Below, piece by piece: positions 1 through 64,000 of a DNA stretch of 64,000 nt. A program made the position numbers and the translations under genes. This DNA comes from Aggregatilinea lenta (lineage in GTDB: Bacteria; Chloroflexota; Anaerolineae; Aggregatilineales; Aggregatilineaceae). Location: NCBI RefSeq assembly GCF_003569045.1, contig NZ_BFCB01000003.1:992001-1056000 (forward strand), in the 5' to 3' direction. The notes beneath the pieces were generated by a model that saw nothing but the letters and a program-made list of their open reading frames with translations, had not been told where the DNA came from and did no database searches. The first letter of the stretch is position 1; every line of letters begins with the position of its first letter.

Positions 1-1161
1 ATGGGCCTGATGCCGCGCGGCTGGCAAGTGGACGTGGATCGCTGCCCGCCGCTGCCCGCGCTGCTCAAGGACGCGGGCTACGAGAGCCACCTGTTCGGCG
101 TGCAGCACGAGCACTGGGATCCGCGCCGCCTGGGCTACGATGCCATCCACGATCTGCCGTCCGAGTTTTGCGACGACGTGACGCCCGCCGTGGTGGACTG
201 GTTGCGCGCGCGCGCGGACGCTGACGCGCCGTTCCTGGCGGCAGTCGGCTTTTTCGACCCGCACCGCATCGGCCTCGCCAGCCAGGGCTATCGCCCCGAT
301 TTGCTCAACCAGCCGCCGTCGCACTTCTGGCGCGACGTGTACACCAAAGTCGATCCCGCTGCGGTCGAGGTCCCGCCCTTCCTGCTCGACACCCCCGTGC
401 AGCGCGCGGAGTTGGCCGATTTTTACGCCGCGATCCAGTTCGTCGATCGGCAGATCGGCGTCATCACGCGCACGCTGGACGAAACCGGGCTGGCCGATAA
501 CACGCTGCTGATGTTCGTCATCGATCACGGCGCGTCGTTCCTGCACTCCAAAGGCACGCTGTACGACGGCGGCACGAAGGTCGCGTGCATGGTGCGCTGG
601 CCGGGCGTGATCCCGGCGGGGCAGCGCGTGGCGGGCCTGACCAGCCACGTGGACATCGTGCCGACCCTGCTCGAACTGCTGGATCTGCCAACCCCCGCGC
701 ACGTCGAAGGGCAGAGCCTCGCGGACGTGCTGCGCGGCGGCGACGCCCCCACGCGCGATTACGTTTTCGCGGAAAAGAACTACACGCAGTACTTCGATCC
801 GCAGCGCATGGTGCGCTCGGAGCGGTTCAAGTACATCCGGCGCGGGATTCGCAGCTCGATCTTCGACTTCGTGCTGACCGAGCTGGAGATGAGTGCGCCC
901 AGCTTCCGCAACAACAAGGACGTGTTCGGATTTTACTCCTGCGCGCGGCGCACCGAGGAATTCTACGATCTCGACGCGGACCCCGCCGAACTGCACAACT
1001 TGGCCGAAGATCCGGCCTACGCGGACACGCTGAACGCCCTGCGTGCCGCGCTGGATCGCCACCTGGATGCCACCGCCGACCCGTTCCGCGACCTGCGGAT
1101 CAGCCCGCAGATGCCGCCGGACGTTTACGCAGAGATGAAGCGAGCGAGTAGGGCGCGATGA
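1..1161 (+). CDS. Sulfatase (alkaline-phosphatase fold), 5'-truncated by window edge
   Basis: C-terminal 386 residues of a type I sulfatase, an enzyme that hydrolyses sulfate esters, often of sulfated glycans. Visible family marks are the FFDPHR block near residues 84-89, the metal-site DHG at 175-177 and the following HSKGTLYDGG block with Lys184, then a C-terminal region of the N-sulfoglucosamine or iduronate sulfatase type. The N-terminal quarter with the C/S-x-P-x-R formylglycine motif lies before base 1, so the class (Cys or Ser type) cannot be read and the ATG at base 1 is probably internal. Its stop overlaps the next start as ATGA (1158-1161), which implies translational coupling. A radical-SAM sulfatase maturase is encoded at 7755-9059 on the other strand and could mature it. 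Confidence 0.9.
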   Translation: MGLMPRGWQVDVDRCPPLPALLKDAGYESHLFGVQHEHWDPRRLGYDAIHDLPSEFCDDVTPAVVDWLRARADADAPFLAAVGFFDPHRIGLASQGYRPDLLNQPPSHFWRDVYTKVDPAAVEVPPFLLDTPVQRAELADFYAAIQFVDRQIGVITRTLDETGLADNTLLMFVIDHGASFLHSKGTLYDGGTKVACMVRWPGVIPAGQRVAGLTSHVDIVPTLLELLDLPTPAHVEGQSLADVLRGGDAPTRDYVFAEKNYTQYFDPQRMVRSERFKYIRRGIRSSIFDFVLTELEMSAPSFRNNKDVFGFYSCARRTEEFYDLDADPAELHNLAEDPAYADTLNALRAALDRHLDATADPFRDLRISPQMPPDVYAEMKRASRAR

Positions 1162-2261
1162 ATTCACGAGAGCGGATCAAGACATCGCTCGCGTTCCGGG
1201 AACCGGATCGCATCGGCAAGGGGGATGCCTATTGGGAAGATACGCTCACGCGCTGGCATGACGAAGGCCTGCCGGTCGATGCCGACGTGAAGGACGTCTT
1301 CGGGTTTGACATCGAGCCGATCTTCATGGACGCGTCGCTGCGTTTGCCGGAAATGCTGCTGGAAGACACGGACGAATACACCATCCGCCAGGACAAGATC
1401 GGTTATACAGCCAAGCAGTGGAAGGGTCGTTCCGGGGCGCTGGGTTACCTGAACCACGTGATCGAAACGAGCGCGGACTGGGACCGGTTGAAGGGTCGCC
1501 TCGCGGTGGACTTCGGCGGCACGAGCCGCATTCACACCGTCTCGTACTTCGAGCCGTTCGTGCAGTACCCTACCTGGGCCGAGATGGGTGCGACTTTCCG
1601 CCATCTGCTGATCAAAGAACGCTACATCCTGCTGCACGTCTACGGCCCGTGGGAAGCGACGTGGCGCAAGCACGGGTTCGACACGTCCCTGATGACGCTG
1701 GCGCTGGAGCCGGAATTTATCGCGGACATGTGCGAAACGCACGTCGATCTGGTGATCGCCACGCTCGACCGTGCGCAGGCGGAAGGCATCGTGCCGGACG
1801 GGCTGTTTATGGTGGAAGACCTGGGCATGAGCACCGGGATGATGTTCTCGCCCCGCATGTACGAGCGTGTGATCTATCCGGCGCACAAACGCCTGGGCGA
1901 CGCGCTGCGACAGCGCGGCATCACCTACTTCATGCACAGCGATGGCGACATCCGCACGGTGATCCCGCGCCTGATCGACGCGGGCGTGCAGGTGCTGCAG
2001 CCGCTGGAGGCCAAAAGCCGCATGGACGTGCGTACGCTCAAGGCCGAGTATGGCCACGACCTCGTGTTTTTCGGCAACATCGACGTGCGCATGATGTCCG
2101 CGTCCAGGGCCGAGTTGGAAGAAGAAGTACGCACCAAGCTGGCAGCGGTGATGCCTGGGGGCGGGTATATCTACCACTCCGACCATTCGGTGCCGCCGAC
2201 CGTCAGTTTTGAAAACTACTGTTTCCTGATGGATCTCTTAAGTCGATACGGTTCTTACTGA
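1158..2261 (+). CDS. Uroporphyrinogen decarboxylase-family (UroD/MtaA fold) protein, subtype without Cys zinc motif
   Basis: 367 residues, UroD-like TIM barrel throughout. Such proteins are common in anaerobe catabolic islands, usually as predicted methyltransferases, and are not haem enzymes there. The barrel segments YFMHSDGD and FFGNIDVR and the late YIYHSDHSVPPT are recognisable. The H-x-C...C zinc site of corrinoid methyltransferases such as MtaA is absent: the equivalent position reads H-S-D-G. The start is the ATG overlapping the sulfatase stop by 4 bp. The gene is followed after 21 bp by an aldolase gene. Substrate unknown; a role in the same pathway as its operon neighbours is inference. 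Confidence 0.82.
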   Translation: MNSRERIKTSLAFREPDRIGKGDAYWEDTLTRWHDEGLPVDADVKDVFGFDIEPIFMDASLRLPEMLLEDTDEYTIRQDKIGYTAKQWKGRSGALGYLNHVIETSADWDRLKGRLAVDFGGTSRIHTVSYFEPFVQYPTWAEMGATFRHLLIKERYILLHVYGPWEATWRKHGFDTSLMTLALEPEFIADMCETHVDLVIATLDRAQAEGIVPDGLFMVEDLGMSTGMMFSPRMYERVIYPAHKRLGDALRQRGITYFMHSDGDIRTVIPRLIDAGVQVLQPLEAKSRMDVRTLKAEYGHDLVFFGNIDVRMMSASRAELEEEVRTKLAAVMPGGGYIYHSDHSVPPTVSFENYCFLMDLLSRYGSY

Positions 2262-2282
2262 CCGTTGGAGGACAATACAACG

Positions 2283-3170
2283 ATGTCTCAATTTTCCGGT
2301 ACGTGGCCCGCGCTCGTAACGCCGTTTACGGCGGGCAATACGATCAACGTCGATACGGTGGTCAGGCTTGTATCCTACCACCTGGACAAAAACGTGGGCG
2401 GCTTTTACGTCTGCGGCAGCACGGGCAGCGGCGTCTACCAATCCGTAGCCGAGCGTAAGCTGGTCGCTGAAACAGCCCTGAAGACGGTCGCCGGGCGCGT
2501 CCCGGTGGTGGTGCACGTCGGCGCGGTGGCGCTCGTGGACGCGATCGATCTCGCGCGTCACGCCCAGGAACACGGCGCGGCAGCGTTCAGCAGCATCATT
2601 CCGCCGCTCTATCCCGGCATGGATGACGTGCTCGCCTATTATGAAGCCCTGGCGAGCGCCGTGCCCGATTTCTCGTTCTTCCCCTACCTGGCCCGGCCCG
2701 AAGTCAACGCGCTCGATCTGGTGCGCAAGCTGCTGCATCTGCCCAACGTGGTCGGCACCAAGTACACCGGCCCGAACATGCACGAGTTCGGCCAGATCGC
2801 GTCGCTGCGTGACGATGGCTGGTCGGTGTTCTCCGGCATGGACGAGCAGAGCGTCTTCGCGGCGATGTCCGGCTCGTGCGGGCACATCGGCTCGACGCTG
2901 AACTTCATGCCCGGCATCTACGCCGGGATCCGTGCGCACCTCGCCGCCGGGGAATATGACTGCGCGCTGAGCCTGCAGCAGCAAGCCAATGCTGTGACGC
3001 GCGTCCTGCTCAACCACGACTTCGGCGGCACGCTGTACGAGACGATGAGCATCCTCGGCTTCGACTGTGGCAATCCGCGCCTGCCGTGGCAGCCGCTCTC
3101 GGCGGAGGCCAAGAAAGCCTTCCGCGCGGAACTCGAAGCGGCGGGCTTCTGGGACGCGGCGCAGATGTAG
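2283..3170 (+). CDS. Dihydrodipicolinate synthase / N-acetylneuraminate lyase family aldolase
   Basis: 295 residues, about the usual length for this class I aldolase family, which cleaves or forms 2-keto acids through a Schiff base. The expected lysine is Lys160 in GTKYTG; the phosphate/carboxylate loop reads GSTGSG at 45-50 (NAL-like rather than the GTTGE of DapA) and the PY pair at 134-135 is the likely catalytic tyrosine region. The ATG at 2283 is chosen because GGAGG at 2267-2271 is 11 bp upstream; an in-frame TTG at 2265 sits on that ribosome binding site. With a glycyl-radical enzyme and an RraA aldolase downstream, a job in cleaving a 2-keto-3-deoxy acid is likely but unproven. It is probably not lysine biosynthesis. 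Confidence 0.85.
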   Translation: MSQFSGTWPALVTPFTAGNTINVDTVVRLVSYHLDKNVGGFYVCGSTGSGVYQSVAERKLVAETALKTVAGRVPVVVHVGAVALVDAIDLARHAQEHGAAAFSSIIPPLYPGMDDVLAYYEALASAVPDFSFFPYLARPEVNALDLVRKLLHLPNVVGTKYTGPNMHEFGQIASLRDDGWSVFSGMDEQSVFAAMSGSCGHIGSTLNFMPGIYAGIRAHLAAGEYDCALSLQQQANAVTRVLLNHDFGGTLYETMSILGFDCGNPRLPWQPLSAEAKKAFRAELEAAGFWDAAQM

Positions 3171-3228
3171 CACCGCGCGCAAGCGCCTGTGCACGAAGCT
3201 GGACGGGACGAGGGGACAGGAGCACCGC

Positions 3229-5457
3229 ATGGAAGTTGCAGCACTCACCTACCAACAGCGCCTTGATGCGCTGCGCGCCACCAAAATGGCCCAGACCCGC
3301 GAGAAGCAGGCCGTGCTGGGCGCGATGGACCACGACGACTGGGCCATCGTGCTGCCGCCGCCGGAACTGCGCGAGATCGTGGACGCGATCAGCGGGTCCG
3401 GCGAGCCGATCAAGGACTGCATCTTCAAGGGCTGGCAGCCTAAGGCGAACCACCCGTCCGGCGGGATGTTCGGCCCGCGCGCCGTGGGCGATAACTACCG
3501 CGACTTTCTGGAACGTCACCCGGTCTATATCGATCCCATGAGTTCGCTGGCCGGGGCGTATATGTTCAACTTCATGTCGTATCGCAAACCATATTGGAAC
3601 CCCGATTTTGACTTTAGCCATTTAGTTCCCGAGCAGGAAAAGTATAAGGTTATTCCCGGTATCGGCGGCAGCCAGCACTTCTGCCAGGACCTGCAAATCG
3701 GCCTGGATTTGGGCTGGCAGGGCCTGCTGGAAAAGATCCGCGCCTATCGCAAGCAGAACTACCCGCACGGCCACGACTTCTATCATGGCATCGGCCAGGT
3801 GGTGCACGGCGTCCAGAACTGGATCGGACGCCACGCCGAGGCCGCCCGCGCGCTGGCCGCGCAGGAATCCGACCCGGCGCTGCGGCAGAATCTCGACGAG
3901 CTGGCCGCGATCAACGCCTACCTCGTGACCGAACCGCCGCGCACCTTCCGCGAGGCGTGCCAGTGGATTCTGTGGTACCAGATGACAGCGCGCATGTACA
4001 ACGGCAGCGGATCGCTGGGGCGGCTCGACGTGCTGCTGCTGCCGTACTACGAGCGCGACACGGCGGCGGGCTTGCTCACCGACGAAGAAGCGATCTTCCA
4101 CGTCGCGTGCCTGCTCCTGCGCGACACGGCCTATCTTCAGCTCGGCGGGCCGGACGCGGACGGCCACGACGTGACCAATCACCTCTCGTACCTGATCCTC
4201 GAGGCGGGCCACCGGCTGCGCATCCCGGCCAACATCGGCGTGAGCGTGGGCGCGGGCGTCGATCCGGCGCTGCTTCAGCGCGCGGTCGAGATCATCGTGC
4301 AAGACAAGCAGGGCTACCCCAAGTTCCTGGGCACGGATCAGGTGGTCGAGGGCACGGCGAAAAACGACGTCCCGCTGGAGGCCGCGCGCCAGCGCGTCTA
4401 CTCCGGCTGCCACTGGTCGGCCATTCCGGGGCGCGAATATGGCCTGATGGACATCGTGAAGATCAACTTCGGCACGGTGTTCGACGTGGCCCTGCGCGAC
4501 ATGCTGGCCGATGCCAGCACGCCCAATACACTCGACGCGCTGTGGGATCGCTTCGCGTACCATCTGGGGCGCGCTGTGGACGTGGTAGCTCAGGGGCTGG
4601 ACGTGCATATGGCGCACATGCACGAGGTCTTCCCCGAACTCGTGCTCGACCTGTGCTGTTATGGCCCGGTCGAAAAGGGCCTGGACGCGTCGCACGGCGG
4701 CGTGGAATTCTACCTGCTGGGCGTGGACGGGGCGGCGCTGGCCACCGTCGCGGACTCCTTCGCGGCAATCGAGCAGCGTGTGGTGCAGGAAGGGCGCATG
4801 AGCTGGGACGACCTGCTGCGCCACCTCGACGAGAACTGGTCCGGGTCGGACGGCGAGCGCGCCCGCCTGATGATGCGCAGCGTACCGCGCTTTGGGCACG
4901 GCAACACCCTGGCCGACACCTACGCGCGCCGCATCAGCGAGATGTTCAGCACGCTGGTCCACGTCAAGCCCACGCCGGACGGCTTCCGCATGGTCCCCGG
5001 CATCTTCTCGTGGGCGCTGACGCTGTCGATGGGGCGCGTGCTGGGCGCGACGCCCAACGGTCGCCGGGCGGGCGAGCCGATCTCGCACGGTGCGAACCCG
5101 CACCCCGGCTTCCGCAAGGACGGCGCGCCGTCGGCACTGGCCGTCGCGGTGGCGAGCGTGCAGCCTGGGTACGGCAACACCGCGCCGCTGCAAATCGACC
5201 TCGAACCGTCCATCGCGCAGGACGATCTCGCCCAGGCGCAGATCGCCAGCCTGATCCGCACGCACTTCGACCTGGGCGGCACACAGATCAACATGAACGT
5301 GCTGGATACGCAAACCCTGCTCGAAGCGTACGAGGATCCGTCGAAGTACCCCGATCTCGTGGTGCGGGTGACGGGCTTCAGCGCGTACTTCGCCAGCCTG
5401 TCGCCGGAGTTCCGCAAGATGGTCGTGGACCGCGTGCTCGCGGCGGAGAAAGCGTAA
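3229..5457 (+). CDS. Glycyl-radical enzyme 1 (pyruvate formate-lyase family), uncharacterised subtype
   Basis: 742 residues, PFL-like domain followed by the C-terminal glycyl-radical domain. The radical site is R-V-T-G-F with Gly716, 26 residues from the end. The presumed thiyl cysteine is Cys393 in YSGCHW, 323 residues before the glycine, matching the spacing in known enzymes (PFL C419/G734, glycerol dehydratase C433/G763). The Glu two residues after Cys in GCVE-type dehydratases is replaced by Trp. A second conserved block, DLCCYGP (Cys476-477), recurs in the paralogue at 43229-45463. The start at 3229 follows GGGACAGGAG. No activase gene lies in this operon; the one at 45487-46452 is a candidate partner. 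Function (dehydratase, C-C or C-S lyase) cannot be told from sequence. Confidence 0.88.
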   Translation: MEVAALTYQQRLDALRATKMAQTREKQAVLGAMDHDDWAIVLPPPELREIVDAISGSGEPIKDCIFKGWQPKANHPSGGMFGPRAVGDNYRDFLERHPVYIDPMSSLAGAYMFNFMSYRKPYWNPDFDFSHLVPEQEKYKVIPGIGGSQHFCQDLQIGLDLGWQGLLEKIRAYRKQNYPHGHDFYHGIGQVVHGVQNWIGRHAEAARALAAQESDPALRQNLDELAAINAYLVTEPPRTFREACQWILWYQMTARMYNGSGSLGRLDVLLLPYYERDTAAGLLTDEEAIFHVACLLLRDTAYLQLGGPDADGHDVTNHLSYLILEAGHRLRIPANIGVSVGAGVDPALLQRAVEIIVQDKQGYPKFLGTDQVVEGTAKNDVPLEAARQRVYSGCHWSAIPGREYGLMDIVKINFGTVFDVALRDMLADASTPNTLDALWDRFAYHLGRAVDVVAQGLDVHMAHMHEVFPELVLDLCCYGPVEKGLDASHGGVEFYLLGVDGAALATVADSFAAIEQRVVQEGRMSWDDLLRHLDENWSGSDGERARLMMRSVPRFGHGNTLADTYARRISEMFSTLVHVKPTPDGFRMVPGIFSWALTLSMGRVLGATPNGRRAGEPISHGANPHPGFRKDGAPSALAVAVASVQPGYGNTAPLQIDLEPSIAQDDLAQAQIASLIRTHFDLGGTQINMNVLDTQTLLEAYEDPSKYPDLVVRVTGFSAYFASLSPEFRKMVVDRVLAAEKA

Positions 5458-5616
5458 GTCCGGGGAGCGGGGGTTCACCCCTGCGCCCCACGCCCAACGG
5501 GGGTTGTGTAGGGGTGGGTTTTTAACCTGCGCTTTACGTGCCCGAATTAAAGGTTAAAGAGCGTTAAAAGATGGCAGGGTGCGGGGCAGCGTCCCGCAAA
5601 ACCAGCGGAGAGAGCG

Positions 5617-6342
5617 ATGACTACGATTATTTCCGGCGTGCTGGACAAGCTACGCCGCTTTGACACGCCGACGATCTGCAACGTGATCGAGCTGTTCGGG
5701 GTGCGCCCGCACACCGACGGCTTCATGGACGACCGTATTCGGGCGGACTTTCCGGAGCTGCCGCCGATGGTCGGCTTCGCGTCCACGGCGACGTTCCGCG
5801 CGGCGGTTCGCCCGCGTGACGGCGACGCGTACCACCACCTGACGGCGCAGATCGCGCGCTTCGAAGAACTCGACGGGCCGCCGGTCGTGGTGTTTCAGGA
5901 CCTGGACAGCCCGGTGAAGGCGGCGACGTTCGGGGAAATCATGTGCACGTCCTACCAGCGCTTCGGCGCGGTCGGGCTGGTGACGTCCGGCGGCGGGCGC
6001 GACCTGGATCAGGTGCATGCGCTGGGGTTCCCGGTGTTCACCAGCGGCACGATCTGCGCGCACGGCTACTGCAGCATCGTGGATCTGCACGTGCCGGTGC
6101 ACGTCGGCGGCGTGGCCGTGTATCCCAACGACCTGCTGCACGGCGATCTGAACGGCGTGACGACTATCCCGCGCGAGATCGGGAGTGAGGTGGCGGATGC
6201 CGCGGACGAGTTCGTGGCGGCGGAGGCAGTCATTCTCGCGGCGCTGCGCGACGAGACGGCCACGCTCGATACGCTGCGCGAGGCGACCGCCGAATGCGAC
6301 GCGCAGATTGGCGCGATCCGGCAGCGCGTGCACCGGACGTAG
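5617..6342 (+). CDS. RraA-family aldolase/decarboxylase (HMG/CHA aldolase type)
   Basis: 241 residues of the RraA / 4-hydroxy-4-methyl-2-oxoglutarate aldolase family. These are divalent-metal enzymes that cleave 4-hydroxy-2-oxo acids or decarboxylate oxaloacetate. The signature acid-X20-R-D is present as Glu107...Arg128-Asp129, and the C-terminal VYPNDLLHGDLNGVTTIP block is typical. Start ATG 5617 follows GGAGAGAG. It is separated from the upstream glycyl-radical gene by 159 bp rich in short GC repeats without a clear terminator, so it may belong to the same operon. It has no sign of being the RNase E regulator role of E. coli RraA. A second RraA-like gene is at 23259-23951. Confidence 0.8.
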   Translation: MTTIISGVLDKLRRFDTPTICNVIELFGVRPHTDGFMDDRIRADFPELPPMVGFASTATFRAAVRPRDGDAYHHLTAQIARFEELDGPPVVVFQDLDSPVKAATFGEIMCTSYQRFGAVGLVTSGGGRDLDQVHALGFPVFTSGTICAHGYCSIVDLHVPVHVGGVAVYPNDLLHGDLNGVTTIPREIGSEVADAADEFVAAEAVILAALRDETATLDTLREATAECDAQIGAIRQRVHRT

Positions 6343-6514
6343 CAGCCATCATGTGCCGCCCGTGCGGTATAACCGATCCCGGCCTTCCCCACACTTCCCC
6401 TTCGCCCCTGCAGGAAGAGCCATCCGCGCACGGCAATGTCATGAAGAAATGAAAACCGGGCCTCATCCTGTGATATGATGCGAGTGCGCGTTGTATCTTG
6501 GGGAGAAGCAAAAA

Positions 6515-7729
6515 ATGAAACGGTTCCTATCCCTGGCTGCTGCCACTGCTGCGGTCTGGATCGTGCTGGCATCGGGCACGACTGCCGCGCAGGGAGATGA
6601 GCAGCGCAAACCCACTCCGGTTCCTTCCGATCTTGACGCCTTCCTGTCCGTTACGGCGACCCCAAACGCCGCCCTAGACCTGATCCCCCGGCAGAACAGC
6701 ACCGACTTCACCTTCGATCCGTACCAGCTCGCGATTCCCGGCGGTTGGCTGCCCTGGAAGAGTGACCCGGCCCTGAGCGAATCCGCGAATGAGCAGGCGC
6801 TGGAAGCGTTGGTGGTGCAGATCGATCCGGCGTTGGCGGCGGACGCCAGCGCCGCGATCGAGCAGCTTGTGCCGCCGATGATCGCCGCCGCGCTCGCCCC
6901 CGATACGCCGGGGGGCGAGCTGATCTTCGTGAGCGTACTCGAATTCGGTTATCAGGCCACGCTGAACGACCTGCAGCTGCCCGCCGCGACCGATCCCGCT
7001 CAGGTCATCACGGCGTTGGGATTCCCCGAAGCGCGGATGCTGCACGGAATGGCGGCGGGATTCTCGCTCGAACAGGACCGCGATCAGGCGAGTTACGTGG
7101 GCGGCTTTGCCCTCCCGGAACGTGACCGGTTTATCCTGATCAACGGCACGTGCGATCCCGCCAGTTGGGAAACCTACGGCCCTGCACTCACCGGGATCGT
7201 CGAGTCGTTCCAGTTGAGCGACGCGGATGACGTTGCGCCCACGCCGGGCAAACCGACGCCAAACGCATCCGGCGCGCTGCCTGCCGGATCTTACGACCTC
7301 TCACAGCTGCCGCTACTCACCCCGATCAATATCCTGTACCAGCAGCCGTATCACTTCAGCCTGCCCGCCGTACAGACAGGTACGATCGATCTGGCCGGAC
7401 TGGACATGGATCCCGCGCTGGAGAAGATCGAAGGCACGGACTATTATCCCCCAGTCACCGGGTACGTTCAGGCGGCGGCGACCGTCGTTTTCTACGCCCA
7501 ACCCAACACAACCGTGGGCGTCGTATTCGCCGGGATCAACTACGTGGATACGGTGCTGCTCGTGCGCGACCCGGACGGCGGCTGGCACTTCGCCGATGAC
7601 GTCAAACGCGCCAATCCCGATCCTGCCCTGGCCGTCAACGCCGCCGCCGAGGGCGTCTACGAAGTCTGGGTTGGAGCCAAAATCCCCAACCAGATGGTTG
7701 CGGGCGATCTCTACGTGATCGTGGAATAA
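6515..7729 (+). CDS. Secreted protein of unknown function with PPC-like C-terminal domain
   Basis: 404 residues. A signal peptide is evident (MKRFLSLAAA then a hydrophobic stretch, likely cleaved near TTAAQG). The mature protein begins with a short Pro/Thr-rich linker, then a roughly 180-residue domain I do not recognise, another Pro/Thr linker (residues about 230-255), and a C-terminal beta-rich region whose D-T-V-L-L-V-R-D-P-D-G and Y-E-V-W-V-G-A strands resemble bacterial pre-peptidase C-terminal domains. ATG 6515 is preferred over an upstream TTG because GGGAGAAG lies at 6501-6508. It is convergent with the sulfatase maturase gene. Extracellular or surface role inferred. Confidence 0.7.
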   Translation: MKRFLSLAAATAAVWIVLASGTTAAQGDEQRKPTPVPSDLDAFLSVTATPNAALDLIPRQNSTDFTFDPYQLAIPGGWLPWKSDPALSESANEQALEALVVQIDPALAADASAAIEQLVPPMIAAALAPDTPGGELIFVSVLEFGYQATLNDLQLPAATDPAQVITALGFPEARMLHGMAAGFSLEQDRDQASYVGGFALPERDRFILINGTCDPASWETYGPALTGIVESFQLSDADDVAPTPGKPTPNASGALPAGSYDLSQLPLLTPINILYQQPYHFSLPAVQTGTIDLAGLDMDPALEKIEGTDYYPPVTGYVQAAATVVFYAQPNTTVGVVFAGINYVDTVLLVRDPDGGWHFADDVKRANPDPALAVNAAAEGVYEVWVGAKIPNQMVAGDLYVIVE

Positions 7730-7754
7730 CAGGCGATACGGGGCGGTTCCGCGC

Positions 7755-9059
7755 TCAGGACGTGCGCTTGCCGCAGCAATGTTTGAATTTCTTCCCGCTG
7801 CCGCACGGACACGGATCGTTGCGACCCACGCCCGCGAACTGCTGCTCGCGGGCTTTTTGCTCGCGCGCGAGGTAGATCATGATGTTGGCGGGCGGGCGGC
7901 CCTGCATGAACTCCGACGCCATGAGACGCACCGGCCCGTCGATGTGCGTGAAGAACGACTTGTAGCCGTCGCACAGGTAGTTCAGGCCCGGCTCGCCGTC
8001 CGGCGTGGTGATGAAGCGGTTCTTGGGACATCCCCCGTTGCATACGAAGCGCACGTCGCAATCGCGGCAGAACTGTGGCAGCGTGTCGCGTTTGGCCTGC
8101 CCGAAGCGGAACTGCTGCTCGGAATTCACCAGATCGGCCAGCGGAACGAATGCCATGTTACCCAGCTTGTGCGCCGGCTCCACGAAGTGATCGCACGAGA
8201 AGACATCCCCGTTGTGCTCCATCGCCATCGCGCTGCCGCACGTTTCCTCGAAGATGCACAGGCCGGGCGGCTGGCCCAGCCACGCCGCCAGCGCCACGTC
8301 GAAGATCTGCACGAAAACCTGGCTCACGTCGCGCCGGACCCACTCGTCGAACACGGCGCTAAGGAACTGACCGTATTGCGCCCCGGTCACCGAACGTTCG
8401 GTGACGTCTGATCCTTCTTGAAAACCCGTGTCGTTGGCGCGCTCGACGATGGGGATGAACTGCATGTAGCGCGCGCCGACCTCATCCCGCAAGAAGCGGT
8501 AGACCTCCAGCGGATGCTCCGCGCTGTTCGCGTGCACGCACGTCAGCACGTTGAACTCGACATGGTGCTTCTTGAGCAGCTCGACGCCGCGCAGCACGTT
8601 TTTGAGCGTTGGGCGGCCCCCTTTGTCTACACGGTAGCCGTCGTGCAGCTCACCTGGCCCGTCGATGCTGATCCCGATCAGGAAGCTGTGCTCGTGGAAG
8701 AAGGCGCACCACTCGTCGGTGAGCGTTGTGCCGTTGGTTTGCAGCGCGTTCTGGATCTGCATGCCGGGCTTGCGGTATTTCTCCTGGTAGGCGACGGCCT
8801 GCCGGAAGAAATCCAGCCCCATCAGCGTTGGCTCGCCGCCCTGCCACGCGAAGGTGACCTCCGGCACGCGCTGCGCCTCGATGTACTGGCGCGTGTAGTC
8901 TTCCAGCAGCGTTTCTTCCATGCGGAAGGTGCTGTCCGGGTAGAGTTTTTCTTTCGACAGGAAATAGCAGTAGTCGCAGTCGAGGTTGCAGATCGCCCCG
9001 CGCGGCTTAAGCATGATGTGGAACCCCTGCCGGGGCGGAAAAGTCTGTTTGGTTTTCAA
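7755..9059 (-). CDS. Anaerobic sulfatase-maturating radical SAM enzyme with C-terminal SEC-C motif
   Basis: 434 residues. Radical SAM/SPASM protein that converts the active-site Cys or Ser of sulfatases to formylglycine in the cytoplasm under anoxic conditions. The SAM cluster cysteines are C24-x3-C28-x2-C31 (CNLDCDYC). The SPASM region has a TCGS cysteine, SCDHF with the expected catalytic Asp, and CRDCDVRFVCNGGC. The last 25 residues carry a SEC-C zinc-binding motif (NDPCPCGSGKKFKHCC). The start appears to be TTG at 9059: the FHIMLKP block just before the cluster is conserved in the family, so the first ATG (residue 16) would truncate it. Likely partner is the sulfatase at the window's left end. 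Confidence 0.9.
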   Translation of the reverse strand: MKTKQTFPPRQGFHIMLKPRGAICNLDCDYCYFLSKEKLYPDSTFRMEETLLEDYTRQYIEAQRVPEVTFAWQGGEPTLMGLDFFRQAVAYQEKYRKPGMQIQNALQTNGTTLTDEWCAFFHEHSFLIGISIDGPGELHDGYRVDKGGRPTLKNVLRGVELLKKHHVEFNVLTCVHANSAEHPLEVYRFLRDEVGARYMQFIPIVERANDTGFQEGSDVTERSVTGAQYGQFLSAVFDEWVRRDVSQVFVQIFDVALAAWLGQPPGLCIFEETCGSAMAMEHNGDVFSCDHFVEPAHKLGNMAFVPLADLVNSEQQFRFGQAKRDTLPQFCRDCDVRFVCNGGCPKNRFITTPDGEPGLNYLCDGYKSFFTHIDGPVRLMASEFMQGRPPANIMIYLAREQKAREQQFAGVGRNDPCPCGSGKKFKHCCGKRTS

Positions 9060-9318
9060 CGTGCCCGTCTCTCGTAAACGTAAAGTCGAGTGCGATGAAC
9101 CGCCAGCGTCCCGGCCCGGGCGTCGGCGGTGTGAGCCGTGCCGCCTAGTCTAACACGAATGGGCCGCTGCGGGGCCTGCAACCGCGCAAATCTGGCGGCA
9201 GATTCCACCTGCGCGCCGCTCCGAACGTTTTCCGAACGATCTGCGCTCGTCCTCCGATCTTTGTCTGAACGCTCGCTCCCTAGAGTGAAGGGTGAAGACA
9301 GAGAGACGGAGGCGAGCC

Positions 9319-10143
9319 ATGAACCGTTTCAGCACCTTCACCCCGAAACGCAGCCTGATCGTGCGCGCGGCGCTCTACGGCGGCACGGCGCTGCTGGCCT
9401 TCATCTTCGTTCTGGTCATCGATACACGGCGACCCGTCACGCGCGTGGTGGCGGCGGTGCCGGACGTGGACGCGCTGCACGACCTGGCCGAAAGCGGCCA
9501 GGGCGATGCCGCGCTGGCCGTGGTGGTCGCAACGGCGGCGACGGTCGGCGGCTGGTCCGCTGCGCCGGGCGACGCGGTGGTCTTCGCGCCGTACATGGCG
9601 CGCGACACACGCGGCGCGGTGCTGGACTACGACGATCTGCCCGATTGCGCCGATCCGCGCGTCGCCGTGGACGAGCAGAGCTGCATCAGCGCCTTCAAGA
9701 TGCTGGAGCAGCAGGTGCGCTTTGGCCCATCCCTGTTTTCGACGCCGCAGGACGGCGGCGCGCAGGTCCGTCCAGCGTTCGACGACGTGCTGTCAACCTA
9801 TATCGAAGAAGTGGGGCATTCGTGGCAGGAGTACCAGTACGAAACCGAGGGACGCGGCGAGGGGGCGCGTACGCGCCGGACGAGCAAGGCCGAGGCCGTG
9901 CGGTGGAGCACGGGCCGCGAGTACCAGATCAAGCGCTACATCCTGAGCCTGGACGGCAGCCTGATTCACCTGTCCGGTCAGCAGCGCTCGATCCTGGTGG
10001 CGCAGATCTGCGGCGGCTATGCCGACCCGCTTGGGCACGAGGTTCCGCCCTACGGACCGCCCGCCGGGTGGCCGTATCCCGAAGGCTGGCCGACCGCCGC
10101 TCCCACGCCGGACGCGCTGAATGCCTTCTGCGCGGGGTACTAA
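9319..10143 (+). CDS. Membrane-anchored protein of unknown function
   Basis: 274 residues, no family recognised. One N-terminal transmembrane segment (about residues 17-35, after the basic MNRFSTFTPKR) suggests a signal anchor with the rest outside the membrane. The mature part is Asp/Tyr-rich, with two Cys pairs (DLPDCADP and QSCISAF) that could form disulfides. It ends in a Pro/Tyr-rich segment. ATG 9319 has GGAGG at 9308-9312. It is divergent from the sulfatase maturase gene with a 259-bp gap. Function unknown. Confidence 0.65.
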   Translation: MNRFSTFTPKRSLIVRAALYGGTALLAFIFVLVIDTRRPVTRVVAAVPDVDALHDLAESGQGDAALAVVVATAATVGGWSAAPGDAVVFAPYMARDTRGAVLDYDDLPDCADPRVAVDEQSCISAFKMLEQQVRFGPSLFSTPQDGGAQVRPAFDDVLSTYIEEVGHSWQEYQYETEGRGEGARTRRTSKAEAVRWSTGREYQIKRYILSLDGSLIHLSGQQRSILVAQICGGYADPLGHEVPPYGPPAGWPYPEGWPTAAPTPDALNAFCAGY

Positions 10144-10219
10144 GCGCGTTTATGAACTTACAGCCCAACATCCCCTGGCCCCCCACGCAAGCGGAGGGAA
10201 GGAGAACAAGTCGAAAAAA

Positions 10220-10241
10220 CGGGCGGAGCAAGTCCCGTCCC
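10220..10241 (+). repeat. Dispersed GC-rich repeat, short form
   Basis: CGGGCGGAGCAAG followed by YCCCGYCCC. The same sequence with three base changes occurs at 39751-39772. Both are intergenic and can fold on a GGGCGG/CCGCCC-type stem. Confidence 0.5.
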
Positions 10242-10279
10242 GACGAATCGCAGGTCAGTGGGCGAGGGGAAAAAATCCA

Positions 10280-10412
10280 GTTTCTCGCTCAGAAAGTGTA
10301 TTAAGAAAGCCAGAGGAGTGCCGGCAGTGGCATCCTGATGGCCGCTCCTCCAGTGTGGACCGGGCTACCCCGACAGCCCGGTCCTTTCCTGGTGTAGAAT
10401 CGAGCGAGAAAC
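10280..10412. other. Possible structured RNA or small mobile element bounded by 11-bp inverted repeats
   Basis: GTTTCTCGCTC at 10280-10290 is the exact complement of GAGCGAGAAAC at 10402-10412. Inside are CCAG/CTGG (10310-10313 with 10389-10392), a GAGGAG/CTCCTC hairpin (10313-10318 with 10345-10350) and a GACCGGGCT/AGCCCGGTC hairpin (10358-10366 with 10375-10383), giving a branched fold. No known RNA family recognised; not a tRNA. Confidence 0.4.
10358..10390 (+). terminator. Hairpin, possible terminator
   Basis: A 9-bp stem GACCGGGCT/AGCCCGGTC with an 8-base loop is followed by CTTTCCT. It could terminate + strand transcription from the 9319-10143 gene. It is also part of the larger inverted-repeat element, so its role is uncertain. 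Confidence 0.4.
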
Positions 10413-10507
10413 AAAGGTTTCGCCGTGCGGAATGTAGGCGGACGGTTCTTATGCCGGGTGAAGTTGCGTATCGGAAGGCTTGACGCCGCCGGGCCGGATG
10501 CGGGCCG

Positions 10508-10543
10508 AAAAAGCACGAGCGCCGCGAAGAATGGGCGGCGCTC
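10508..10543 (-). terminator. Rho-independent terminator of the CUT2/ROK operon
   Basis: Read on the - strand, GAGCGCCGC pairs with GCGGCGCTC (10517-10543) and the hairpin is followed by GTGCTTTTTC. It lies just after the Gfo/Idh stop codon at 10576. Confidence 0.75.
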
Positions 10544-10575
10544 GGAGAGATCGAGTGTTGCTGCGGGCTGTGCGA

Positions 10576-11745
10576 TCAGCCCCGCTGCACGGCGTCTGTG
10601 CTCACCGCGCACCACGATCGCGTCGCGTGGCTTTTCAGGATCGCATCGAGCAGGGCCATCTCGTACGCTCCGTCGCCGAAGGTGGGCAGCGGTGCGCTGA
10701 ACGTCTCGCCCCGGCGGTGGTGCTCCACGGCCTTGTAGAAGTCGGAGAACAGGTTATAGACCGCGTCGAAGTAGCCCATCGGGTGGCCGGACGGCAGGCG
10801 CGCGTAGCCCGCCGTGCTGGCATCCTGAAGCTGCGGCCCTTCGATCAGCGTCTGGTTGGCGCGGTCGCGCTGCCCGATCCACAGCTCGGCCGAGCGTTCG
10901 TGATTCCAGGCCAATGCGGCTTTGCTGCCATACACTTGCAGGTCGATGCTGCACTTGCGCCCGGCACAAAGCTGGCAGGCCATGAAACTGCCCGCTGCGC
11001 CGTTGTCGAAGCGTACCAACACCGCGCCGTAGTCGTCCACCTCGACCGGCACGTCGGTCCATTCCGTGTCCGCGTCCGCCTGGGCGAAGGTGAGCGTCGG
11101 ACCGCGACTTTTCTTGCGCAGGGGCAGGATCGTGCGCAGGTCGGCCATGACCTCCACGATTTTGGCCCCCACCACGAACTGGGCGAGGTCGAGCCAGTGA
11201 CTGCCGATGTCCGCCATGGTGTTGGACGCGCCGCTCTGCGCGCGGTCCAGCCGCCAACTGTAGTCGGTCGGGTAGAGCAGCCAGTCCTGGAAGTAGGCTC
11301 CGAAGACGCTGTGCACCCTGCCGATCTCCGCCGCGCGGACCCGCGCCGCCGCTTCTTGCACGGTCGGATAGTAGCGGTAGCAGAAGTTGACGGCAGTCAC
11401 GCGGTTGTGGGCTGCCGCGAGAGCGTCCAGCGCGCGCGCTTCTTCGGCGGTCATTGCCAGCGGCTTTTCGGACAGCACGTGCTTGCCGGCCTCGATGAAC
11501 TCCCGCGTGATCGGGTAGTGCAGCGCGTTGGGTGTGCAGTTGTGCACGACCTCGATGGTCGGGTCGTCCAGCAGGTCGCGGTAGTCTGCCGCGACCGTGG
11601 GAATGCCGTACCGTTGAGCCAGCGCCTGAGCTGGCTCAAGATTGGCATCGACCAGGGCTTTCACGCGCACGCCGGGGATGCGCAGCAGCGTATCCAGGTG
11701 CACCGCGCCGATGTAGCCCGTCCCGATAACTGCAACGTCAGGCAT
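10576..11745 (-). CDS. Gfo/Idh/MocA-family NAD(P)-dependent sugar oxidoreductase
   Basis: 389 residues. N-terminal Rossmann domain with GTGYIG (about residues 8-13), the conserved SEKPLA segment with the catalytic-region Lys near residue 97, and a C-terminal beta-sheet domain. Family members oxidise sugars, inositols or sugar acids. The ATG at 11745 is 2 bp after the stop of the zinc-type dehydrogenase gene, so the two are co-translated; longer in-frame starts fall inside that gene. Last gene of the operon; a terminator follows. Likely acts on the sugar imported by the adjacent CUT2 transporter (inference). Confidence 0.9.
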   Translation of the reverse strand: MPDVAVIGTGYIGAVHLDTLLRIPGVRVKALVDANLEPAQALAQRYGIPTVAADYRDLLDDPTIEVVHNCTPNALHYPITREFIEAGKHVLSEKPLAMTAEEARALDALAAAHNRVTAVNFCYRYYPTVQEAAARVRAAEIGRVHSVFGAYFQDWLLYPTDYSWRLDRAQSGASNTMADIGSHWLDLAQFVVGAKIVEVMADLRTILPLRKKSRGPTLTFAQADADTEWTDVPVEVDDYGAVLVRFDNGAAGSFMACQLCAGRKCSIDLQVYGSKAALAWNHERSAELWIGQRDRANQTLIEGPQLQDASTAGYARLPSGHPMGYFDAVYNLFSDFYKAVEHHRRGETFSAPLPTFGDGAYEMALLDAILKSHATRSWCAVSTDAVQRG

Positions 11746-11747
11746 GG

Positions 11748-12761
11748 CTAGGCCCAATCGCGCCCGTTGGGATAGATCAGCGCCTTTACGTCCTTTTTGG
11801 CGCGCAGATTGTCGAACGCCGATTCCCAATCGTCCAGGTCATAGCGGTTGGTGACGAGCGAGTCCAGGTCGAAGACGCCGCGCGAGATGAGGTTCACCGC
11901 GCGTTCCCAGCTTTCAGTCCCGTTCCAGCTCCACGCGCCGTTGATCGAGAGCTGGTAGAGCGAGACGGGATCGAGGTTGAGCGTGACCGGCTCGCCCCAC
12001 AGACTGATGAACGCGATGACGCCCTTGCCGCCGGGTCCTTCCGGCGCGCGGCGGGCGCAGTCGATGGCGTGCTGCACGCCTTTGGCGGAGGCGGAACATT
12101 CGAGCACGAAGTCCGCGCCGCGCCCGTTGCTCAGCTCCATCACGGTCTTTTCGGGTGCGTCCTCGGAATAGAGCGTGTAGTCCGCGCCGACCTTCTTGCC
12201 GATCTTCAGCCGTTCTTCGTCCGCGCGCAGCCCAATCAGCACCACCGTGCTGGCTCCGCGCAGCCTGGCGAACTGCACGCCGAGCAGACCCATCGGGCCG
12301 GGACCGACCACCACCACGAAGTCGCCCGCGCGCACGTTGTTGCGCTCCTGCATCGAGTGGATGGTCGCCACGACAGGCTCCGTCCAGCACATGTGATCGA
12401 GCGAAAACCCGTCGGGGTAGACGTAGATCTGATCCTGCGGGATGGACATGTACGACGCGAAGCCGCCGTTGCGAGTCACGCCGAGCCAGCCGGTGCGCGT
12501 CTCGATGTCGGCCACGACGCGGTCGCCGGGCTTGACTTTGGTCACCTTCGGGCCGACCTTTTCGGCAATGCCCGCGTACTCGTGGCCGAGCGTCACGGGC
12601 GCGTCGTAGAAGTGCTTGTCGTCGTGGATCAGCAGGTCGCTACCGCAGATCCCCGATGCCCAGACTTTGACCAATACTTCGTCGTCTTCAATCTCGGGGA
12701 TGCTGACCTCGACCAGTTCGAGATGCCCGACCCCGCGCTGCGTTTTTTGTAGTGCTTTCAA
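11748..12761 (-). CDS. Medium-chain dehydrogenase (zinc alcohol dehydrogenase family) lacking the structural-zinc loop
   Basis: 337 residues, sorbitol/threonine dehydrogenase-like. Catalytic-zinc ligands Cys39 (SGICGSD), His60 and Glu61 (LGHEYAG) are present, and the nucleotide-binding VVVVGPGPMG follows. Where most relatives have a four-cysteine structural zinc lobe (around residues 84-100), this protein has a short ADIETRTGWLGVTRNGG stretch with no cysteine. The start is TTG at 12761, set by AGGAG 7 bp upstream. It probably oxidises a polyol or sugar as a step paired with the Gfo/Idh enzyme 2 bp downstream. Confidence 0.88.
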   Translation of the reverse strand: MKALQKTQRGVGHLELVEVSIPEIEDDEVLVKVWASGICGSDLLIHDDKHFYDAPVTLGHEYAGIAEKVGPKVTKVKPGDRVVADIETRTGWLGVTRNGGFASYMSIPQDQIYVYPDGFSLDHMCWTEPVVATIHSMQERNNVRAGDFVVVVGPGPMGLLGVQFARLRGASTVVLIGLRADEERLKIGKKVGADYTLYSEDAPEKTVMELSNGRGADFVLECSASAKGVQHAIDCARRAPEGPGGKGVIAFISLWGEPVTLNLDPVSLYQLSINGAWSWNGTESWERAVNLISRGVFDLDSLVTNRYDLDDWESAFDNLRAKKDVKALIYPNGRDWA

Positions 12762-12806
12762 CGGTCTTCTCCTGTTGAGAAATACGGTGTGGCAAAAAAC
12801 CCTGAA

Positions 12807-13697
12807 TTAAAAGGAAAGCTCGGTGAGCGTTTCGCGCGTGACGACCTGGATCGGCGTTTTGATCCACCCGCGTCGCTCCTTGCCCCACAGCGCATCGACG
12901 GCGTAGTCAATCGAGCGCACGACCATCTCTGCCCCCAGCAGATCGATCGTGGCGAGCATCATACCGTCCCGGATCAACGGGCGGATCGACACGTCGTTGT
13001 CGATGCCCACCGTGTAGATACGGCGATCCGGCTTGCGCTGCGCGAGAACCTGCATAACCCCCAGCGCCATTGCGTCGTTGGCGCACATGACTCCTTCAAG
13101 ATCGGGATAGTCGTCGAGCAGCTCCGAAAAGACCCGGTGCGCCTGTTCGGTTTCCCAGTTGGCCGAGCGCGAATCAAGCAGCACGAGGCCGTTTTGCTCG
13201 GCGGACATCACGAAGCCCTGCTGCCGCTGCTGCGCGTTGATCGCGCCGGGGATGCCCTCGATCATGACGACCTTCGCGGCGGGACCCAGTTGTCGCGCCA
13301 GCAGATCCCCGGCGATCTTGGCGGCCATGACGTGATCGGGGCCGACGAACGGCGGGTCGATCTCGTACTGCTTCATCAGGTCGCTGTCCAGCATCACGTC
13401 GGCGTTGATGACCTTGATCCCGGCGTGGATCGCCTGCGCGACCGGCTCGACCAGCGCTTGCGAGTCAATGGGCACCACGACCATCGCATCCACGCCCTGC
13501 GCGATCAGCTCGCGGATCAGACTGACCTGCATCTCGACTTCGGTCTGCGTTTCCGTGCCGACCGGGACCAGCGTGATGTCGCCGCGCCGGTCGGCGTGGG
13601 TGATGGCCGCCGACCGCATGCTCTGGAAGAACTCGGCGGCGAGCGATTTCATCACCAGGCCGATGACCGGCTGGTTCGATCCGTTTTTCTTGGCCAT
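12807..13697 (-). CDS. Sugar-binding protein of the ribose/LacI-type fold, without signal peptide
   Basis: 296 residues, type I periplasmic-binding fold. It aligns throughout with the two domains of the secreted protein at 16389-18248 (both open with GLVMKSLxAEFF; both have IEGIPGAxNAQQR, ANDAMALGV, DNDxSIRPLI). It begins MAKKNGSNQP directly before the fold, with no signal peptide, and only 5 bp separate it from the permease stop, so no longer start is available. It should stay in the cytoplasm, unusual for this family. It might sense or buffer internal sugar, or be a degenerate copy; the reading frame is intact. Confidence 0.85.
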   Translation of the reverse strand: MAKKNGSNQPVIGLVMKSLAAEFFQSMRSAAITHADRRGDITLVPVGTETQTEVEMQVSLIRELIAQGVDAMVVVPIDSQALVEPVAQAIHAGIKVINADVMLDSDLMKQYEIDPPFVGPDHVMAAKIAGDLLARQLGPAAKVVMIEGIPGAINAQQRQQGFVMSAEQNGLVLLDSRSANWETEQAHRVFSELLDDYPDLEGVMCANDAMALGVMQVLAQRKPDRRIYTVGIDNDVSIRPLIRDGMMLATIDLLGAEMVVRSIDYAVDALWGKERRGWIKTPIQVVTRETLTELSF

Positions 13698-13702
13698 AAC
13701 GT

Positions 13703-14704
13703 TCAGTCCGTTCCCTGTTCTGCGATCATGGGCGATCCCAGCGTGAATTTGGCGCGGTAGGCGTCGAAGATGACCGCCACGACGATGATCAGGCCGGTGA
13801 CCATCTGGCGCACGAAGTCCCCCACGCCCATCAGGATCAGGCCGTTGGTGAGCACCCCCATCAGCGTCGCGCCCAGCAGCGTGCCGATCACCGATCCGCG
13901 CCCGCCGGACAGACTCGTGCCCCCGATGATCACGGCGGCGATGGCGTTCAGTTCGAAGCCGGAGCCGAGGTTCGGCGTCGCGACGGTCAGCCGGGCGAGG
14001 TAGATCACCCCGGCGATCCCGGCGGTGAGGCCCGCGATCATGAACACGACGATCTTGTAGCGGCCCGGATTGTGCCCCGACAGGCGCACAGCCTCTTCGT
14101 TGTTGCCGATGGCGAAGATGTGCCGCCCGAACACCGTGCGGCTGAGCACGAACTGGCCGATGACCACCAACACCAGCGCCACCACGAAGATGTACGGGAA
14201 GATGTCCCGCAGGAACGTGCCGCCGCCAAAGTCGGTCAGCACTTTGGGCAGGCCGAAAATCGTGCGCGCCTCGGTAATGTAGAGCGCCGCGCCGCGCGCC
14301 ACGTTGAGCATGCCCAGCGTGACGATGAACGAGGGCAGCTTCCAGCGCACGGTCACGTAGCCGTTGAGGAAGCCGCTCAGCGTGCCGACGCCCAGCGCGA
14401 CCACAATGCCCAGGATCAACCCCTGGGCCGTCGAGAGGCTGGGGTCGGTCATGATCTTGGCGGCAACTACGGCGGCCAAGGCCATCACGGAGCCGACCGA
14501 CAGGTCGATCTCGCCCGCCAGGATCACGTAGGTCATGCCCACCGCGAGGATCGTGTTGATCGTGATCTGGGTGAACACGTTCTTGATGTTGTTCAGCGAC
14601 GTGAAGTGATCGGCGCTCAGCGAGAAGAAGACGAGCATCAGGATGAGCACCAGGCCGATACCGGCGTCGCGCAGCACTCGGTACAAAGCGGTTTTGAGTT
14701 GCAT
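13703..14704 (-). CDS. CUT2 sugar ABC transporter permease (RbsC family)
   Basis: 333 residues with 8-10 hydrophobic segments and the family blocks AGEIDLSVGS and IGGTSLSGGRGS. It forms the membrane channel of the sugar importer with the ATPase gene 2 bp upstream. ATG 14704 is chosen; a longer in-frame extension would lie within the ATPase gene. As usual for CUT2 systems a single permease gene suffices (homodimer). Confidence 0.93.
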   Translation of the reverse strand: MQLKTALYRVLRDAGIGLVLILMLVFFSLSADHFTSLNNIKNVFTQITINTILAVGMTYVILAGEIDLSVGSVMALAAVVAAKIMTDPSLSTAQGLILGIVVALGVGTLSGFLNGYVTVRWKLPSFIVTLGMLNVARGAALYITEARTIFGLPKVLTDFGGGTFLRDIFPYIFVVALVLVVIGQFVLSRTVFGRHIFAIGNNEEAVRLSGHNPGRYKIVVFMIAGLTAGIAGVIYLARLTVATPNLGSGFELNAIAAVIIGGTSLSGGRGSVIGTLLGATLMGVLTNGLILMGVGDFVRQMVTGLIIVVAVIFDAYRAKFTLGSPMIAEQGTD

Positions 14705-14706
14705 TG

Positions 14707-16278
14707 CTACTGTGTTCTCTTTTCCAGGTATTCCTGGTAGGCCAGGGAAAGAATGGTCTCTTGATCGAACGCGTCCCGCGTCACCTCGCCCGCGATCTTG
14801 CCCTTCGAGAAGACCAGGATGCGGTGGCAGATCCCCATCAGCTCCGGCAGGTCGGACGAGACGATGACGATGCTTTTGCCCTGCTCGGCGAGGTCCCATA
14901 ACAGGTTATAGATCTCGTACTTCGCGCCCACGTCGATGCCGCGCGTCGGCTCGTCGAAGATGAAGATTTCCGCATTGCGGAACAGCCACTTTGCCAGCAC
15001 GACCTTTTGCTGGTTGCCGCCGGACAGGTTGCGCGCGCGCTGGTCGACGGACGGCGTGCGGATGCGCAGCTCCTTAACCAGCTCGCGGGCGAGCTGCTTT
15101 TCTTCGGCGTGCTTCAGCAGGCCGCTGCTCGACACGCGCGCCAGGTCGGTCAGCGTGATGTTGGCGTAACAGGCCATGTCGAGGATCAGGCCCTGCTCCT
15201 TGCGGTTCTCGGTCAGCAGGCAGATGCCGTGCTTGACCGCGTCCGAGGGGCGGCGGATCTGGACTTCGCGCCCGTCGATCACGATCTGCCCACGTGTCCT
15301 GGCATCGGCCCCGAAGATGGCGCGCATGGCTTCCGTACGGCCCGACCCGACCAGCCCCGCGATCCCGACCAACTCCCCCTGCCGCGTGGCAAAGCTGACC
15401 GCGTCCTTCTGCCCGTGGACCACCAGATCGCGCACTTCCAGGCGTGCCGCGCCGGGCATCACCTGGGGCCGGAACGGGTATTCCTCATCCATGTGGCGGC
15501 CCACCATCATGCGCACGATTTCGGGGATGGTGACGTCGCTCAGCGATCGTGTTGCGACCTTTTCGCCATTCCGCAGGACCGTCACCCGGTCGCCGATCTC
15601 GAAAATCTCCTGGAGGCGGTGCGAGATGTAAATTATGGTGACGCCGCGCTGCTTGAGCTGGCGGATGATCTTGAACAGGCGCGTAATTTCCTTCGGCGTC
15701 AGCGTCGCGGTCGGCTCGTCCATGATGAGCACTTTGCTCTCGTCGGAGAGCGCTTTGGCGATCTCGACCATCTGCATCTGCGCGACGCCCAGCGCCTCGA
15801 CGGGCGTCTTGGGTGACACTTCCAGCCCGACCTCGTCCATCAGCGCGCGCGCCTGCCGGTACAGCGCCCGGTAATCGACCAGTCCGGCGCGCCGGGGCAG
15901 CTTCTCGAAGAAGATGTTTTCTGCCACCGACAAATAGGTGAGCAGGTTGAATTCCTGGTAAATGACGCGGATGCCCGCGCGGTGTGCGTCGAGCGTGGTG
16001 CGTGGCACGTAGGGCTGCCCCTCGAACGCGATCGTGCCCTCGTCGGGCGAGTGCACGCCGCACAGCGTCTTGATCAGCGTCGATTTGCCCGCGCCGTTTT
16101 CGCCAACCAGCACGTGCACCTCGCCCCGGACGATGTCGAGGTCAACGTCTTTCAGTGCCACGACGCCGGGAAACCGTTTGGTGATGCCGCGCATCTGCAA
16201 GATTGTGCCGGTGGTTTGCTCGTGGGCCAGCCGCGCGTCGCTCAGGTGGTGCTCGGTGGTGGTGTGTTGGTCTACCAT
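14707..16278 (-). CDS. CUT2 sugar ABC transporter ATP-binding protein (two ABC domains, RbsA/MglA type)
   Basis: 523 residues. First nucleotide-binding domain: Walker A GENGAGKST at about 59-67, degenerate signature LGVAQMQMVEIAK, Walker B LIMDEPTATL. Second domain: canonical signature LSGGNQQK and Walker B IFDEPTRGID; its P-loop is degenerate (VGSGRTEA), as usual in this family. It energises sugar import with the permease downstream. It starts at ATG 16278, 110 bp after the binding-protein stop, a gap holding a strong hairpin. Confidence 0.95.
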   Translation of the reverse strand: MVDQHTTTEHHLSDARLAHEQTTGTILQMRGITKRFPGVVALKDVDLDIVRGEVHVLVGENGAGKSTLIKTLCGVHSPDEGTIAFEGQPYVPRTTLDAHRAGIRVIYQEFNLLTYLSVAENIFFEKLPRRAGLVDYRALYRQARALMDEVGLEVSPKTPVEALGVAQMQMVEIAKALSDESKVLIMDEPTATLTPKEITRLFKIIRQLKQRGVTIIYISHRLQEIFEIGDRVTVLRNGEKVATRSLSDVTIPEIVRMMVGRHMDEEYPFRPQVMPGAARLEVRDLVVHGQKDAVSFATRQGELVGIAGLVGSGRTEAMRAIFGADARTRGQIVIDGREVQIRRPSDAVKHGICLLTENRKEQGLILDMACYANITLTDLARVSSSGLLKHAEEKQLARELVKELRIRTPSVDQRARNLSGGNQQKVVLAKWLFRNAEIFIFDEPTRGIDVGAKYEIYNLLWDLAEQGKSIVIVSSDLPELMGICHRILVFSKGKIAGEVTRDAFDQETILSLAYQEYLEKRTQ

Positions 16279-16338
16279 GCGCCTTGTCTCATTGAACGCT
16301 TTGCTTTTTGGGTTTCTATGTTACGCTTGGGGTGGGGT

Positions 16339-16374
16339 GGCGAAGGGGCGGCGGGTGACCGCCGTCCCTTCGCC
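16339..16374 (-). promoter_or_regulatory. Intercistronic hairpin after the sugar-binding-protein gene
   Basis: A 16-bp stem (GGCGAAGGG + CGGCGG arms, one G-U) with a 4-base loop lies between the binding-protein stop and the ATPase start. No T-run follows, so it may protect the upstream message end or cause partial termination, raising binding protein over ATPase. Confidence 0.55.
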
Positions 16375-16388
16375 CACTAGTGCCTTAT

Positions 16389-18248
16389 TTACTCAACTTC
16401 CACGTTGTCGGCGGTGACCAGGAGCGTGGGGGTCTTCACCCAGTCCTCGAACACCTTGCCATCGATCGCTTCCATCGCCGCGTCGATACCCAGCGCAGCC
16501 ATGTCCGAGCCAAACTGATCGATCGTCGCCAGGACCTTGCCTTCGGCGATGAGCGGGCGGATCGACGGGTCGTTGTCGAAGCCGACGACCTTGATCTGGC
16601 CGGTCAGCCCGGCGGCGTCAATCGCCTGCACCACGCCGAGCGCCATCGCGTCGTTCGCGGCCATCACGCCCTGCACGTCCGGGTAGCGGGTGAGCAGGTC
16701 GGAGAAGACGGTGAACGCTTCTTCGATTTCCCAGTTGGCGGTGTTGGAGGTTAGCAGTTCCAGGCCGCCTTCGTCGATGGCCTGCACGAAGCCTTCCTTG
16801 CGCTGCTGAGCGTTGAGCGCGCCGGGGATGCCTTCGATGATGATGACCTTGCCGCCTTCGCCCAGCTCATCGGCCAGCACGTCGCCAACCATCTTCGCGG
16901 CTTCGACGTTATCCGGGCCGAGGAAGGGGATGTTCACGCCCGCTTCCTGCATCGTTTCCTGATCGAGCATCACATCGATGTTGATGACCTTGATGCCGGC
17001 TTCCATCGCGTCCACCAGCGGCGGGACCAGCGCGCGCGAGTCCATCGGGGCGATGACGATCGCGTCCACCTGCTGCGTGATGAGGTTTTCCACCAGACTG
17101 ATCTGCTGGTCGAGTTCTTCCTGCGTCTGCGTGCCCAGCGGGATGAGATCCACGTCGCCGCGTTCTTCGGCGTGCGCGATCGCGCCTTCTTCCATGTTCT
17201 TGAAGAATTCCGCGCCGAGGGACTTCATCACCAGCCCGACCGTCGCCTGCTCGGTGGGTTCTTCGGCGGGCATCAGGTCTGCGTCGTCCACGTTATCGGC
17301 GGTGACGAGCACGACCGGCGTCTTCACCCATTCTTCGAACTCTTTGCCGTCAATGGCTTCCATCGCGGCGTCGATGCCCAGGGCCGCCTGCTGTGAGCCG
17401 AACTGCTCGACCGTCGCCAGGACCTTGCCTTCGGCGATGAGCGGACGGATCGACGGGTCGTTGTCGAAGCCGACGACCTTGATCTGGCCGGTCAGCCCGG
17501 CGGCGTCAATCGCCTGGACCACGCCGAGCGCCATCGCGTCGTTCGCCGCCATCACGCCCTGCACGTCCGGGTAGCGGGTGAGCAGGTCGGAGAAGACGGT
17601 GAACGCTTCTTCGATTTCCCAGTTGGCGGTGTTGGAGGTCAGCAGTTCCAGGCCGCCTTCGTCGATGGCCTGCACGAAGCCTTCCTTGCGCTGCTGAGCG
17701 TTGAGCGCGCCGGGGATACCTTCGATGATGATGACCTTGCCGCCTTCGCCCAGCTCATCGGCCAGCACGTCGCCGACCATCTTCGCGGCTTCGACGTTGT
17801 CCGGGCCGAGGAAGGGGATGTTCACACCCGCTTCCTGCATCGTTTCCTGATCGAGCATCACGTCGATGTTGATGACCTTGATGCCCGCTTCCATCGCGAC
17901 CACCAGCGGCGGAACCAGCGCGCGCGAGTCCATCGGGGCGATGACGATCGCGTCCACCTGCTGCGTGGTCAGGTTTTCCACCAGGCTGATCTGCTGGTCG
18001 AGTTCTTCCTGAGTCTGTGTGCCGAGCGGAATCAGCTCAAGGTCGCCGCGCTCTTCAGCGTGCGCGATCGCGCCTTCTTCCATGTTCTTGAAGAATTCCG
18101 CGCCGAGGGACTTCATTACCAGCCCGACGGTGGGCTTGTCGTCGTCACCCTGAGCGGCGACGCTGGCGGAGCCGCTGAGCGGCATGGCCAGGGCGGCGAC
18201 GGTGGCTGCGATAAGCAGGGTCAACAGTAGATGCTTGCGCAACTTCAT
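16389..18248 (-). CDS. Secreted double-domain sugar-binding protein (tandem duplicated RbsB-type domains)
   Basis: 619 residues. A signal peptide (MKLRKHLLLT..., cleavage probably near SVAAQG) is followed by two near-identical type I binding domains: residues 40-320 and 336-616, joined by an Ala/Glu/Pro linker of about 15 residues. By eye only about a dozen residues differ between the copies, several of them clustered in the last 60 residues of each. The usual family length is about 310, so this is an in-frame fusion of two full domains. GGGAG precedes ATG 18248. It is the first structural gene after the ROK repressor and feeds the CUT2 transporter. Confidence 0.93.
   Translation of the reverse strand: MKLRKHLLLTLLIAATVAALAMPLSGSASVAAQGDDDKPTVGLVMKSLGAEFFKNMEEGAIAHAEERGDLELIPLGTQTQEELDQQISLVENLTTQQVDAIVIAPMDSRALVPPLVVAMEAGIKVINIDVMLDQETMQEAGVNIPFLGPDNVEAAKMVGDVLADELGEGGKVIIIEGIPGALNAQQRKEGFVQAIDEGGLELLTSNTANWEIEEAFTVFSDLLTRYPDVQGVMAANDAMALGVVQAIDAAGLTGQIKVVGFDNDPSIRPLIAEGKVLATVEQFGSQQAALGIDAAMEAIDGKEFEEWVKTPVVLVTADNVDDADLMPAEEPTEQATVGLVMKSLGAEFFKNMEEGAIAHAEERGDVDLIPLGTQTQEELDQQISLVENLITQQVDAIVIAPMDSRALVPPLVDAMEAGIKVINIDVMLDQETMQEAGVNIPFLGPDNVEAAKMVGDVLADELGEGGKVIIIEGIPGALNAQQRKEGFVQAIDEGGLELLTSNTANWEIEEAFTVFSDLLTRYPDVQGVMAANDAMALGVVQAIDAAGLTGQIKVVGFDNDPSIRPLIAEGKVLATIDQFGSDMAALGIDAAMEAIDGKVFEDWVKTPTLLVTADNVEVE
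16401..18131 (-). repeat. Tandem direct repeat, 888-bp period, inside the sugar-binding-protein gene
   Basis: Copies at 17289-18131 and 16401-17243. Matching landmarks are exactly 888 bp apart (for example 17221 and 18109; 16433 and 17321). The copies are highly similar at DNA level, with scattered, mostly silent changes, so the duplication is fairly recent but not brand new. Confidence 0.9.
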
Positions 18249-18341
18249 GTTTTTTTCTCCCGGAAAAGTAAGAGGTAGTTTTCTTCACTGTGGTGCTGGA
18301 CACTCTCGTTGCTGAATGGCCGTTCCTTTCTGCACTTCGCC

Positions 18342-19562
18342 TTAACGTTTGACGCTGCGGGGGTTTGCCAGCGCGTCGCGGATCGCCAGAGTGGCGGCGC
18401 CGACCGCGATCGCGTTCTCGCCAAATTCGGACACCACGACCCGGACGTGCTCGCGGGCCTGGGTCAGGGCGTGCTGGTCGATCATCGCCTGGATAGCAGG
18501 CAGCAGATATTCACTGGCGCGGCTCATGCTGCCGCCGATGACGACCTGACCGGGATTAAAAATGTTGATGATCGCCGCGATGCCGGTGCCCAGGGCCATG
18601 CCGGTTTCGGCCAGCGCGTCGAGCGCCACCGCGTCACCCGCGTCGGCGGCATCGTGGATCGTCGAGAAGTTCAGGGGCTGGCCGGTGGCCTCGATGATCT
18701 GGTGCAGGATGCTGGGCTGCCCCGCATCGAGCGCGGCCCGCACGCGGTTGATCAGCGACATCTGGTTGGCGGTTGTTTCCCAGCAGCCCCGGTCGCCGCA
18801 GCGGCAGGGCAGGTTGCCGCCCTGCATGAAGTTGGCGTGGCCCAGTTCGCCCGCCATGCCGACCGCGCCGCGATAGATGTCGCCGTTGAGGAACAGCCCG
18901 CCGCCGATGCCGATCCCGGCCAGGATGAAGATGAAGTCCGCGCTGGCGTGCGCCGCGCCGAAGAAGTGCTCGCCGATGGCGGCGGCGTTCGCGTTGTTCT
19001 CGACGTAAACGGGCAGCCCAATATGGTCCTCGAACAACTGGCCGACCGGGATGTCGTGCCACTGGAAGCCCGGCGAGAAGCGCAGCACGCCTGCGTCCAC
19101 GTCCACGATGCCAGACAGCACCACGCCCAGCCCCAGCAGGACCTCGCCGTGCGAGCGGCTGATGACGACGGCCTTGTCCACCAGCGCGAACGCCTGCGTG
19201 ATGACGTCGTCTGGCGCGGCTTTGAACTCCGTCTCGACGATGCCGCGCCAGATGATGTGCCCCGTCAGGTCACACAGCACGACCAGCACGAAGCCGTCGC
19301 CGATTTCAACACCGATCGCGTGCTCGGCCTGCGGATTCAGTTCCAGCAGCGTGGCAGGACGCCCACCGCCGGACGTATCGAGGCCGGTTTCGTGGATCAG
19401 GCCCAGGCCGATCAGCTCCTCGACCAAGCTGGACACGGTCGTCTTGTTGAGCTGCGTCAGGGCGGCGAGCTGCGCGCGGGAGACGGGCGCCGTTTGCTTC
19501 ATCGTTCGCAGGATCGTCGTGAGATTTTGTTCGCGGAGCTGCGTCTGGACATCTGCTTGCAT
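18342..19562 (-). CDS. ROK-family transcriptional repressor (NagC/XylR type)
   Basis: 406 residues. N-terminal winged helix-turn-helix (residues about 10-65, PVSRAQLAALTQLNKTTVSSLVEEL), then a ROK sugar-kinase-like domain with the zinc motif CRCGDRGCWE. Such proteins repress sugar genes and release DNA on binding sugar. It precedes the binding protein by 93 bp on the same strand and is probably co-transcribed. A palindrome matching the ROK operator style (19574-19598) lies just upstream, suggesting autoregulation. Confidence 0.92.
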   Translation of the reverse strand: MQADVQTQLREQNLTTILRTMKQTAPVSRAQLAALTQLNKTTVSSLVEELIGLGLIHETGLDTSGGGRPATLLELNPQAEHAIGVEIGDGFVLVVLCDLTGHIIWRGIVETEFKAAPDDVITQAFALVDKAVVISRSHGEVLLGLGVVLSGIVDVDAGVLRFSPGFQWHDIPVGQLFEDHIGLPVYVENNANAAAIGEHFFGAAHASADFIFILAGIGIGGGLFLNGDIYRGAVGMAGELGHANFMQGGNLPCRCGDRGCWETTANQMSLINRVRAALDAGQPSILHQIIEATGQPLNFSTIHDAADAGDAVALDALAETGMALGTGIAAIINIFNPGQVVIGGSMSRASEYLLPAIQAMIDQHALTQAREHVRVVVSEFGENAIAVGAATLAIRDALANPRSVKR

Positions 19563-19573
19563 TTTTGCAGACC

Positions 19574-19598
19574 TTAGTTTGTAGCACTAACAAATTAA
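19574..19598. promoter_or_regulatory. ROK-type operator palindrome
   Basis: TTAGTTTGT-N7-ACAAATTAA, arms matching in 8 of 9 positions. This resembles the TTAGTTTGTT...AACAAACTAA operators known for XylR/ROK repressors. It sits 12 bp upstream of the ROK start codon. Confidence 0.6.
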
Positions 19599-19793
19599 GC
19601 AAAAACTAAGCCATAAAAAGCCGGATTAGTTTTGTTTATTGTGGGTAACGTCGATACTTTGTCAAACTGAACAACTAACTCCACTATAGGTCGAATTGCG
19701 AGCGATGTCAAGCGGTCATTGGCGGGAATCTGTGGACTGTGTTCTGTCGAGGTGTGCAGCCTGGAGAGTATTGCCTCTTCGTCCAATGTGCAT

Positions 19794-19822
19794 TTAACAT
19801 CGTTTGAGATGTCGCATATACT
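19794..19822 (+). promoter_or_regulatory. Sigma70-like promoter for the GH43 gene
   Basis: TTAACA, 17-bp spacer, TATACT. It is correctly oriented for the gene starting at 19975. Confidence 0.55.
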
Positions 19823-19974
19823 ATGGTACAGAGGCTTTATACACCTTCATTGAGGTGTGCGTTCGCGGCAGCGGTGGGATGGTTCGATCGCGCGGGCGTT
19901 CATCGACGATTTGGCACCTTCGACGCGATGCGTCGGGGGCATGGTGTCCGTGTGTGGCCCGAAAGGATAATGCC

Positions 19975-21117
19975 ATGAAGCTCGTTCAATTGTTCCAGGC
20001 CCGGCGGGAATTCAAGTGGGGGATGCTCGCCGTGCTGCTGGCCGGTGCGCTGCTCGCGCTGATAGCGGTGCCGCTGGTCGGCGCACAGGGAGCGCCGACG
20101 TTCACCAACCCGATCCAGCTTTCGAATGGGGCCGATCCCTGGATCGTGTACTACGAGGGCAACTACTACCTGACCACCACGGTTGGCGGGTCAGAGCTGT
20201 ACGTGCGACAGTCGCCTACCCTGGGGGGCCTCAAGGATGCGCCTCCGGTGCTGGTCTGGGAAGACGAGACGCCGGACCGCTGCTGCAACATGTGGTCGCC
20301 GGAGCTGCACCTGCTGGACGGCGAGGACGGCCCGCACTGGTATCTGTATTACACGGCGGGGCCGATGTCGCAGAATACGCACGACACCCAGTACACGCAC
20401 GTGCTCGAAAGCGAAGGGACCGATCCGCTGGGACCGTACATCTACAAGGCGCGCGTGTTCGACCCGGTCCACGACACGCCGCAGCTCGACGCGACGGTCA
20501 TGGAATGGCAGGATGAGCTTTACTTTCTAAGTTCCGTGTGGGATGAGGCTGGACAGAGTCTTTATATCGCTCCTATGAGCAACCCGTGGACGATCAGCGG
20601 CGACCATGTACGCATCGCGTCACCGATGTACGCCTGGGAAAAGGTGGACGCCAACATCAACGAAGCGCCCGCCGCGCTGGAACACGACGGGGAGTTGTTT
20701 CTGACTTATTCGGCCAGCTCGTGCGCCAGCCCGAACTATGCGCTGGGGATGCTGACGCTCACCGGCGACGACGTGCTGGACCCCGGCGCCTGGACCAAAT
20801 CTGAGAAGCCCGTCTTCCAACGCGCGGACGAGAACGACGTGTTCGGGCCGGGGCATAACGGCTTCTTCAAGTCGCCGGACGGCACCGAGGACTGGATCGT
20901 TTACCACGCCAACGACTCGATCGACGGGGGCTGCGACGACCAGCGCACCACGCGCGCGCAGCCGATCACCTGGAACGAGGACGGCACGCCCGACTTCGGC
21001 GCTCCGGTCTCGCTCGACACCGAGCTGCCGGTGCCCTCCGGCGAGGTAGCCCTCGACTCGGCGGTGGAACCGGTTGTCGCGGAGACTGCCGAAGCGACTG
21101 CCGAGCCTGCGTCGTAG
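19975..21117 (+). CDS. Secreted glycoside hydrolase family 43 enzyme
   Basis: 380 residues. N-terminal hydrophobic signal (about residues 16-36, ending VGAQG) then a five-bladed propeller GH43 domain. The three carboxylates of the family are visible: Asp54 in NGADPW, Asp172 in QLDATV and Glu230 in NINEAP. WSPELH and WYLYYTA are typical blocks. The C-terminus is a low-complexity Ala/Glu/Thr tail. GH43 enzymes are arabinofuranosidases, arabinanases or xylosidases; the subfamily cannot be set here. ATG 19975 follows AAAGGAT. It may release the sugar that the adjacent ROK-controlled importer takes up. Confidence 0.88.
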   Translation: MKLVQLFQARREFKWGMLAVLLAGALLALIAVPLVGAQGAPTFTNPIQLSNGADPWIVYYEGNYYLTTTVGGSELYVRQSPTLGGLKDAPPVLVWEDETPDRCCNMWSPELHLLDGEDGPHWYLYYTAGPMSQNTHDTQYTHVLESEGTDPLGPYIYKARVFDPVHDTPQLDATVMEWQDELYFLSSVWDEAGQSLYIAPMSNPWTISGDHVRIASPMYAWEKVDANINEAPAALEHDGELFLTYSASSCASPNYALGMLTLTGDDVLDPGAWTKSEKPVFQRADENDVFGPGHNGFFKSPDGTEDWIVYHANDSIDGGCDDQRTTRAQPITWNEDGTPDFGAPVSLDTELPVPSGEVALDSAVEPVVAETAEATAEPAS

Positions 21118-21152
21118 CGCGGTGAGTTGGGGGATCTGTCCGGTCCCCGAGC

Positions 21153-21202
21153 AGACCTCACCCCCGGCCCCTCTCAGTCGGGGCTGGAGAGGGGAGACAA
21201 GC
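21153..21202 (+). repeat. Dispersed intergenic repeat, AGACCTCACCCC...GGGGAGACAAGC family, copy 1
   Basis: It begins AGACCTCACCCCC and ends GGAGAGGGGAGACAAGC, with a C-rich/G-rich inverted repeat between. An inverted copy is at 39792-39858 and a diverged copy at 57570-57610. All are intergenic. Confidence 0.6.
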
Positions 21203-21240
21203 AAAGATCCCGTGGCTCTGTAGGGCCGGGGATGGGGACG

Positions 21241-22014
21241 TCAGGCGTCGGGCCGGTAGCGCACGAGGTTTTGCAGGTAGCCGCCGTCCGCGTACAGTGT
21301 CGCGCCTGTGACGTAGCTCGACGCCGGGGAGGCCAGGAACAGCGCCGGGCCGACCATCTCGCGCGTCTGGCCCACCCGCCCGGCAGGGATCCATTCCGCG
21401 AACTTCTCGCGCCCGATCTCGTCCAGCACCTCGCGGTTGATGTCCGTCTCGACCGCGCCGGGTGCGAGGTTATTGACGCGGATGCCGTCGGGGGCCAGCT
21501 CGACGGCGGCGGTTTTGGTGAACATCGCCAGCGCCGCTTTCGTCATCGAATAGGCCGCGTTGTGCGGATAGGGCATGGTGTCGTGAATCGACGTCACGTT
21601 GATGATTGACGCGCTGCCCGCCCGGCGCAGCAGCGGCAGCAGCCGTGATGTCAGTTCGACCGGGGCGCGCGCATTCACCCGCCAGATCAGGTCCAGCGTG
21701 AACAGATCGATCCGGTCCAGCGGCATGATCACTTCCAGCCCGGCGTTGTTGACCAGCACGTCGAGCCGGTCCTCCGTCGCTTCGAGCGTTTCCACCAGAT
21801 CGCGGATCTCAGACGATTCGGCCAGGTCCGCATGCACGTAGCGCCCGCCGATCTCGGCGGCAAGGGCCTGCCCGGCGTCGCGCTCCCGCCCGTGCACCCA
21901 CACTCGCGCGCCCGCCGTCGCGAAGCCGCGCGCGATCTCCGCGCCGATGCCGCGCGTGCTGCCCGTGACCAGCGCCACCTTGCCTTCCAGCGAAAACACC
22001 GGGCCAGCGTCCAT
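21241..22014 (-). CDS. Short-chain dehydrogenase/reductase
   Basis: 257 residues, classical SDR. Cofactor motif TGSTRGIG near residues 15-22, NNAG near 90, catalytic Ser in INVTS and Y-x-x-x-K in YSMTK, C-terminal YADGGY. The ATG at 22014 is 4 bp after the stop of the enolase-superfamily gene, so they are co-translated. It probably oxidises a sugar acid or reduces a keto intermediate in the same pathway. Glucose dehydrogenase or 2-deoxy-gluconate dehydrogenase-like annotations are possible but not decidable. Confidence 0.9.
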   Translation of the reverse strand: MDAGPVFSLEGKVALVTGSTRGIGAEIARGFATAGARVWVHGRERDAGQALAAEIGGRYVHADLAESSEIRDLVETLEATEDRLDVLVNNAGLEVIMPLDRIDLFTLDLIWRVNARAPVELTSRLLPLLRRAGSASIINVTSIHDTMPYPHNAAYSMTKAALAMFTKTAAVELAPDGIRVNNLAPGAVETDINREVLDEIGREKFAEWIPAGRVGQTREMVGPALFLASPASSYVTGATLYADGGYLQNLVRYRPDA

Positions 22015-22018
22015 GCTG

Positions 22019-23245
22019 CTACCTTTCGCCGAACCACGCGGAGCCGGGCAGACGATAGCGCCTGCCGACCGCCTCGTCCAGCTCGACGCCAAAACCGGGA
22101 CCGTCCGGCGGACGCACCCAACCGGGCCGGAACCACTCCGCTGTGCCGCCCTGCACGAGGTCGTGGAAGAACGGCACGTCGTGCGCGTGGAATTCGCACA
22201 CCAGCAGATTGGGCACGGTCACGCCGACGTGCGCGCTCGCCATCAGCGCCAGCGGACTGCCGATCATGTGCGGCGCGAAGGGCTTGTTGGCCGCCGCGCA
22301 CAGGTCCGCGATCTTTTTTGCTTCGGCCAGCCCGCCCGCTTTTTGCAGGTCCGGCGTGAGGATGTCGCACAGGTCCTCGACAATCAGGTCCCAGAAGCCC
22401 TGCCGTAACTGGAGGTTTTCGCCCGTGGCGACCGGCGTGATCGTGTGCTGGCGCAGGTAGGCCAGCGACGCCTTATCGTGCGGCGGGACCGGATCTTCCA
22501 GCCACAGCAGGCGCAGCGGTTCGAGCAGGCGCGCGACCTGGAGGATCTCGTTGGGGCGGTAGCGCCAGTGCGCGTCGAAGGCCAGATCGACCTCCGGCCC
22601 GACCGACTCGCGGATTGCCGCCGCCAACCCGATCATCCAGTCGATGTCCCGCGCGGAGAGCGTATAACCCGACGCCTGATCAAAGGTGCTGCCGGGCAGG
22701 TCCAGGTCAAACTTGAGCGCGGTGTAACCCAGCGCAGCCATTTCGCGGGCGCGTTCCGCTGACGCGCGGATAACTTCATCTGGCGGCAGGTCGTCTTCAC
22801 ATGGTTCCGTTTCCCACGCGGGCGGCGTAGGCTGGAGCAGGGGCGAGAGGCATTCGAGCGCGCCCGCCGCATGGCAGTCCAGGTAGATGCGCACCTCGTC
22901 GCGGAACTTGCCGCCCATCAACTGCCACACGGGCAGACCCAGGTACTTGCCCTTCAGATCCCACAGCGCCGCCTCGATGCCGGTGATTGCGTTCCAGAGG
23001 ATGCCACCCGTCGAGCCGGTCCCCGATGCGGCCCAGCGCATCTTTTCGACCAGCCGCTCGATGGCGGTGAAGTCCTCGCCGAGCAAAATACTCTCGAACT
23101 CCTGCACGATCTCCGGCAGGCCGGGCGCGAAGAAGCATTCGCCCGTGCCGTACAGCCCGCCGTCGAGGTCGCTGTACACGCGCACGTACGTCCAGTGAAA
23201 ATTGGCCTGCACGACCGCCGTTTCCAGGCCGGTGATTTTGGGCAT
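22019..23245 (-). CDS. Enolase-superfamily sugar-acid dehydratase (mandelate racemase/MLE type)
   Basis: 408 residues. N-terminal capping domain followed by the barrel. Metal-ligand positions are visible in order: FDAHWRY, WLEDPVPP and ATGENL, followed by the catalytic-His region FAPHMIGSP. The D-x-H-W-R-Y motif and C-terminal His favour an acid-sugar dehydratase of the galactonate/mannonate kind that makes 2-keto-3-deoxy acids. It lies between an SDR (4 bp downstream) and an RraA-like gene (13 bp upstream), a sensible oxidise-dehydrate-cleave set. Exact substrate unknown. Confidence 0.88.
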   Translation of the reverse strand: MPKITGLETAVVQANFHWTYVRVYSDLDGGLYGTGECFFAPGLPEIVQEFESILLGEDFTAIERLVEKMRWAASGTGSTGGILWNAITGIEAALWDLKGKYLGLPVWQLMGGKFRDEVRIYLDCHAAGALECLSPLLQPTPPAWETEPCEDDLPPDEVIRASAERAREMAALGYTALKFDLDLPGSTFDQASGYTLSARDIDWMIGLAAAIRESVGPEVDLAFDAHWRYRPNEILQVARLLEPLRLLWLEDPVPPHDKASLAYLRQHTITPVATGENLQLRQGFWDLIVEDLCDILTPDLQKAGGLAEAKKIADLCAAANKPFAPHMIGSPLALMASAHVGVTVPNLLVCEFHAHDVPFFHDLVQGGTAEWFRPGWVRPPDGPGFGVELDEAVGRRYRLPGSAWFGER

Positions 23246-23258
23246 TGTCGCCGCTCCT

Positions 23259-23951
23259 CTACATGATGCCGAAGTGCGCGAAAGCGTCGGTCGCGCTCAT
23301 GCCGGATTCAATCGCCTGCTTCACGCGCTGCTCGCCGCGCGCCTTTTCCAACGCGCCGCGAAACGCTTCTTCCTCCGCTTCACGCGGGATGACGCACACG
23401 CCGTCGCGGTCGCCGTAGAGGATGTCGCCGGGCCGGACCAGCGTTCCCCCGATCTCGATTGGCACGCGGAAGTCGATCACTTTGCCACGTGACCCCTGGT
23501 CCTGCGCGTAGCCGCCCGCCGAGAAGGTGGGGAAGTCGAGCGCGAGGATCTGGTCCGTGTCGCGCGAGTAGCCGTCCACGACCGCACCCGCTGCTTTCAG
23601 GTGGATCGCGCGGGTGCTCATCAGGCCGCCCCACAGCGCGTAACGCGGCGACGCACCCGTACACACGTACACCTCGTGCGGGCGCAGATCGTCCAGCGCG
23701 CGGAACATCAGCCCGAACGCCTGCCCCATGACCGGGTTGGCGCTGTCCGCCGAGGTCTCGGCGAACACGTCCGCTTCCAGAACGGGCATCGCCCGCCCGA
23801 TGACGACCATGTCCGGGTGCAGCGGCTTGAGGTGGGGCGGCAGGAACTGGTGAAGCAGACCCATCTTGTCCATCACGTCGCCCACCACCGCCGTGAACAA
23901 TTCGCGGCGCGCGAGATCGAACAATTCTTCGTCGGAGGTCCATAGGTTCAT
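23259..23951 (-). CDS. RraA-family aldolase-like protein 2
   Basis: 230 residues from ATG 23951. The HMG/CHA aldolase signature G-X20-R-D is present (Gly109, Arg130, Asp131) along with VRPGDILYGDRDGVCVIP. A GGAG ribosome binding site lies upstream of 23951; a longer frame would run into the promoter and operator region. It is the first gene of a - strand operon (RraA, dehydratase, SDR). It is clearly homologous to the protein at 5617-6342 but differs at the acid position (Gly for Glu) 21 residues before the R-D pair. Confidence 0.83.
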   Translation of the reverse strand: MNLWTSDEELFDLARRELFTAVVGDVMDKMGLLHQFLPPHLKPLHPDMVVIGRAMPVLEADVFAETSADSANPVMGQAFGLMFRALDDLRPHEVYVCTGASPRYALWGGLMSTRAIHLKAAGAVVDGYSRDTDQILALDFPTFSAGGYAQDQGSRGKVIDFRVPIEIGGTLVRPGDILYGDRDGVCVIPREAEEEAFRGALEKARGEQRVKQAIESGMSATDAFAHFGIM

Positions 23952-24012
23952 TCGCGCTTCGTCTCCGTTTCGGGCGGGATCTGCCTCAAAAAGTTGTCTC
24001 AAGGTGAAGTAC

Positions 24013-24042
24013 TTGACAAGTGCTTGTCGGATGGCATATGAT
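24013..24042 (+). promoter_or_regulatory. Promoter of the lacI-type gene
   Basis: TTGACA (24013-24018), 18-bp spacer, TATGAT (24037-24042), reading toward the LacI-type gene. The operator at 24054-24069 covers the predicted start of transcription, consistent with autorepression. Confidence 0.65.
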
Positions 24043-24053
24043 GAAACCATTGA

Positions 24054-24069
24054 ATGACAGCGCTGTCAT
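24054..24069. promoter_or_regulatory. LacI-type operator O1
   Basis: Perfect 16-bp palindrome ATGACAGCGCTGTCAT with the central C-G step typical of LacI-family sites. It lies between two divergent promoters. The identical sequence plus AGA occurs again at 25214-25232. Confidence 0.8.
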
Positions 24070-24075
24070 AGACCT

Positions 24076-24104
24076 AGCATAAAACGAGACGGCGTGAATG
24101 TCAA
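24076..24104 (-). promoter_or_regulatory. Promoter of the RraA/dehydratase/SDR operon
   Basis: On the - strand: TTGACA (24104-24099), 17-bp spacer, TATGCT (24081-24076). Operator O1 sits just downstream of its -10 box. Confidence 0.65.
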
Positions 24105-24144
24105 CGTGATACAGTCGCCAAAAATGGTTTAGAAAGGGTTCCCG

Positions 24145-25170
24145 TTGTCCGTCACGCTTGCCGATGTCGCGCGCCGCGCTGGCGTCTCGATGAAGACCGT
24201 TTCTCGCGTTATCAACAATGAGGAACGCGTCGCGGACGCCACGCGCGAAAAGGTCATGGCCGCGATTCACGACCTGGGCTACGTGCCCAACGTCTGGGCG
24301 CAGCGGCTGGCACGCGGGCATTCCGGGCTGATCGGCCTGCTGATGTACGACGCGACGCCCGCTTACATCATGAACGTGATGAACGGGCTGATGGACATCG
24401 GCGATCAGACGGGCTACCGCATCAGCCTGTACCGGCTCAACGTGCACGACCCGCAGGAAGTGGAGCGGGTGATCGGGTTTGCGGCGCAGCGGCGCGTGGA
24501 AGCGTTCGTCTTCACCCCGCCGTGCGACAACGCGACGACGCTGGTCCGCGCGCTGCAAGAACTCAAGTTCCCGTTCGTGCAGCTCACGCCCCACGAGCGA
24601 TGCAGCACCTGCGCCTGGGTATCGAGCAGCGACGAATCCGGTTCCTATCAGGCGGCGTGCCACCTGATCGAGCTGGGGCACACGCGCATCGCTTTCATCA
24701 AAGGCAACCAGGACCACGTCGCCAGCCGCGATCGTCTGCAGGGCTACAAGCGCGCATTGGCCGATCACGGGCTGGCGGTGGACGAAAGCCTGCTGCAGCA
24801 GGGCGATTGGGAGTTCGAGACGGGCCTGGACTGCGCGCGGGTGCTGCTGGACCTGCCCGAGCCGCCCACGGCGATTATGGCTGCCAACGACGATACTGCG
24901 GCGGGTATCATGCAAGCAGCCTGGGAGCGCGGCCTGACCTGCCCGGATGACCTGTCGGTGATCGGCTACGACGACGTGCCGCTCGCGCGCCAGGTGACGC
25001 CGCCGCTGACGACCGTCCGCCAGCCGATATACGACATTGCGACCACTGCCATGTCGATGCTGGTCGAAAAACTGATTCCCGGCCTTGCGACCGAAACCGC
25101 CGTCGAAGTTCCCAGCCAGTTTATCCAGCGTCATTCAACCGGTCCGCTAAAGAGAGTGGTTCAGAACTGA
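24145..25170 (+). CDS. LacI-family transcriptional regulator
   Basis: 341 residues. N-terminal LacI helix-turn-helix (VTLADVARRAGVSMKTVSRVIN, residues 3-24), then a type I periplasmic-binding sensor domain ending in the VEVPSQFIQRHST segment. The start is TTG at 24145 after AGAAAGGG, since the HTH begins immediately. Flanking identical operators at 24054 and 25214 suggest it controls itself, the divergent acid-sugar operon and the downstream UroD/transporter/GH13 operon. Effector unknown, presumably the imported sugar or its acid. Confidence 0.93.
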   Translation: MSVTLADVARRAGVSMKTVSRVINNEERVADATREKVMAAIHDLGYVPNVWAQRLARGHSGLIGLLMYDATPAYIMNVMNGLMDIGDQTGYRISLYRLNVHDPQEVERVIGFAAQRRVEAFVFTPPCDNATTLVRALQELKFPFVQLTPHERCSTCAWVSSSDESGSYQAACHLIELGHTRIAFIKGNQDHVASRDRLQGYKRALADHGLAVDESLLQQGDWEFETGLDCARVLLDLPEPPTAIMAANDDTAAGIMQAAWERGLTCPDDLSVIGYDDVPLARQVTPPLTTVRQPIYDIATTAMSMLVEKLIPGLATETAVEVPSQFIQRHSTGPLKRVVQN

Positions 25171-25213
25171 TTAGAAGCGCTCAAGTGCGCTCGGAATAAT
25201 TTGTTATCCGGTG

Positions 25214-25229
25214 ATGACAGCGCTGTCAT
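25214..25229. promoter_or_regulatory. LacI-type operator O2
   Basis: Identical to O1 (16-bp palindrome and the next three bases). It lies upstream of the UroD/importer/GH13 operon, just after a weak promoter-like AATAAT at 25195-25200. Confidence 0.78.
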
Positions 25230-25286
25230 AGAGACAGCTTCCAAGAATGGCCGGTTTCTTACTTCTTATCTGAAAGACTTGCTGCT

Positions 25287-26342
25287 ATGTCTGAATCGAT
25301 GACTTCCCTGGAACGAACCCTGCTCACCCTGGATGGCAAGCTGCCCGACCGCGTCCCGGTCGACCTGCACAACTTCCAGATGACGGCGCGGCTGATGGGC
25401 GCGACGTCCTTCGCGGATTTCTACCGCGACGGCGACGCCATGGCCGAGGGCCAGATCAAAGCGTGGGAGCGCTTCGGCCACGACGTGCTGATCGTCGAAA
25501 ACGGGACAGCGGCCCTGGCCGAAGCGTGCGGCGTGCACGTCATCTACCAGGACGACGCCGCACCCGTCGCCAAAGAGCCGGCGATCAAGAGCCTGGATGA
25601 CGTGGACTCGCTCGAAGTGCCCGATCCCTACAAGGTCCCCGTGCTGGCCGAGAACCTGAAGGCTACGCGGCGTGTGGTCGAGGCCATCGGCGACCGCGCC
25701 TTCATCATCGGACGCGGCGACCAGGGGCCGTTCAGCCTCGCCAGCGAGATTCGCGGCATGAGCGACTTCATGGTCGATCTTGCGCTGGGCGAGCAGCCGG
25801 AGAAAATCCACCGCCTGCTCGACTTCTGCCGTGAGGTGGCCTACCGCTATATGCTGGCGCAGATCGAGCAGGGCGCGCACTGCACCTCGATTGGCGATTC
25901 GCCGTCCGGCCCGGACGTGATCTCGCCCCGGTTCTACCGCGAATACGCCTACCCGCACGTCAAGCGGCTGGTGGACGACCTGAAGGCGCAGGGCGTGCGC
26001 GTCGCCTACCACATCTGCGGCAATTCGACCCCGATCATCGAGGAGATGGTCAGCACCGGGGCGACGATCGTGGAGATCGATCAAAAAGCGGATCTGCGCC
26101 TATCGAAGGCCGCTGCACAGGGCAAAACCACGCTGCTTGGCCCGGTCGATCCCAGCGGCGTGCTGGCAAACGGCACGCCCGACGACGTGATGGCCAAAGC
26201 GCGCGAGGCGATTGAAATCCTTGCGCCCGGCGGTGGATTCATCCTCGGCCCTGGCTGCGCGCTCCCGGACACGACACCCGACGAAAACATCGACGCGCTC
26301 ATCGACGCTGCCAAGCGTTATGGCCGCTACGACCGCCGCTGA
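25287..26342 (+). CDS. UroD/MtaA-family protein with methyltransferase-type zinc motif
   Basis: 351 residues. UroD-fold barrel with H242-x-C244 (YHICGN) and Cys324 (GPGCALP), the His-x-Cys...Cys zinc pattern of corrinoid-dependent methyltransferases such as MtaA/MtbA. That pattern binds a thiol substrate; true uroporphyrinogen decarboxylases lack it. No corrinoid protein gene lies nearby. ATG 25287 is taken; Met5 is an alternative. It leads an operon with a CUT1 importer and GH13 hydrolase, so a role in demethylating or otherwise processing the imported compound is an inference. Confidence 0.83.
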   Translation: MSESMTSLERTLLTLDGKLPDRVPVDLHNFQMTARLMGATSFADFYRDGDAMAEGQIKAWERFGHDVLIVENGTAALAEACGVHVIYQDDAAPVAKEPAIKSLDDVDSLEVPDPYKVPVLAENLKATRRVVEAIGDRAFIIGRGDQGPFSLASEIRGMSDFMVDLALGEQPEKIHRLLDFCREVAYRYMLAQIEQGAHCTSIGDSPSGPDVISPRFYREYAYPHVKRLVDDLKAQGVRVAYHICGNSTPIIEEMVSTGATIVEIDQKADLRLSKAAAQGKTTLLGPVDPSGVLANGTPDDVMAKAREAIEILAPGGGFILGPGCALPDTTPDENIDALIDAAKRYGRYDRR

Positions 26343-26442
26343 CCCGCTGATTTACGTGACGTACCCGACAAGGAGGCAATCTCTCGACACTCTGCCCGGC
26401 CCGTTCAAGAATGTTCAGTTCAATTCATAGGAGGCTCGAAAC

Positions 26443-27873
26443 ATGTTACAGAAGAAATGGCTCTCGTTGATCCTGGTCGCCGCGATGGCGCTCAGTGCAG
26501 TCCCGCTGGTCGGCGCGCAGGGCGACGGCGACCTGGGGCTGCCGCTGCTGGAAGCCACATCACCCGAAGTTCAAGCATATTACCTGCCGGACGGCGAACA
26601 GTTCCAGGGTCAGTCGCTCAACGTCGTGATCAACTCCACCTTCCTGGAAGTCAATCCCGAACCGCTGGAAATGGGCAAAGCCAAGTTCGAGGAACTGACC
26701 GGCGCGACGATCAACTACATCCCGCTGCCCGAAAACCAGCTTTACGATCAGGTCCGCCTGGAACTGGCCGTCGAGTCGGGCGCGTACGACATGGTACACA
26801 CGGGCGCGGGCGGCGCGATGGACTTCGGCCTGGCCGGGTTCCTGGTCCCGCTGCCGGAACCCCCGGATGTGGATGACTTCTTCGCCGCCGACGTGGACCA
26901 GTACTCCGCGGGCGGCACGATCTACGGTCTGCCGATGGTCGCGGACACGAACATCCTCTACTGGCGCACGGACCTGTTCGAAGCTGCCGGGCTTGATCCC
27001 GCCGCCCCACCGCAGACCTACGACGAGCTGCGCGAGTATGCGCTGAAACTGACGACCGACGTCAACGGCAAGCATCCCGGTGAAGACGGCTTCGACGCCG
27101 ATAACATCGAGGTTTACGGTCTGGCCTTCAAGGGTGTTGCGGGTCTGGCGAGCACCTGGGAATGGTACAACTACCTCTTCGCGTTCGGCGGGGACGTCTT
27201 CGACGCCGACTATAACGTCACCATCGACTCGCCCGAAGCGATCGCCTCGCTGCAGTGGGTCGTGGACAACATGCGCGAGTACCACATCTACCCCGCCGAC
27301 ACGGCGACCTATGACTACACCGAGTTCCACACGCTGTTCATTCAGGGCCGCGTGGCGATGGCCATCAACTGGCCGTACATGTACAACATGGCTCAGGACC
27401 CGGCGCAGTCCGAGGTCGTGGACAAGGTCGCCATTGGCCGCAAACCGGCCCAGGTGACGCATGGCGGCGAAATCGGCGGCTGGTCGTGGAACGTGTTCAA
27501 GATGAGCCAGAACCAGGACCTCGCCATCGCGTTCGCCAAGTTCATGAGCGGCCCCGATATCTCGCTGGCCTTTGCCGAGGGCGGCAACGTCCCGGTGCGC
27601 CAGTCCGTCGCGGCCATCATGACCGAACAGGACCCGGTGCTCTACGGCGCGATTGCGGCGAATCAGGCCGACGGCAAGTCCATCGGTTTCATCGAAACCG
27701 GCCCGTCGTGGACGCCCATCGAGCAGGAACTGTCGCAGGCCATTCAGGAAGCGCTGATCGGCGAGAAGGACCCCGAAACCGCGCTGAAGGATGCCAAGGC
27801 CGACATCGAAGAAATTCTGGCCGACGACAACTTCTACGAGGATATTCTGCCGCAGCTGGTTACGGCGGAATAA
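26443..27873 (+). CDS. CUT1 sugar ABC transporter substrate-binding protein
   Basis: 476 residues, family 1 extracellular solute-binding protein. Signal peptide MLQKKWLSLILVAAMALS... ending near VGAQGD; no lipobox cysteine, so it is probably released or held otherwise. The domain contains the usual YDMVHTGAGG, YGLPMVADTNILYWRTDLF and GGWSWNV segments. ATAGGAGG precedes ATG 26443. It works with the two permeases downstream; no ATPase gene is in the operon. Confidence 0.92.
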   Translation: MLQKKWLSLILVAAMALSAVPLVGAQGDGDLGLPLLEATSPEVQAYYLPDGEQFQGQSLNVVINSTFLEVNPEPLEMGKAKFEELTGATINYIPLPENQLYDQVRLELAVESGAYDMVHTGAGGAMDFGLAGFLVPLPEPPDVDDFFAADVDQYSAGGTIYGLPMVADTNILYWRTDLFEAAGLDPAAPPQTYDELREYALKLTTDVNGKHPGEDGFDADNIEVYGLAFKGVAGLASTWEWYNYLFAFGGDVFDADYNVTIDSPEAIASLQWVVDNMREYHIYPADTATYDYTEFHTLFIQGRVAMAINWPYMYNMAQDPAQSEVVDKVAIGRKPAQVTHGGEIGGWSWNVFKMSQNQDLAIAFAKFMSGPDISLAFAEGGNVPVRQSVAAIMTEQDPVLYGAIAANQADGKSIGFIETGPSWTPIEQELSQAIQEALIGEKDPETALKDAKADIEEILADDNFYEDILPQLVTAE

Positions 27874-27912
27874 CGGCACAGTGCGTTAACCGCTAGCGCC
27901 GGAATGGATAGA

Positions 27913-27966
27913 CCGGTGGGGGAGCAGGCTCTGGTGAAGGTGTTGAGAGCTTGCCCTCCCCGCCGG
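27913..27966 (+). promoter_or_regulatory. Long intercistronic hairpin between binding protein and permease genes
   Basis: CCGGTGGGG... at 27913 pairs with ...CCCCGCCGG ending 27966, continuing into GCAGGCTCT/AGAGCTTGC, about 20 pairs with a few wobbles around a 13-base loop. There is no T-run. It likely uncouples levels of the binding protein and permeases. Confidence 0.6.
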
Positions 27967-28012
27967 GGCGCATGCGAACTTCCATCAAGCACGAGTTGAG
28001 TGGACTAAGACC

Positions 28013-28963
28013 GTGAACTCAAAACACGCTTCTCCGGCCACAACCGCTGTGTCCGGCGCACAGCACGCGCCGCACCGCCAGCGGTGGCATCTCAGCAACG
28101 GCCTGTACGGCTTTTTGCTGGTGCTGCCCGCGCTGCTGATTATGCTGGCGGTGTTCATTTACCCGATGGCCTATTCAGCCTATACCAGCTTCCGTGACTT
28201 TGAACTCACTCACCCCGACCGGGCCGAGTTCAACGGGCTGGAGAATTACAAAAACGTCTTGCAGGACGAAGAATTCCACCACGCCTTTACTAACACGGTG
28301 AAATATGTGGGCATCGCCGTGCCGACCGAGTTCACGCTGGGGCTGATCCTGGCGATGGCGCTGGCGACCATTGGGCGCGGCAGGTCGCTCTTGCGCACGC
28401 TGCTGATTATCCCGATGATGCTGGCCCCGGTCGCGATGGGCCTGATGTGGAAATTCATGTACAACGACGAGCTGGGCATCATCAACCACCTGCTGCGCGC
28501 GCTCGGTAGTTCCCGACCGCCGCTGTGGCTGGCCGACCCCAACTACGCGCTGTATAGCATCATCGTCGTGGAGATCTGGGCGACCGTGCCGATCTTCATC
28601 CTGCTGCTGCTGGCGGGACTGCTGTCCATCCCCGACGAATATTACGAGGCGGCCAAAATCGACGGGGCGAGTGCGCTGAAGTCGTTCCGCTACATCACGC
28701 TGCCGATGTTGCAGCCGGTGATTCTGGTCGCGCTGCTGCTGCGCGGCATGGACGCCTTCCGCGTGTTTGACATCGTGTTCGTGCTGACCAAAGGCGGTCC
28801 GGCGCTGCGCAGCGACGTGCTGTCCTATTACGTCTACCGCGCCGCCTTCGTCGGGCGCGACTTCGGCGAGGCCACCGCCGCCGCGTGGATCATGATCCTC
28901 GTGCTGCTGGCGTGCGGGCTGGGATTGGTCGGCCTGATGCGCCGCCAGGGAGGCTCGCTGTGA
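28013..28963 (+). CDS. CUT1 sugar ABC transporter permease (MalF/UgpA type)
   Basis: 316 residues, about six membrane segments, with the ATPase-contacting EAA loop EYYEAAKIDGASALKSFRYITLP. The start is GTG at 28013, the only plausible start before the first membrane segment. Its stop overlaps the next permease start as GTGA. Confidence 0.92.
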   Translation: MNSKHASPATTAVSGAQHAPHRQRWHLSNGLYGFLLVLPALLIMLAVFIYPMAYSAYTSFRDFELTHPDRAEFNGLENYKNVLQDEEFHHAFTNTVKYVGIAVPTEFTLGLILAMALATIGRGRSLLRTLLIIPMMLAPVAMGLMWKFMYNDELGIINHLLRALGSSRPPLWLADPNYALYSIIVVEIWATVPIFILLLLAGLLSIPDEYYEAAKIDGASALKSFRYITLPMLQPVILVALLLRGMDAFRVFDIVFVLTKGGPALRSDVLSYYVYRAAFVGRDFGEATAAAWIMILVLLACGLGLVGLMRRQGGSL

Positions 28964-29781
28964 GAACGCCGCGCCGGTACCTGATCCTCAGCTACGCGCT
29001 GATCATCGGCGCGATCATCGTGTTCCTGTTCCCGATCGTGTGGCTGGTGCTCAGCTCGCTCAAGCCGCCCGCCGACGTGCTCAAGATTACGCTGCCGACC
29101 GATCCGACGCTCCAGAACTACCGGGACGTGCTACACCAGTTCCCCGTGGGGCGCTACCTCGCTAACAGCCTGAAGCTGGCGGTTGCCTCCACGCTGATCT
29201 CGCTGATAACCGGCGCGCTGGCGGGGTATGGCCTGTCGCACTATCGCTTCAAGGCGCGCACGCCGTTAATGCTGATGACGCTGCTGATGCGCACCATTCC
29301 CGGCGTGGCGCTCGGCATTCCGCTGTTCTGGCTGTTCACGCGCGTGGGCCTGAAAAACACGTTCCTGGGCATCACGCTGGCGCACACCGCGATCCAGCTC
29401 CCGCTGGTGATCTGGATCATGCTCGGCTTCTTCGAGGACATCCCGCGCGAGCTTTCGGAAGCGGGGCAGGTGGACGGCTGTAACCGGCTGACGGTGCTCT
29501 ATCACGTCGTGCTGCCGCTGGCCGCGCCGGGCATGGCCGTCGCCGCGATCTTCTCGTTCCTGACGAGCTGGAATAATTTCGACCTGTCGCTGATGCTGAA
29601 CTCCGCGCCCCAGGCGCTGACGATGCCGGTCGGCATGTCGCAGATGAACCTGTTGTACGGCATCCGGTGGGACAGCCTTTCCGCCGCGTCGGTGATGTAC
29701 ATCGTGCCAACCATCCTGCTGGCGCTGACGCTTCAGCGCTATATCGTGCGCGGGCTGACGGCGGGCGCGGTCAAAGGCTGA
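28960..29781 (+). CDS. CUT1 sugar ABC transporter permease (MalG/UgpE type)
   Basis: 273 residues with six membrane segments and an EAA loop (ELSEAGQVDGCNRLTVLYHVVLP). The start is GTG 28960, overlapping the upstream stop by 4 bp with GGGAGG before it; ATG starts further upstream lie deep in the previous gene. It pairs with the MalF-type permease. Confidence 0.92.
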   Translation: MRTPRRYLILSYALIIGAIIVFLFPIVWLVLSSLKPPADVLKITLPTDPTLQNYRDVLHQFPVGRYLANSLKLAVASTLISLITGALAGYGLSHYRFKARTPLMLMTLLMRTIPGVALGIPLFWLFTRVGLKNTFLGITLAHTAIQLPLVIWIMLGFFEDIPRELSEAGQVDGCNRLTVLYHVVLPLAAPGMAVAAIFSFLTSWNNFDLSLMLNSAPQALTMPVGMSQMNLLYGIRWDSLSAASVMYIVPTILLALTLQRYIVRGLTAGAVKG

Positions 29782-29817
29782 TTCTGTGCGTTCCCCTACT
29801 ATAGAAGGATATGTGAT

Positions 29818-31347
29818 ATGACGAGCACCGAGCGCCCCGCCCGTTATCCCGATTCACCCGCGTGGACAAAGGACCTGATCATCTACGAGATCGCGACGAA
29901 GGGCTTCACCTCGCCGGACGGGCCGGAAAGCGGCACCTTCCGCAGCCTGGAAGCGAAGCTGCCGTACCTGCACGATCTGGGCATCAACGCGATCTGGCTG
30001 ACCGGCCATTCGTGGTCCGATCCCCGGCACTTCTACAACATCTGGACGCAGTACGCGACCATCGATCCCGGCGTCATCGATCCGTCGCTGGGCACGGAGC
30101 AGGACTTCAAGGCCATGATCGACACCGCACACGGGCACGGTATCCGCGTCTTTCTGGACGTGATCACGCACGGCGTGATGAAGGACAGCCCGCTGGTCGC
30201 CGCGCACCCCGACTGGTTCCGGGGCGAAAGCTGGGGCATGATCGATTACGATTTCGACGCGGACATCCCCGAACTCGATCAGTGGTGGGTGGACGTGTGG
30301 ACGCGCTACGCGGTCGAGTTCGGCGTGGACGGCTTCCGGCTCGACCTCGGCCTGCGCCGCCCCGACCTGTGGGCACAGATTCGCGCGAACGCCGCCGCTG
30401 TGGGGCACCCCATCGTGCTGATCAACGAGACGGAATACGCGCACACGGTCGAATGGGTGATCGCGTCCGGCCTGAAGACCGTGCCGACCGAAGACGAATT
30501 CCTGGGCCTGATCGACTTCGCGCAGCGCGACAGCGTGCACCTGCTCGATCCGCATCACAAGATCGAGTTCGAGCCGCTGCACGATTATGGCCGCGCACAC
30601 ATGTGGACCGTCGAGCACTGGGCGCAGTGGTTGGCGCGCGTTACGGGTGGCGCGGGCGCGGACGGCAGACTGCAATGGGCATGGCCGTGCGTGCAGTTGA
30701 GCTGCCACGACGACGGTTGGGAAGACTTCGCGGGCGATAACCCCTATGTGGCGCAGAGCAGCCGCTTCGTCTGGGGCTACGGCGCGCTGTTTTCGGGCAT
30801 GGTCCCGATCTTCATGGCGGGCGAGGAATTCGGTGCGGACTACGTGCCGCTGCCCACGCTCTCCCCGCGCCTGTTCGGCGGCGACGATCCCGGCAAGGGG
30901 ACGTGGCTCTACGGCAGCATGATCCAGTGGGATCAGCTCAACCAGCCGGAACACCGCGCCGTGCTGGACGACGTGACACGCCTGATCGCCATCCGCAAGC
31001 AGGAGGCGGACATCCTCGCCGCGCGGCCCACCTATGCCGAGCCGAACCTGCTGCCGCTCGCCTACGAGGGCGACATTCCCGTCCCCCAGCCCTACCTGCG
31101 CTGGGCGGACGGCGCGGCGATCCTGGTGGCGGGGAATCCCTCGACCGAGGCCGACGTATCCATGACCGTCAGCCTGCCGCTGGACGACATCGGGTTGGGG
31201 GGCCACCGGCTGTACAATGTCACGAACCTGTGGACCGGAACCTCCGAGACGTACACCGGTGCAGACCTGCGGCGGCTGGTGATCACCATCCCGCGCGATA
31301 AGACGCCCGGCGGCGGTTTGCGGCTGCTGAAGATTCAGCCCGCCTGA
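29818..31347 (+). CDS. Glycoside hydrolase family 13 (alpha-amylase family), cytoplasmic
   Basis: 509 residues without a signal peptide. The GH13 barrel is visible: region I DVITHG (Asp114), region II GFRLD with nucleophile Asp176, region III INETE with acid Glu204, region IV SCHDDGW with the third Asp; a C-terminal beta domain follows. It probably hydrolyses or transfers alpha-glucosides brought in by the transporter encoded just upstream. Region I has TH where most GH13 have NH, so specificity is not assignable. Start ATG 29818 follows AGAAGGA. Confidence 0.88.
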   Translation: MTSTERPARYPDSPAWTKDLIIYEIATKGFTSPDGPESGTFRSLEAKLPYLHDLGINAIWLTGHSWSDPRHFYNIWTQYATIDPGVIDPSLGTEQDFKAMIDTAHGHGIRVFLDVITHGVMKDSPLVAAHPDWFRGESWGMIDYDFDADIPELDQWWVDVWTRYAVEFGVDGFRLDLGLRRPDLWAQIRANAAAVGHPIVLINETEYAHTVEWVIASGLKTVPTEDEFLGLIDFAQRDSVHLLDPHHKIEFEPLHDYGRAHMWTVEHWAQWLARVTGGAGADGRLQWAWPCVQLSCHDDGWEDFAGDNPYVAQSSRFVWGYGALFSGMVPIFMAGEEFGADYVPLPTLSPRLFGGDDPGKGTWLYGSMIQWDQLNQPEHRAVLDDVTRLIAIRKQEADILAARPTYAEPNLLPLAYEGDIPVPQPYLRWADGAAILVAGNPSTEADVSMTVSLPLDDIGLGGHRLYNVTNLWTGTSETYTGADLRRLVITIPRDKTPGGGLRLLKIQPA

Positions 31348-31404
31348 CACACTCAACTATTCGACAGCGATTTTGCATGACTCCCGGTATGGAGGGAGGC
31401 AGTT

Positions 31405-31830
31405 ATGGCAGCAGCGCCCCAACATCTGGTCAATATTGGCTCATCCTTCGAACAAGCCTACCGGCCCGTGCTGGATTTTGACGGCTGGAAGGTCGCTATG
31501 CTCCGCCACTTTGACGTCGTCGCGCCGGAGACGCTGCGCCGAGTGGAACGACACTGGAACACAAACGAGGTGTTCATCCTGACGGCGGGCGAGGCCGACT
31601 TGATCGTGCTGGACGGCCAGGATCAGCCGGAACGAGTCTACGTGATCCCGATGCAGCACAATGTTGCCTACAACGTCCGGCAGTCGGTGTGGCACCACGT
31701 CATCATGTCGCGTGATGCGCACATCGTGCTGGTCGAGCGCAGCGAGACGGGGCCAGAGACGACCGACTACGCCGAGCTGGACCCGGCACTGCTCGACCTC
31801 ATCCGCGCGCAGATCCGTCCCCTGTGCTGA
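31405..31830 (+). CDS. Small cupin-like protein
   Basis: 141 residues, beta-rich with the pattern HWNTNEVFILTAGEADL...YNVRQSVWHHVIMS, which resembles a cupin barrel with possible metal ligands His-Glu-His. The family is not named with certainty. It is the last gene of the LacI-controlled operon, after a strong GGAGGGAGG, and is followed by a perfect-palindrome terminator. A sugar isomerase or sensor role is speculative. Confidence 0.65.
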   Translation: MAAAPQHLVNIGSSFEQAYRPVLDFDGWKVAMLRHFDVVAPETLRRVERHWNTNEVFILTAGEADLIVLDGQDQPERVYVIPMQHNVAYNVRQSVWHHVIMSRDAHIVLVERSETGPETTDYAELDPALLDLIRAQIRPLC

Positions 31831-31861
31831 CGCGGCCTGCGCCGCAGTCCTGAAAACGAAA

Positions 31862-31891
31862 AGCGGAGCATCTCACGTGAGATGCTCCGCT
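31862..31891. terminator. Bidirectional terminator, 30-bp perfect palindrome
   Basis: 15-bp arms AGCGGAGCATCTCAC and their exact complement with no loop bases, flanked by AAAA on the left and GTCTTT on the right. It lies between convergent genes. Confidence 0.8.
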
Positions 31892-31913
31892 GTCTTTCCG
31901 GCTACTGTACGGG

Positions 31914-33419
31914 TTAAGGCGCCAGCACGACTGTGCCTGCATTGGCGATCAGCCCGCAGGTGTAGCCCGCCTCCGCCGTCGTGCTCAGCTCGCTGAGCTG
32001 ACGCGGCGAGGTGGTCGCGTCCAGGTAAAACAGCCGCCCGATCCCGCTCAGACAGACTTTCACGCTGACATTGAACACCGGCTGCGCGTGCTGGTCGGCC
32101 ATGCCGAACACGTCCACCGCCTGCAGCACACCCAGGCCGATCACGGACGCGTTGCCGATCTCCTCCGGCCCCTTAACGTAAACGCCGGACTCCGCGAGCA
32201 CGCGGCAGTACACGCCGCCGTCCGTCACCGTGCCGGGCTGGACCGCCGCGCGGATGATGGGATTGGTCGAGCCGTCGAGATCCTGGCAGAGCGGCGCCTG
32301 GGCGCGCGCGTTGTCCTCGGCGCTGTGGTCCACGGGCGCGCTGCCGCCGGATGGGGTCGTGGCCGCCGGAGGCGTCACGACGGTGCCGCCGCCGTTGTCG
32401 GGCGCGGTCTGCTCCAGCTCGAACGCGCCGATGTCGCATCTGCCGCCGGTGTACTGGGGCCGCGAGATGCCGCGCTGGTCGGTGCCGGTGCAGGTGGGGA
32501 TCGCGTCGAGCGCGCCGCTCGTCGACTGGAGCGCATGGGTCTGCGTCACGCCGCCGTTGTCCGCCAGCGCCTCGACGCCCGGCGCGGTGTCGAGCTGGTC
32601 GGTCGGTTGGGACGCCAGCAGCGCGCAGCCATCGCCCACCAGATTGTAACCGGTGGAGGTCAGCGTGCCGGGAGCGCCCACGCCAAAGCCTGCCGCCAGA
32701 CAGTTGACCTCGCTCGCCGTCGAGTTGCCATAGTTGGCCGACAGGATCGAGTTGGCGATCGTCGCGCTGCCGCCGTTACCAACCGCGATGCCGCCGCTGT
32801 CGCGTCCATTCGCCGCACCGTCCGAGAAATTATCGGTGATGGTGACGTACTGGAACTGGGCAGTGCCCCGGATGAACGCGCCGCCGCCAAAGTTCTGCAC
32901 GTCGTTGCCCGAAAGCGTGCTGTTGCTGACGGCCGTCTGGCTGCCCGGCTCGCCGTAGATGCCGCCGCCGCCCAGTCCCGACGCCACGTTGTCGAGCACT
33001 GCGCTGTAACGCAGGTTCAGTGTGCCATTGTTGTAGATTCCGCCGCCGTTTATCCCCGCGCCGTTCCGAATGGTAAGGTTCTCAATTGTCACGGTCGAGC
33101 CTGCGGTCACCGTGATCACGCTGTCGCTGGCGTTGCCGTCGAGGATCACCGCGCCGCCGGTGGGGCCGGAGATTGTCAGGGACTTGTTGACGTTGAGTGT
33201 GCCCGTCGTCAGCGTAATCGTGCCAGTGACGCCGAACTCGATGATGTCACCGTTGGCCGCATCGAGGATCGCCTGCCGCAGCGATCCGGCGCCCGCGTCA
33301 TTGGTGTTGGTCACGGTGAGCGTCGCCGCGTGCGCCGGGGTGGGGCGCGATAAAAAGGGAATCGTTAGCAGCGCAATAAGGATGACCGAGATAAACAATG
33401 AAGTCTTGCGATATTGCAT
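31914..33419 (-). CDS. Secreted right-handed parallel beta-helix protein
   Basis: 501 residues from ATG 33419 (GGAGG upstream). Signal peptide ending near TPAHAAT. Then LTVTNTNDAGAGSLRQAI, the CSLREC/polymorphic-outer-membrane-like opening, followed by repeated G-G-G-I-Y and short Asn/Ser-rich beta-helix turns (residues about 40-330), a Gly/Thr/Pro linker, and a C-terminal domain of about 130 residues not recognised. These proteins are usually surface adhesins or extracellular scaffolds. No enzyme motif seen. Confidence 0.8.
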   Translation of the reverse strand: MQYRKTSLFISVILIALLTIPFLSRPTPAHAATLTVTNTNDAGAGSLRQAILDAANGDIIEFGVTGTITLTTGTLNVNKSLTISGPTGGAVILDGNASDSVITVTAGSTVTIENLTIRNGAGINGGGIYNNGTLNLRYSAVLDNVASGLGGGGIYGEPGSQTAVSNSTLSGNDVQNFGGGAFIRGTAQFQYVTITDNFSDGAANGRDSGGIAVGNGGSATIANSILSANYGNSTASEVNCLAAGFGVGAPGTLTSTGYNLVGDGCALLASQPTDQLDTAPGVEALADNGGVTQTHALQSTSGALDAIPTCTGTDQRGISRPQYTGGRCDIGAFELEQTAPDNGGGTVVTPPAATTPSGGSAPVDHSAEDNARAQAPLCQDLDGSTNPIIRAAVQPGTVTDGGVYCRVLAESGVYVKGPEEIGNASVIGLGVLQAVDVFGMADQHAQPVFNVSVKVCLSGIGRLFYLDATTSPRQLSELSTTAEAGYTCGLIANAGTVVLAP

Positions 33420-33520
33420 TACAGCCTCCAGGCATAGAACAAGGGGACTTTCAAATTGAGCCGGGGGTAGCCAGGTCCGCGCGGCAACAGTGGTGCTTCT
33501 GTAACAGATCTGCTCTCGCA

Positions 33521-33550
33521 ATAGTATCACTTTCAGAGTTTTTACAACAA
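33521..33550 (-). promoter_or_regulatory. Candidate promoter of the beta-helix gene
   Basis: On the - strand: TTGTTG (33550-33545), 18-bp spacer, TACTAT (33526-33521). Confidence 0.4.
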
Positions 33551-33632
33551 CCGGCTTAAGATCGTTCCTAACGCCTGGAACGGGAGGCAGCATGGCGTGA
33601 GATCCGACCAGCGCGTCCGTGCTAGCTTGTGG

Positions 33633-33662
33633 TTGACGCGGTGCCCCCTTTCACGCGACAAT
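33633..33662 (+). promoter_or_regulatory. Candidate promoter of the SDR gene at 33709
   Basis: TTGACG, 18-bp spacer, GACAAT; 47 bp before the start codon. Confidence 0.4.
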
Positions 33663-33708
33663 GAGACAGATAAATAGCGGTTTATCCTTCATTCTGGAGC
33701 TAACAGTT

Positions 33709-34506
33709 ATGGACCTCGAATTACAGGGCAAAGTGGCCGTGATCACCGGCGGCAGCGTCGGGATCGGGCTGGCGGTGGCGGAAGGGCTGGCGCGTGAGGG
33801 CGTGCATCTGGCGCTGTGCGCGCGCAACGAGGAGCGCGTTCAGGCCAGAGCCGGCGAGATCGCGCAGAAGTACGGCGTGAAGGCCATCGGCGTGCAGGCG
33901 AACGTGGCGCAGCCGGGGGACGTGGATCGCTTCGTCGCGACGGTTGAGGCCGAGTTCGACGCGGGCGTGGACATCCTGATCAACAACGCGGGCACCGGCA
34001 GCGAAGAAACGATCATGGACGCGTCCGACGAGCGCTGGCAGTACTACTGGGATCTGCACGTGATGGCGGCGGTGCGGTTGTCGCGCGGCCTCGTGCCGCT
34101 GATGCGCAAGCGCGGCGGCGGGGCGATCATCAACAACGCGTCGATCTGCGCGTCGCAGCCATTGTACTACGAGCCGATCTACAACACGACCAAAGCCGCG
34201 CTGGTGATGTTTTCGAAGTGCCTCGCCAACGAGCTGGTGGGCGACAACATCCGCGTGAACACGATTAATCCAGGGCTGGTTCTGACGCCGGACTGGATGA
34301 AGACGGCGACGCTGCTCACCGAAAACGAGCCAACCACACCCGAAGAATACCTCGACAAGATCGCCAAGGATAACGCCCCGATCGGGCGCTTCGCCACGCC
34401 TGAAGAAGTGGCCGACTTCTTTGTCTTTTTGTGTTCGCCGCGCGCCAGTTACTGTATCGGCTCCACCTACTACGTGGACGGCGGATGGCTCAAGGTCATC
34501 ACGTGA
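33709..34506 (+). CDS. Short-chain dehydrogenase/reductase
   Basis: 265 residues. Classical SDR: ITGGSVGIG near 13-21, NNAGTG near 93, Ser in NNASIC and Tyr-Lys in YNTTK, ending YVDGGWLKVIT. The ATG at 33709 follows TGGAGC; a start at 33661 would overlap the probable -10 box. The gene stands alone, convergent with an amidohydrolase gene. Substrate unknown (3-oxoacyl or sugar alcohol type). Confidence 0.88.
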   Translation: MDLELQGKVAVITGGSVGIGLAVAEGLAREGVHLALCARNEERVQARAGEIAQKYGVKAIGVQANVAQPGDVDRFVATVEAEFDAGVDILINNAGTGSEETIMDASDERWQYYWDLHVMAAVRLSRGLVPLMRKRGGGAIINNASICASQPLYYEPIYNTTKAALVMFSKCLANELVGDNIRVNTINPGLVLTPDWMKTATLLTENEPTTPEEYLDKIAKDNAPIGRFATPEEVADFFVFLCSPRASYCIGSTYYVDGGWLKVIT

Positions 34507-34544
34507 TGTGAGGGCGGTGCAAACGCCTCGAAACAAGTCGCTTT

Positions 34545-34579
34545 ACCGGCGCGGACCCGGATTACAGGCCCGCGCCGGT
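34545..34579. terminator. Hairpin between convergent genes
   Basis: 10-bp arms ACCGGCGCGG/CCGCGCCGGT around a 15-base loop. No strong T-run, so terminator function is tentative. Confidence 0.45.
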
Positions 34580-34583
34580 GCCG

Positions 34584-35801
34584 TTAATGCGGCGGCTGCG
34601 GGGAATGCTCGGCCAACCGCAGCAGCGTGTGCAGCAGCACGTTTCCCGCGTTGATCACGTCCCGGTCGTGCGTGAACTCTCTTGGGTTGTGGCTGATGCC
34701 GCCCACCGACGGCACGAAGAACATCGCGCTGGGCGTGAAGCGGCTCAGGTTTTGCGTATCGTGCCCGGCGAAGCTCATCAGGCGTGTATGCGATAGGCCG
34801 AGCGCGTCCGCCGACGTCTCGATGGCCGCGATCACGCGCTCGTCCAGCGCGGCGGGCGCGACGCCGCCCAGCGCCTCGACCGTCAGCGTCAGGCCGTGCT
34901 GCCGCGCAGCATCGTCCGCCAGTGCGAGCACGGCGTTTTCCATCTCGTCCAGTTGGGCGGCGGTGCCGTGCCGGAATTCGAGCGCCAGCCGCGCCCGGCC
35001 CGGTACGATGTTATGCGCGCCGGGCGTGACGGTCAGACTGCCGCAGTTCACCACGCCGGGCGAAAAGCGGTCCATCGTCAGCGATTTTGCCGCCTGCACG
35101 AAGGCCGATGCACCCCAGAGGGCGTCCGCGCGCCGGTCCATCGACGTCGTACCGGAATGCGCCGCCTGCCCGGCGAAGGTCAGCCAGAAGTCCCGGATGC
35201 CGACGATGTGCGTCACCGCGCCGAGGTCGATCCCGCGCTGTTCGAGGCGCGTGCCCTGCTCGACGTGGACCTCGACGAACGCGAGGTAGTCCCGCGCGTC
35301 GCGCCCCGCCGCCACGATCGAATCCGGCGTCAGCCCGGCGGCACCGAGCATGCCCGCTGCGGACGCCAGCGCCTCGCGGGTCAGGCTCCCGGTTAGCGCG
35401 CGGCTGCCTAACATGCTGAAGACGGCGCCTTCCTCGTCGGTGAACGAGATCGCTTCCAGCCGCACGGGCAGATCGATCCCGGCCTCCGCGATCGTGCGCA
35501 GCGCTTCCAGCGCGCACAGCACGCCCAGCGCGCCGTCGTAGCGCCCACCGTCCGGCACGCTATCCAGGTGCGATCCCGTCAGGATCGTGGGGCCGCTCTC
35601 GCCGAGCACGGCGGATAGATTGCCCGCGCCGTCGTCACTGGAGCGCAGCCCGGCGTCCTGCGCGCGCTGCCGGAACCACGCCCGCCCGGCCCGGTCCGAC
35701 TCCGATAGCGCCGTGCGCGACACGCCGCCGTCCGCCGTCGCGCCGATGGTCGCCAGCGCATGGAGGTCGTCCAGAAGCCGCGGTCCGTTAATGTGAAGCA
35801 T
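34584..35801 (-). CDS. M20-family amidohydrolase (N-carbamoyl-amino-acid / allantoate amidohydrolase type)
   Basis: 405 residues. Zinc-dependent peptidase-fold enzyme that removes carbamoyl or ureido groups. Metal-site blocks: GSHLDSVPDGGRYDGALG, SFTDEEG, VEVHVEQG, and near the end SVGGISHNPREFT; the dimerisation-domain block AGQAAHSGTTSMDRRAD is also present. The start is ATG 35801 with AAGGAT upstream. It faces the SDR gene and is divergent from an oligopeptide-type transporter operon, so it may process imported amides (inference). Confidence 0.9.
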   Translation of the reverse strand: MLHINGPRLLDDLHALATIGATADGGVSRTALSESDRAGRAWFRQRAQDAGLRSSDDGAGNLSAVLGESGPTILTGSHLDSVPDGGRYDGALGVLCALEALRTIAEAGIDLPVRLEAISFTDEEGAVFSMLGSRALTGSLTREALASAAGMLGAAGLTPDSIVAAGRDARDYLAFVEVHVEQGTRLEQRGIDLGAVTHIVGIRDFWLTFAGQAAHSGTTSMDRRADALWGASAFVQAAKSLTMDRFSPGVVNCGSLTVTPGAHNIVPGRARLALEFRHGTAAQLDEMENAVLALADDAARQHGLTLTVEALGGVAPAALDERVIAAIETSADALGLSHTRLMSFAGHDTQNLSRFTPSAMFFVPSVGGISHNPREFTHDRDVINAGNVLLHTLLRLAEHSPQPPH

Positions 35802-36218
35802 TGTAAATCCTTCCGATGTGAGGCGAACACGCCGGAGCTTACGCCGGGAAATGGGAGTTTTGCACAATCGATTTTATGCCCTATAATAATAATCACATTG
35901 AGACTTATTTAAACTTAATAGCAAAATAACGCGCGTCAAACAATCCTTGCAGTTTCCCGATTAACTAGTTTTTCCGCTTGAATGCGTAGTGTTGTAATTC
36001 GGTTTTAATTCCCTGATTGCGGCGTCCAGCGCCGTGCGCATTGAATCTCGTCGTCTATCTCCGCTGTTGTAGCCGTATTTTGCCGTTGGTATGCCGGTAA
36101 CGCGCTGACTATTCCCGTGGATGCGATTTGCGTCGCAGCTCAGGCCTGCCTATTGAGATGTCCTGGCACTTTCGCCGCCAGCAACTCTTTTTCGTTTCAC
36201 ACCATAGGAGGAAAGCTG
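35802..36218. other. AT-rich divergent control region (417 bp)
   Basis: No gene. The left half is strikingly AT-rich for this genome (around 35870-35940) with several TATAAT-like hexamers on both strands. On the + strand a weak promoter TTGTAG-N17-TATGCC ends near 36095. The region presumably drives the amidohydrolase and the transporter operon; I could not fix the exact start sites. Confidence 0.4.
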
Positions 36219-37748
36219 ATGAAACGCATCGGAATCGTGGTCGCCGTCTTACTGGTGGCGGTCCTATTCCTCGTCGCGCTTGCGCCCAGCTTCGCGCAGG
36301 ACGACGCCCAGTCCGGGGGAACGCTGCGAGCCGCGTTCCAAAATGAATGGGTGAGTTTGGACCCGCACACCACCAGCTCTTATTCCAGCTATCAGATTTT
36401 GAACAACGTCCTCGATGGCCTGACCTTCTTTGACGATGACCTCAATCTGGTCCCCTGGCTGGCGGAATCGTGGGAGCAGTCGGAAGACGGCCTGACCTGG
36501 ACGCTGCACCTGCGCCAGGGCGTGATGTTCAGCAATGGGCGGGAGATGACCGCCGACGACGTGAAGTGGAGCTGGGACCGCCTGATCGACCCGGCGACCG
36601 GTTCGGGTAATGCCGCGCGTGTTGGCCCGCCCGAAACGGTGATCGAGGTTGTCGATCCGTATACCGTCTCGGTGACTCACCCCGAACCGTTCGGTATCTT
36701 CCCGCAGTCGATCGGCTTTGACAAGGCGTCGGGCATCATGGCGCCCGAAAGCGTCGGCGAAGACGGCACCGTGCAGATCCCGATCGGCACTGGCCCGTTC
36801 ATGATCACCGAGGTGGAAGGCACCACGCGCATCCTGCTCGAAAAGAACCCGTACTACTGGCAGGAAGGGTTGCCCTACCTGGACGCCATCGAGATCAGCC
36901 CGATCCCTGACGATACCGTGCGCGAAGTCGCGCTGCGCGGCGGCGAAGTGGACTGGGTGCTGGCGATTGCGCCCCAGAGCTTTGACACGCTGCAGTCCGA
37001 AGAGGGCATCGTGGTGGATACCGCGCCGCAGCTCTCCTATGACTACATTGGCCTCAACGTGACGCGCGAGCCGTTCGACGACGCGCGCGTGCGGCAGGCC
37101 ATCGCACTGTCCCTGGACCGCGACCAGTTGTGCGCAGTCGGCTTCTTCGGCCTGTGCGAGTCGCTTCAAGGCCCGATTGGTACGGGCAGCCCGTGGTACT
37201 TCGACTATATGCCTTACGATCAGGACATCGACGCGGCGAAGGCCCTGCTGGCCGATGCCGGATACCCGGATGGCTTCGACATGGAGCTGATGCCGACCAC
37301 GCAGTATGGCGAAACCGAACGCGCAGCGACCGTGCTCCAGCAGCAATTGGCGCAGATCGGCATCAACGCGACGGTGAACTCGCTCGAATGGTCGGAGTGG
37401 CTCGAAAAAGAGGGTAACTTCGAGTACGACGCGTACATCTGCAACTGGAACGGCCTGATCGACGCCGACCAGTACTACTACCTGCAGCACCACACGGGGC
37501 TGTACTTCAACTTCACCGGCTACAGCAATCCTGAGTTCGACGATCTGGTCGACGAGGGCCGCTCGCTGAGCGAATTCGACGAGCGCTACGGCATCTACGA
37601 GCAGGCCAACCAGATCCTGGTTGACGACGCGCCGTACGTCTACATGTACAACAAGCTCGAGATCCGCGCTTACCGCGACTACGTCAAGGGCTTCGCCGTG
37701 CGTCCGGATCAGGCCAACAACTTCTGGACGGTCTGGCTGGACCAGTAG
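36219..37748 (+). CDS. Peptide/nickel-type ABC transporter substrate-binding protein (SBP family 5)
   Basis: 509 residues. Signal peptide MKRIGIVVAVLLVAVLF... ending near SFAQDD; no lipobox. Family 5 blocks: WVSLDPHTTSS, LAESWEQSEDGLTWTLHLRQGVMFSNG, TADDVKWSWDRL, ALSLDRDQL. Imports oligopeptides or other compounds with the DppB/DppC-type permeases downstream. ATG 36219 follows AGGAGGAAAG. Confidence 0.93.
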   Translation: MKRIGIVVAVLLVAVLFLVALAPSFAQDDAQSGGTLRAAFQNEWVSLDPHTTSSYSSYQILNNVLDGLTFFDDDLNLVPWLAESWEQSEDGLTWTLHLRQGVMFSNGREMTADDVKWSWDRLIDPATGSGNAARVGPPETVIEVVDPYTVSVTHPEPFGIFPQSIGFDKASGIMAPESVGEDGTVQIPIGTGPFMITEVEGTTRILLEKNPYYWQEGLPYLDAIEISPIPDDTVREVALRGGEVDWVLAIAPQSFDTLQSEEGIVVDTAPQLSYDYIGLNVTREPFDDARVRQAIALSLDRDQLCAVGFFGLCESLQGPIGTGSPWYFDYMPYDQDIDAAKALLADAGYPDGFDMELMPTTQYGETERAATVLQQQLAQIGINATVNSLEWSEWLEKEGNFEYDAYICNWNGLIDADQYYYLQHHTGLYFNFTGYSNPEFDDLVDEGRSLSEFDERYGIYEQANQILVDDAPYVYMYNKLEIRAYRDYVKGFAVRPDQANNFWTVWLDQ

Positions 37749-37764
37749 CAACACTGCGTTCACT

Positions 37765-37791
37765 CAGGGACAAGCCCCGCGCTTGTCCCTG
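37765..37791 (+). promoter_or_regulatory. Intercistronic hairpin after SBP gene
   Basis: 11-bp stem CAGGGACAAGC/GCTTGTCCCTG with a 5-base loop and no T-run, between the binding-protein and permease genes. Confidence 0.6.
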
Positions 37792-37816
37792 GTGATTCTC
37801 GATGGGGCAGTAGATC

Positions 37817-38764
37817 ATGAACTTTCGCTACATCGTGCAGCGGCTGGTGTTTGCGGTGTTTGTCATCGTCGGCGTGACGTTTCTGGCGTTCGCCATCGTG
37901 CGCGGCGTGGGCGGCGACCCGGCGCGCGTCAAGCTGGGCGTGACCGCCACCGAGGAGAACGTCGCGGCGCAGCGCGAGCGCATGGGGCTGAACCGCCCAT
38001 TCCTGGTGCAGTACGGCGACTGGCTGCTGGGCGTCGTGCAGGGCGATTTTGGGCAGAGCCTGATCACCGACCAGCGCATCGGCCCGCAGCTCGAACAGCG
38101 CCTACCCGCTACGCTCCAACTTGGCGCGGCGGCGATCCTCATCGGCATGCTCATCGCCTTCCCGCTCGGCATCCTCGCCGCGCTGCGATCCGGCTCCAAA
38201 GTCGATATGGCGGTGTCGCTCTTCAGCCAGTTGGGCATGTCCATCCCGGACTTCTGGATGGGCATTTTGCTGGTGCTGCTGTTTTCGCTCCAGTTCGGCG
38301 TGCTGCCGCCCAGCGGTTACACGCCGATCGACGACTCCTTCCGCGAGTGGCTGCGGCACCTGATCCTGCCCGCGCTCACCGCCGGGCTGATCAGCGGCGC
38401 GATCCAGACGCGCTTCATCCGCAGCGCCATGCTCGAAGTGCTGCGCGCCAACTACATCCAGACGGCGCGCGCCAAGGGCCTGCGCGAGCGCACCGTCGTC
38501 GTGCGCCATGCCGTGCGCGCGGCGCTGGTCAACATCGTCACGATCCTGGGGCTGCAAATGACCGCGCTGCTGAGTTCCGTGGTCGTGGTGGAGATCACCT
38601 TCGCGTTCCCCGGCATCGGCTGGCTGGCGCTGAACGCCGTGCTTGACCGCGATTACCCGCTGCTGCTGGCGACGGTCTTCGTCATCGGCGTGATCGTGAC
38701 GCTGGTCAATCTGGTGATCGACCTGCTGTACTTCTTCCTCGATCCGCGCATCGAATTCGCCTGA
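37817..38764 (+). CDS. Oligopeptide-type ABC transporter permease (DppB/OppB family)
   Basis: 315 residues, six membrane segments, N-terminal block MNFRYIVQRLVFAVFVIVGV and the C-terminal EAA-like region ANYIQTARAKGLRERTVVVRHAVR. Acts with the DppC-type permease at 39916-40818. A DUF1028 gene begins 4 bp after its stop and separates the two permease genes. Confidence 0.93.
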   Translation: MNFRYIVQRLVFAVFVIVGVTFLAFAIVRGVGGDPARVKLGVTATEENVAAQRERMGLNRPFLVQYGDWLLGVVQGDFGQSLITDQRIGPQLEQRLPATLQLGAAAILIGMLIAFPLGILAALRSGSKVDMAVSLFSQLGMSIPDFWMGILLVLLFSLQFGVLPPSGYTPIDDSFREWLRHLILPALTAGLISGAIQTRFIRSAMLEVLRANYIQTARAKGLRERTVVVRHAVRAALVNIVTILGLQMTALLSSVVVVEITFAFPGIGWLALNAVLDRDYPLLLATVFVIGVIVTLVNLVIDLLYFFLDPRIEFA

Positions 38765-38768
38765 GCCG

Positions 38769-39668
38769 ATGACCTACTCGATTATCGCACGCGATCCCGA
38801 CACCGGGCAGATGGGGGTTGCCGTCCAGACGTTCAACTTCGCGACGGGCACGTGGGTGCCCTGGGCGGAAGGCGGCGTCGGCGCGGTGGCGACGCAGGCC
38901 CTCGCGGACCGGCGCTACGGCTTCATGGGCCTGGACCTGATGCGCGGCGGGCTGGCGGCGGAGGCGGCGCTGCGGGCGCTGCTGGCCGACGACGACGGGC
39001 GCGACTTCCGGCAGGTGTCCATGCTCGACCGGCACGGCGGCATCGCCACGCACACCGGCGCGCGCTGCTTCCCGCACGCGGGCAGCTATCAGGGCGCGAC
39101 CTTCTGCACGCAGGCCAACATGATGGCGCGCGGCACGGTCTGGGGCGCGATGGCGGCGGCGTTCGAGGCGGCGCGGGGCGATCTGGCCGAGCGGATTCTG
39201 GCGGCGATGGACGCGGCCCAGGCGGAGGGTGGCGACCTGCGCGGCCAGCAGACCGCCGCGCTGCTGATCGTGGACCGGGAGCCGGTCCGCGTGCCGCTGG
39301 TGGACATTCGGGTCGATCACCATCCGCGCCCGCTGGATGAGCTGCGGCGCATGCTGCGGCTGCACCGCGCCTACAGCGCCGAGGGTGCGGTCGCCGAGGT
39401 GGTCGCGGCGGGCGACCTGAACGCGGCGCAAACCTTATTGGACCGCATTGGCGCGCTCGCGCCGGACGAGCCGTATTTGCAGTACCTGCGCGCGCTGCAT
39501 CTGGCCGCGTGGCTCGACGCCGAGGCGGAAGCGCTGGACATTCTGCGCGGGCTGATCGCGGCGCGCCCCGTGTGGCGCGAATACCTGGCGCGCGAAGCGG
39601 CGGTCGACAATTTCGGCGTCGCGGGATTGGGTGCGCGGCTGCTCGCCGCGCTGGATCGACGGGACTAG
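38769..39668 (+). CDS. DUF1028 family protein (Ntn-hydrolase-like)
   Basis: 299 residues. N-terminal MTYSIIARDPDTGQMGVAVQ and GVGAVATQA are diagnostic of DUF1028, whose members resemble N-terminal nucleophile hydrolases and often sit next to peptide transporters and peptidases. A C-terminal extension (residues about 215-299) looks helical and TPR-like. Biochemical function unproven; peptide or amide hydrolysis inside the cell fits the operon. It lies between two permease genes, 4 bp from the first. Confidence 0.85.
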   Translation: MTYSIIARDPDTGQMGVAVQTFNFATGTWVPWAEGGVGAVATQALADRRYGFMGLDLMRGGLAAEAALRALLADDDGRDFRQVSMLDRHGGIATHTGARCFPHAGSYQGATFCTQANMMARGTVWGAMAAAFEAARGDLAERILAAMDAAQAEGGDLRGQQTAALLIVDREPVRVPLVDIRVDHHPRPLDELRRMLRLHRAYSAEGAVAEVVAAGDLNAAQTLLDRIGALAPDEPYLQYLRALHLAAWLDAEAEALDILRGLIAARPVWREYLAREAAVDNFGVAGLGARLLAALDRRD

Positions 39669-39750
39669 CGGGTGCGCATTCCCTAACCCATTTCCCCGCG
39701 CAGGCAGAAAAGCAGGGATCAGGGAAAAGCAAGAGCGAAAAAGCACAGGT

Positions 39751-39772
39751 CGGGCGGAGCAAGCCCCGCCCC
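39751..39772 (+). repeat. Dispersed GC-rich repeat, short form (second copy)
   Basis: Near-identical to 10220-10241; folds on CGGGCGG/CCGCCC-type arms. Confidence 0.5.
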
Positions 39773-39791
39773 TACGGATCACGCGTAATCT

Positions 39792-39858
39792 GCTTGTCTC
39801 CCCTCTCCAATCTGGATTGGAGAGGGGAAGCGAGCGAAAGCGAGCAGGGGTGAGGTCT
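39792..39858 (-). repeat. Dispersed intergenic repeat, AGACCTCACCCC...GACAAGC family, copy 2 (inverted)
   Basis: On the - strand it starts AGACCTCACCCCTG and ends GGAGAGGGGAGACAAGC, as in copy 1. It contains a perfect hairpin, 13-bp arms CCCCTCTCCAATC at 39800-39812 and 39815-39827 around TG. Confidence 0.65.
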
Positions 39859-39915
39859 ATTTTTTAGCGCCTAGAGTACATTGCTGGTTGCACGACTTTC
39901 GGAGAAGATACCTCG

Positions 39916-40818
39916 ATGACGGCGGCTGAAGTGGTCTCTTTACGCACCGAACAAGATGAGAAGGTGAAGGCGACCAGCCTGTGGCGCGAGGCCGCGCGGC
40001 GCTTTGTGCGCCACCCGGTCGGCATGGCGGGTGCGGTCCTGGTCACGCTCCTGATCTTCACGGCCCTGGCCGGACCCACGCTCGCACCCCACGACCCGAA
40101 CGAGTTCGTGGATTTCGCTGCGCGCTTCGCCGATCCGTCCCGCGCCTACCCGATGGGCCTGGACGACTTCGGGCGCGACATCTTCAGCCGCATCATCTAC
40201 GGCGCGCGGGTGTCGCTGCGGGTGGGTATCATCGCGGTCAGCATCGCGGCGGTGATCGGCACGGTGCTGGGCATGATCGCGGGCTTCACCAATCGCCTGC
40301 TGGACGAGATCATCATGCGGCTGATGGACATTCTGTTCGCGTTCCCGTCGATTCTGCTGGCGATTGCGATCATGGCCGCGTTGGGTAAGGGCGTGACGAA
40401 CGCGATGATCGCCATCGGCGTGGTGTACATCCCCATCTTCGCGCGCATCGCGCGCGGCGCGACGCTCTCCGTCAAGGAGGAGGACTTCATCCTCGCCTCG
40501 CGCGCGATTGGGGCCAGGGACCGGCATATTCTGCGCGCCCACATCTTCCCTAACATCGTGTCCCCGATCATCGTGGAGGTCACGCTGAGCCTGTCGTTTG
40601 CGATTCTGGCGGAGGCGGCGTTGAGTTTCTTCGGGTTGGGCACACAGATCCCCGATCCGAGCTGGGGGCGTATGCTGAAGGAAGGCCAGACGTTTTACCA
40701 GCAGTCGATCTGGATGAGCATCTTCCCCGGCCTGGCGATCATGCTGACCGTCATGGGCTTCAACTTCCTGGGGGATGGACTGCGTGACGCGCTCGATCCC
40801 AAGCTGAAGAACGGCTGA
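39916..40818 (+). CDS. Oligopeptide-type ABC transporter permease (DppC/OppC family)
   Basis: 300 residues. Cytoplasmic N-terminus (about 40 residues with the FVRHPVGMAG block), then six membrane segments, GLDDFGRDIFSRIIYGARVSL and the EAA-like region FILASRAIGARDRHILRAHIFPN. GGAGAAG precedes ATG 39916. The two ATPase genes normally following (DppD, DppF) are absent; a membrane spermidine-synthase-like gene follows after 9 bp. Confidence 0.93.
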   Translation: MTAAEVVSLRTEQDEKVKATSLWREAARRFVRHPVGMAGAVLVTLLIFTALAGPTLAPHDPNEFVDFAARFADPSRAYPMGLDDFGRDIFSRIIYGARVSLRVGIIAVSIAAVIGTVLGMIAGFTNRLLDEIIMRLMDILFAFPSILLAIAIMAALGKGVTNAMIAIGVVYIPIFARIARGATLSVKEEDFILASRAIGARDRHILRAHIFPNIVSPIIVEVTLSLSFAILAEAALSFFGLGTQIPDPSWGRMLKEGQTFYQQSIWMSIFPGLAIMLTVMGFNFLGDGLRDALDPKLKNG

Positions 40819-40827
40819 CCGGCCCTG

Positions 40828-43053
40828 ATGACATCCCGACCGAACGCCCTTCAACTGGCAGGGCTGGCGCTGCTGTCGTGCGGCAGTCTCGCCCTGGAAA
40901 TCGCGCTGACGCGCCTGCTTGCGACGATTTATTACCCGCAATACGTGTTCGTGGCGATCTCGCTGGCGGTGCTGGGCATCGGCCTGGGCGCGGCGCTGGC
41001 ATCATGGCGACCTGCGTGGGTCCGGCGCGTGCCGGTTGCCGCCACGATGAGCCTCGCCGGGCTGGGTGCGCTGATCCTGGTCGCGGTCGTCGTGCTGGCC
41101 GCCGCCGCCGATCTGCGCCCGCTGGTCTTCGCGCTCACCACGCTGCCTTACCTGTGTACCGGCGTGGCACTCACGGCGATCTTCAGCCTCGCGTCGGGTG
41201 ACAGCCCGCGCCTGTACATGGCCGATTTACTCGGCGCGGGCGCGGGGGCGGTGCTGGCGATCCCGCTGCTGAACGCCTTGGGCGCACTAAACGGCGCGCT
41301 GGCCGCCGCCGTGCTGCTGAGTCTGAGCGGAATCCTGTGGCAGCGCCGCGCCCTGCCTGTGGTCCTGACTGTGGGTATCGCGCTGGCGCTGGCCGGGAAC
41401 CTTGCCGCCGGGTGGCTCGCGCTCGACATGTCCGATCTGGGCACGAACAAGCCGGTCGAGGCCAGCCTCGCGGACGGCGCGTTGATCGCAACCGAATGGG
41501 ACTCGTTCGCCCGGACCGATCTGATCGATCCCGGCGAAGGACGGCCTTACCAGCTCTACGTCGACGGTGCGGCGGGGTCGGTGATGCCGCCGGCGGGCAT
41601 CGATCAGGCGCTGCTGCGCGACATCGGATTCTTCCCGTTCGCGACGGCCCAGCCCGAACGCGTGTTGGTGATCGGGCCTGGCGGCGGGCTAGACGTGTGG
41701 TTCGGGCTGCAAAGCGGCGCGCGCGAGATCGTCGCCGTGGAGGTGAATCCGGCCAGCGTGGATCTGGTGAAGTCGTACGCGGATTACAACGGCGACCTGT
41801 ACGGCCAGCCCAATGTGCGCGTCGAGGTAGACGAGGGGCGCAGCGTGCTGCGGCGCGAGAACCGCGATTATGACCTGATCTTCCTCTCGCAGGTGGTCAC
41901 GTCTACGGCAGAGCGCAGCGGCTATGTGCTGTCCGAAAGCACGATCTACACCGTCGAGGCATTCGGCGATTACCTCGATCACCTGCGGCCCGACGGCCAG
42001 ATCGCGCTCAAGCTGTACGACGAGCCGACGCTGACGCGCGCGCTGTCGGTGGCGGTTGCCGCGTTCAACGCGCGCGGCCTGTCGGACGCCGAGGCGCTGG
42101 CGCACGTTGAGATTTACGTCGATTCCAGCGCGGACCCGGCCATTCCGCTGCTGGTGGTGCGCGCCACGCCGTTCACGCGCAACGAGGCGCTGGCGGATGG
42201 TGCGGTGGCGGTTGAAGTGGGGTTCGATCCGCTGTTTCTGCCGCAGGTGCTGGCCGACGCGCCCTTCGACGCGATCGAGGCGGGCACGACGGACTTCGAT
42301 ACGCTCATCGACGAGGCGGGGATCGACCTCTCCGCGCCGACGGACGACCGCCCATTCTTCTTCCAGTTCGAGCGCGGCCTGCCGGATACGCTGGCGCGCC
42401 TGCTGCTCGGCATCATCGCGCTGATCGCAGTCGGTGGGGCGCTGCTGATCCTCGTGCAGCGGCGCTCCGCGTCCACAGGGTACGCGTGGTCGCCGCTCTA
42501 TTTCGCCGCGTTGGGCGCGGGGTTCATCAGCATCGAGACGACCGTCATCCAGCAGACGCGCCTGTTCCTCGGCCATCCCACCCTGGCGGTGACGACGGTC
42601 CTGGCGGTGATGCTGGTCGGCGGCGGCCTCGGCAGTTGGATGGCCGGGCGCTGGATCGAGGCCAAACCGGGCCGCGTCCCGGCGCTGCCTGCCGCCGGCG
42701 TGGCGCTGGTGCTGGTGTTCTGGGCGCTCACCTGGCCGGTCATCGGCGACAGCTTCCAGACGGCGGGGCAGGCGCTACGCGTGACGATGGCAGCCGTTAC
42801 GCTGCTGCCGCTGGCGCTGCTGATGGGCATGCCGTTCCCGCTGGGCTTAAAGGCGCTGGACGGGGCAGGCGCGCGGCGGATCCCGCTGGCGTGGGCGGTC
42901 AACGGCATCGCGACCGTCTTCGGCTCGGTGGGTGCGACGGCGCTGGCGATGCTGGCCGGGTTCAACAGCGTGCTGGTCGCCAGCGCGGTGGTGTATCTGC
43001 TGGCCGGGCTGCTCGCGCGGTGGGCGGTTGCGCCGCCCACCGTGGAAGTGTAG
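40828..43053 (+). CDS. Membrane-embedded spermidine synthase-like protein
   Basis: 741 residues. N-terminal group of about six membrane segments (residues 1-205), a soluble Rossmann methyltransferase-like domain of the spermidine-synthase type (VLVIGPGGGLDVW near 280, IVAVEVNP near 308, and DYDLIFLSQV near 350), then a C-terminal group of six or more membrane segments. Such proteins are widespread but uncharacterised; polyamine transfer is not shown. It starts 9 bp after the permease gene, so is co-transcribed with the transporter, which is an unusual place for it. Confidence 0.82.
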   Translation: MTSRPNALQLAGLALLSCGSLALEIALTRLLATIYYPQYVFVAISLAVLGIGLGAALASWRPAWVRRVPVAATMSLAGLGALILVAVVVLAAAADLRPLVFALTTLPYLCTGVALTAIFSLASGDSPRLYMADLLGAGAGAVLAIPLLNALGALNGALAAAVLLSLSGILWQRRALPVVLTVGIALALAGNLAAGWLALDMSDLGTNKPVEASLADGALIATEWDSFARTDLIDPGEGRPYQLYVDGAAGSVMPPAGIDQALLRDIGFFPFATAQPERVLVIGPGGGLDVWFGLQSGAREIVAVEVNPASVDLVKSYADYNGDLYGQPNVRVEVDEGRSVLRRENRDYDLIFLSQVVTSTAERSGYVLSESTIYTVEAFGDYLDHLRPDGQIALKLYDEPTLTRALSVAVAAFNARGLSDAEALAHVEIYVDSSADPAIPLLVVRATPFTRNEALADGAVAVEVGFDPLFLPQVLADAPFDAIEAGTTDFDTLIDEAGIDLSAPTDDRPFFFQFERGLPDTLARLLLGIIALIAVGGALLILVQRRSASTGYAWSPLYFAALGAGFISIETTVIQQTRLFLGHPTLAVTTVLAVMLVGGGLGSWMAGRWIEAKPGRVPALPAAGVALVLVFWALTWPVIGDSFQTAGQALRVTMAAVTLLPLALLMGMPFPLGLKALDGAGARRIPLAWAVNGIATVFGSVGATALAMLAGFNSVLVASAVVYLLAGLLARWAVAPPTVEV

Positions 43054-43173
43054 AACGTTATGACCTTACAGTCCCCATCCCCGGTGCCTTCCCCCATGCA
43101 AAGCAATTGAGACGGCGGTTTTGCCGCTCAAAAAGCGCATAACACGCTTTAGCTCTGCGTTTTCTCGAAACGA

Positions 43174-43203
43174 CAAAAAATCCCCAGGTTTTGTCTGGGG
43201 ATT
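43174..43203 (-). terminator. Rho-independent terminator of the glycyl-radical operon
   Basis: On the - strand: stem AATCCCCAG/CTGGGGATT with a 7-base loop, directly followed by TTTTTTG. It ends the 43-56 kb - strand operon. Confidence 0.88.
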
Positions 43204-43228
43204 CTGGTGGGTTGCGACACTCAGCAGG

Positions 43229-45463
43229 CTACTCGTCGGCCAGAATGCGATTGACGACCATCTGCCGGAATTCCGGCGAGAGGCTGGCGAAGTAGGCGCT
43301 GAAGCCCGTCACGCGCACGACGAGGTCGGGGTGGCGCGTGGGGTCCTCGTGCGCTTCGAGCACCTTCTGTTTGTCGAGAATGTTCATATTGATCTGCGTG
43401 CCGCCCAGCTCGAAGTGCGAGCGGATGAGCTGCGACACGACCTCGACCGCGTTGTCCTGGTCGATGATGCTCATGTCCAGCTCGATTTGCAGCGGCGCGG
43501 TGTTGCCGTAGCCCGGCTGCACGGCGGCGACCGCCGCGGCCATCGCGGTCGGCGCGCCGTCCTTGCGGAAGCCGGGATCGGGGTTCGCGCCGTGTGAGAT
43601 CAGATCCCCGGCGTGGCGACCGTTCGGCGTCGCGCCCAGATGTTCCCCGAACTTGACCGTATAGGCCCACGAAAACAGGCCGGGCAGCATCTTGATGCCG
43701 GAGGGCGTGGGGTGTTCCAGCACCAGCCGCGTGTACATCTGCGACAGGCGCGCGGCGTAGTCGTCGGCCAGCGTGCCGCCGTGCCCGTAGTGCGGCACGT
43801 GCTTCATCATCAAGCGGGCGCGCTCGCCTTCCGGCCCGGCCCAGTTCGTGTCGAGGTAGTGCAGCAGCTCCGCCCAGGTCAGGCGACCTTCGTCCACGAT
43901 GCGCTGCCGGATCGCCGCGAACGAGTCGGCGGTGGTCGCCAGCCCCGCACCGTCCACGGCAATGTTGGTGTAGTCCAGGCCGCCATGTGAGGCGTCCTCG
44001 CCGCGCTCGATAGGGCCGGTGCAGCACAGGTCGAGCACGAGTTCGGGGAAGACCTCGTGCATGTGCGCGATGTGGAAGTCGATGCCCTGCGCGATGGTGG
44101 CGACGGCGCGCCGCAGGTGATCCTCGAAGCGCTGTTCGAGCAGTTCCAGGCTGGGCGTGACGGTCGGATCGGCCAGCATGTCGTGCAGCGCGACGTCGAA
44201 CACGACCGCGAGGTTGATCTTGATCAGGTCGTTCATGCCGTACTCGCGCCCCGGGATGCCGCACCAGTTGCAGCCGGAGTACTTGCGATCACGGCCATCT
44301 TCTAGCGGGTAGCCGTTTTTGGCGAAGTCCGGCACGGTGTTGTCCACGCCGAGGAACTTGGGGATGCCCGTCTTGTCTTCGAGCATGATCTCAACGCCCC
44401 GGCGCAGCAGGGCTTCGCTGGTGCCGCGCCCGACGGCAATCGCCACGTTGGCGGGGATCTTCAGCCAGCGCGCGGCTTCGAGCACCAGGAACGAGACGGG
44501 GTTGGTCACGTCGCGCCCGGCGCGGTCCGGCCCGCCAAGCTGGCAGTACATCGTGTCGCGCAGCAGCATACACGCGATGTGGAAGATCGCCTCGTCGTCG
44601 GTCAGGCGGCCCGCTGCGATGTCGGCCTCGTAATAATCGAGCAGCAGCGTATCGAGCTGGCCAACCGCGCCGCTGCCGTTGTACATGCGCGCGATCATCT
44701 CGTACCACAGCAGCCACTGGCACGCCTCGCGGAACGTCTGCGGCGGCGCGCTGACGATGTGTGCGTTTACCTCGGCAATTTCAAACAGGTTCCGGCGGCG
44801 CTGAGGATTGTCTTCCGCCTCGGCCAGCGCGCGAGCGGCCTCGGCATGGCGTTGGACCCAGTTCTGCGCGCCGAGTACGACCGCTTCCAATCCGTCGTAA
44901 AACGGCTCCTTTGCCGGGCCGTGCGACGCGCGGTTGGCGCGGATGTGATCGAGCAGGCCGCCCCAGCCCAGGCGCAGACCGATGGCGATGTCGGGCGTGA
45001 GGTGCTGCATGCCGCCGATGCCGTGCAGAAGCTGGTACTGTTCCTGCACGGGCTTCAGATGTTCGTAGCTGAGGTCGGGGTTCCAGTGCGGGCGGCGGTA
45101 GGACGTGAAGTTGAGCATGTACGCCCCGGCCAGCGAACTGAGCGGATCGATGGTGACGGGGTGGCGTTCCAGCAGCGCGCGGTAATTGTCGCCTACGGCT
45201 TTGGGGCCGAAGAAACCGCCGCTGGGGTGGTTGCTGGTGACCTCGAAGCCCTTGATGATGCTGTCGCGGATCATGATGCCGGACGGACTCATGACGTGCA
45301 CGTAGTCGCGCTGATCCTCCGGCGGCAGGATTTGCCCCCAGTCGTCGAAGTCCATATCGCCCAGCAGCGTTTGTTTTTCGCGCGTGCAGCGCAGTTTTTC
45401 TTCGCGCAGCGCGTCGATCCGCTGCTGGTAGGTGAGTTCGGTCACATCGAGTGAGAGTGCCAT
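43229..45463 (-). CDS. Glycyl-radical enzyme 2 (pyruvate formate-lyase family), uncharacterised subtype
   Basis: 744 residues, paralogue of the protein at 3229-5457, sharing TYQQRxDALR, SNHPSGG/ANHPSGG, SSLAGAYM, FREACQW and the C-terminal block. Radical glycine is Gly720 in RVTGF; presumed thiyl Cys is Cys398 in YSGCNWCG, 322 residues earlier. As in the first enzyme there is no Glu after the Cys (GCNW, not GCVE). The conserved DLCCTGP (Cys480-481) is a second notable pair. ATG 45463 is preferred by alignment with enzyme 1; a GTG at 45490 overlapping the activase stop is an alternative. Last gene of the operon; activated by the adjacent radical SAM protein. Confidence 0.9.
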   Translation of the reverse strand: MALSLDVTELTYQQRIDALREEKLRCTREKQTLLGDMDFDDWGQILPPEDQRDYVHVMSPSGIMIRDSIIKGFEVTSNHPSGGFFGPKAVGDNYRALLERHPVTIDPLSSLAGAYMLNFTSYRRPHWNPDLSYEHLKPVQEQYQLLHGIGGMQHLTPDIAIGLRLGWGGLLDHIRANRASHGPAKEPFYDGLEAVVLGAQNWVQRHAEAARALAEAEDNPQRRRNLFEIAEVNAHIVSAPPQTFREACQWLLWYEMIARMYNGSGAVGQLDTLLLDYYEADIAAGRLTDDEAIFHIACMLLRDTMYCQLGGPDRAGRDVTNPVSFLVLEAARWLKIPANVAIAVGRGTSEALLRRGVEIMLEDKTGIPKFLGVDNTVPDFAKNGYPLEDGRDRKYSGCNWCGIPGREYGMNDLIKINLAVVFDVALHDMLADPTVTPSLELLEQRFEDHLRRAVATIAQGIDFHIAHMHEVFPELVLDLCCTGPIERGEDASHGGLDYTNIAVDGAGLATTADSFAAIRQRIVDEGRLTWAELLHYLDTNWAGPEGERARLMMKHVPHYGHGGTLADDYAARLSQMYTRLVLEHPTPSGIKMLPGLFSWAYTVKFGEHLGATPNGRHAGDLISHGANPDPGFRKDGAPTAMAAAVAAVQPGYGNTAPLQIELDMSIIDQDNAVEVVSQLIRSHFELGGTQINMNILDKQKVLEAHEDPTRHPDLVVRVTGFSAYFASLSPEFRQMVVNRILADE

Positions 45464-45486
45464 AGGGGTTCCATCCTGCTGATCTG

Positions 45487-46452
45487 TCACTGTGCGTTCG
45501 GGATAATTGCCGAGGGATCTCCGGCGTGAATCATGGCGTGCGCGCGCTGGCTGAGCGCGTCCATCTGGGCCTTGCTGAGCGGCTCCAAGTCGCGGGCGCG
45601 GTTGGCCCGGCCCAGGCCACGATATTTGTCGCCTGCAAGCTGGTGGAAGCGCAGCAGCTGGTAGCGGACTGGCGCGGGCGTCTCGCCACGGACGGCGCAG
45701 GACGCCGCGCGGGCCGCGATCAGGTCGCGCACGAAGCCCGCGATGCGGTCGATGACTTCGGGCGCGTCATTGTAGGTGGGGATGACCGGCGTGCGGAACA
45801 GCAGCGGCTTGTCCGTTTCGGTCGCCAGATGGCGCGCGGTGCTCAGAATGTGTGTGTTAGGCACGCCCGTGCCGTCGCGGTGGCGCTCCGAATCGAGGTG
45901 CTTGAGGTCCATCATGACCAGATCGACCAGGGGCAGCACCGGTTCGAGCGTGGACCAGGGGTAATGCCCCGCCGTCTCGATCGCGGTGTGGATGTCCTCG
46001 GCGCGGCAGCGCGCCAGCAGTGCGGCGGTGAAGTCGGCTTGCAGCATCGGCTCCCCACCGGAAAGCGTCACGCCGCCCTCGTCGCCGTAGAAGCTGCGGT
46101 CCTGCAAAATCTCGGCCATGACCTCGTCCACGGACCACGCACGGCCCACCAGCACGCGTGCGTTGGCGAAACAGTCGTCGATGCACTCGCCGCAGACGGT
46201 GCACTGCTGCGGATCGTACGTGACGACGCCGTCGTCCGTGATCGTGTTCGCGCCGTGCTCGCACAGCGCGACGCACGCCCCGCAGCCGATGCAGCGCTCC
46301 GGGTAGAACTCGATCTCCGGCGGGCGGCGAATCGATTCCGGGTTGTGGCACCAGAAGCAGCGTAGCGAGCAGCCTTTGAGGAAGACCGTCGTGCGGATGC
46401 CGGGGCCGTCGTGCAGCGAAAAGCGCTGGATGTCGAACACTGTGCCGTGCAT
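45487..46452 (-). CDS. Glycyl-radical enzyme activating enzyme (PflA-type radical SAM, two extra ferredoxin clusters)
   Basis: 321 residues. Radical SAM motif C28-x3-C32-x2-C35 (CSLRCFWC) followed by an 8Fe ferredoxin-like insert, C54/57/60/64 and C84/87/90/94, as in glycerol-dehydratase and benzylsuccinate-synthase activases rather than in PFL's own short activase. TLSGGEP follows. It makes the glycyl radical on the downstream enzyme. ATG 46452 starts just before the family opening FDIQRFSLHDGPGIRT. The only such activase in the window, so it may also serve glycyl-radical enzyme 1. Confidence 0.94.
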   Translation of the reverse strand: MHGTVFDIQRFSLHDGPGIRTTVFLKGCSLRCFWCHNPESIRRPPEIEFYPERCIGCGACVALCEHGANTITDDGVVTYDPQQCTVCGECIDDCFANARVLVGRAWSVDEVMAEILQDRSFYGDEGGVTLSGGEPMLQADFTAALLARCRAEDIHTAIETAGHYPWSTLEPVLPLVDLVMMDLKHLDSERHRDGTGVPNTHILSTARHLATETDKPLLFRTPVIPTYNDAPEVIDRIAGFVRDLIAARAASCAVRGETPAPVRYQLLRFHQLAGDKYRGLGRANRARDLEPLSKAQMDALSQRAHAMIHAGDPSAIIPNAQ

Positions 46453-46472
46453 AAAACCGCCTGCTTTCGGGA

Positions 46473-47243
46473 TCAGCAGCCTTTGATCGACAGGCCGCCG
46501 TCTACCTTGATGATCGTGCCGGTAATGAAGGAGGACTCGTCCGAGGCCAGGAAGACGACTAACTGCGCGACCTCGTTGGGCTGGCCGAAGCGGCCCAGCG
46601 CGTGCCAGCTGTTCCACGTGCTGGCGAGTTCTTCGGGGTCGTCCGCTTCCTCGAAGATTTTTTCGTTCATGGGCGTCATGATCGTGCCGGGCGCGATGGC
46701 GTTGACGCGAATGCCGCGCGCGCCGTATTCGACCGCGACCTGCTGCGTCAGCGCGAGCACGCCGCCCTTCGCCGCCGCGTAACCGGCCCAATCCTCGAAG
46801 CCCATCAGCGCCTGCACGGAGGCCATGTTGATGATCGAGCCGCCGCCGGATTTGACCATCTGCGGGATGGCGAACTTGATGCCGCGCCACATGCCGCTCA
46901 GATTGACATTGATGACGCGGGTCCAGTCGTCTTCGCTGATGTCCACGGCGCTGCCGGGGACCGCGATGCCCGCGTTATTGACGTACACGTCCAGCCTGCC
47001 GTAATGCGCGACGGCGGCCTCGACCAGCGCCTGCACGTCGCCGGATAGGCCCACGTCCGCGCAGTGGTAGATCGCGTCCCCACCCGCGCGCCCGATCTCG
47101 GCCACGACGGCTTCGCCCGCCGCGTCGGCGATGTCCGACACGACGACGCGCGCGCCTTCGGCGGCCAGCGCCAGCGCAGACGCGCGCCCGATGCCCTGGC
47201 CCGCGCCCGTTACGATTGCAACTTTTCCATCCAGACGTCCCAT
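46473..47243 (-). CDS. Short-chain dehydrogenase/reductase (3-hydroxyacyl type)
   Basis: 256 residues. TGAGQGIG (12-19), NNAGIA near 90, Ser in INMASV, YAAAK, ending VDGGLSIKG. In this operon, beside a crotonase and a CoA-transferase, oxidation of a 3-hydroxyacyl-CoA or of a hydroxy acid is the natural guess. GGAGATC precedes ATG 47243; 20 bp before the activase start. Confidence 0.9.
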   Translation of the reverse strand: MGRLDGKVAIVTGAGQGIGRASALALAAEGARVVVSDIADAAGEAVVAEIGRAGGDAIYHCADVGLSGDVQALVEAAVAHYGRLDVYVNNAGIAVPGSAVDISEDDWTRVINVNLSGMWRGIKFAIPQMVKSGGGSIINMASVQALMGFEDWAGYAAAKGGVLALTQQVAVEYGARGIRVNAIAPGTIMTPMNEKIFEEADDPEELASTWNSWHALGRFGQPNEVAQLVVFLASDESSFITGTIIKVDGGLSIKGC

Positions 47244-47254
47244 TGTGATCTCCT

Positions 47255-48043
47255 CTATTCCCCCACGAAACGAGGATCGCGTTTTTCGACGAATGCGGCG
47301 ATGCCTTCCTGCGCATCCCGGCTGTTGTAGAGCCGGAAGAGGACTTCCTGTTCGAGCGCCAGCCCGGTCGGCAGGGCCGCGTCCGGCCCGGTGCGGATCA
47401 GGCGCTTCATTTCGCGCGCGGCCAGCGGCGCGATGCGCAGCATGTAGCGCGCCTTGTCCAGCGCGGCGTCCAGCAGCGCGTCCGGCTCGACGACCTCCGC
47501 CGCCAGCCCTAATTCGTAGGCGCGCTGGCCGCTCAGACGTCGCCCGGAGAGCAGTACGTCTGCCGCGGCGTAACGACCTACGGCGCGCGTCAGGCGCTGC
47601 GTGCCGCCGCCGCCCGGCGACAGGCCGAGCGTGCCTTCGGGCAGACCCAGCCGCGCGGAGGTGCTCACCACCAGCACGTCGCAGCACAGCGCGATCTCGA
47701 AGCCGCCGCCGAGCGCGTAGCCGTTGATCGCGGCGATGGTCGGCTTGGGGAAGGCTTCCAGCCAGTCGAACAGGCGGCGGCTGTTGAGCTGGTAGCTCAC
47801 GAAGGCGTTGAAGCCCTGCTGGCTGTATTCGGTGATGTCTGCCCCGGCGACGAACGCTTTGCCGCCCGCGCCAGTCAGGATCACGACACGCACGGCGGGG
47901 TCGCGCTCGATGGTTTGCAAGTGCGCCTCGAATTCGGCCAGCAGCGCCGTGCTGAGCGCGTTCATCTTCTCCGGGCGGTTGAAGGTCAGGACGGCGATCG
48001 CGCCGTCGATGAGATCGTAGGTGACGAGGGTTCCGGTCGCCAT
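47255..48043 (-). CDS. Enoyl-CoA hydratase/isomerase (crotonase) family
   Basis: 262 residues. Crotonase fold with oxyanion-hole segment AFVAGADI, GYALGGGFEIALCCD containing the first catalytic Glu, and LGLPEGTLGLSPGGGGTQRL with the second Glu; both are present, so hydratase chemistry is likely. Start ATG 48043, 2 bp after the CoA-transferase stop, 11 bp before the SDR gene. Suggests a CoA-bound unsaturated intermediate in this pathway. Confidence 0.92.
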   Translation of the reverse strand: MATGTLVTYDLIDGAIAVLTFNRPEKMNALSTALLAEFEAHLQTIERDPAVRVVILTGAGGKAFVAGADITEYSQQGFNAFVSYQLNSRRLFDWLEAFPKPTIAAINGYALGGGFEIALCCDVLVVSTSARLGLPEGTLGLSPGGGGTQRLTRAVGRYAAADVLLSGRRLSGQRAYELGLAAEVVEPDALLDAALDKARYMLRIAPLAAREMKRLIRTGPDAALPTGLALEQEVLFRLYNSRDAQEGIAAFVEKRDPRFVGE

Positions 48044-48045
48044 GC

Positions 48046-49230
48046 TCAGATCACCCCTTCCGCGTGGAACGTCTCGATCTGTTCGGGTGTGTATCCGGCG
48101 GCGCGCAGCACCTCGTCGGTATGCTCGCCGACCAGCGGCGGGCTGAGGCGGATCGTGCCCGGCGTCTCGCTGAAGCGCACCGGCATGCCGATCACTTTGA
48201 TCGGGCCGAGTTCGGGGTGCTCGACGGTTTGGATCAGGTCGTTGTGCGCCACCTGCGGATCGTGCATCAGGTCTTCGAAGTCCTGCACTTTGGCGCACCA
48301 CAGGTCACGGGTGGCGAACAGAGCCAGCCAGTGCTCGCTCGATTCGGTACAGACGCGCGTCTCGATCAGCGGCTTGATCGTGTCGCGCTGGTCGTAGGCG
48401 GCGCGCGGCGTGTCGTAGGCGGCCAGCTCCGGCAGGTCGAGCAGCTCGCCCAGCACGCTCAGGGAGTTCATCGAAATGGCGATGTAGCCGTCCGACGTGG
48501 CGTAAATGCCGAACGGCGCGGCCAGCCACGGGCTGCCGATGCCGGACGCGCTGCGCTCCCATCGGGCGGAGGTGTTCATGAAGCTGGCCAGTTCCTGGCA
48601 CTGCAAGGCGATGGCCGTGTTGAACAGGCTGACGTCTATGCGCTGGCCCTCGCCGGTGCGCGCGCGGTGGAACAGGGCGGTCACGGTCGAAAAGGCCAGC
48701 ATCAGCGCGGTGGTCGCATCCACGAACGACGTCGCGGTCGGGGTGGGCGGCTCGTTCGCGCGCCCGTTCTGCGCCGCGAGGCCCGACATCGACTGGATCA
48801 GCAGGTCCTGGCCGGGGCGCGTCACGTAGGGGCCAGTCGGGCCGTAGCCGCTGCCCGCGACGTAGACGATCGACGGGTTGACGCGCTTGAGGTCCTCGTA
48901 GCCCAGGCCGAGCTTATCCATCACCCCGGGGCGGTAATTTTCGGTCACGACGTCGGCGTCCTTGACCAGCGCGTAAATGATCTCCTTGCCGCGCGGGTCT
49001 TTGAGATTGACCGTCACGCTGCGCTTGTTGCGGTTCATCGCCAGAAAGTAGGGGCTGACGCCGCCCAGAAGCTCGCCCATCGCGGGCAGGGTGCGCTCCC
49101 ATTCACCCACGCCGGGCCGCTCGATCTTGATGATGTCCGCGCCCATGTCGCCCAAAAACTGCGTGCCCCACGGCCCCAGCATCATCTGGGTGAAGTCCAG
49201 CACGCGGACGCCTTCGAGTGCGCTTTTCAT
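48046..49230 (-). CDS. Class III CoA-transferase (CaiB/BaiF family)
   Basis: 394 residues, full length for the family. N-terminal LEGVRVLDFTQMMLGPWGTQFLGDMGADIIKIE, NYRPGVMDKLGLGYEDL, and the ATSFVDATTALMLA segment with the probable catalytic Asp. These enzymes move CoA between carboxylic acids, often in anaerobic degradation (benzylsuccinate, carnitine, oxalate). Here it would activate a carboxylic acid for the crotonase and SDR. GGAGG ahead of the start. Confidence 0.92.
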   Translation of the reverse strand: MKSALEGVRVLDFTQMMLGPWGTQFLGDMGADIIKIERPGVGEWERTLPAMGELLGGVSPYFLAMNRNKRSVTVNLKDPRGKEIIYALVKDADVVTENYRPGVMDKLGLGYEDLKRVNPSIVYVAGSGYGPTGPYVTRPGQDLLIQSMSGLAAQNGRANEPPTPTATSFVDATTALMLAFSTVTALFHRARTGEGQRIDVSLFNTAIALQCQELASFMNTSARWERSASGIGSPWLAAPFGIYATSDGYIAISMNSLSVLGELLDLPELAAYDTPRAAYDQRDTIKPLIETRVCTESSEHWLALFATRDLWCAKVQDFEDLMHDPQVAHNDLIQTVEHPELGPIKVIGMPVRFSETPGTIRLSPPLVGEHTDEVLRAAGYTPEQIETFHAEGVI

Positions 49231-49253
49231 AGCCGGTGGTTGCCTCCGTGTGA

Positions 49254-50189
49254 TCAGCGTAAGGTGTAGTGGTCGGGTTCAGGTTCGCGCAGTAGACCGC
49301 GCGCCAGAAGATCCAACGCGTGGGCGTGGACCATGTTCAGCGCGCGGAACTCCTGCCGCCGCTCCATGTGACGGCAGGTGAATTTCCAGATTGCGCCCAG
49401 GGAGACGGGCGCGGATTGGCCCGCGACAAAACGCACGATCGTGCGCTCCACACTGTCGATGTAGTCGTGCGCGTGCGCGACCAGCGCGTCCGCCGCGGCG
49501 GGCGTCATCGGCGCGAAGTGCGCCGCCAGGATTCGCTGTACGTCCAGCTCGCGCACCAGCCGCCGGATCTTGTCCAGGCTGGCGCGGTAGCCGCCGACGG
49601 TCAGATGGCTGTGGAACTGCGGCCAGTCCAGGCCGGTGATCGCGTCGCCCAGGATCAGCGTGCGCGTGGAGGACTCGAACCAGCCCAGTTCGGCCAGCAT
49701 GTGCCCCGGCAGGCTGAACGCGCGCAGCGTCACGCCGCCGCCCAGGTCGAACAGCACGCCCTCATCGACGTGCAGGTCGAGCGGGACCGGCGCGTCCAGA
49801 AACGAAAACACTTCGTCGCGTAATTCGGGCGTGTCCGGCATGAGGTGCGGGAAGGGCCGCGCGAACTCCTGGTACTGCCGCTCGAAATCGGCGTGCCACG
49901 CGGCGTAATACGACGGGGCGGCGATCAGGCAGCCCGTCGCGGCGCGAAGCTGCGCGTTGCAGCCGATGTGATCGTGGTGCGAGTGCGTGTGCAGCACGAA
50001 GCGCAGATCCTGCGGGGCGACCCCGGCGCGATCCATCGTCGCTTCCAGCAGCGGGAACATGTTCTTTATGCCGCTGTCGATCCAGACGGCGTAGGTCGCG
50101 CCCTTCACCAGGTACACGTACAGCGGCACGACCGGGTCGAGGTCTGTGCGCACCTGGAAGAGGGGGCCGTCAAAGGTGAAGTCCGTCAT
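49254..50189 (-). CDS. Metallo-beta-lactamase-fold hydrolase
   Basis: 311 residues. Metal motif HTHSHHDHIG (H-x-H-x-H-x-D-H variant with the DH pair), then FSLPGHMLAELG and LGDAI, typical of the superfamily; the C-terminal part is helical. It may be a thioesterase or lactonase of the pathway. The start overlaps the upstream stop by ATGA. Substrate not assignable. Confidence 0.88.
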   Translation of the reverse strand: MTDFTFDGPLFQVRTDLDPVVPLYVYLVKGATYAVWIDSGIKNMFPLLEATMDRAGVAPQDLRFVLHTHSHHDHIGCNAQLRAATGCLIAAPSYYAAWHADFERQYQEFARPFPHLMPDTPELRDEVFSFLDAPVPLDLHVDEGVLFDLGGGVTLRAFSLPGHMLAELGWFESSTRTLILGDAITGLDWPQFHSHLTVGGYRASLDKIRRLVRELDVQRILAAHFAPMTPAAADALVAHAHDYIDSVERTIVRFVAGQSAPVSLGAIWKFTCRHMERRQEFRALNMVHAHALDLLARGLLREPEPDHYTLR

Positions 50190-51349
50190 GCCGTCTCCTC
50201 GCGTGCGGTCGATGCGGAACGGGCGCAGGTCTGCGCGTAGAGGTCGGCCAGCGCGGCCATGCAGGCACGCGGATCGGAGCCGTCGCCCAGGTAGCGGTGG
50301 ATCGTTTGCCCAGCCCCCGCCTGAAACGCGGGGAATCCGGCCAGGCGGGGCCGCACGTAGGCAGCTTGCAGGCCCGGATAGACCCGGCGGAAGAAGTCGT
50401 GCGTCAGGCGGTTGGCGTTGTCATCGGTCCACGCTGCCGCGTTACCCGGCTGCCCGCCGGATGCCACGATCCAGGTGCGCGCCGCTTCCGCGCCGCACAA
50501 CCACGCGCCATAGGCGCACGCGGCGGCGGGATGAGCGGTCGAGGCGGAGACGGCGAAACCTGCTCCGCCGAGGATCGCGCCTTGCACGCCCGGCACGGGA
50601 TCGAAGGTCAGGACGTGGCCGGGGGTGTCGTCGCGCGCGTAGGTCACGTAGCAGTAGGCCAGCGGGCAGTAGGCCACGTCGTCGGTGTCGCGCATGTGGT
50701 CGAGCAGCGTAATCGGCGTCCAGTCGAGGCTGGCGGGATGCGCGATCCGGACCAGGGCGCGCAGCAGGATCAGCACGGCGATGCCTGTTGCCTCGGACAC
50801 GAAGCCATCCGGCCCCGATCCAAGCGGTTCGCCCAGACTAGCGCAGACCGTCTGCCAGCTATCGCGGGCGTCGGTGGGTCCCAGCGGGACGGCCAGCCAC
50901 AGGTCGCGCGCGCGCAGATCGTCGCTCAGCGTCAGGACGTCTTCCCAGGACTGCGGGAGCGGAGGATCGGGCAGCAGGTCGGCGCGGCGCACGCTGGATT
51001 GGACCGCCGCGTCCAGCGCCAGCGCCCACTGATGCCCGGCGTAGGCGTAACTGGCGTGGCTCGGCCCGGCGCTCTGCGCGGCGAGCGTTTCCATTTGTGC
51101 CGGAGCGATCCACATGTCGAGCGGCAGCAGGCAGCCCGCCTCCGCCGCCAGCGGGACGTGCGGGTGATCGAGGATCACGAGATCATAGGCAGCGGCGAGT
51201 TCTTCCACGGAGGCGTCGCCGAAGGCCGTCAGCGAGCGCGCATCCCACGTCACGCGGACATCCGTTTGCGCCGCGTAGCGCCGGGCGCTTTCGGCCAGGG
51301 GCGCAGTGCTGCGGGGATGGTCCCAGGTGATGCCGCGTAACTCGATCAT
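50186..51349 (-). CDS. Solute-binding-protein-like protein without signal peptide
   Basis: 387 residues. It opens MIELRGITWDHPRSTAPLAESA and looks like a family 1 extracellular solute-binding fold (DLVILDHPHVPLAA, SWEDVLTLSDDL, GGAGFAVSASTAHPAAACAYGAWL), but has no signal peptide or lipobox; the start follows the permease gene by 11 bp so no longer leader is possible. It is probably cytoplasmic. It may bind a pathway compound inside the cell; its role is unknown. Stop overlaps the hydrolase start (ATGA). Confidence 0.75.
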   Translation of the reverse strand: MIELRGITWDHPRSTAPLAESARRYAAQTDVRVTWDARSLTAFGDASVEELAAAYDLVILDHPHVPLAAEAGCLLPLDMWIAPAQMETLAAQSAGPSHASYAYAGHQWALALDAAVQSSVRRADLLPDPPLPQSWEDVLTLSDDLRARDLWLAVPLGPTDARDSWQTVCASLGEPLGSGPDGFVSEATGIAVLILLRALVRIAHPASLDWTPITLLDHMRDTDDVAYCPLAYCYVTYARDDTPGHVLTFDPVPGVQGAILGGAGFAVSASTAHPAAACAYGAWLCGAEAARTWIVASGGQPGNAAAWTDDNANRLTHDFFRRVYPGLQAAYVRPRLAGFPAFQAGAGQTIHRYLGDGSDPRACMAALADLYAQTCARSASTAREETA

Positions 51350-51360
51350 CGCCGCGCCCG

Positions 51361-52212
51361 TCAGCCTTTCGTGGCCCCGGCGGTCATCCCGGCGACGAAG
51401 TAGCGCTGCAGGAACATGAACAGCACGATCACCGGCACGGACACCATGACGGAACTCGCCATCAATTCGCCGTAGCGGATGCCGTACTGCCCGATGAAGT
51501 CGTTCATGCCGATGGGCAGCGTGCGCATGTCGCGGCTGGAGGTGAACGCCAGCGCGAACAGGAATTCCTGCCACGTCACGACGATGATCCACACGCCGGT
51601 GGCGACGATGCCGGGGCGGGCCAGCGGGACCACCACGCGCACGAACGCCTGCAGGCGCGACGCGCCGTCTACGGTGGCGGCTTCTTCCAGATCGAGCGGG
51701 ATGTTCTCCATGAAGCTGCGGAGCATCCAGATCGAGACGGGTAACGTCAGCGTCAGGTAGGCCAGAATCAGCGACGGGTAGGTGTCGAGCATGTGCAGGT
51801 CGCGCATGATCTTATAGATCGGGATGATCATGGCCGAGACGGGGAACATCTGGGCCAGGATGATCAGCACCAGCAGCGCACTCAATGCCCGGATCTGGAA
51901 GCGGCTGAAGCTGTACGCCGCCAGCAGCCCCACACTGAGCGAAATCGCGGTCGTGGCCAGCGAGACGACGATGCTGTTCAGGAAATAGCGCCGGAACTCC
52001 GGGTAAAAGGCGTTCTGGTAATTTTCAAGGGTTGGGTGATCGGGCCAGAGCTTGGCCGGGATCGCAAAGGGTTCGTTCGCCGGTTTGATCGAGACGCTGA
52101 CCATCCAGAAGAATGGCAGCAGCACGATCAGCGCCAGCAGAATCTCCAGCGCGATCAGGGTGACGTTGCGCATCAAGCGCTGGCGGGGACGCTGGTAGGT
52201 CATGGCGCTCAT
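51361..52212 (-). CDS. CUT1-type ABC transporter permease (MalG type)
   Basis: 283 residues, six membrane segments, EAA loop DLEEAATVDGASRLQAFVRVVVP. ATG 52212 overlaps the upstream permease stop by 4 bp; Met4 (52203) is an alternative. Forms the channel with the upstream MalF-type permease. No ATPase gene in the operon. Confidence 0.92.
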   Translation of the reverse strand: MSAMTYQRPRQRLMRNVTLIALEILLALIVLLPFFWMVSVSIKPANEPFAIPAKLWPDHPTLENYQNAFYPEFRRYFLNSIVVSLATTAISLSVGLLAAYSFSRFQIRALSALLVLIILAQMFPVSAMIIPIYKIMRDLHMLDTYPSLILAYLTLTLPVSIWMLRSFMENIPLDLEEAATVDGASRLQAFVRVVVPLARPGIVATGVWIIVVTWQEFLFALAFTSSRDMRTLPIGMNDFIGQYGIRYGELMASSVMVSVPVIVLFMFLQRYFVAGMTAGATKG

Positions 52213-53144
52213 GAGGCTTTCCCCCGGATGCTCTCGCGCAGTTCGTACAGGTACAGCAGCGCGAACACGGACAGGATCAGCACTGCCACGACGCCATACG
52301 CTGCCGCATCGCCGAACTGGAACTTGCCGAAGCCATAGTCGTAGATAATGGTCGGGAAGATGTGCGTGCTGTCCAGCGGACCGCCGCGCGTGGTGACCCA
52401 GATCATGTCGAAATAATTGAAGGTGAACACGGTCGTCAGGAGCAGGTTGAGCCGGATGATGCCCGAAATGGAGGGGATCACGACGTGGAAGAAGCGCTGC
52501 GCGGCGTTCGCGCCGTCGATCTGCGCCGCTTCGATCTGCTGCTGGTCCACGCCTTGCAGCGCGGCGAGGTAAATCACGGTGGAGAAGGGGAAGCCCTTCC
52601 ACACGGCGGCGACGATCACCGCGACCATCGCCATGCCCGGCTCGGCCAGCCACGCCGTTTTTTGCGACGTGACGCCCAGGCTGATCAGGATCGAGTTGAT
52701 CAGGCCCAACTGGGGATCGTACATGAAGCGCCACAGCAGCGCCGCCACGATGCCCGGCAGCACCCACGGCAGCAGCACGAGGCCGCGCATCAAGCCCTTG
52801 CCCGGCAGGTTCTGGTTGAGCAGCAGCGCCGTCAGCACGCCGAAGATGTTCTGGAACAGGACGACGCTGATGGTCCACACCAGCGAGTTCTGCACGATCT
52901 GCCAGAAGTCGGCGTCGTGCAGCATGTCGCTGTAACGCTGCAAGCCGATGTATTCGGGCGTCGGGTTGAGGAACGACGTCGAAAACAGGCTCTCGTAAAA
53001 CGTGCGGATCATGGGGTAGTACATCAGCGCGATGACCAGCACGGTGGCGGGCAGCACGAACAGGATCGCCAGACCGAGACCGTGCGTTTCTTTGCGCTGG
53101 TGGGTACTGCGTTTGAGGGCGTTCGCCCGGATTTGAGCTGCCAT
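52209..53144 (-). CDS. CUT1-type ABC transporter permease (MalF type)
   Basis: 311 residues, six membrane segments, EAA loop QQIEAAQIDGANAAQRFFHVVIP. ATG 53144 has AAGGACG upstream; an extension to 53171 would run into the intercistronic hairpin. It follows the binding-protein gene by 69 bp. Confidence 0.92.
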   Translation of the reverse strand: MAAQIRANALKRSTHQRKETHGLGLAILFVLPATVLVIALMYYPMIRTFYESLFSTSFLNPTPEYIGLQRYSDMLHDADFWQIVQNSLVWTISVVLFQNIFGVLTALLLNQNLPGKGLMRGLVLLPWVLPGIVAALLWRFMYDPQLGLINSILISLGVTSQKTAWLAEPGMAMVAVIVAAVWKGFPFSTVIYLAALQGVDQQQIEAAQIDGANAAQRFFHVVIPSISGIIRLNLLLTTVFTFNYFDMIWVTTRGGPLDSTHIFPTIIYDYGFGKFQFGDAAAYGVVAVLILSVFALLYLYELRESIRGKAS

Positions 53145-53162
53145 CGAAAGCGTCCTTGAAAA

Positions 53163-53198
53163 GAGGACCACCCGCCGTCAGGGGGCCGGGCGGTCCTC
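53163..53198 (-). terminator. Intercistronic hairpin with short T-run after SBP gene
   Basis: On the - strand: GAGGACCGCCCG pairs with CGGGTGGTCCTC (12 bp, one G-T), followed by TTTTC. It probably acts as a partial terminator that lowers permease relative to binding-protein expression. Confidence 0.6.
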
Positions 53199-53213
53199 GT
53201 GCTCAATGGCGGA

Positions 53214-54449
53214 TTAACCGAGATCGTTAATCTGCGAGCAGGCGTCGGCCACGGCGTCTTCGACGGCGGTGCCGTTGAAGATCGACTGGATCATCTGCTG
53301 CTCGATGTCGGACAGCTCAAGATAGTTCGGCGACAGCGGGCGCGGCTGGGCGTTGTTCAGGTGCTCCAGGATGATGTCCGCGCCTTCACGGTTCTCTTCG
53401 AGGAAGGCCTGGGCCGCCTCGACGTTTGCGGGGATGAGGTCCACGACCTTGCCGTTGACGTCCTTGCTGGTCAGGAACTCGATGAACTTCCAGGCTTCTT
53501 CCTTGTGCTGCGACTGCTCGTAAACCACGAGGTTCCAGCCGCCGTACGTGCCGACCGGGGTCTTGCCTTCGGGCGCGGTTCCGGCCACGAAGCCCCAGTC
53601 CAGATCGCTGCCCTGGAGGGTCGGCTGCTCAAGCGCAGGCCACCACTCGACGCCCACCGAGCCGTTCAGGAAGAGCTGGCGCACGTCTTCGTTCATGGTG
53701 TTCAGCAGACCTTCGGGCGCGTAGGGGATCAGGCTCACGAGGTAGTCGAGCGCTTCCACCGCTTCCGGCTCGTCCAGCGCGCAGGTGCCATCTTCGTGCA
53801 GCACGGCGCCGCCATTGGAGAAGATGAACGAGTCCACCACGACGACGATACTTTCATTCGGGAAGCCGAACAGGCCCACGCCGTACTGCCCGGCGTCGGG
53901 ATCGGTCAGCGCTTCGGCGGCGGCCTTCAGGCCGTCCCAGGTGGTGATGCTCTGCGGATCGACGCCAGCGGCCTCGAACAGCGCGTTGTTATAGAAGCTG
54001 AACTGCCAGACATCCACGTTGAAGGGGATGCCCCACACCTGGCCATCCCACATGGCCGACTGCCACGCGCCGGGGAAGAATGCGTCTTCTGCAACGGTTT
54101 CCGAGTTTGCTATATAATCGTCCAGGGGCATGACCGCACCGGCGACAGCGAATGCAGGGTTCCAAATCTGGTCCACTGTCGAGATATCGGGCGCATTGCC
54201 CCCTTGCACTGCCAGGATCAGGCGGTCCTGGTATTCGGTGTAGGGCACGGTCACCACGTCGATCTTGATGTTCGGGTAGGCCGCTTCGAATTCCTCCACG
54301 GCGGCCTGCTGGTAAGCGCTCAGCCCCGATTCGGTCTGCTGGTTATCCCAGAAAGTCAGCGTGACGACGTCATCGCTTTGCGCGCCGACGGTGCCGAGCA
54401 CCGGAACGGCGATGATCACGATCAAAAGCAACAAACCAAGACGTTTCAT
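53214..54449 (-). CDS. CUT1-type ABC transporter substrate-binding protein
   Basis: 411 residues. Signal peptide MKRLGLLLLIVIIAVPVLGTVGAQS; mature protein opens with VTLTFWDNQQTESG, typical for sugar binders (family 1). No lipobox. AAAGGAC before ATG 54449. It delivers the compound degraded by the operon's glycyl-radical pathway (inference); the family fits sugars, polyols or glycerophosphate-like compounds. Confidence 0.92.
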   Translation of the reverse strand: MKRLGLLLLIVIIAVPVLGTVGAQSDDVVTLTFWDNQQTESGLSAYQQAAVEEFEAAYPNIKIDVVTVPYTEYQDRLILAVQGGNAPDISTVDQIWNPAFAVAGAVMPLDDYIANSETVAEDAFFPGAWQSAMWDGQVWGIPFNVDVWQFSFYNNALFEAAGVDPQSITTWDGLKAAAEALTDPDAGQYGVGLFGFPNESIVVVVDSFIFSNGGAVLHEDGTCALDEPEAVEALDYLVSLIPYAPEGLLNTMNEDVRQLFLNGSVGVEWWPALEQPTLQGSDLDWGFVAGTAPEGKTPVGTYGGWNLVVYEQSQHKEEAWKFIEFLTSKDVNGKVVDLIPANVEAAQAFLEENREGADIILEHLNNAQPRPLSPNYLELSDIEQQMIQSIFNGTAVEDAVADACSQINDLG

Positions 54450-54571
54450 TTGAGGGTCCTTTCAAGCCAAATGAAGAACTATCTAAACACGTGCGACTCC
54501 ACGGACGAGATGGGTTTGGAGCGTCCTCCTCTCTGCTGTGCTACACGACGGATGGCGCGGGGTGGGTGGCG

Positions 54572-56275
54572 TCAGGAACAGGTGGATTGACCCGCGATAA
54601 TGATTTTGATGCCCTGCTGTGTGAACTCGAGACTTTGCGAAGCGCGAATGCCTGTGTCGGTGATGAGCGTATCGATCCGGTCGATGCCGTCTACGTGAAA
54701 CTTGGCGTCCGTGTCGATGACGGTGTGATCGGCCAGCACGATGACTTCGCGCGCGGCCTGGATCATGCTGCGGCGGATGTCCGCCTCGGCTTCGGTCGCC
54801 GACGAGATGCCGAAGGCGCTCGACAGACCGCCCGCGACTAAAAATACCTTATCGGCGTGGAGCTGCTTGAGCAGCAGCCGTGCGCCGCGCCCGACCAGCG
54901 CCTGCGCTTCACGGTCGAGGTTGCCGCCGGTCAGCACGAGGTCGATCTGCGTATCGGGCTGGATCAGCTTGCACACGTCGATGGAGTTGGTGATGACCAT
55001 CAGGTTCTGGCGTCCGCTGAGGTAGCACGCCATATCGGACGTCGCGGTGCCGGTGTCGAGTATGATCGTCTCGCCGTCGCCGACGTACTCCGCCGCGGCC
55101 TTGCCGATCAGGCAACGCAGGTCGCGGATCTCTGCCTTGACGTTGGCGTTGACGTCCACTGCCGAAAACTCGATGCCGAGCGCATCGGCGCGCTGCTGCA
55201 TCGAGCGCGCGAGGTTCTGGTACCACTCGTGCGTGGGGTAGTGGACCACAAACGACAGCTTGTTACGCGGCACGTGGGTCCGGCTTTCGAGCCATGCCGG
55301 ATCGACCAGCGCCGCCAGCCGCGCGGCGTCGAAGGTCCAGCCGCCGTCGTGCTTCGCGTAATAGTCCCCCAGCGTATCCGCCGTCAGCAGCGCGCGCGGC
55401 GTGATGACTTCCGCACCCACGGCCTCGCCCAACCACAACCGCGCGACCAGCTCCACGCCCACGTAGCCCACGATCTCCGGGAACAACGCCATGCACGCCT
55501 TCAGCGGGCCGCCGGGCTGCTGGAGCACGTTGAACAGCGTCGAGCCTTCACCGCCGACGTTGACGGCGATCAGCCGGTCCGTGTCGTAGCGCAGGCCGCT
55601 GTAGGCCTGGATGCCCGCCAGGATCGAGTCGTCGTTGATGGCGAAGATCACGTTGGTGTGCGGGTGCAGCCGCAGCACGTCCGTTGCGATGCGGTACACC
55701 TCGCTGTACGTGCCGCGCCCGTCCACGGTGAGGATCTGCGCATCGTCGCCCAGCGTGGCACGCACGCCGTCCACAAAACCGTCCGTGCGGGCCTTCGTGT
55801 TGGCGAGGTCGTACTGCGAGATGCACAGGATGTGCGCCTGCCCGTCCACATGCGCGCGATAATAGTCGCCGGTCCATTCACCCAACTCGTACCCGGCGCG
55901 GTAGTTGTCCGGTCCCAGGTAGACGGCCCCCGCCTGCGGGGACGACTCGGCGATGAAGGGAATCTGGTTGCGGATGGCGCGCTCGCGGAGAGTGTGAGCG
56001 GTGTTGTTCTGTACGGGCGCGAGGATCAGCGCGTCCGGTTCCAGGTCGGCTTGCCCGGCCTGCGATGCGTCCGCGATGTGCGCGGTGTCCGGCCCGGTGC
56101 GCTTAACCGCGCCGCCATAGGTGCGCCGCAGCAGGCCCTGCGCGTCGAGGCGGCTCAGGTCGCGCCGGATCGTCATCTCGGTGACGTCGCACGCCTGGGC
56201 CAGATCGCGCACGGTGGCGATGCCCTGTTCGTTGACCTGGGTGAGGATGATGGTGTCGCGTTCGCTGGGGATCAT
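54572..56275 (-). CDS. DeoR-family regulator with inserted periplasmic-binding-protein domain
   Basis: 567 residues versus about 255 for ordinary DeoR proteins. Domain order: DeoR winged helix (1-55, IATVRDLAQACDVTEMTIRRDL); type I periplasmic-binding-like region (about 75-305, DALILAPVQNNT, GFVDGV, INDDSILAGIQAY); a second short stretch resembling the opening of another binding domain (338-378); then the DeoR sensor domain (382-548, ILDTGTATSDMA, ITNSIDV, LTGGNL, LADHTVIDTDAKF, ITDTGI). The start is ATG 56275, from the usual DeoR opening MIPSER and from a promoter whose start site falls inside longer frames. Likely represses or activates the adjacent operon. Confidence 0.88.
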   Translation of the reverse strand: MIPSERDTIILTQVNEQGIATVRDLAQACDVTEMTIRRDLSRLDAQGLLRRTYGGAVKRTGPDTAHIADASQAGQADLEPDALILAPVQNNTAHTLRERAIRNQIPFIAESSPQAGAVYLGPDNYRAGYELGEWTGDYYRAHVDGQAHILCISQYDLANTKARTDGFVDGVRATLGDDAQILTVDGRGTYSEVYRIATDVLRLHPHTNVIFAINDDSILAGIQAYSGLRYDTDRLIAVNVGGEGSTLFNVLQQPGGPLKACMALFPEIVGYVGVELVARLWLGEAVGAEVITPRALLTADTLGDYYAKHDGGWTFDAARLAALVDPAWLESRTHVPRNKLSFVVHYPTHEWYQNLARSMQQRADALGIEFSAVDVNANVKAEIRDLRCLIGKAAAEYVGDGETIILDTGTATSDMACYLSGRQNLMVITNSIDVCKLIQPDTQIDLVLTGGNLDREAQALVGRGARLLLKQLHADKVFLVAGGLSSAFGISSATEAEADIRRSMIQAAREVIVLADHTVIDTDAKFHVDGIDRIDTLITDTGIRASQSLEFTQQGIKIIIAGQSTCS

Positions 56276-56302
56276 TTTCGTAAATGTTTGACTTTGCCGT
56301 AA

Positions 56303-56320
56303 AACATGCTTGATCATGTT
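56303..56320. promoter_or_regulatory. Candidate operator of the DeoR-type regulator
   Basis: AACATG-N6-CATGTT inverted repeat directly downstream of the regulator's -10 box, well placed for autoregulation. Confidence 0.45.
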
Positions 56321-56321
56321 C

Positions 56322-56350
56322 ATGATAGAACAAATAGAAGCAAGAGTCAA
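56322..56350 (-). promoter_or_regulatory. Promoter of the DeoR-type regulator
   Basis: On the - strand: TTGACT (56350-56345), 17-bp spacer, TATCAT (56327-56322). Confidence 0.6.
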
Positions 56351-56457
56351 TCAAGGTGAAATTATTCGAACATGGATCTGACTATTTCGGCGGCGTAACG
56401 CAAAACGCCAGCGTGTGCGTGGCGCTGGCGTCGAGGGTTAGCGTATGCAGCGGGGCG

Positions 56458-56916
56458 TTACTGCACGGCAAGCTGCGCGAGCACGCTGTCCGGCCCGACG
56501 AAGATCGAGCCGCCGCGCTGCACGGTCGCACGGATCAGCGGCAGGAGGGCGTCACGCTCGCGGCTCACCCGCACGATCCAGTCCTGGGGCGCGGAGGTGT
56601 CGGGGTCGTGTTTCGCGCCCCAGTTCGCCAGCTCCAGCACGACCGGGATCAGGTCCAGCCCCTTCTCGGTCAGGCGATAGACCTCTTTGCGCCCATCGGT
56701 CGGGTGCGACTGTTTGATCAAGAGGCCGCGCTGTTCCATTTGCGCGAGGCGGCTGGCGAGCACGTTGGTGGCGATGCCCTCGTCCGAGTCGAGGAACTCG
56801 CCGTAGGTCTGTTTGCCGAAGTACACGATGTCGCGCACGATGAGCAGCGACCACATATCGCCGAACGTTTCGAGCGAGAAGTTAATCGGGCAGTCGGAGC
56901 GCCGGGTCCTGGTCAT
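56458..56916 (-). CDS. HxlR-family transcriptional regulator
   Basis: 152 residues from ATG 56916. HxlR winged helix: CPINFSLETFGDMWSLLIVRDI, LASRLAQMEQRGLL, YRLTEKGLDLIPV. It has the single N-terminal Cys common to redox-sensing members (Cys8 in RSDCPI). Divergent from a VOC-family gene with a shared AT-rich control region carrying an ACTTG-N7-CAAGT repeat. A longer frame to 56973 would cross that promoter region. Confidence 0.9.
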   Translation of the reverse strand: MTRTRRSDCPINFSLETFGDMWSLLIVRDIVYFGKQTYGEFLDSDEGIATNVLASRLAQMEQRGLLIKQSHPTDGRKEVYRLTEKGLDLIPVVLELANWGAKHDPDTSAPQDWIVRVSRERDALLPLIRATVQRGGSIFVGPDSVLAQLAVQ

Positions 56917-56966
56917 GATCGGTTGCCAGTCAGGGATATTGACAGCGTAAATTAGAAAATATGTTC

Positions 56967-56995
56967 TTGACATTTATCTCGAAATCTATTATGCT
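56967..56995 (+). promoter_or_regulatory. Promoter of the VOC-family gene
   Basis: TTGACA (56967-56972), 17-bp spacer, TATGCT (56990-56995). Confidence 0.7.
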
Positions 56996-57001
56996 ATATT
57001 T

Positions 57002-57018
57002 ACTTGTAAAATGCAAGT
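57002..57018. promoter_or_regulatory. Candidate HxlR operator
   Basis: ACTTG-N7-CAAGT inverted repeat, located at the predicted transcription start of the VOC gene. Confidence 0.45.
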
Positions 57019-57075
57019 GAACTCCCGCCAGTCTTCCGGCGAGAGCCTCCGTCGAGCATAGCCAAGGAGACACCG

Positions 57076-57546
57076 ATGCAGCGCATCACACCTTTTCTCT
57101 GGTTCGACAACCAAGCCGAAGAAGCCGCTCACTTTTACGTCTCGATCTTCAGGAACGCGAAAATTCTGGACATCAGACGTTACACCGAGGCTGGACCCGC
57201 GCCCGCGGGCACGGTGATGACCGCGTCCTTCTCGCTAGACGGGCAGGAGTTCGTGGCGCTGAACGGCGGCCCGCAGTACCAGTTCACCCCGGCGATCTCG
57301 TTCTACGTGGACTGCGAGTCGCAGGAGGAGGTCGACCGCCTGTGGAACGCGCTGCTGGACGGTGGGCAGCCGGTGCAGTGTGGCTGGATCACGGATAAGT
57401 ACGGCGTCTCGTGGCAAATCGTGCCGTCCGTGTTGAACGAGCTGATGCAGAACGCGTCGCCCGAACAGGCCCTGCGCGTGACCGAAGCCCTGTTCAAAAT
57501 GGTGAAGATCGACGTCGCGGGGCTGCAAAAGGCCTACGCCGGGTGA
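57076..57546 (+). CDS. VOC-family protein, PhnB/3-demethylubiquinone-methyltransferase-like
   Basis: 156 residues. Opens MQRITPFLWFDNQAEEAAHFYVSIF and contains TASFSLDGQEFVALNGG, ISFYVDC and GWITDKYGVSWQIVP, standard for the PhnB-like branch of the glyoxalase/VOC fold. Members are usually of unknown function and often paired with HxlR regulators, as here. AAGGAGA before ATG 57076. Confidence 0.92.
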   Translation: MQRITPFLWFDNQAEEAAHFYVSIFRNAKILDIRRYTEAGPAPAGTVMTASFSLDGQEFVALNGGPQYQFTPAISFYVDCESQEEVDRLWNALLDGGQPVQCGWITDKYGVSWQIVPSVLNELMQNASPEQALRVTEALFKMVKIDVAGLQKAYAG

Positions 57547-57569
57547 CGCGCCGGATCGTTCCATCGTGG

Positions 57570-57610
57570 AGACCTCACCCCCCGCAATCAGGTTGGAGGG
57601 GGCGACAAAC
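57570..57610 (+). repeat. Dispersed intergenic repeat, diverged copy 3
   Basis: Starts AGACCTCACCCCCC and ends GGAGGGGGCGACAAAC, a shortened version of the copies at 21153 and 39792. Confidence 0.5.
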
Positions 57611-57633
57611 GAATAATCGGCGGGTTTAGTGCG

Positions 57634-57661
57634 GGCGGGTTTGCAACCCGCCTGCTTTTTT
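57634..57661 (+). terminator. Rho-independent terminator of the VOC gene
   Basis: Stem GGCGGGTT/AACCCGCC with a 3-base loop, followed by TGCTTTTTT. Confidence 0.85.
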
Positions 57662-57744
57662 AAGCCCTCCATCGCGCAGCTACGGCTCTCCCCACCGCCC
57701 GCACTGCTATAATCGATCCAGCGCAATACACACGGAATCCACCT

Positions 57745-58857
57745 ATGGAACCCCTCACGATCGAACAGGTGCGAATGCTCCGCCTGCGGGCGCAGCGCCT
57801 GCATCCTGACCAGGCACACACGTCGTCTGTGGCCGATCTTGTGCGCGATCTAGGCGGCTTGCAGGCCCAGGAGCTACCCTCGGCGGTGCTCGGCATTCGC
57901 GTGCGCAGCCATAAGGCGAGCGCTGAAACGGTCCGGCAGGCGCGCGAAACGGATCGTTCCATCGTGCTGACGTGGGCGATGCGCGGCACGCGGTACCTCG
58001 TCGCGGCGGCGGACCTGGGCTGGATGCTGCCGCTGTTCGGTCCGTTGTTCATCGAGCGCGGCCAGCGACGCTACAAGCAGTTGGGCCTGGACGCCACGAC
58101 ACGCACGCGGGCTGCCAACCGGATCGCTGCTGCGCTGGCAGATGGCGCAGCGTTGACGCGCGCGGAACTGGCCGACGTGCTGGCGAAAGAGGACATTCCC
58201 GTCGCAGGGCAAGCGATCGCGCATCTGGTTGGCTTCGCGGCGCTGTCGGGCGTGATCTGCTTCGGGCCGGAGCGGGGTGGGGAGCTGACGTACGTGGCGC
58301 TGCCGGAGTGGACGGACGCGGGCGACGATCCCGGCGAGGCGGAGGCCCTGGCAAGACTCGCGCGGCGCTACCTGGGCGCATATAGTCCAGCAGCGCTGGA
58401 CGACTTCGCGAACTGGTCCGGCCTCCCGGCGAAGCAGGCCCGCGCCGGACTTGAGGCCATCGAGCATGACCTCGTGCCGGTCGAAGTCGAGGGATCTCCG
58501 GCGTGGATGCCGAAGGGGCACGCGGCGTGGCTGGACGAACCGCCGGGCGATCCGGTGGTGCGCCTGCTGCCCGCCTACGACGGCTATCTGCTCGGCTACA
58601 AGGGCCGGGACTTCATGGTGTCCGGCGCGCACGCGCGGCGCATCCATCCCGGCGGCGGCTTGCTCAAGCCGACCCTGATCGTGGACGGCTGCGCGCGGGG
58701 TGTCTGGAAGCTGGAACGCACAAAACGCGGCGTGACGGTCGTCGTCGCGCCGTTCGAGCCGCTGGACGAGGCTGCGCGCGCCGGGATCGACGCCGAGGTC
58801 GGGGATCTTGCGCGCTTCCTCGACCAGGAGCCAGACTGCCGGATCGAGCAGCCGTAG
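57745..58857 (+). CDS. AlkZ/YcaQ-like winged-helix protein (HTH_42, putative DNA glycosylase)
   Basis: 370 residues. Three winged-helix-type units with a beta-barrel C-terminus; the family includes AlkZ and YcaQ, which remove damaged or crosslinked bases. The catalytic-type Q-x-Q motif is Q40-A-Q42 (GLQAQE). LTWAMRGTRYLV and LLPAYDGYLLGYKGRDFMV are conserved family blocks. It stands alone; whether it acts in general repair or gives self-resistance to a genotoxin is unknown. Confidence 0.85.
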   Translation: MEPLTIEQVRMLRLRAQRLHPDQAHTSSVADLVRDLGGLQAQELPSAVLGIRVRSHKASAETVRQARETDRSIVLTWAMRGTRYLVAAADLGWMLPLFGPLFIERGQRRYKQLGLDATTRTRAANRIAAALADGAALTRAELADVLAKEDIPVAGQAIAHLVGFAALSGVICFGPERGGELTYVALPEWTDAGDDPGEAEALARLARRYLGAYSPAALDDFANWSGLPAKQARAGLEAIEHDLVPVEVEGSPAWMPKGHAAWLDEPPGDPVVRLLPAYDGYLLGYKGRDFMVSGAHARRIHPGGGLLKPTLIVDGCARGVWKLERTKRGVTVVVAPFEPLDEAARAGIDAEVGDLARFLDQEPDCRIEQP

Positions 58858-58874
58858 CCGCCTCGCCCCCGCGC

Positions 58875-60761
58875 TTATTCGCTGGCGTTGTCGTGATATA
58901 GACTGACGTCGAAGCGCAGTTGGCTCGCGCCCTCGCCGCGCCCCACGGCTTTACTCCGTCCCGCCCACAGAAAGCGCTGCCCGTTCAGCCAGCGCGCGAA
59001 CTGGAACGAGCGCCGCACGACGGCGCCTTCGCGCGGAACTTCCTCCTCGTGCAGGCGCAGCGGCGGCTCGTCCTCGACCGGGCGCGACAGATCCGTGCGC
59101 ATGAGGATGCCGTCCGGGTGCACTTCCTCGGTCGTGCCATCCGCATACACACGCAGGATGGCGCGCCGTTCCAGCGCGATGCCGAACGCGCTCGGCGGCT
59201 GGTTGGGCGCGGCGGGCACGGGCACGAAGGGTAACCACTGCTGCGGCACGGGCGTCGCCAGCCGGTAGATCAGGTCGGCGCTGACCTGATCGCCCGTCAC
59301 GCGCTGGTAGACGCTGGGGATGTACGGCTCCATGCGCCGGTCGCGCGCTTCGCCGGACGCGCCCTGTACCTTGCGCTCGACAGCCCACGCCATGTTCGCC
59401 ATCTCGTCGCGGAACAGGGCCACTTCTTCGAACGGATCGCCTTCCAGGCGCGAGGGCAGGGACGGCGGCAGGAAAAACAGGTCCGCCAGCCCGCCGGGGG
59501 TATTGGTCAGCGAGAAGATCGTCCAGCGCGTGCCGTCCAGGTTGCGCGCCGGGCCGACGTTGGAGGTCACACCGAAGGTGTCGCGCACGGTCAGACGGCT
59601 GACGTGGAACAGCGAGCCAACTTCCAGCTCTACCGGGATCACGAACCAGTCGTTGCCGTACACCAGCGCGTATTCGACCAGCAGCATGCGCCCCAGGTCG
59701 GTCGGGCCGGCTTCCAGGCTGCCCAGGTTGACCCGCCCGTCCTCGAATTCCCAGTAGCGGTCGGCGGGCATGCCGGGGTAGCGCACCGGCGCAGGCAGCA
59801 TCGGGCGGAAGTTAACCGGCGTCGTGGGTACCGGTTCCGCCGGGCTGCCGAGATCTGGCCCGCGCGACGCGCTGAAGGTGTACCAGTCCAGCCGCCCGTC
59901 GGTGTATTCCTCCGCGGCCAGCACCGCCGTCTGATCTGCGAACTGGGCCGAGAGCGCGAAGGCGTATTCTTGCCGGTCGTGCACCCACGCGCTGCCCACG
60001 TCGGGCGTTGGCTCGTTGAGGAAGCCGTCGTACCAGCCCAGCCAGGATGCCGCCGCGTCCTGTACCGCGTTCGGATCTGCGCCGCCGAACGTAAAAGCGG
60101 GCGGCAGGCCGGTCAGCGTGCCGTCTCCGGCGGCGAAGGGCCGCAGCGCGTCGGCCAGCAGGCGACCGTCGAGCGCGCGGCGCGCGAACAGCGTCTGCCA
60201 CGCTTTCCCCTTCGGGTCGGTCAGGCGCGGGTCGCCTTCGGGCAGCGAAGCGTCGTTGATGTCCAGGCCGAAGCCTGCGCCGCGCAGGCTGCTGCGTGCA
60301 TGGGTCGCGCCCGTCCCTGCCAGCAAGCGCAGCAGGTGCTCGCCCGCTTCCGCCGCCAGACGCGGATGGCTGGCGCGCACGGCTTCGCGCTCGACCAGCG
60401 CTTCGAGCGGCAGGTGGAAGTGGCTGTAATCGACTGCATCCGCTGAGGCGTCGCCGCTGGCCGGGACCGGGCCGGGCCGGTAGCGGCTGAGGTGCGCGGC
60501 TTCGCCCTGAAGCTTGACCGCGATCGGGGATCCGGCATCTTCGCCCAGGAACTCCGCGAACTGCCACTGCCGCCCCAGCAGCCACAGTGGATCGGCCACC
60601 TCCGCTTGCAGCGCGATCGACAGGTCCTCCGAGCGCGGCAGCGGTTCGAGCCGCTGCCAGGTGATGATCGTCGGGCGGATGATGACGGAATCGACGAAGC
60701 GGACGTCCTGTACGGCCAGGGACCGCCCATAGGTGCCTAAGACTGCGTCATTCACTGGCAT
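58875..60761 (-). CDS. Large protein of unknown function (partner of upstream 1,080-residue protein)
   Basis: 628 residues, no signal peptide or membrane segments. The most distinctive part is ADPLWLLGRQWQFAEFLGEDAG at about 56-77, a W/Q-rich block I associate with hypothetical proteins in actinobacteria and other large-genome bacteria, without a named function. The C-terminal third has FFLPPSLPSRLEG and a basic end. Its start overlaps the stop of the next gene upstream by 14 bp, so the two are made together. Not assigned. Confidence 0.75.
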   Translation of the reverse strand: MPVNDAVLGTYGRSLAVQDVRFVDSVIIRPTIITWQRLEPLPRSEDLSIALQAEVADPLWLLGRQWQFAEFLGEDAGSPIAVKLQGEAAHLSRYRPGPVPASGDASADAVDYSHFHLPLEALVEREAVRASHPRLAAEAGEHLLRLLAGTGATHARSSLRGAGFGLDINDASLPEGDPRLTDPKGKAWQTLFARRALDGRLLADALRPFAAGDGTLTGLPPAFTFGGADPNAVQDAAASWLGWYDGFLNEPTPDVGSAWVHDRQEYAFALSAQFADQTAVLAAEEYTDGRLDWYTFSASRGPDLGSPAEPVPTTPVNFRPMLPAPVRYPGMPADRYWEFEDGRVNLGSLEAGPTDLGRMLLVEYALVYGNDWFVIPVELEVGSLFHVSRLTVRDTFGVTSNVGPARNLDGTRWTIFSLTNTPGGLADLFFLPPSLPSRLEGDPFEEVALFRDEMANMAWAVERKVQGASGEARDRRMEPYIPSVYQRVTGDQVSADLIYRLATPVPQQWLPFVPVPAAPNQPPSAFGIALERRAILRVYADGTTEEVHPDGILMRTDLSRPVEDEPPLRLHEEEVPREGAVVRRSFQFARWLNGQRFLWAGRSKAVGRGEGASQLRFDVSLYHDNASE

Positions 60762-63700
60762 CGGTGAACATCTTTCCTGTGATCTTCATAGTCATTCCGG
60801 CCTTGTACGCTTCGAGCAGCGGATTCAGATCGACCGATGGCACCTGGAAGCTGGGGTCCTGCGGCAGATAGATGGCGGGCAGCATGCCACCCAAGGCGCG
60901 GATCTGGCCTGCATCCACCAGCCGCAGCTTCGCCAGATCGAACGCTTCCATGATCGTGGCCGCGACCGCTTCGAAGGTCCAGTTGGGCTGGTTCAGATCG
61001 GGCGGCGCGGCCAACAGGATCGCCTGCGGCGGGCGCGCGGCAGGCGCGTCGTAATGGAAGGTGAGGCCGGTCGTCTCCACGCTGGCGGGGATCATCTCCG
61101 ACCAGCCGTCGCAGATCAGCCCGGCGACCGGCTGCGCCAGGTCGTACCCGCCGACGGTGACCACCGCCAGCAGCGGCGATCCATCCGGCAGGGTCAGCCC
61201 GGCCCAGGTCTGCCCCGGCACGTGCGGAAGCTGCATCACGGCGTAGTCGGCAGGCGCGGGGCCTGTGCCCAGCAGCTCCGCCGCCGTCAGCACGGACACC
61301 AGCGCGTCCACGTCCGGGCGCACGGTCGCGGCCTGCTGCAGCCACGTTATCGCCGCGAACGGATCGCCGCCCGTCAGCGCGCTTTGATCGGCGCGCGAGG
61401 CGGCCAGCTCGCCCCCGTTGACCGGCGCGAACAGCGGCAGCACCGGGAACACGTCGCCCAGGATGGCCCGCAGGCACGCCACGTAAAATTCGGTCAACCG
61501 CACGGGGTAACGCTCGTCGGCGGGATCGGGCGGGGTGAAGTCTGCAATCATGTCTTCGACGTGTTCCTGCACGGCCAGCAGCACCTGCAGGATACTGCCC
61601 GCCTGCGCCAGCAGCGCCGCCGTGCTGTCATCGTCGTCCAGCAGCGCATCCGGCACGGCATCGGCTTTGCCCAGGTCGGCAGCGGCGGAGAGCGCCGCGC
61701 GCAGCGTGCCGGGCGCGGGAGCCGCGATCGCGCCACTCAGGCCGGTGATGGCCGCGTCGAGCGCCGGGAGCGCGTGCGTGTCGAGCCGCGTCTGGAGATC
61801 GACCAGATCGACGCCGGTGGGCGGCTCGCCTTCCGGCGGGTAGAAGTCGTGCGCGTCGAGCGCGCGGCGGTTGGCGACGAAGGTGTGGATCATCTGCGCC
61901 AGCGCACGCAGCTCGCCCAGCCCGCAGACGGTATCGTCTGCGTCCGCTGGCGGATCGTCGAGCAGTTCCAGCGTCTTGGTCGGGCCGGGAGCGGCGATCT
62001 TGCCCGCGAAGACATGCGCCAGCCGCACTTCCAGCTCGGACGGGCGCTCGGCCTGTGTGGCGACGCTGGTCAGCACCACCGACAGCGGCGAAAGGTCCAG
62101 CTCGTCCAGCGTGGCAGTGAGCGTCTCCGCGAGTGCCTCATGCTCCGTGCCGTCGTCGTCCACCGTCTGTTCCCACACGTTCGCCGACAGCACGAAGCGG
62201 CGCGGATCGCCCAGCCGCGCCCCGATCCACGCGTTCAGGCGCGGCTCGATCTGCGCTCGTAAATCGGTGCGGACGCCGCCCCAACCGGCGGGCAGCGCGG
62301 CGTCTTGCAGTACCAGCAGCACGCGCTGCGTGAACATCATGCCGGAACGCGGCGTGCGCACCACCTGCGGATCGGGTGGGCGCGATTGGCGGTCGAAGGC
62401 GGCCAGCGCCGCACCCGCGCGTTCGTAGTTGCCCTGCACGGTCTGGTAGACGCTTTCGGCGGTCATGATATCGCTGACCGAATCCATCAGATCTTCCAGG
62501 TGTATGAATTCTGATTCGATCGCGCCGCGTTCCGTGACGGTCGGGCCGAGCGCATTGACCTCGTCGATCAGCGCCGCCCCTTCAGCGCGCCAGCGGGCCA
62601 GCAGCGCCACGCCGTCCACCACGTCCCGCGCGGCGATGCTTTCCGACGGTTCACTGGTCGTGTCGGGCACGGTCGGGCGCAGCGGCGCGATCTTGCGGAA
62701 CGGCAGAATGAAGCGCGCCAGCGTGATGCCCCGGTCGCGCAAGCCGCGCTCGAAGCGGTAGCCGAGCAGCGCCGACAGCGGCTGGCCCTGCGCGACGCCT
62801 TCGATCAGCGACAGGCCCTGGCGCACGCGCGCCGAGCTGAGATCGATGTTGAGCGCCTCGCCTTCGCTGTTGCGGTGGCTGAGGTGGCCGCTGCGCAGCA
62901 GGGCCGCCGTCGAGGCGTGGCTGAGCGACGGCGCGTGCACGTAGCCCAGGCTGTCGGGCGAGCGGTCGGGCCGCAGGTTCTCGACCCAGCCGTACCCGCC
63001 GACGTGCAGCCCGGCGGGGCGCGATGCCCGCGCCGCTTCCATGCGCCGCGAGGCCAGCGACGTGAACCACGCATCCAGGCGGTGCGAATAGCAGTCGAGC
63101 AGGGCGCGGAACGCCCGGTCGATCTCGTCCACTGGACGGGTCGCCAGACCGTCGAGGCTGGCGAGGAAGGTCGCCAGGTTGCGCACGGACGGTTTTTCCG
63201 GCGCGACGACCACCTGCTTGATCACGAAGTCGAGCACAGTGTCGCTGCCGGTCAGCGCCGGGATGATCGCCTTCGCCTGCTGCTCCGGCGTCTGGATGTA
63301 CATCTGTCCGGCGGCGGACTCCTCGGCGGTCTTGTACACGCCCAGCGTGGAGGCGACGCGCATCGACGAGCGTTCGAGCGTGGCATCGAGCACGCCCTGC
63401 GCCACGAGATGATCGTGAATGGTGCGGTCGCCGCTGACTTTCGTCTCGGTGAGCGCGGCCAGCGCCAACAGCATTTCCAGCAGCGCGTAGGTTGAGCGGC
63501 TGCGCGCGTTCAGGTCGCTCTGGCCGCTCGTGCCCGCCCGCGCCAGGGCCGCGATCTCGGTCACGTAATTGCGTTCCAGCGGCGCGCCGGGCACTAACTC
63601 GCCCGGCTGGACCCACGGCGCGGTCAGGGACGTGTGCGTGGGGTAGAGCGCCAACTGTGTGATGCGCGCGACATTGAAGAGCGGCCCGGCGAAAGACGCG

Positions 63701-64000
63701 AACTGCGGCAGAATCAGGCTGCGCAGAATATCCGACTGGACCATCGCCAGCCGCTTCAGGCCGTCGGTGTTGCTGACGGTTTCAGTATCCAGGGCGCGGC
63801 GGTAGCGCGCGCTCGTCGCCACGGGCGTGAGTTGGAGCAGCTTGAGCAGGTCGTCGTCAGGATCGCCGCTGCGGCCCATATAGGGCAGGTCGCGGATGCC
63901 GTCCTGCCAGTACCAGCGCGCGACCAGCAGGAAGCGGTACAGCGCTGCCTCGACGCCTTTGGGCCGGTCTTCCTTAAACAGATCCATCGCCACGACCGGC
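60748..64000 (-). CDS. Very large protein of unknown function, 5' end outside window
   Basis: At least 1,080 residues; the frame is still open at the window edge and the first ATG inside (63987) lacks a ribosome binding site. Alternating helical and Asp/Ala/Pro-rich stretches, no signal peptide or membrane segment, no catalytic motif recognised. A GYGWVENLRP block (about residue 330) and ARFILPFRKIAP (about 435) look like conserved cores. With the 628-residue protein it forms a two-gene unit; structural or assembly role is a guess only. Confidence 0.72.
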   Translation of the reverse strand, partial: PVVAMDLFKEDRPKGVEAALYRFLLVARWYWQDGIRDLPYMGRSGDPDDDLLKLLQLTPVATSARYRRALDTETVSNTDGLKRLAMVQSDILRSLILPQFASFAGPLFNVARITQLALYPTHTSLTAPWVQPGELVPGAPLERNYVTEIAALARAGTSGQSDLNARSRSTYALLEMLLALAALTETKVSGDRTIHDHLVAQGVLDATLERSSMRVASTLGVYKTAEESAAGQMYIQTPEQQAKAIIPALTGSDTVLDFVIKQVVVAPEKPSVRNLATFLASLDGLATRPVDEIDRAFRALLDCYSHRLDAWFTSLASRRMEAARASRPAGLHVGGYGWVENLRPDRSPDSLGYVHAPSLSHASTAALLRSGHLSHRNSEGEALNIDLSSARVRQGLSLIEGVAQGQPLSALLGYRFERGLRDRGITLARFILPFRKIAPLRPTVPDTTSEPSESIAARDVVDGVALLARWRAEGAALIDEVNALGPTVTERGAIESEFIHLEDLMDSVSDIMTAESVYQTVQGNYERAGAALAAFDRQSRPPDPQVVRTPRSGMMFTQRVLLVLQDAALPAGWGGVRTDLRAQIEPRLNAWIGARLGDPRRFVLSANVWEQTVDDDGTEHEALAETLTATLDELDLSPLSVVLTSVATQAERPSELEVRLAHVFAGKIAAPGPTKTLELLDDPPADADDTVCGLGELRALAQMIHTFVANRRALDAHDFYPPEGEPPTGVDLVDLQTRLDTHALPALDAAITGLSGAIAAPAPGTLRAALSAAADLGKADAVPDALLDDDDSTAALLAQAGSILQVLLAVQEHVEDMIADFTPPDPADERYPVRLTEFYVACLRAILGDVFPVLPLFAPVNGGELAASRADQSALTGGDPFAAITWLQQAATVRPDVDALVSVLTAAELLGTGPAPADYAVMQLPHVPGQTWAGLTLPDGSPLLAVVTVGGYDLAQPVAGLICDGWSEMIPASVETTGLTFHYDAPAARPPQAILLAAPPDLNQPNWTFEAVAATIMEAFDLAKLRLVDAGQIRALGGMLPAIYLPQDPSFQVPSVDLNPLLEAYKAGMTMKITGKMFTDASE

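What the first reader, a model, noticed from the sequence alone, without database searches (positions are those of the whole stretch)
43229..56275. Candidate undescribed glycyl-radical degradation pathway linked to CoA chemistry
One - strand run, with several 4-bp overlaps, encodes a regulator, importer, signal-less binding protein, metallo-hydrolase, CoA-transferase, crotonase, SDR, activase and glycyl-radical enzyme, ending at a clear terminator. Known glycyl-radical pathways with a class III CoA-transferase (benzylsuccinate type) use other enzymes around them and no sugar-type importer. Here an imported polar compound may be split or dehydrated by the radical enzyme and the acid product activated, hydrated and oxidised. 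The gene set is seen; the order of reactions is inference.
Basis: partly seen in the sequence, partly recalled or inferred. Interest (0 to 1): 0.78.

Follow-up and report, generated by a model that had tools for sequence, protein, structure and literature searches.

The report
Uncharacterised radical-enzyme family beside CoA genes
A bacterial gene run joins an oxygen-sensitive radical enzyme, from a widespread family that lacks the acidic residue most of its known relatives rely on, to a separate and widely conserved set of CoA genes, so the enzyme family looks new but the proposed single pathway does not hold up across genomes.

Summary
The run is real: eleven minus-strand genes at 43229-56275, with a terminator hairpin after the last. 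The glycyl-radical enzyme (GRE1) scores far below every curated GRE cut-off listed and belongs to a distinct clade in Chloroflexota, Bathyarchaeota, Armatimonadota, Poribacteria and others. Its Cys loop reads G-C-[H/N]-W; Trp takes the Glu position of the CXE motif in 68 of 68 members, against 0 of 35 other GREs (29 have Glu). That argues against ordinary GRE dehydration. A 63%-identical paralogue (GRE2) lies in the same window at 3229-5457 beside two aldolase-family genes. The genome has one GRE activase above cut-off, presumably serving both.

The regulator-importer-CoA genes recur in order in a same-family genome without GRE or activase, an FAH-family gene and an NAD-epimerase standing there instead. 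The signal-less binding protein marks a CoA-transferase/hydratase sugar module in Alphaproteobacteria and beyond. In draws of 396 class genomes the two parts meet only in this genome (1.4 expected; counts are lower bounds). I read the operon as a join of two independently conserved, probably sugar-catabolic modules. The GRE clade is the novelty; its substrate is unknown.

The parts
43229..45490 (-). GRE1, glycyl-radical enzyme with Cys loop SGCNWCGIPGREY and Gly loop RVTGFSAYF (GTG start 45490 or ATG start 45463)
   Evidence: PF02901 and PF01228 above cut-off; model pLDDT 92.9; clade analysis
45487..46452 (-). radical-SAM GRE activase; the only one above the family cut-off in the genome
   Evidence: TIGR02494 320.6 bits against cut-off 174.35; own-genome search
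46473..47243 (-). SDR oxidoreductase
   Evidence: PF13561; counterpart 72% in G001
47255..48043 (-). crotonase/enoyl-CoA hydratase family
   Evidence: PF00378; best PDB matches are acyl-CoA hydratases/dehydratases
48046..49230 (-). class III (CaiB/BaiF) CoA-transferase
   Evidence: PF02515 374.8 bits; nearest solved: succinate--hydroxymethylglutarate CoA-transferase
49254..50189 (-). metallo-beta-lactamase-fold hydrolase, function unknown
   Evidence: PF00753; found at E <= 1e-30 in 3 of 298 class genomes, the window's own included
50186..51349 (-). SBP2, signal-less solute-binding-protein-like protein, marker of a CoA-transferase module
   Evidence: PF13416 37.4 bits against 27; 15 of 15 aligned homologues without N-terminal hydrophobic stretch
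51361..52212 (-). sugar-type ABC permease 2
   Evidence: PF00528
52209..53171 (-). sugar-type ABC permease 1
   Evidence: PF00528
53214..54449 (-). SBP1, sugar-type binding protein with signal peptide
   Evidence: PF01547; N-terminal hydropathy 3.52
54572..56275 (-). regulator: DeoR HTH, inserted Peripla_BP_4, DeoR sensor domain
   Evidence: PF08220, PF13407, PF00455
43177..43205 (-). terminator-like hairpin, T-rich tail below 43177
3229..5457 (+). GRE2, 63% identical paralogue, Cys loop SGCHWSAIPGREY, no activase beside it
1158..2261 (+). URO-D-like protein beside GRE2
   Evidence: PF01208; 80% identical counterpart beside the G001 GRE
2283..3170 (+). DHDPS-family protein beside GRE2
   Evidence: PF00701; 75% identical counterpart in G001
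5617..6342 (+). Aldolase/RraA-family protein beside GRE2
   Evidence: PF03737

Best explanation
The operon is a join of two modules that are conserved apart from each other. Module 1 (regulator, sugar-type importer, signal-less SBP2, MBL, CaiB-type CoA-transferase, crotonase, SDR) imports a carbohydrate-like compound and degrades a derived acid through CoA esters; that it exists as a unit in two genomes, and its core more widely, is shown, its substrate and reactions are inferred. Module 2 is an activase and a GRE of a large uncharacterised clade in which Trp replaces the eliminase Glu. The activase installs the glycyl radical on GRE1 and, being the only one above cut-off in the genome, very probably also on GRE2 (inferred). 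The thiyl radical at Cys407 then most likely acts on a carbohydrate-derived substrate, with Trp409 stacking on it, cleaving a C-O or C-C bond by a route that does not use the CXE glutamate (inference from residue conservation and sugar-leaning neighbourhoods). In this lineage module 2 sits where module 1 of a same-family genome carries an FAH-family gene and an NAD-epimerase, so GRE1 may supply an alternative late step of the same breakdown (speculative).
For: Separate conservation: G001 has the nine module 1 genes in the same order at 53.6-72.0% identity, then FAH and epimerase, no GRE or activase in the stretch read, and its own GRE on another contig. In draws of 396 class genomes, 17 have SBP2 and 33 the GRE clade, own genome included in both; overlap 1, expected 1.4. 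17 SBP2 regions from 16 other genomes contain 0 GREs; 73 GRE loci contain 0 SBP2, MBL or crotonase homologues of the operon at E <= 1e-10. SBP2 homologues in 13 annotated plasmid records that I picked out of 145: CoA-transferase directly adjacent in 10, one gene away in 1, within 6 kb in 2. Clade: Trp 68 of 68, and 21 of 21 in a second set that partly repeats the first; control 0 of 35. Activase homologue in 35 of the 73 GRE loci. One activase above cut-off in the genome, two PF02901 genes.
Against: Both modules lie on one strand with short gaps and one terminator-like site, which suggests co-expression here, so a shared pathway in this organism is not excluded. The chemistry is inferred; nothing here shows a substrate. 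Sugar genes near the GRE are frequent but not dominant: of 121 neighbour genes scanned, 12 are GFO/IDH/MocA, 7 URO-D, 4 SBP_bac_1, 2 fucosidase. DHDPS or RraA aldolases are beside only some members (DHDPS homologues in 3 of 73 loci, L018, L066 and L071). In the 17 Chloroflexota SBP2 regions, several of them short, only 7 hold a CaiB homologue, so the SBP2-CaiB link is looser there than in the plasmids; and the MBL of G350 stands without any other module gene. The genome tallies score only the top 2 to 7 candidates per genome, so they are lower bounds, and I took the two draws of 396 to be the same set without checking. All 73 named clade records are titled as metagenome assemblies or bins.
Confidence: 0.6

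Rival explanations
1. One integrated GRE-CoA pathway: the imported compound is cleaved or dehydrated by GRE1, and the acid product is then activated by the CoA-transferase, hydrated by the crotonase and oxidised by the SDR.
For: Single directon with 2-42 bp gaps or 4-bp overlaps from SBP1 to GRE1 and one terminator-like site; codon bias of GRE1 and activase matches the other genes (GC3 0.88 against 0.83-0.90), so no sign of very recent foreign DNA. In one Bathyarchaeota locus (L071) a distant CaiB follows GRE, activase and one further gene.
Against: Genes 1-9 occur as a unit without GRE in G001; no co-occurrence beyond chance in the genome draws; GRE clade neighbours elsewhere are different. 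CaiB-like genes are common in relatives anyway (49 of 101 at E <= 1e-60).
Confidence: 0.2
2. GRE1 is an ordinary PflD/glycerol-dehydratase-like eliminase whose base has simply moved, for instance to the invariant Glu416 or to residue 408, so the reaction is a standard radical dehydration or ring-opening.
For: Closest solved structures are PflD, glycerol dehydratase and propanediol dehydratase, tied at Z 37; 8id0 is titled as PflD with 1,5-anhydromannitol-6-phosphate. Glu416, Asp421 and His163 are each kept in 68 of 68. GRE2 lies beside DHDPS- and RraA-family genes, which would suit a 2-keto-3-deoxy acid product.
Against: [quoted passage not shown] Identity to these structures is 22-25%. Whether Glu416 faces the pocket was not tested, and the aligned GKE of several CXE-type control GREs shows that a Glu there is not special to this clade.
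Confidence: 0.3
3. GRE1 is a pyruvate-formate-lyase-like or fumarate-adding enzyme.
For: GREs of these kinds lack the CXE Glu (general knowledge); 5 of 35 control GREs have Ser there, two of them with CCVS loops as in PFL.
Against: No paired Cys (window loop GCNW; the Cys at 410 is in 5 of 68); Z 29 against PFL and 30-32 against fumarate-adding enzymes, below the 37 of the PflD group; the PFL equivalog scores 88 against a cut-off of 994.
Confidence: 0.05

Closest known systems
PflD / YbiW-type GREs (solved with 1,5-anhydromannitol-6-phosphate and 1,5-anhydroglucitol-6-phosphate, by PDB title)
   Same: Best sequence and fold match (8yjo Z 37.5, 685 residues, rmsd 2.8); a PGR-Y stretch after the Cys loop; sugar-derived ligand.
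   Different: 22-25% identity; Glu of GCVE is Trp; scores far below the curated cut-offs.
B12-independent glycerol and propanediol dehydratases
   Same: GRE barrel fold, tied in Z (37.3 and 37.1); cognate activase beside.
   Different: CXE Glu replaced by Trp.
Benzylsuccinate-type GRE operons with class III CoA-transferase
   Same: GRE, activase and a class III CoA-transferase in one operon (the benzylsuccinate arrangement is recalled); benzylsuccinate CoA-transferase subunits are among the CaiB matches (9fn0).
   Different: GRE Z about 31; best CaiB match is the succinate--hydroxymethylglutarate enzyme; sugar-type importer; the CoA genes are conserved without the GRE.
SBP/CaiB/MaoC-or-crotonase sugar loci on plasmids of Alphaproteobacteria, a Bacteroidota and a Streptomyces
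   Same: Signal-less SBP-like protein near a CaiB/BaiF transferase, often with hydratase, SDR and sugar transporter; FAH in 2 of 13.
   Different: No GRE and no MBL listed in the 13 stretches (that gene table is incomplete); other regulators.

Membership tests
Glycyl-radical enzyme superfamily | C-terminal glycyl loop R-V-x-G-[YF]-S | tested here: met
   RVTGFSAYF in GRE1; Gly729 in 67 of 68, the other row has a gap; PF01228 51.5 bits against 22.2
Glycyl-radical enzyme superfamily | Catalytic Cys loop and GRE barrel fold | tested here: met
   Cys407 in 68 of 68; model Z 37.5 to PflD
Glycyl-radical enzyme superfamily | Cognate radical-SAM activase | tested here: met
   45487-46452, TIGR02494 above cut-off
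[quoted passage not shown]
   C-[HN]-W in 68 of 68; Glu in the 5 solved chains whose alignments were shown and in 29 of 35 other GREs
GRE eliminases (CutC, IslA, HypD, glycerol dehydratase, PflD type) | Score above a curated NCBIfam cut-off | tested here: not met
   Best: PFL2-3 277.8 bits against 678.2; HypD 213 against 1100; CutC 188 against 1050; none of the 12 families listed is over its cut-off
Pyruvate formate-lyase | Adjacent catalytic Cys pair | tested here: not met
   GCNW/GCHW; CCVS in two control GREs
X-succinate synthases | Fumarate-binding pocket and small subunits | not tested
   Only fold distance measured: Z about 30-32
Class III CoA-transferase | PF02515 over gathering score | tested here: met
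   374.8 bits against 23.3
ABC-transporter solute-binding proteins (SBP2) | Export signal | tested here: not met
   Highest N-terminal hydropathy among 15 homologues 1.28, against 3.52 for SBP1; starts as annotated or as chosen by me
ABC-transporter solute-binding proteins (SBP2) | SBP_bac sequence similarity | tested here: met
   PF13416 37.4 against 27; sugar-binding proteins of the PDB, best E 1.1e-16

The most novel reading that the evidence does not exclude
The GC[HN]W clade is a mechanistically new kind of glycyl-radical enzyme: a carbohydrate-acting radical lyase in which a Trp holds the sugar over the thiyl radical in place of the eliminase Glu, used by uncultured Chloroflexota, Bathyarchaeota and others, with two sub-branches that can share one activase. 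In this operon it replaces the FAH-type C-C hydrolase of a CoA-dependent sugar-acid pathway, making it a GRE doing C-C cleavage within such a pathway.
Probability: 0.2. Interest if true: 0.82.

Novelty: new variant of a known kind. Interest (0 to 1): 0.62.

Why it matters
[quoted passage not shown] It is a direct test bed for what else glycyl radicals do, probably in sugar breakdown by uncultured anaerobes. The by-product is a second lead: a signal-less solute-binding-like protein that travels with class III CoA-transferases in distant phyla and is annotated as a transporter part.

Tried and rejected
A 12-base DNA pattern for the Cys loop was far too short: 394 of 400 genomes matched, so it says nothing. 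Literature searches for the clade or for the SBP-CaiB link (open-access library only) showed no title or abstract start that names either; one search listed 40 of 237 papers. [quoted passage not shown] PMC11528403 was searched for six terms and held none of them. PMC8473560, PMC12583861, PMC6453916 and PMC11574389 were seen as passages. The anhydrosugar link of PflD and YbiW is taken from PDB titles and recall; no paper holding both search terms was in the library.

Rows dropped: GRE fragments of 600 residues or fewer (in L069, L072, L075, L077, L078, L083, L084; L088 gave no GRE call) were left out of the 68 (L070's cut-off GRE of 621 residues was kept). Several rows repeat one genome: L016/L015, L018/L014 and several of L124-L143 against L022-L082; in the tree L055_4249 and B_L137_3357 are the same gene. 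The control of 35 is 28 loci plus 7; one search scored at most 4 candidates per genome, and L159 and L168 are the same gene. The neighbour scan used 121 of 185 genes, in locus order. Many loci end at contig ends, so absence of neighbours is weak for each locus alone. The co-occurrence count uses draws that did not return G001, which has both parts on separate contigs.

The idea that GRE neighbours point to fucose breakdown was not kept as a claim: a cluster that I read as GH29 occurs in 6 loci, but only 2 of 121 scanned neighbours match the fucosidase family. Recent foreign origin of module 2 was checked by GC3 and not supported.
Full report
1. What is there. Refined starts give two certain 4-bp overlaps (PERM1/PERM2, SBP2/MBL) and one possible (activase/GRE); other gaps from SBP1 on are 2-42 bp and the regulator is 122 bp away. 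A terminator-like hairpin lies 23 bp after the GRE stop. The operon codes for two binding proteins: SBP1 with a signal peptide, and SBP2 without one. There is no importer ATPase gene.

2. The GRE. GRE1 matches the GRE superfamily but no named family: the best curated model, PFL2-3, scores 277.8 bits against a cut-off of 678.2, and CutC, HypD, sulfopropanediol dehydratase, indoleacetate decarboxylase and PFL all fall far short. A genome-collection scan with four seed proteins found 73 loci in records titled Chloroflexi, Anaerolineae, Bathyarchaeota, Armatimonadetes, Poribacteria, Ignavibacteria, Terriglobia, Planctomycetota, Verrucomicrobia, KSB1 and others, at 53-64% identity for full-length members except one at 40%. 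Of 68 proteins longer than 600 residues (66 plus the two of the window), all have G-C-x-W at the Cys loop: C 68, W 68, His at x in 64 and Asn in 4, GRE1 among the four. In the five solved GREs whose alignments were shown, the residue aligned to Trp is Glu. In 35 other GREs of the phylum (28 loci, 7) it is Glu 29, Ser 5, Thr 1, Trp 0. A midpoint-rooted tree of 25 clade members and these 35 gives a single clade with support 1.0 and a long stem. [quoted passage not shown] The clade therefore fails a defining feature of the eliminases while keeping the superfamily features.

3. Structure. The model of GRE1 from 45 clade sequences has mean pLDDT 92.9. VIA-align places PflD, glycerol dehydratase and propanediol dehydratase together at Z 37, CutC and HypD at about 35, fumarate-adding enzymes at 30-32 and PFL at 29; Foldseek also puts PflD first. 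So by fold it is nearest the eliminases, at 22-25% identity for the tied group. Coordinates could not be inspected, so pocket geometry is untested.

4. Branches and paralogues. A second sub-branch with loop V-G-C-N-W-T-[AC]-L-P-G-x-E-Y occurs in 9 of the 20 regions and once beside the first: in L137 a first-branch GRE, an activase and a second-branch GRE lie in one run with sugar-type permeases and a protein weakly matching GH42. At least 33 of 396 class genomes have the clade at E <= 1e-150 (only two candidates per genome were scored). The window genome has two PF02901 genes, both in this window, and a single activase above the family cut-off, so GRE2 (3229-5457), which has none beside it, presumably uses the activase of the operon. 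GRE2 lies with URO-D-like, DHDPS-family and RraA-family genes; in G001 the counterpart run is URO-D, DHDPS, activase, GRE.

5. The CoA part. In G001, of the same family, nine genes from regulator to SDR are kept in order at 53.6-72.0% identity, followed by an FAH-family gene and an NAD-dependent epimerase, with no GRE or activase in the 19.9 kb read. G300 has SBP1, both permeases, MBL, SDR, a Lar_N protein and a gene that I read as URO-D-like, without CaiB, crotonase or GRE in the 15 kb read; G350 has the MBL alone. SBP2 homologues occur in 145 plasmid records. Of 13 annotated ones that I inspected, 10 have a CoA-transferase directly adjacent, 1 one gene away and 2 within 6 kb; companions include MaoC or crotonase, SDR, GFO/IDH/MocA (5 of 13), L-rhamnose mutarotase (2), FAH (2) and sugar ABC or TRAP transporters. 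In 17 SBP2 regions of 16 other Chloroflexota genomes a CaiB homologue is present in 7, several regions being short. None of the 15 aligned SBP2 proteins has a hydrophobic N-terminus like SBP1's, and 37 alignment columns are invariant, with T-W-x-H-x-R near the start. This looks like a conserved cytoplasmic protein rather than a transporter part, often tied to CoA-transferases.

6. Are the two parts linked? In draws of 396 class genomes, 17 have SBP2 and 33 the GRE clade; only the window genome is in both lists, with 1.4 expected. These are lower bounds, and I assume that the two draws are the same set. The 17 SBP2 regions hold no GRE. Of the 73 GRE loci none has an SBP2, MBL or crotonase homologue at E <= 1e-10, and 2 have a distant CaiB. 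In one of these, L071 (Bathyarchaeota), a DHDPS-family gene, GRE, activase, a gene that I read as an amidohydrolase and CaiB follow each other, the only independent hint of a GRE-CaiB link; CaiB-like genes are common in relatives (49 of 101). The operon is thus best read as a lineage-specific join. Whether the joined parts share a substrate in this organism is open.

7. Function. Neighbours of the clade elsewhere are mixed but lean to sugars: of 121 neighbour genes scanned (of 185 within two genes of a GRE), GFO/IDH/MocA 12, URO-D 7, SBP_bac_1 4, ABC permease 4, and glycoside-hydrolase families in small numbers. Trp is a usual partner of sugar rings (general knowledge), and the nearest solved relatives include a PflD with an anhydrosugar phosphate. 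I therefore favour a carbohydrate-derived substrate. C-O against C-C cleavage is undecided: the missing CXE Glu disfavours the standard elimination, while aldolase-family genes beside GRE2 would suit a dehydrated keto-deoxy acid.

8. Verdict. Observation confirmed. Interpretation partly supported: the enzyme is unnamed and unusual, the pathway as a unit is not conserved. New variant of a known kind.

Noticed in passing
window 50186-51349: SBP2 belongs to a conserved signal-less solute-binding-like family often found next to class III CoA-transferases in Alphaproteobacteria, and also in a Bacteroidota, Streptomyces and Chloroflexota, annotated as a transporter binding protein.
   Followed up: yes
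window 54572-56275: Regulator with a periplasmic-binding-protein domain inserted between a DeoR helix-turn-helix and a DeoR sensor domain; a 53.6% identical counterpart precedes the same genes in G001 (L104 16261-18672).
   Followed up: partly
window 1158-2261 and 25287-26342; L104 18978-19901; L102 832-2007: URO-D-like proteins recur beside the GRE clade (7 of 121 scanned neighbours) and, by my reading of the L102 and L104 genes without a family search, beside the CoA module; role unknown.
   Followed up: partly
L137 92-9805: Two GREs of different sub-branches share one activase in a run with sugar permeases and a large protein weakly matching GH42.
   Followed up: partly
L129 7386-8945 and L130 11487-13052: Second-branch GRE lies next to genes resembling a HAD phosphatase and a glucosamine-6-phosphate deaminase (my reading of the sequences, no family search run).
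   Followed up: no
L013 1689-17161 and window 1-1161: Several sulfatase-like genes and, by my reading, FAD-dependent oxidoreductases and an oligopeptide-type importer lie upstream of GRE2, suggesting a sulfated-glycan locus.
   Followed up: no
window 16389-18248: One protein holds two near-identical copies of a sugar-binding domain in tandem after what looks like a single signal peptide.
   Followed up: no
L074 1143-3440: The most distant full-length member (40%, Clostridiales record) loses the glycyl motif in frame near its end; frame error or real variant not resolved.
   Followed up: no
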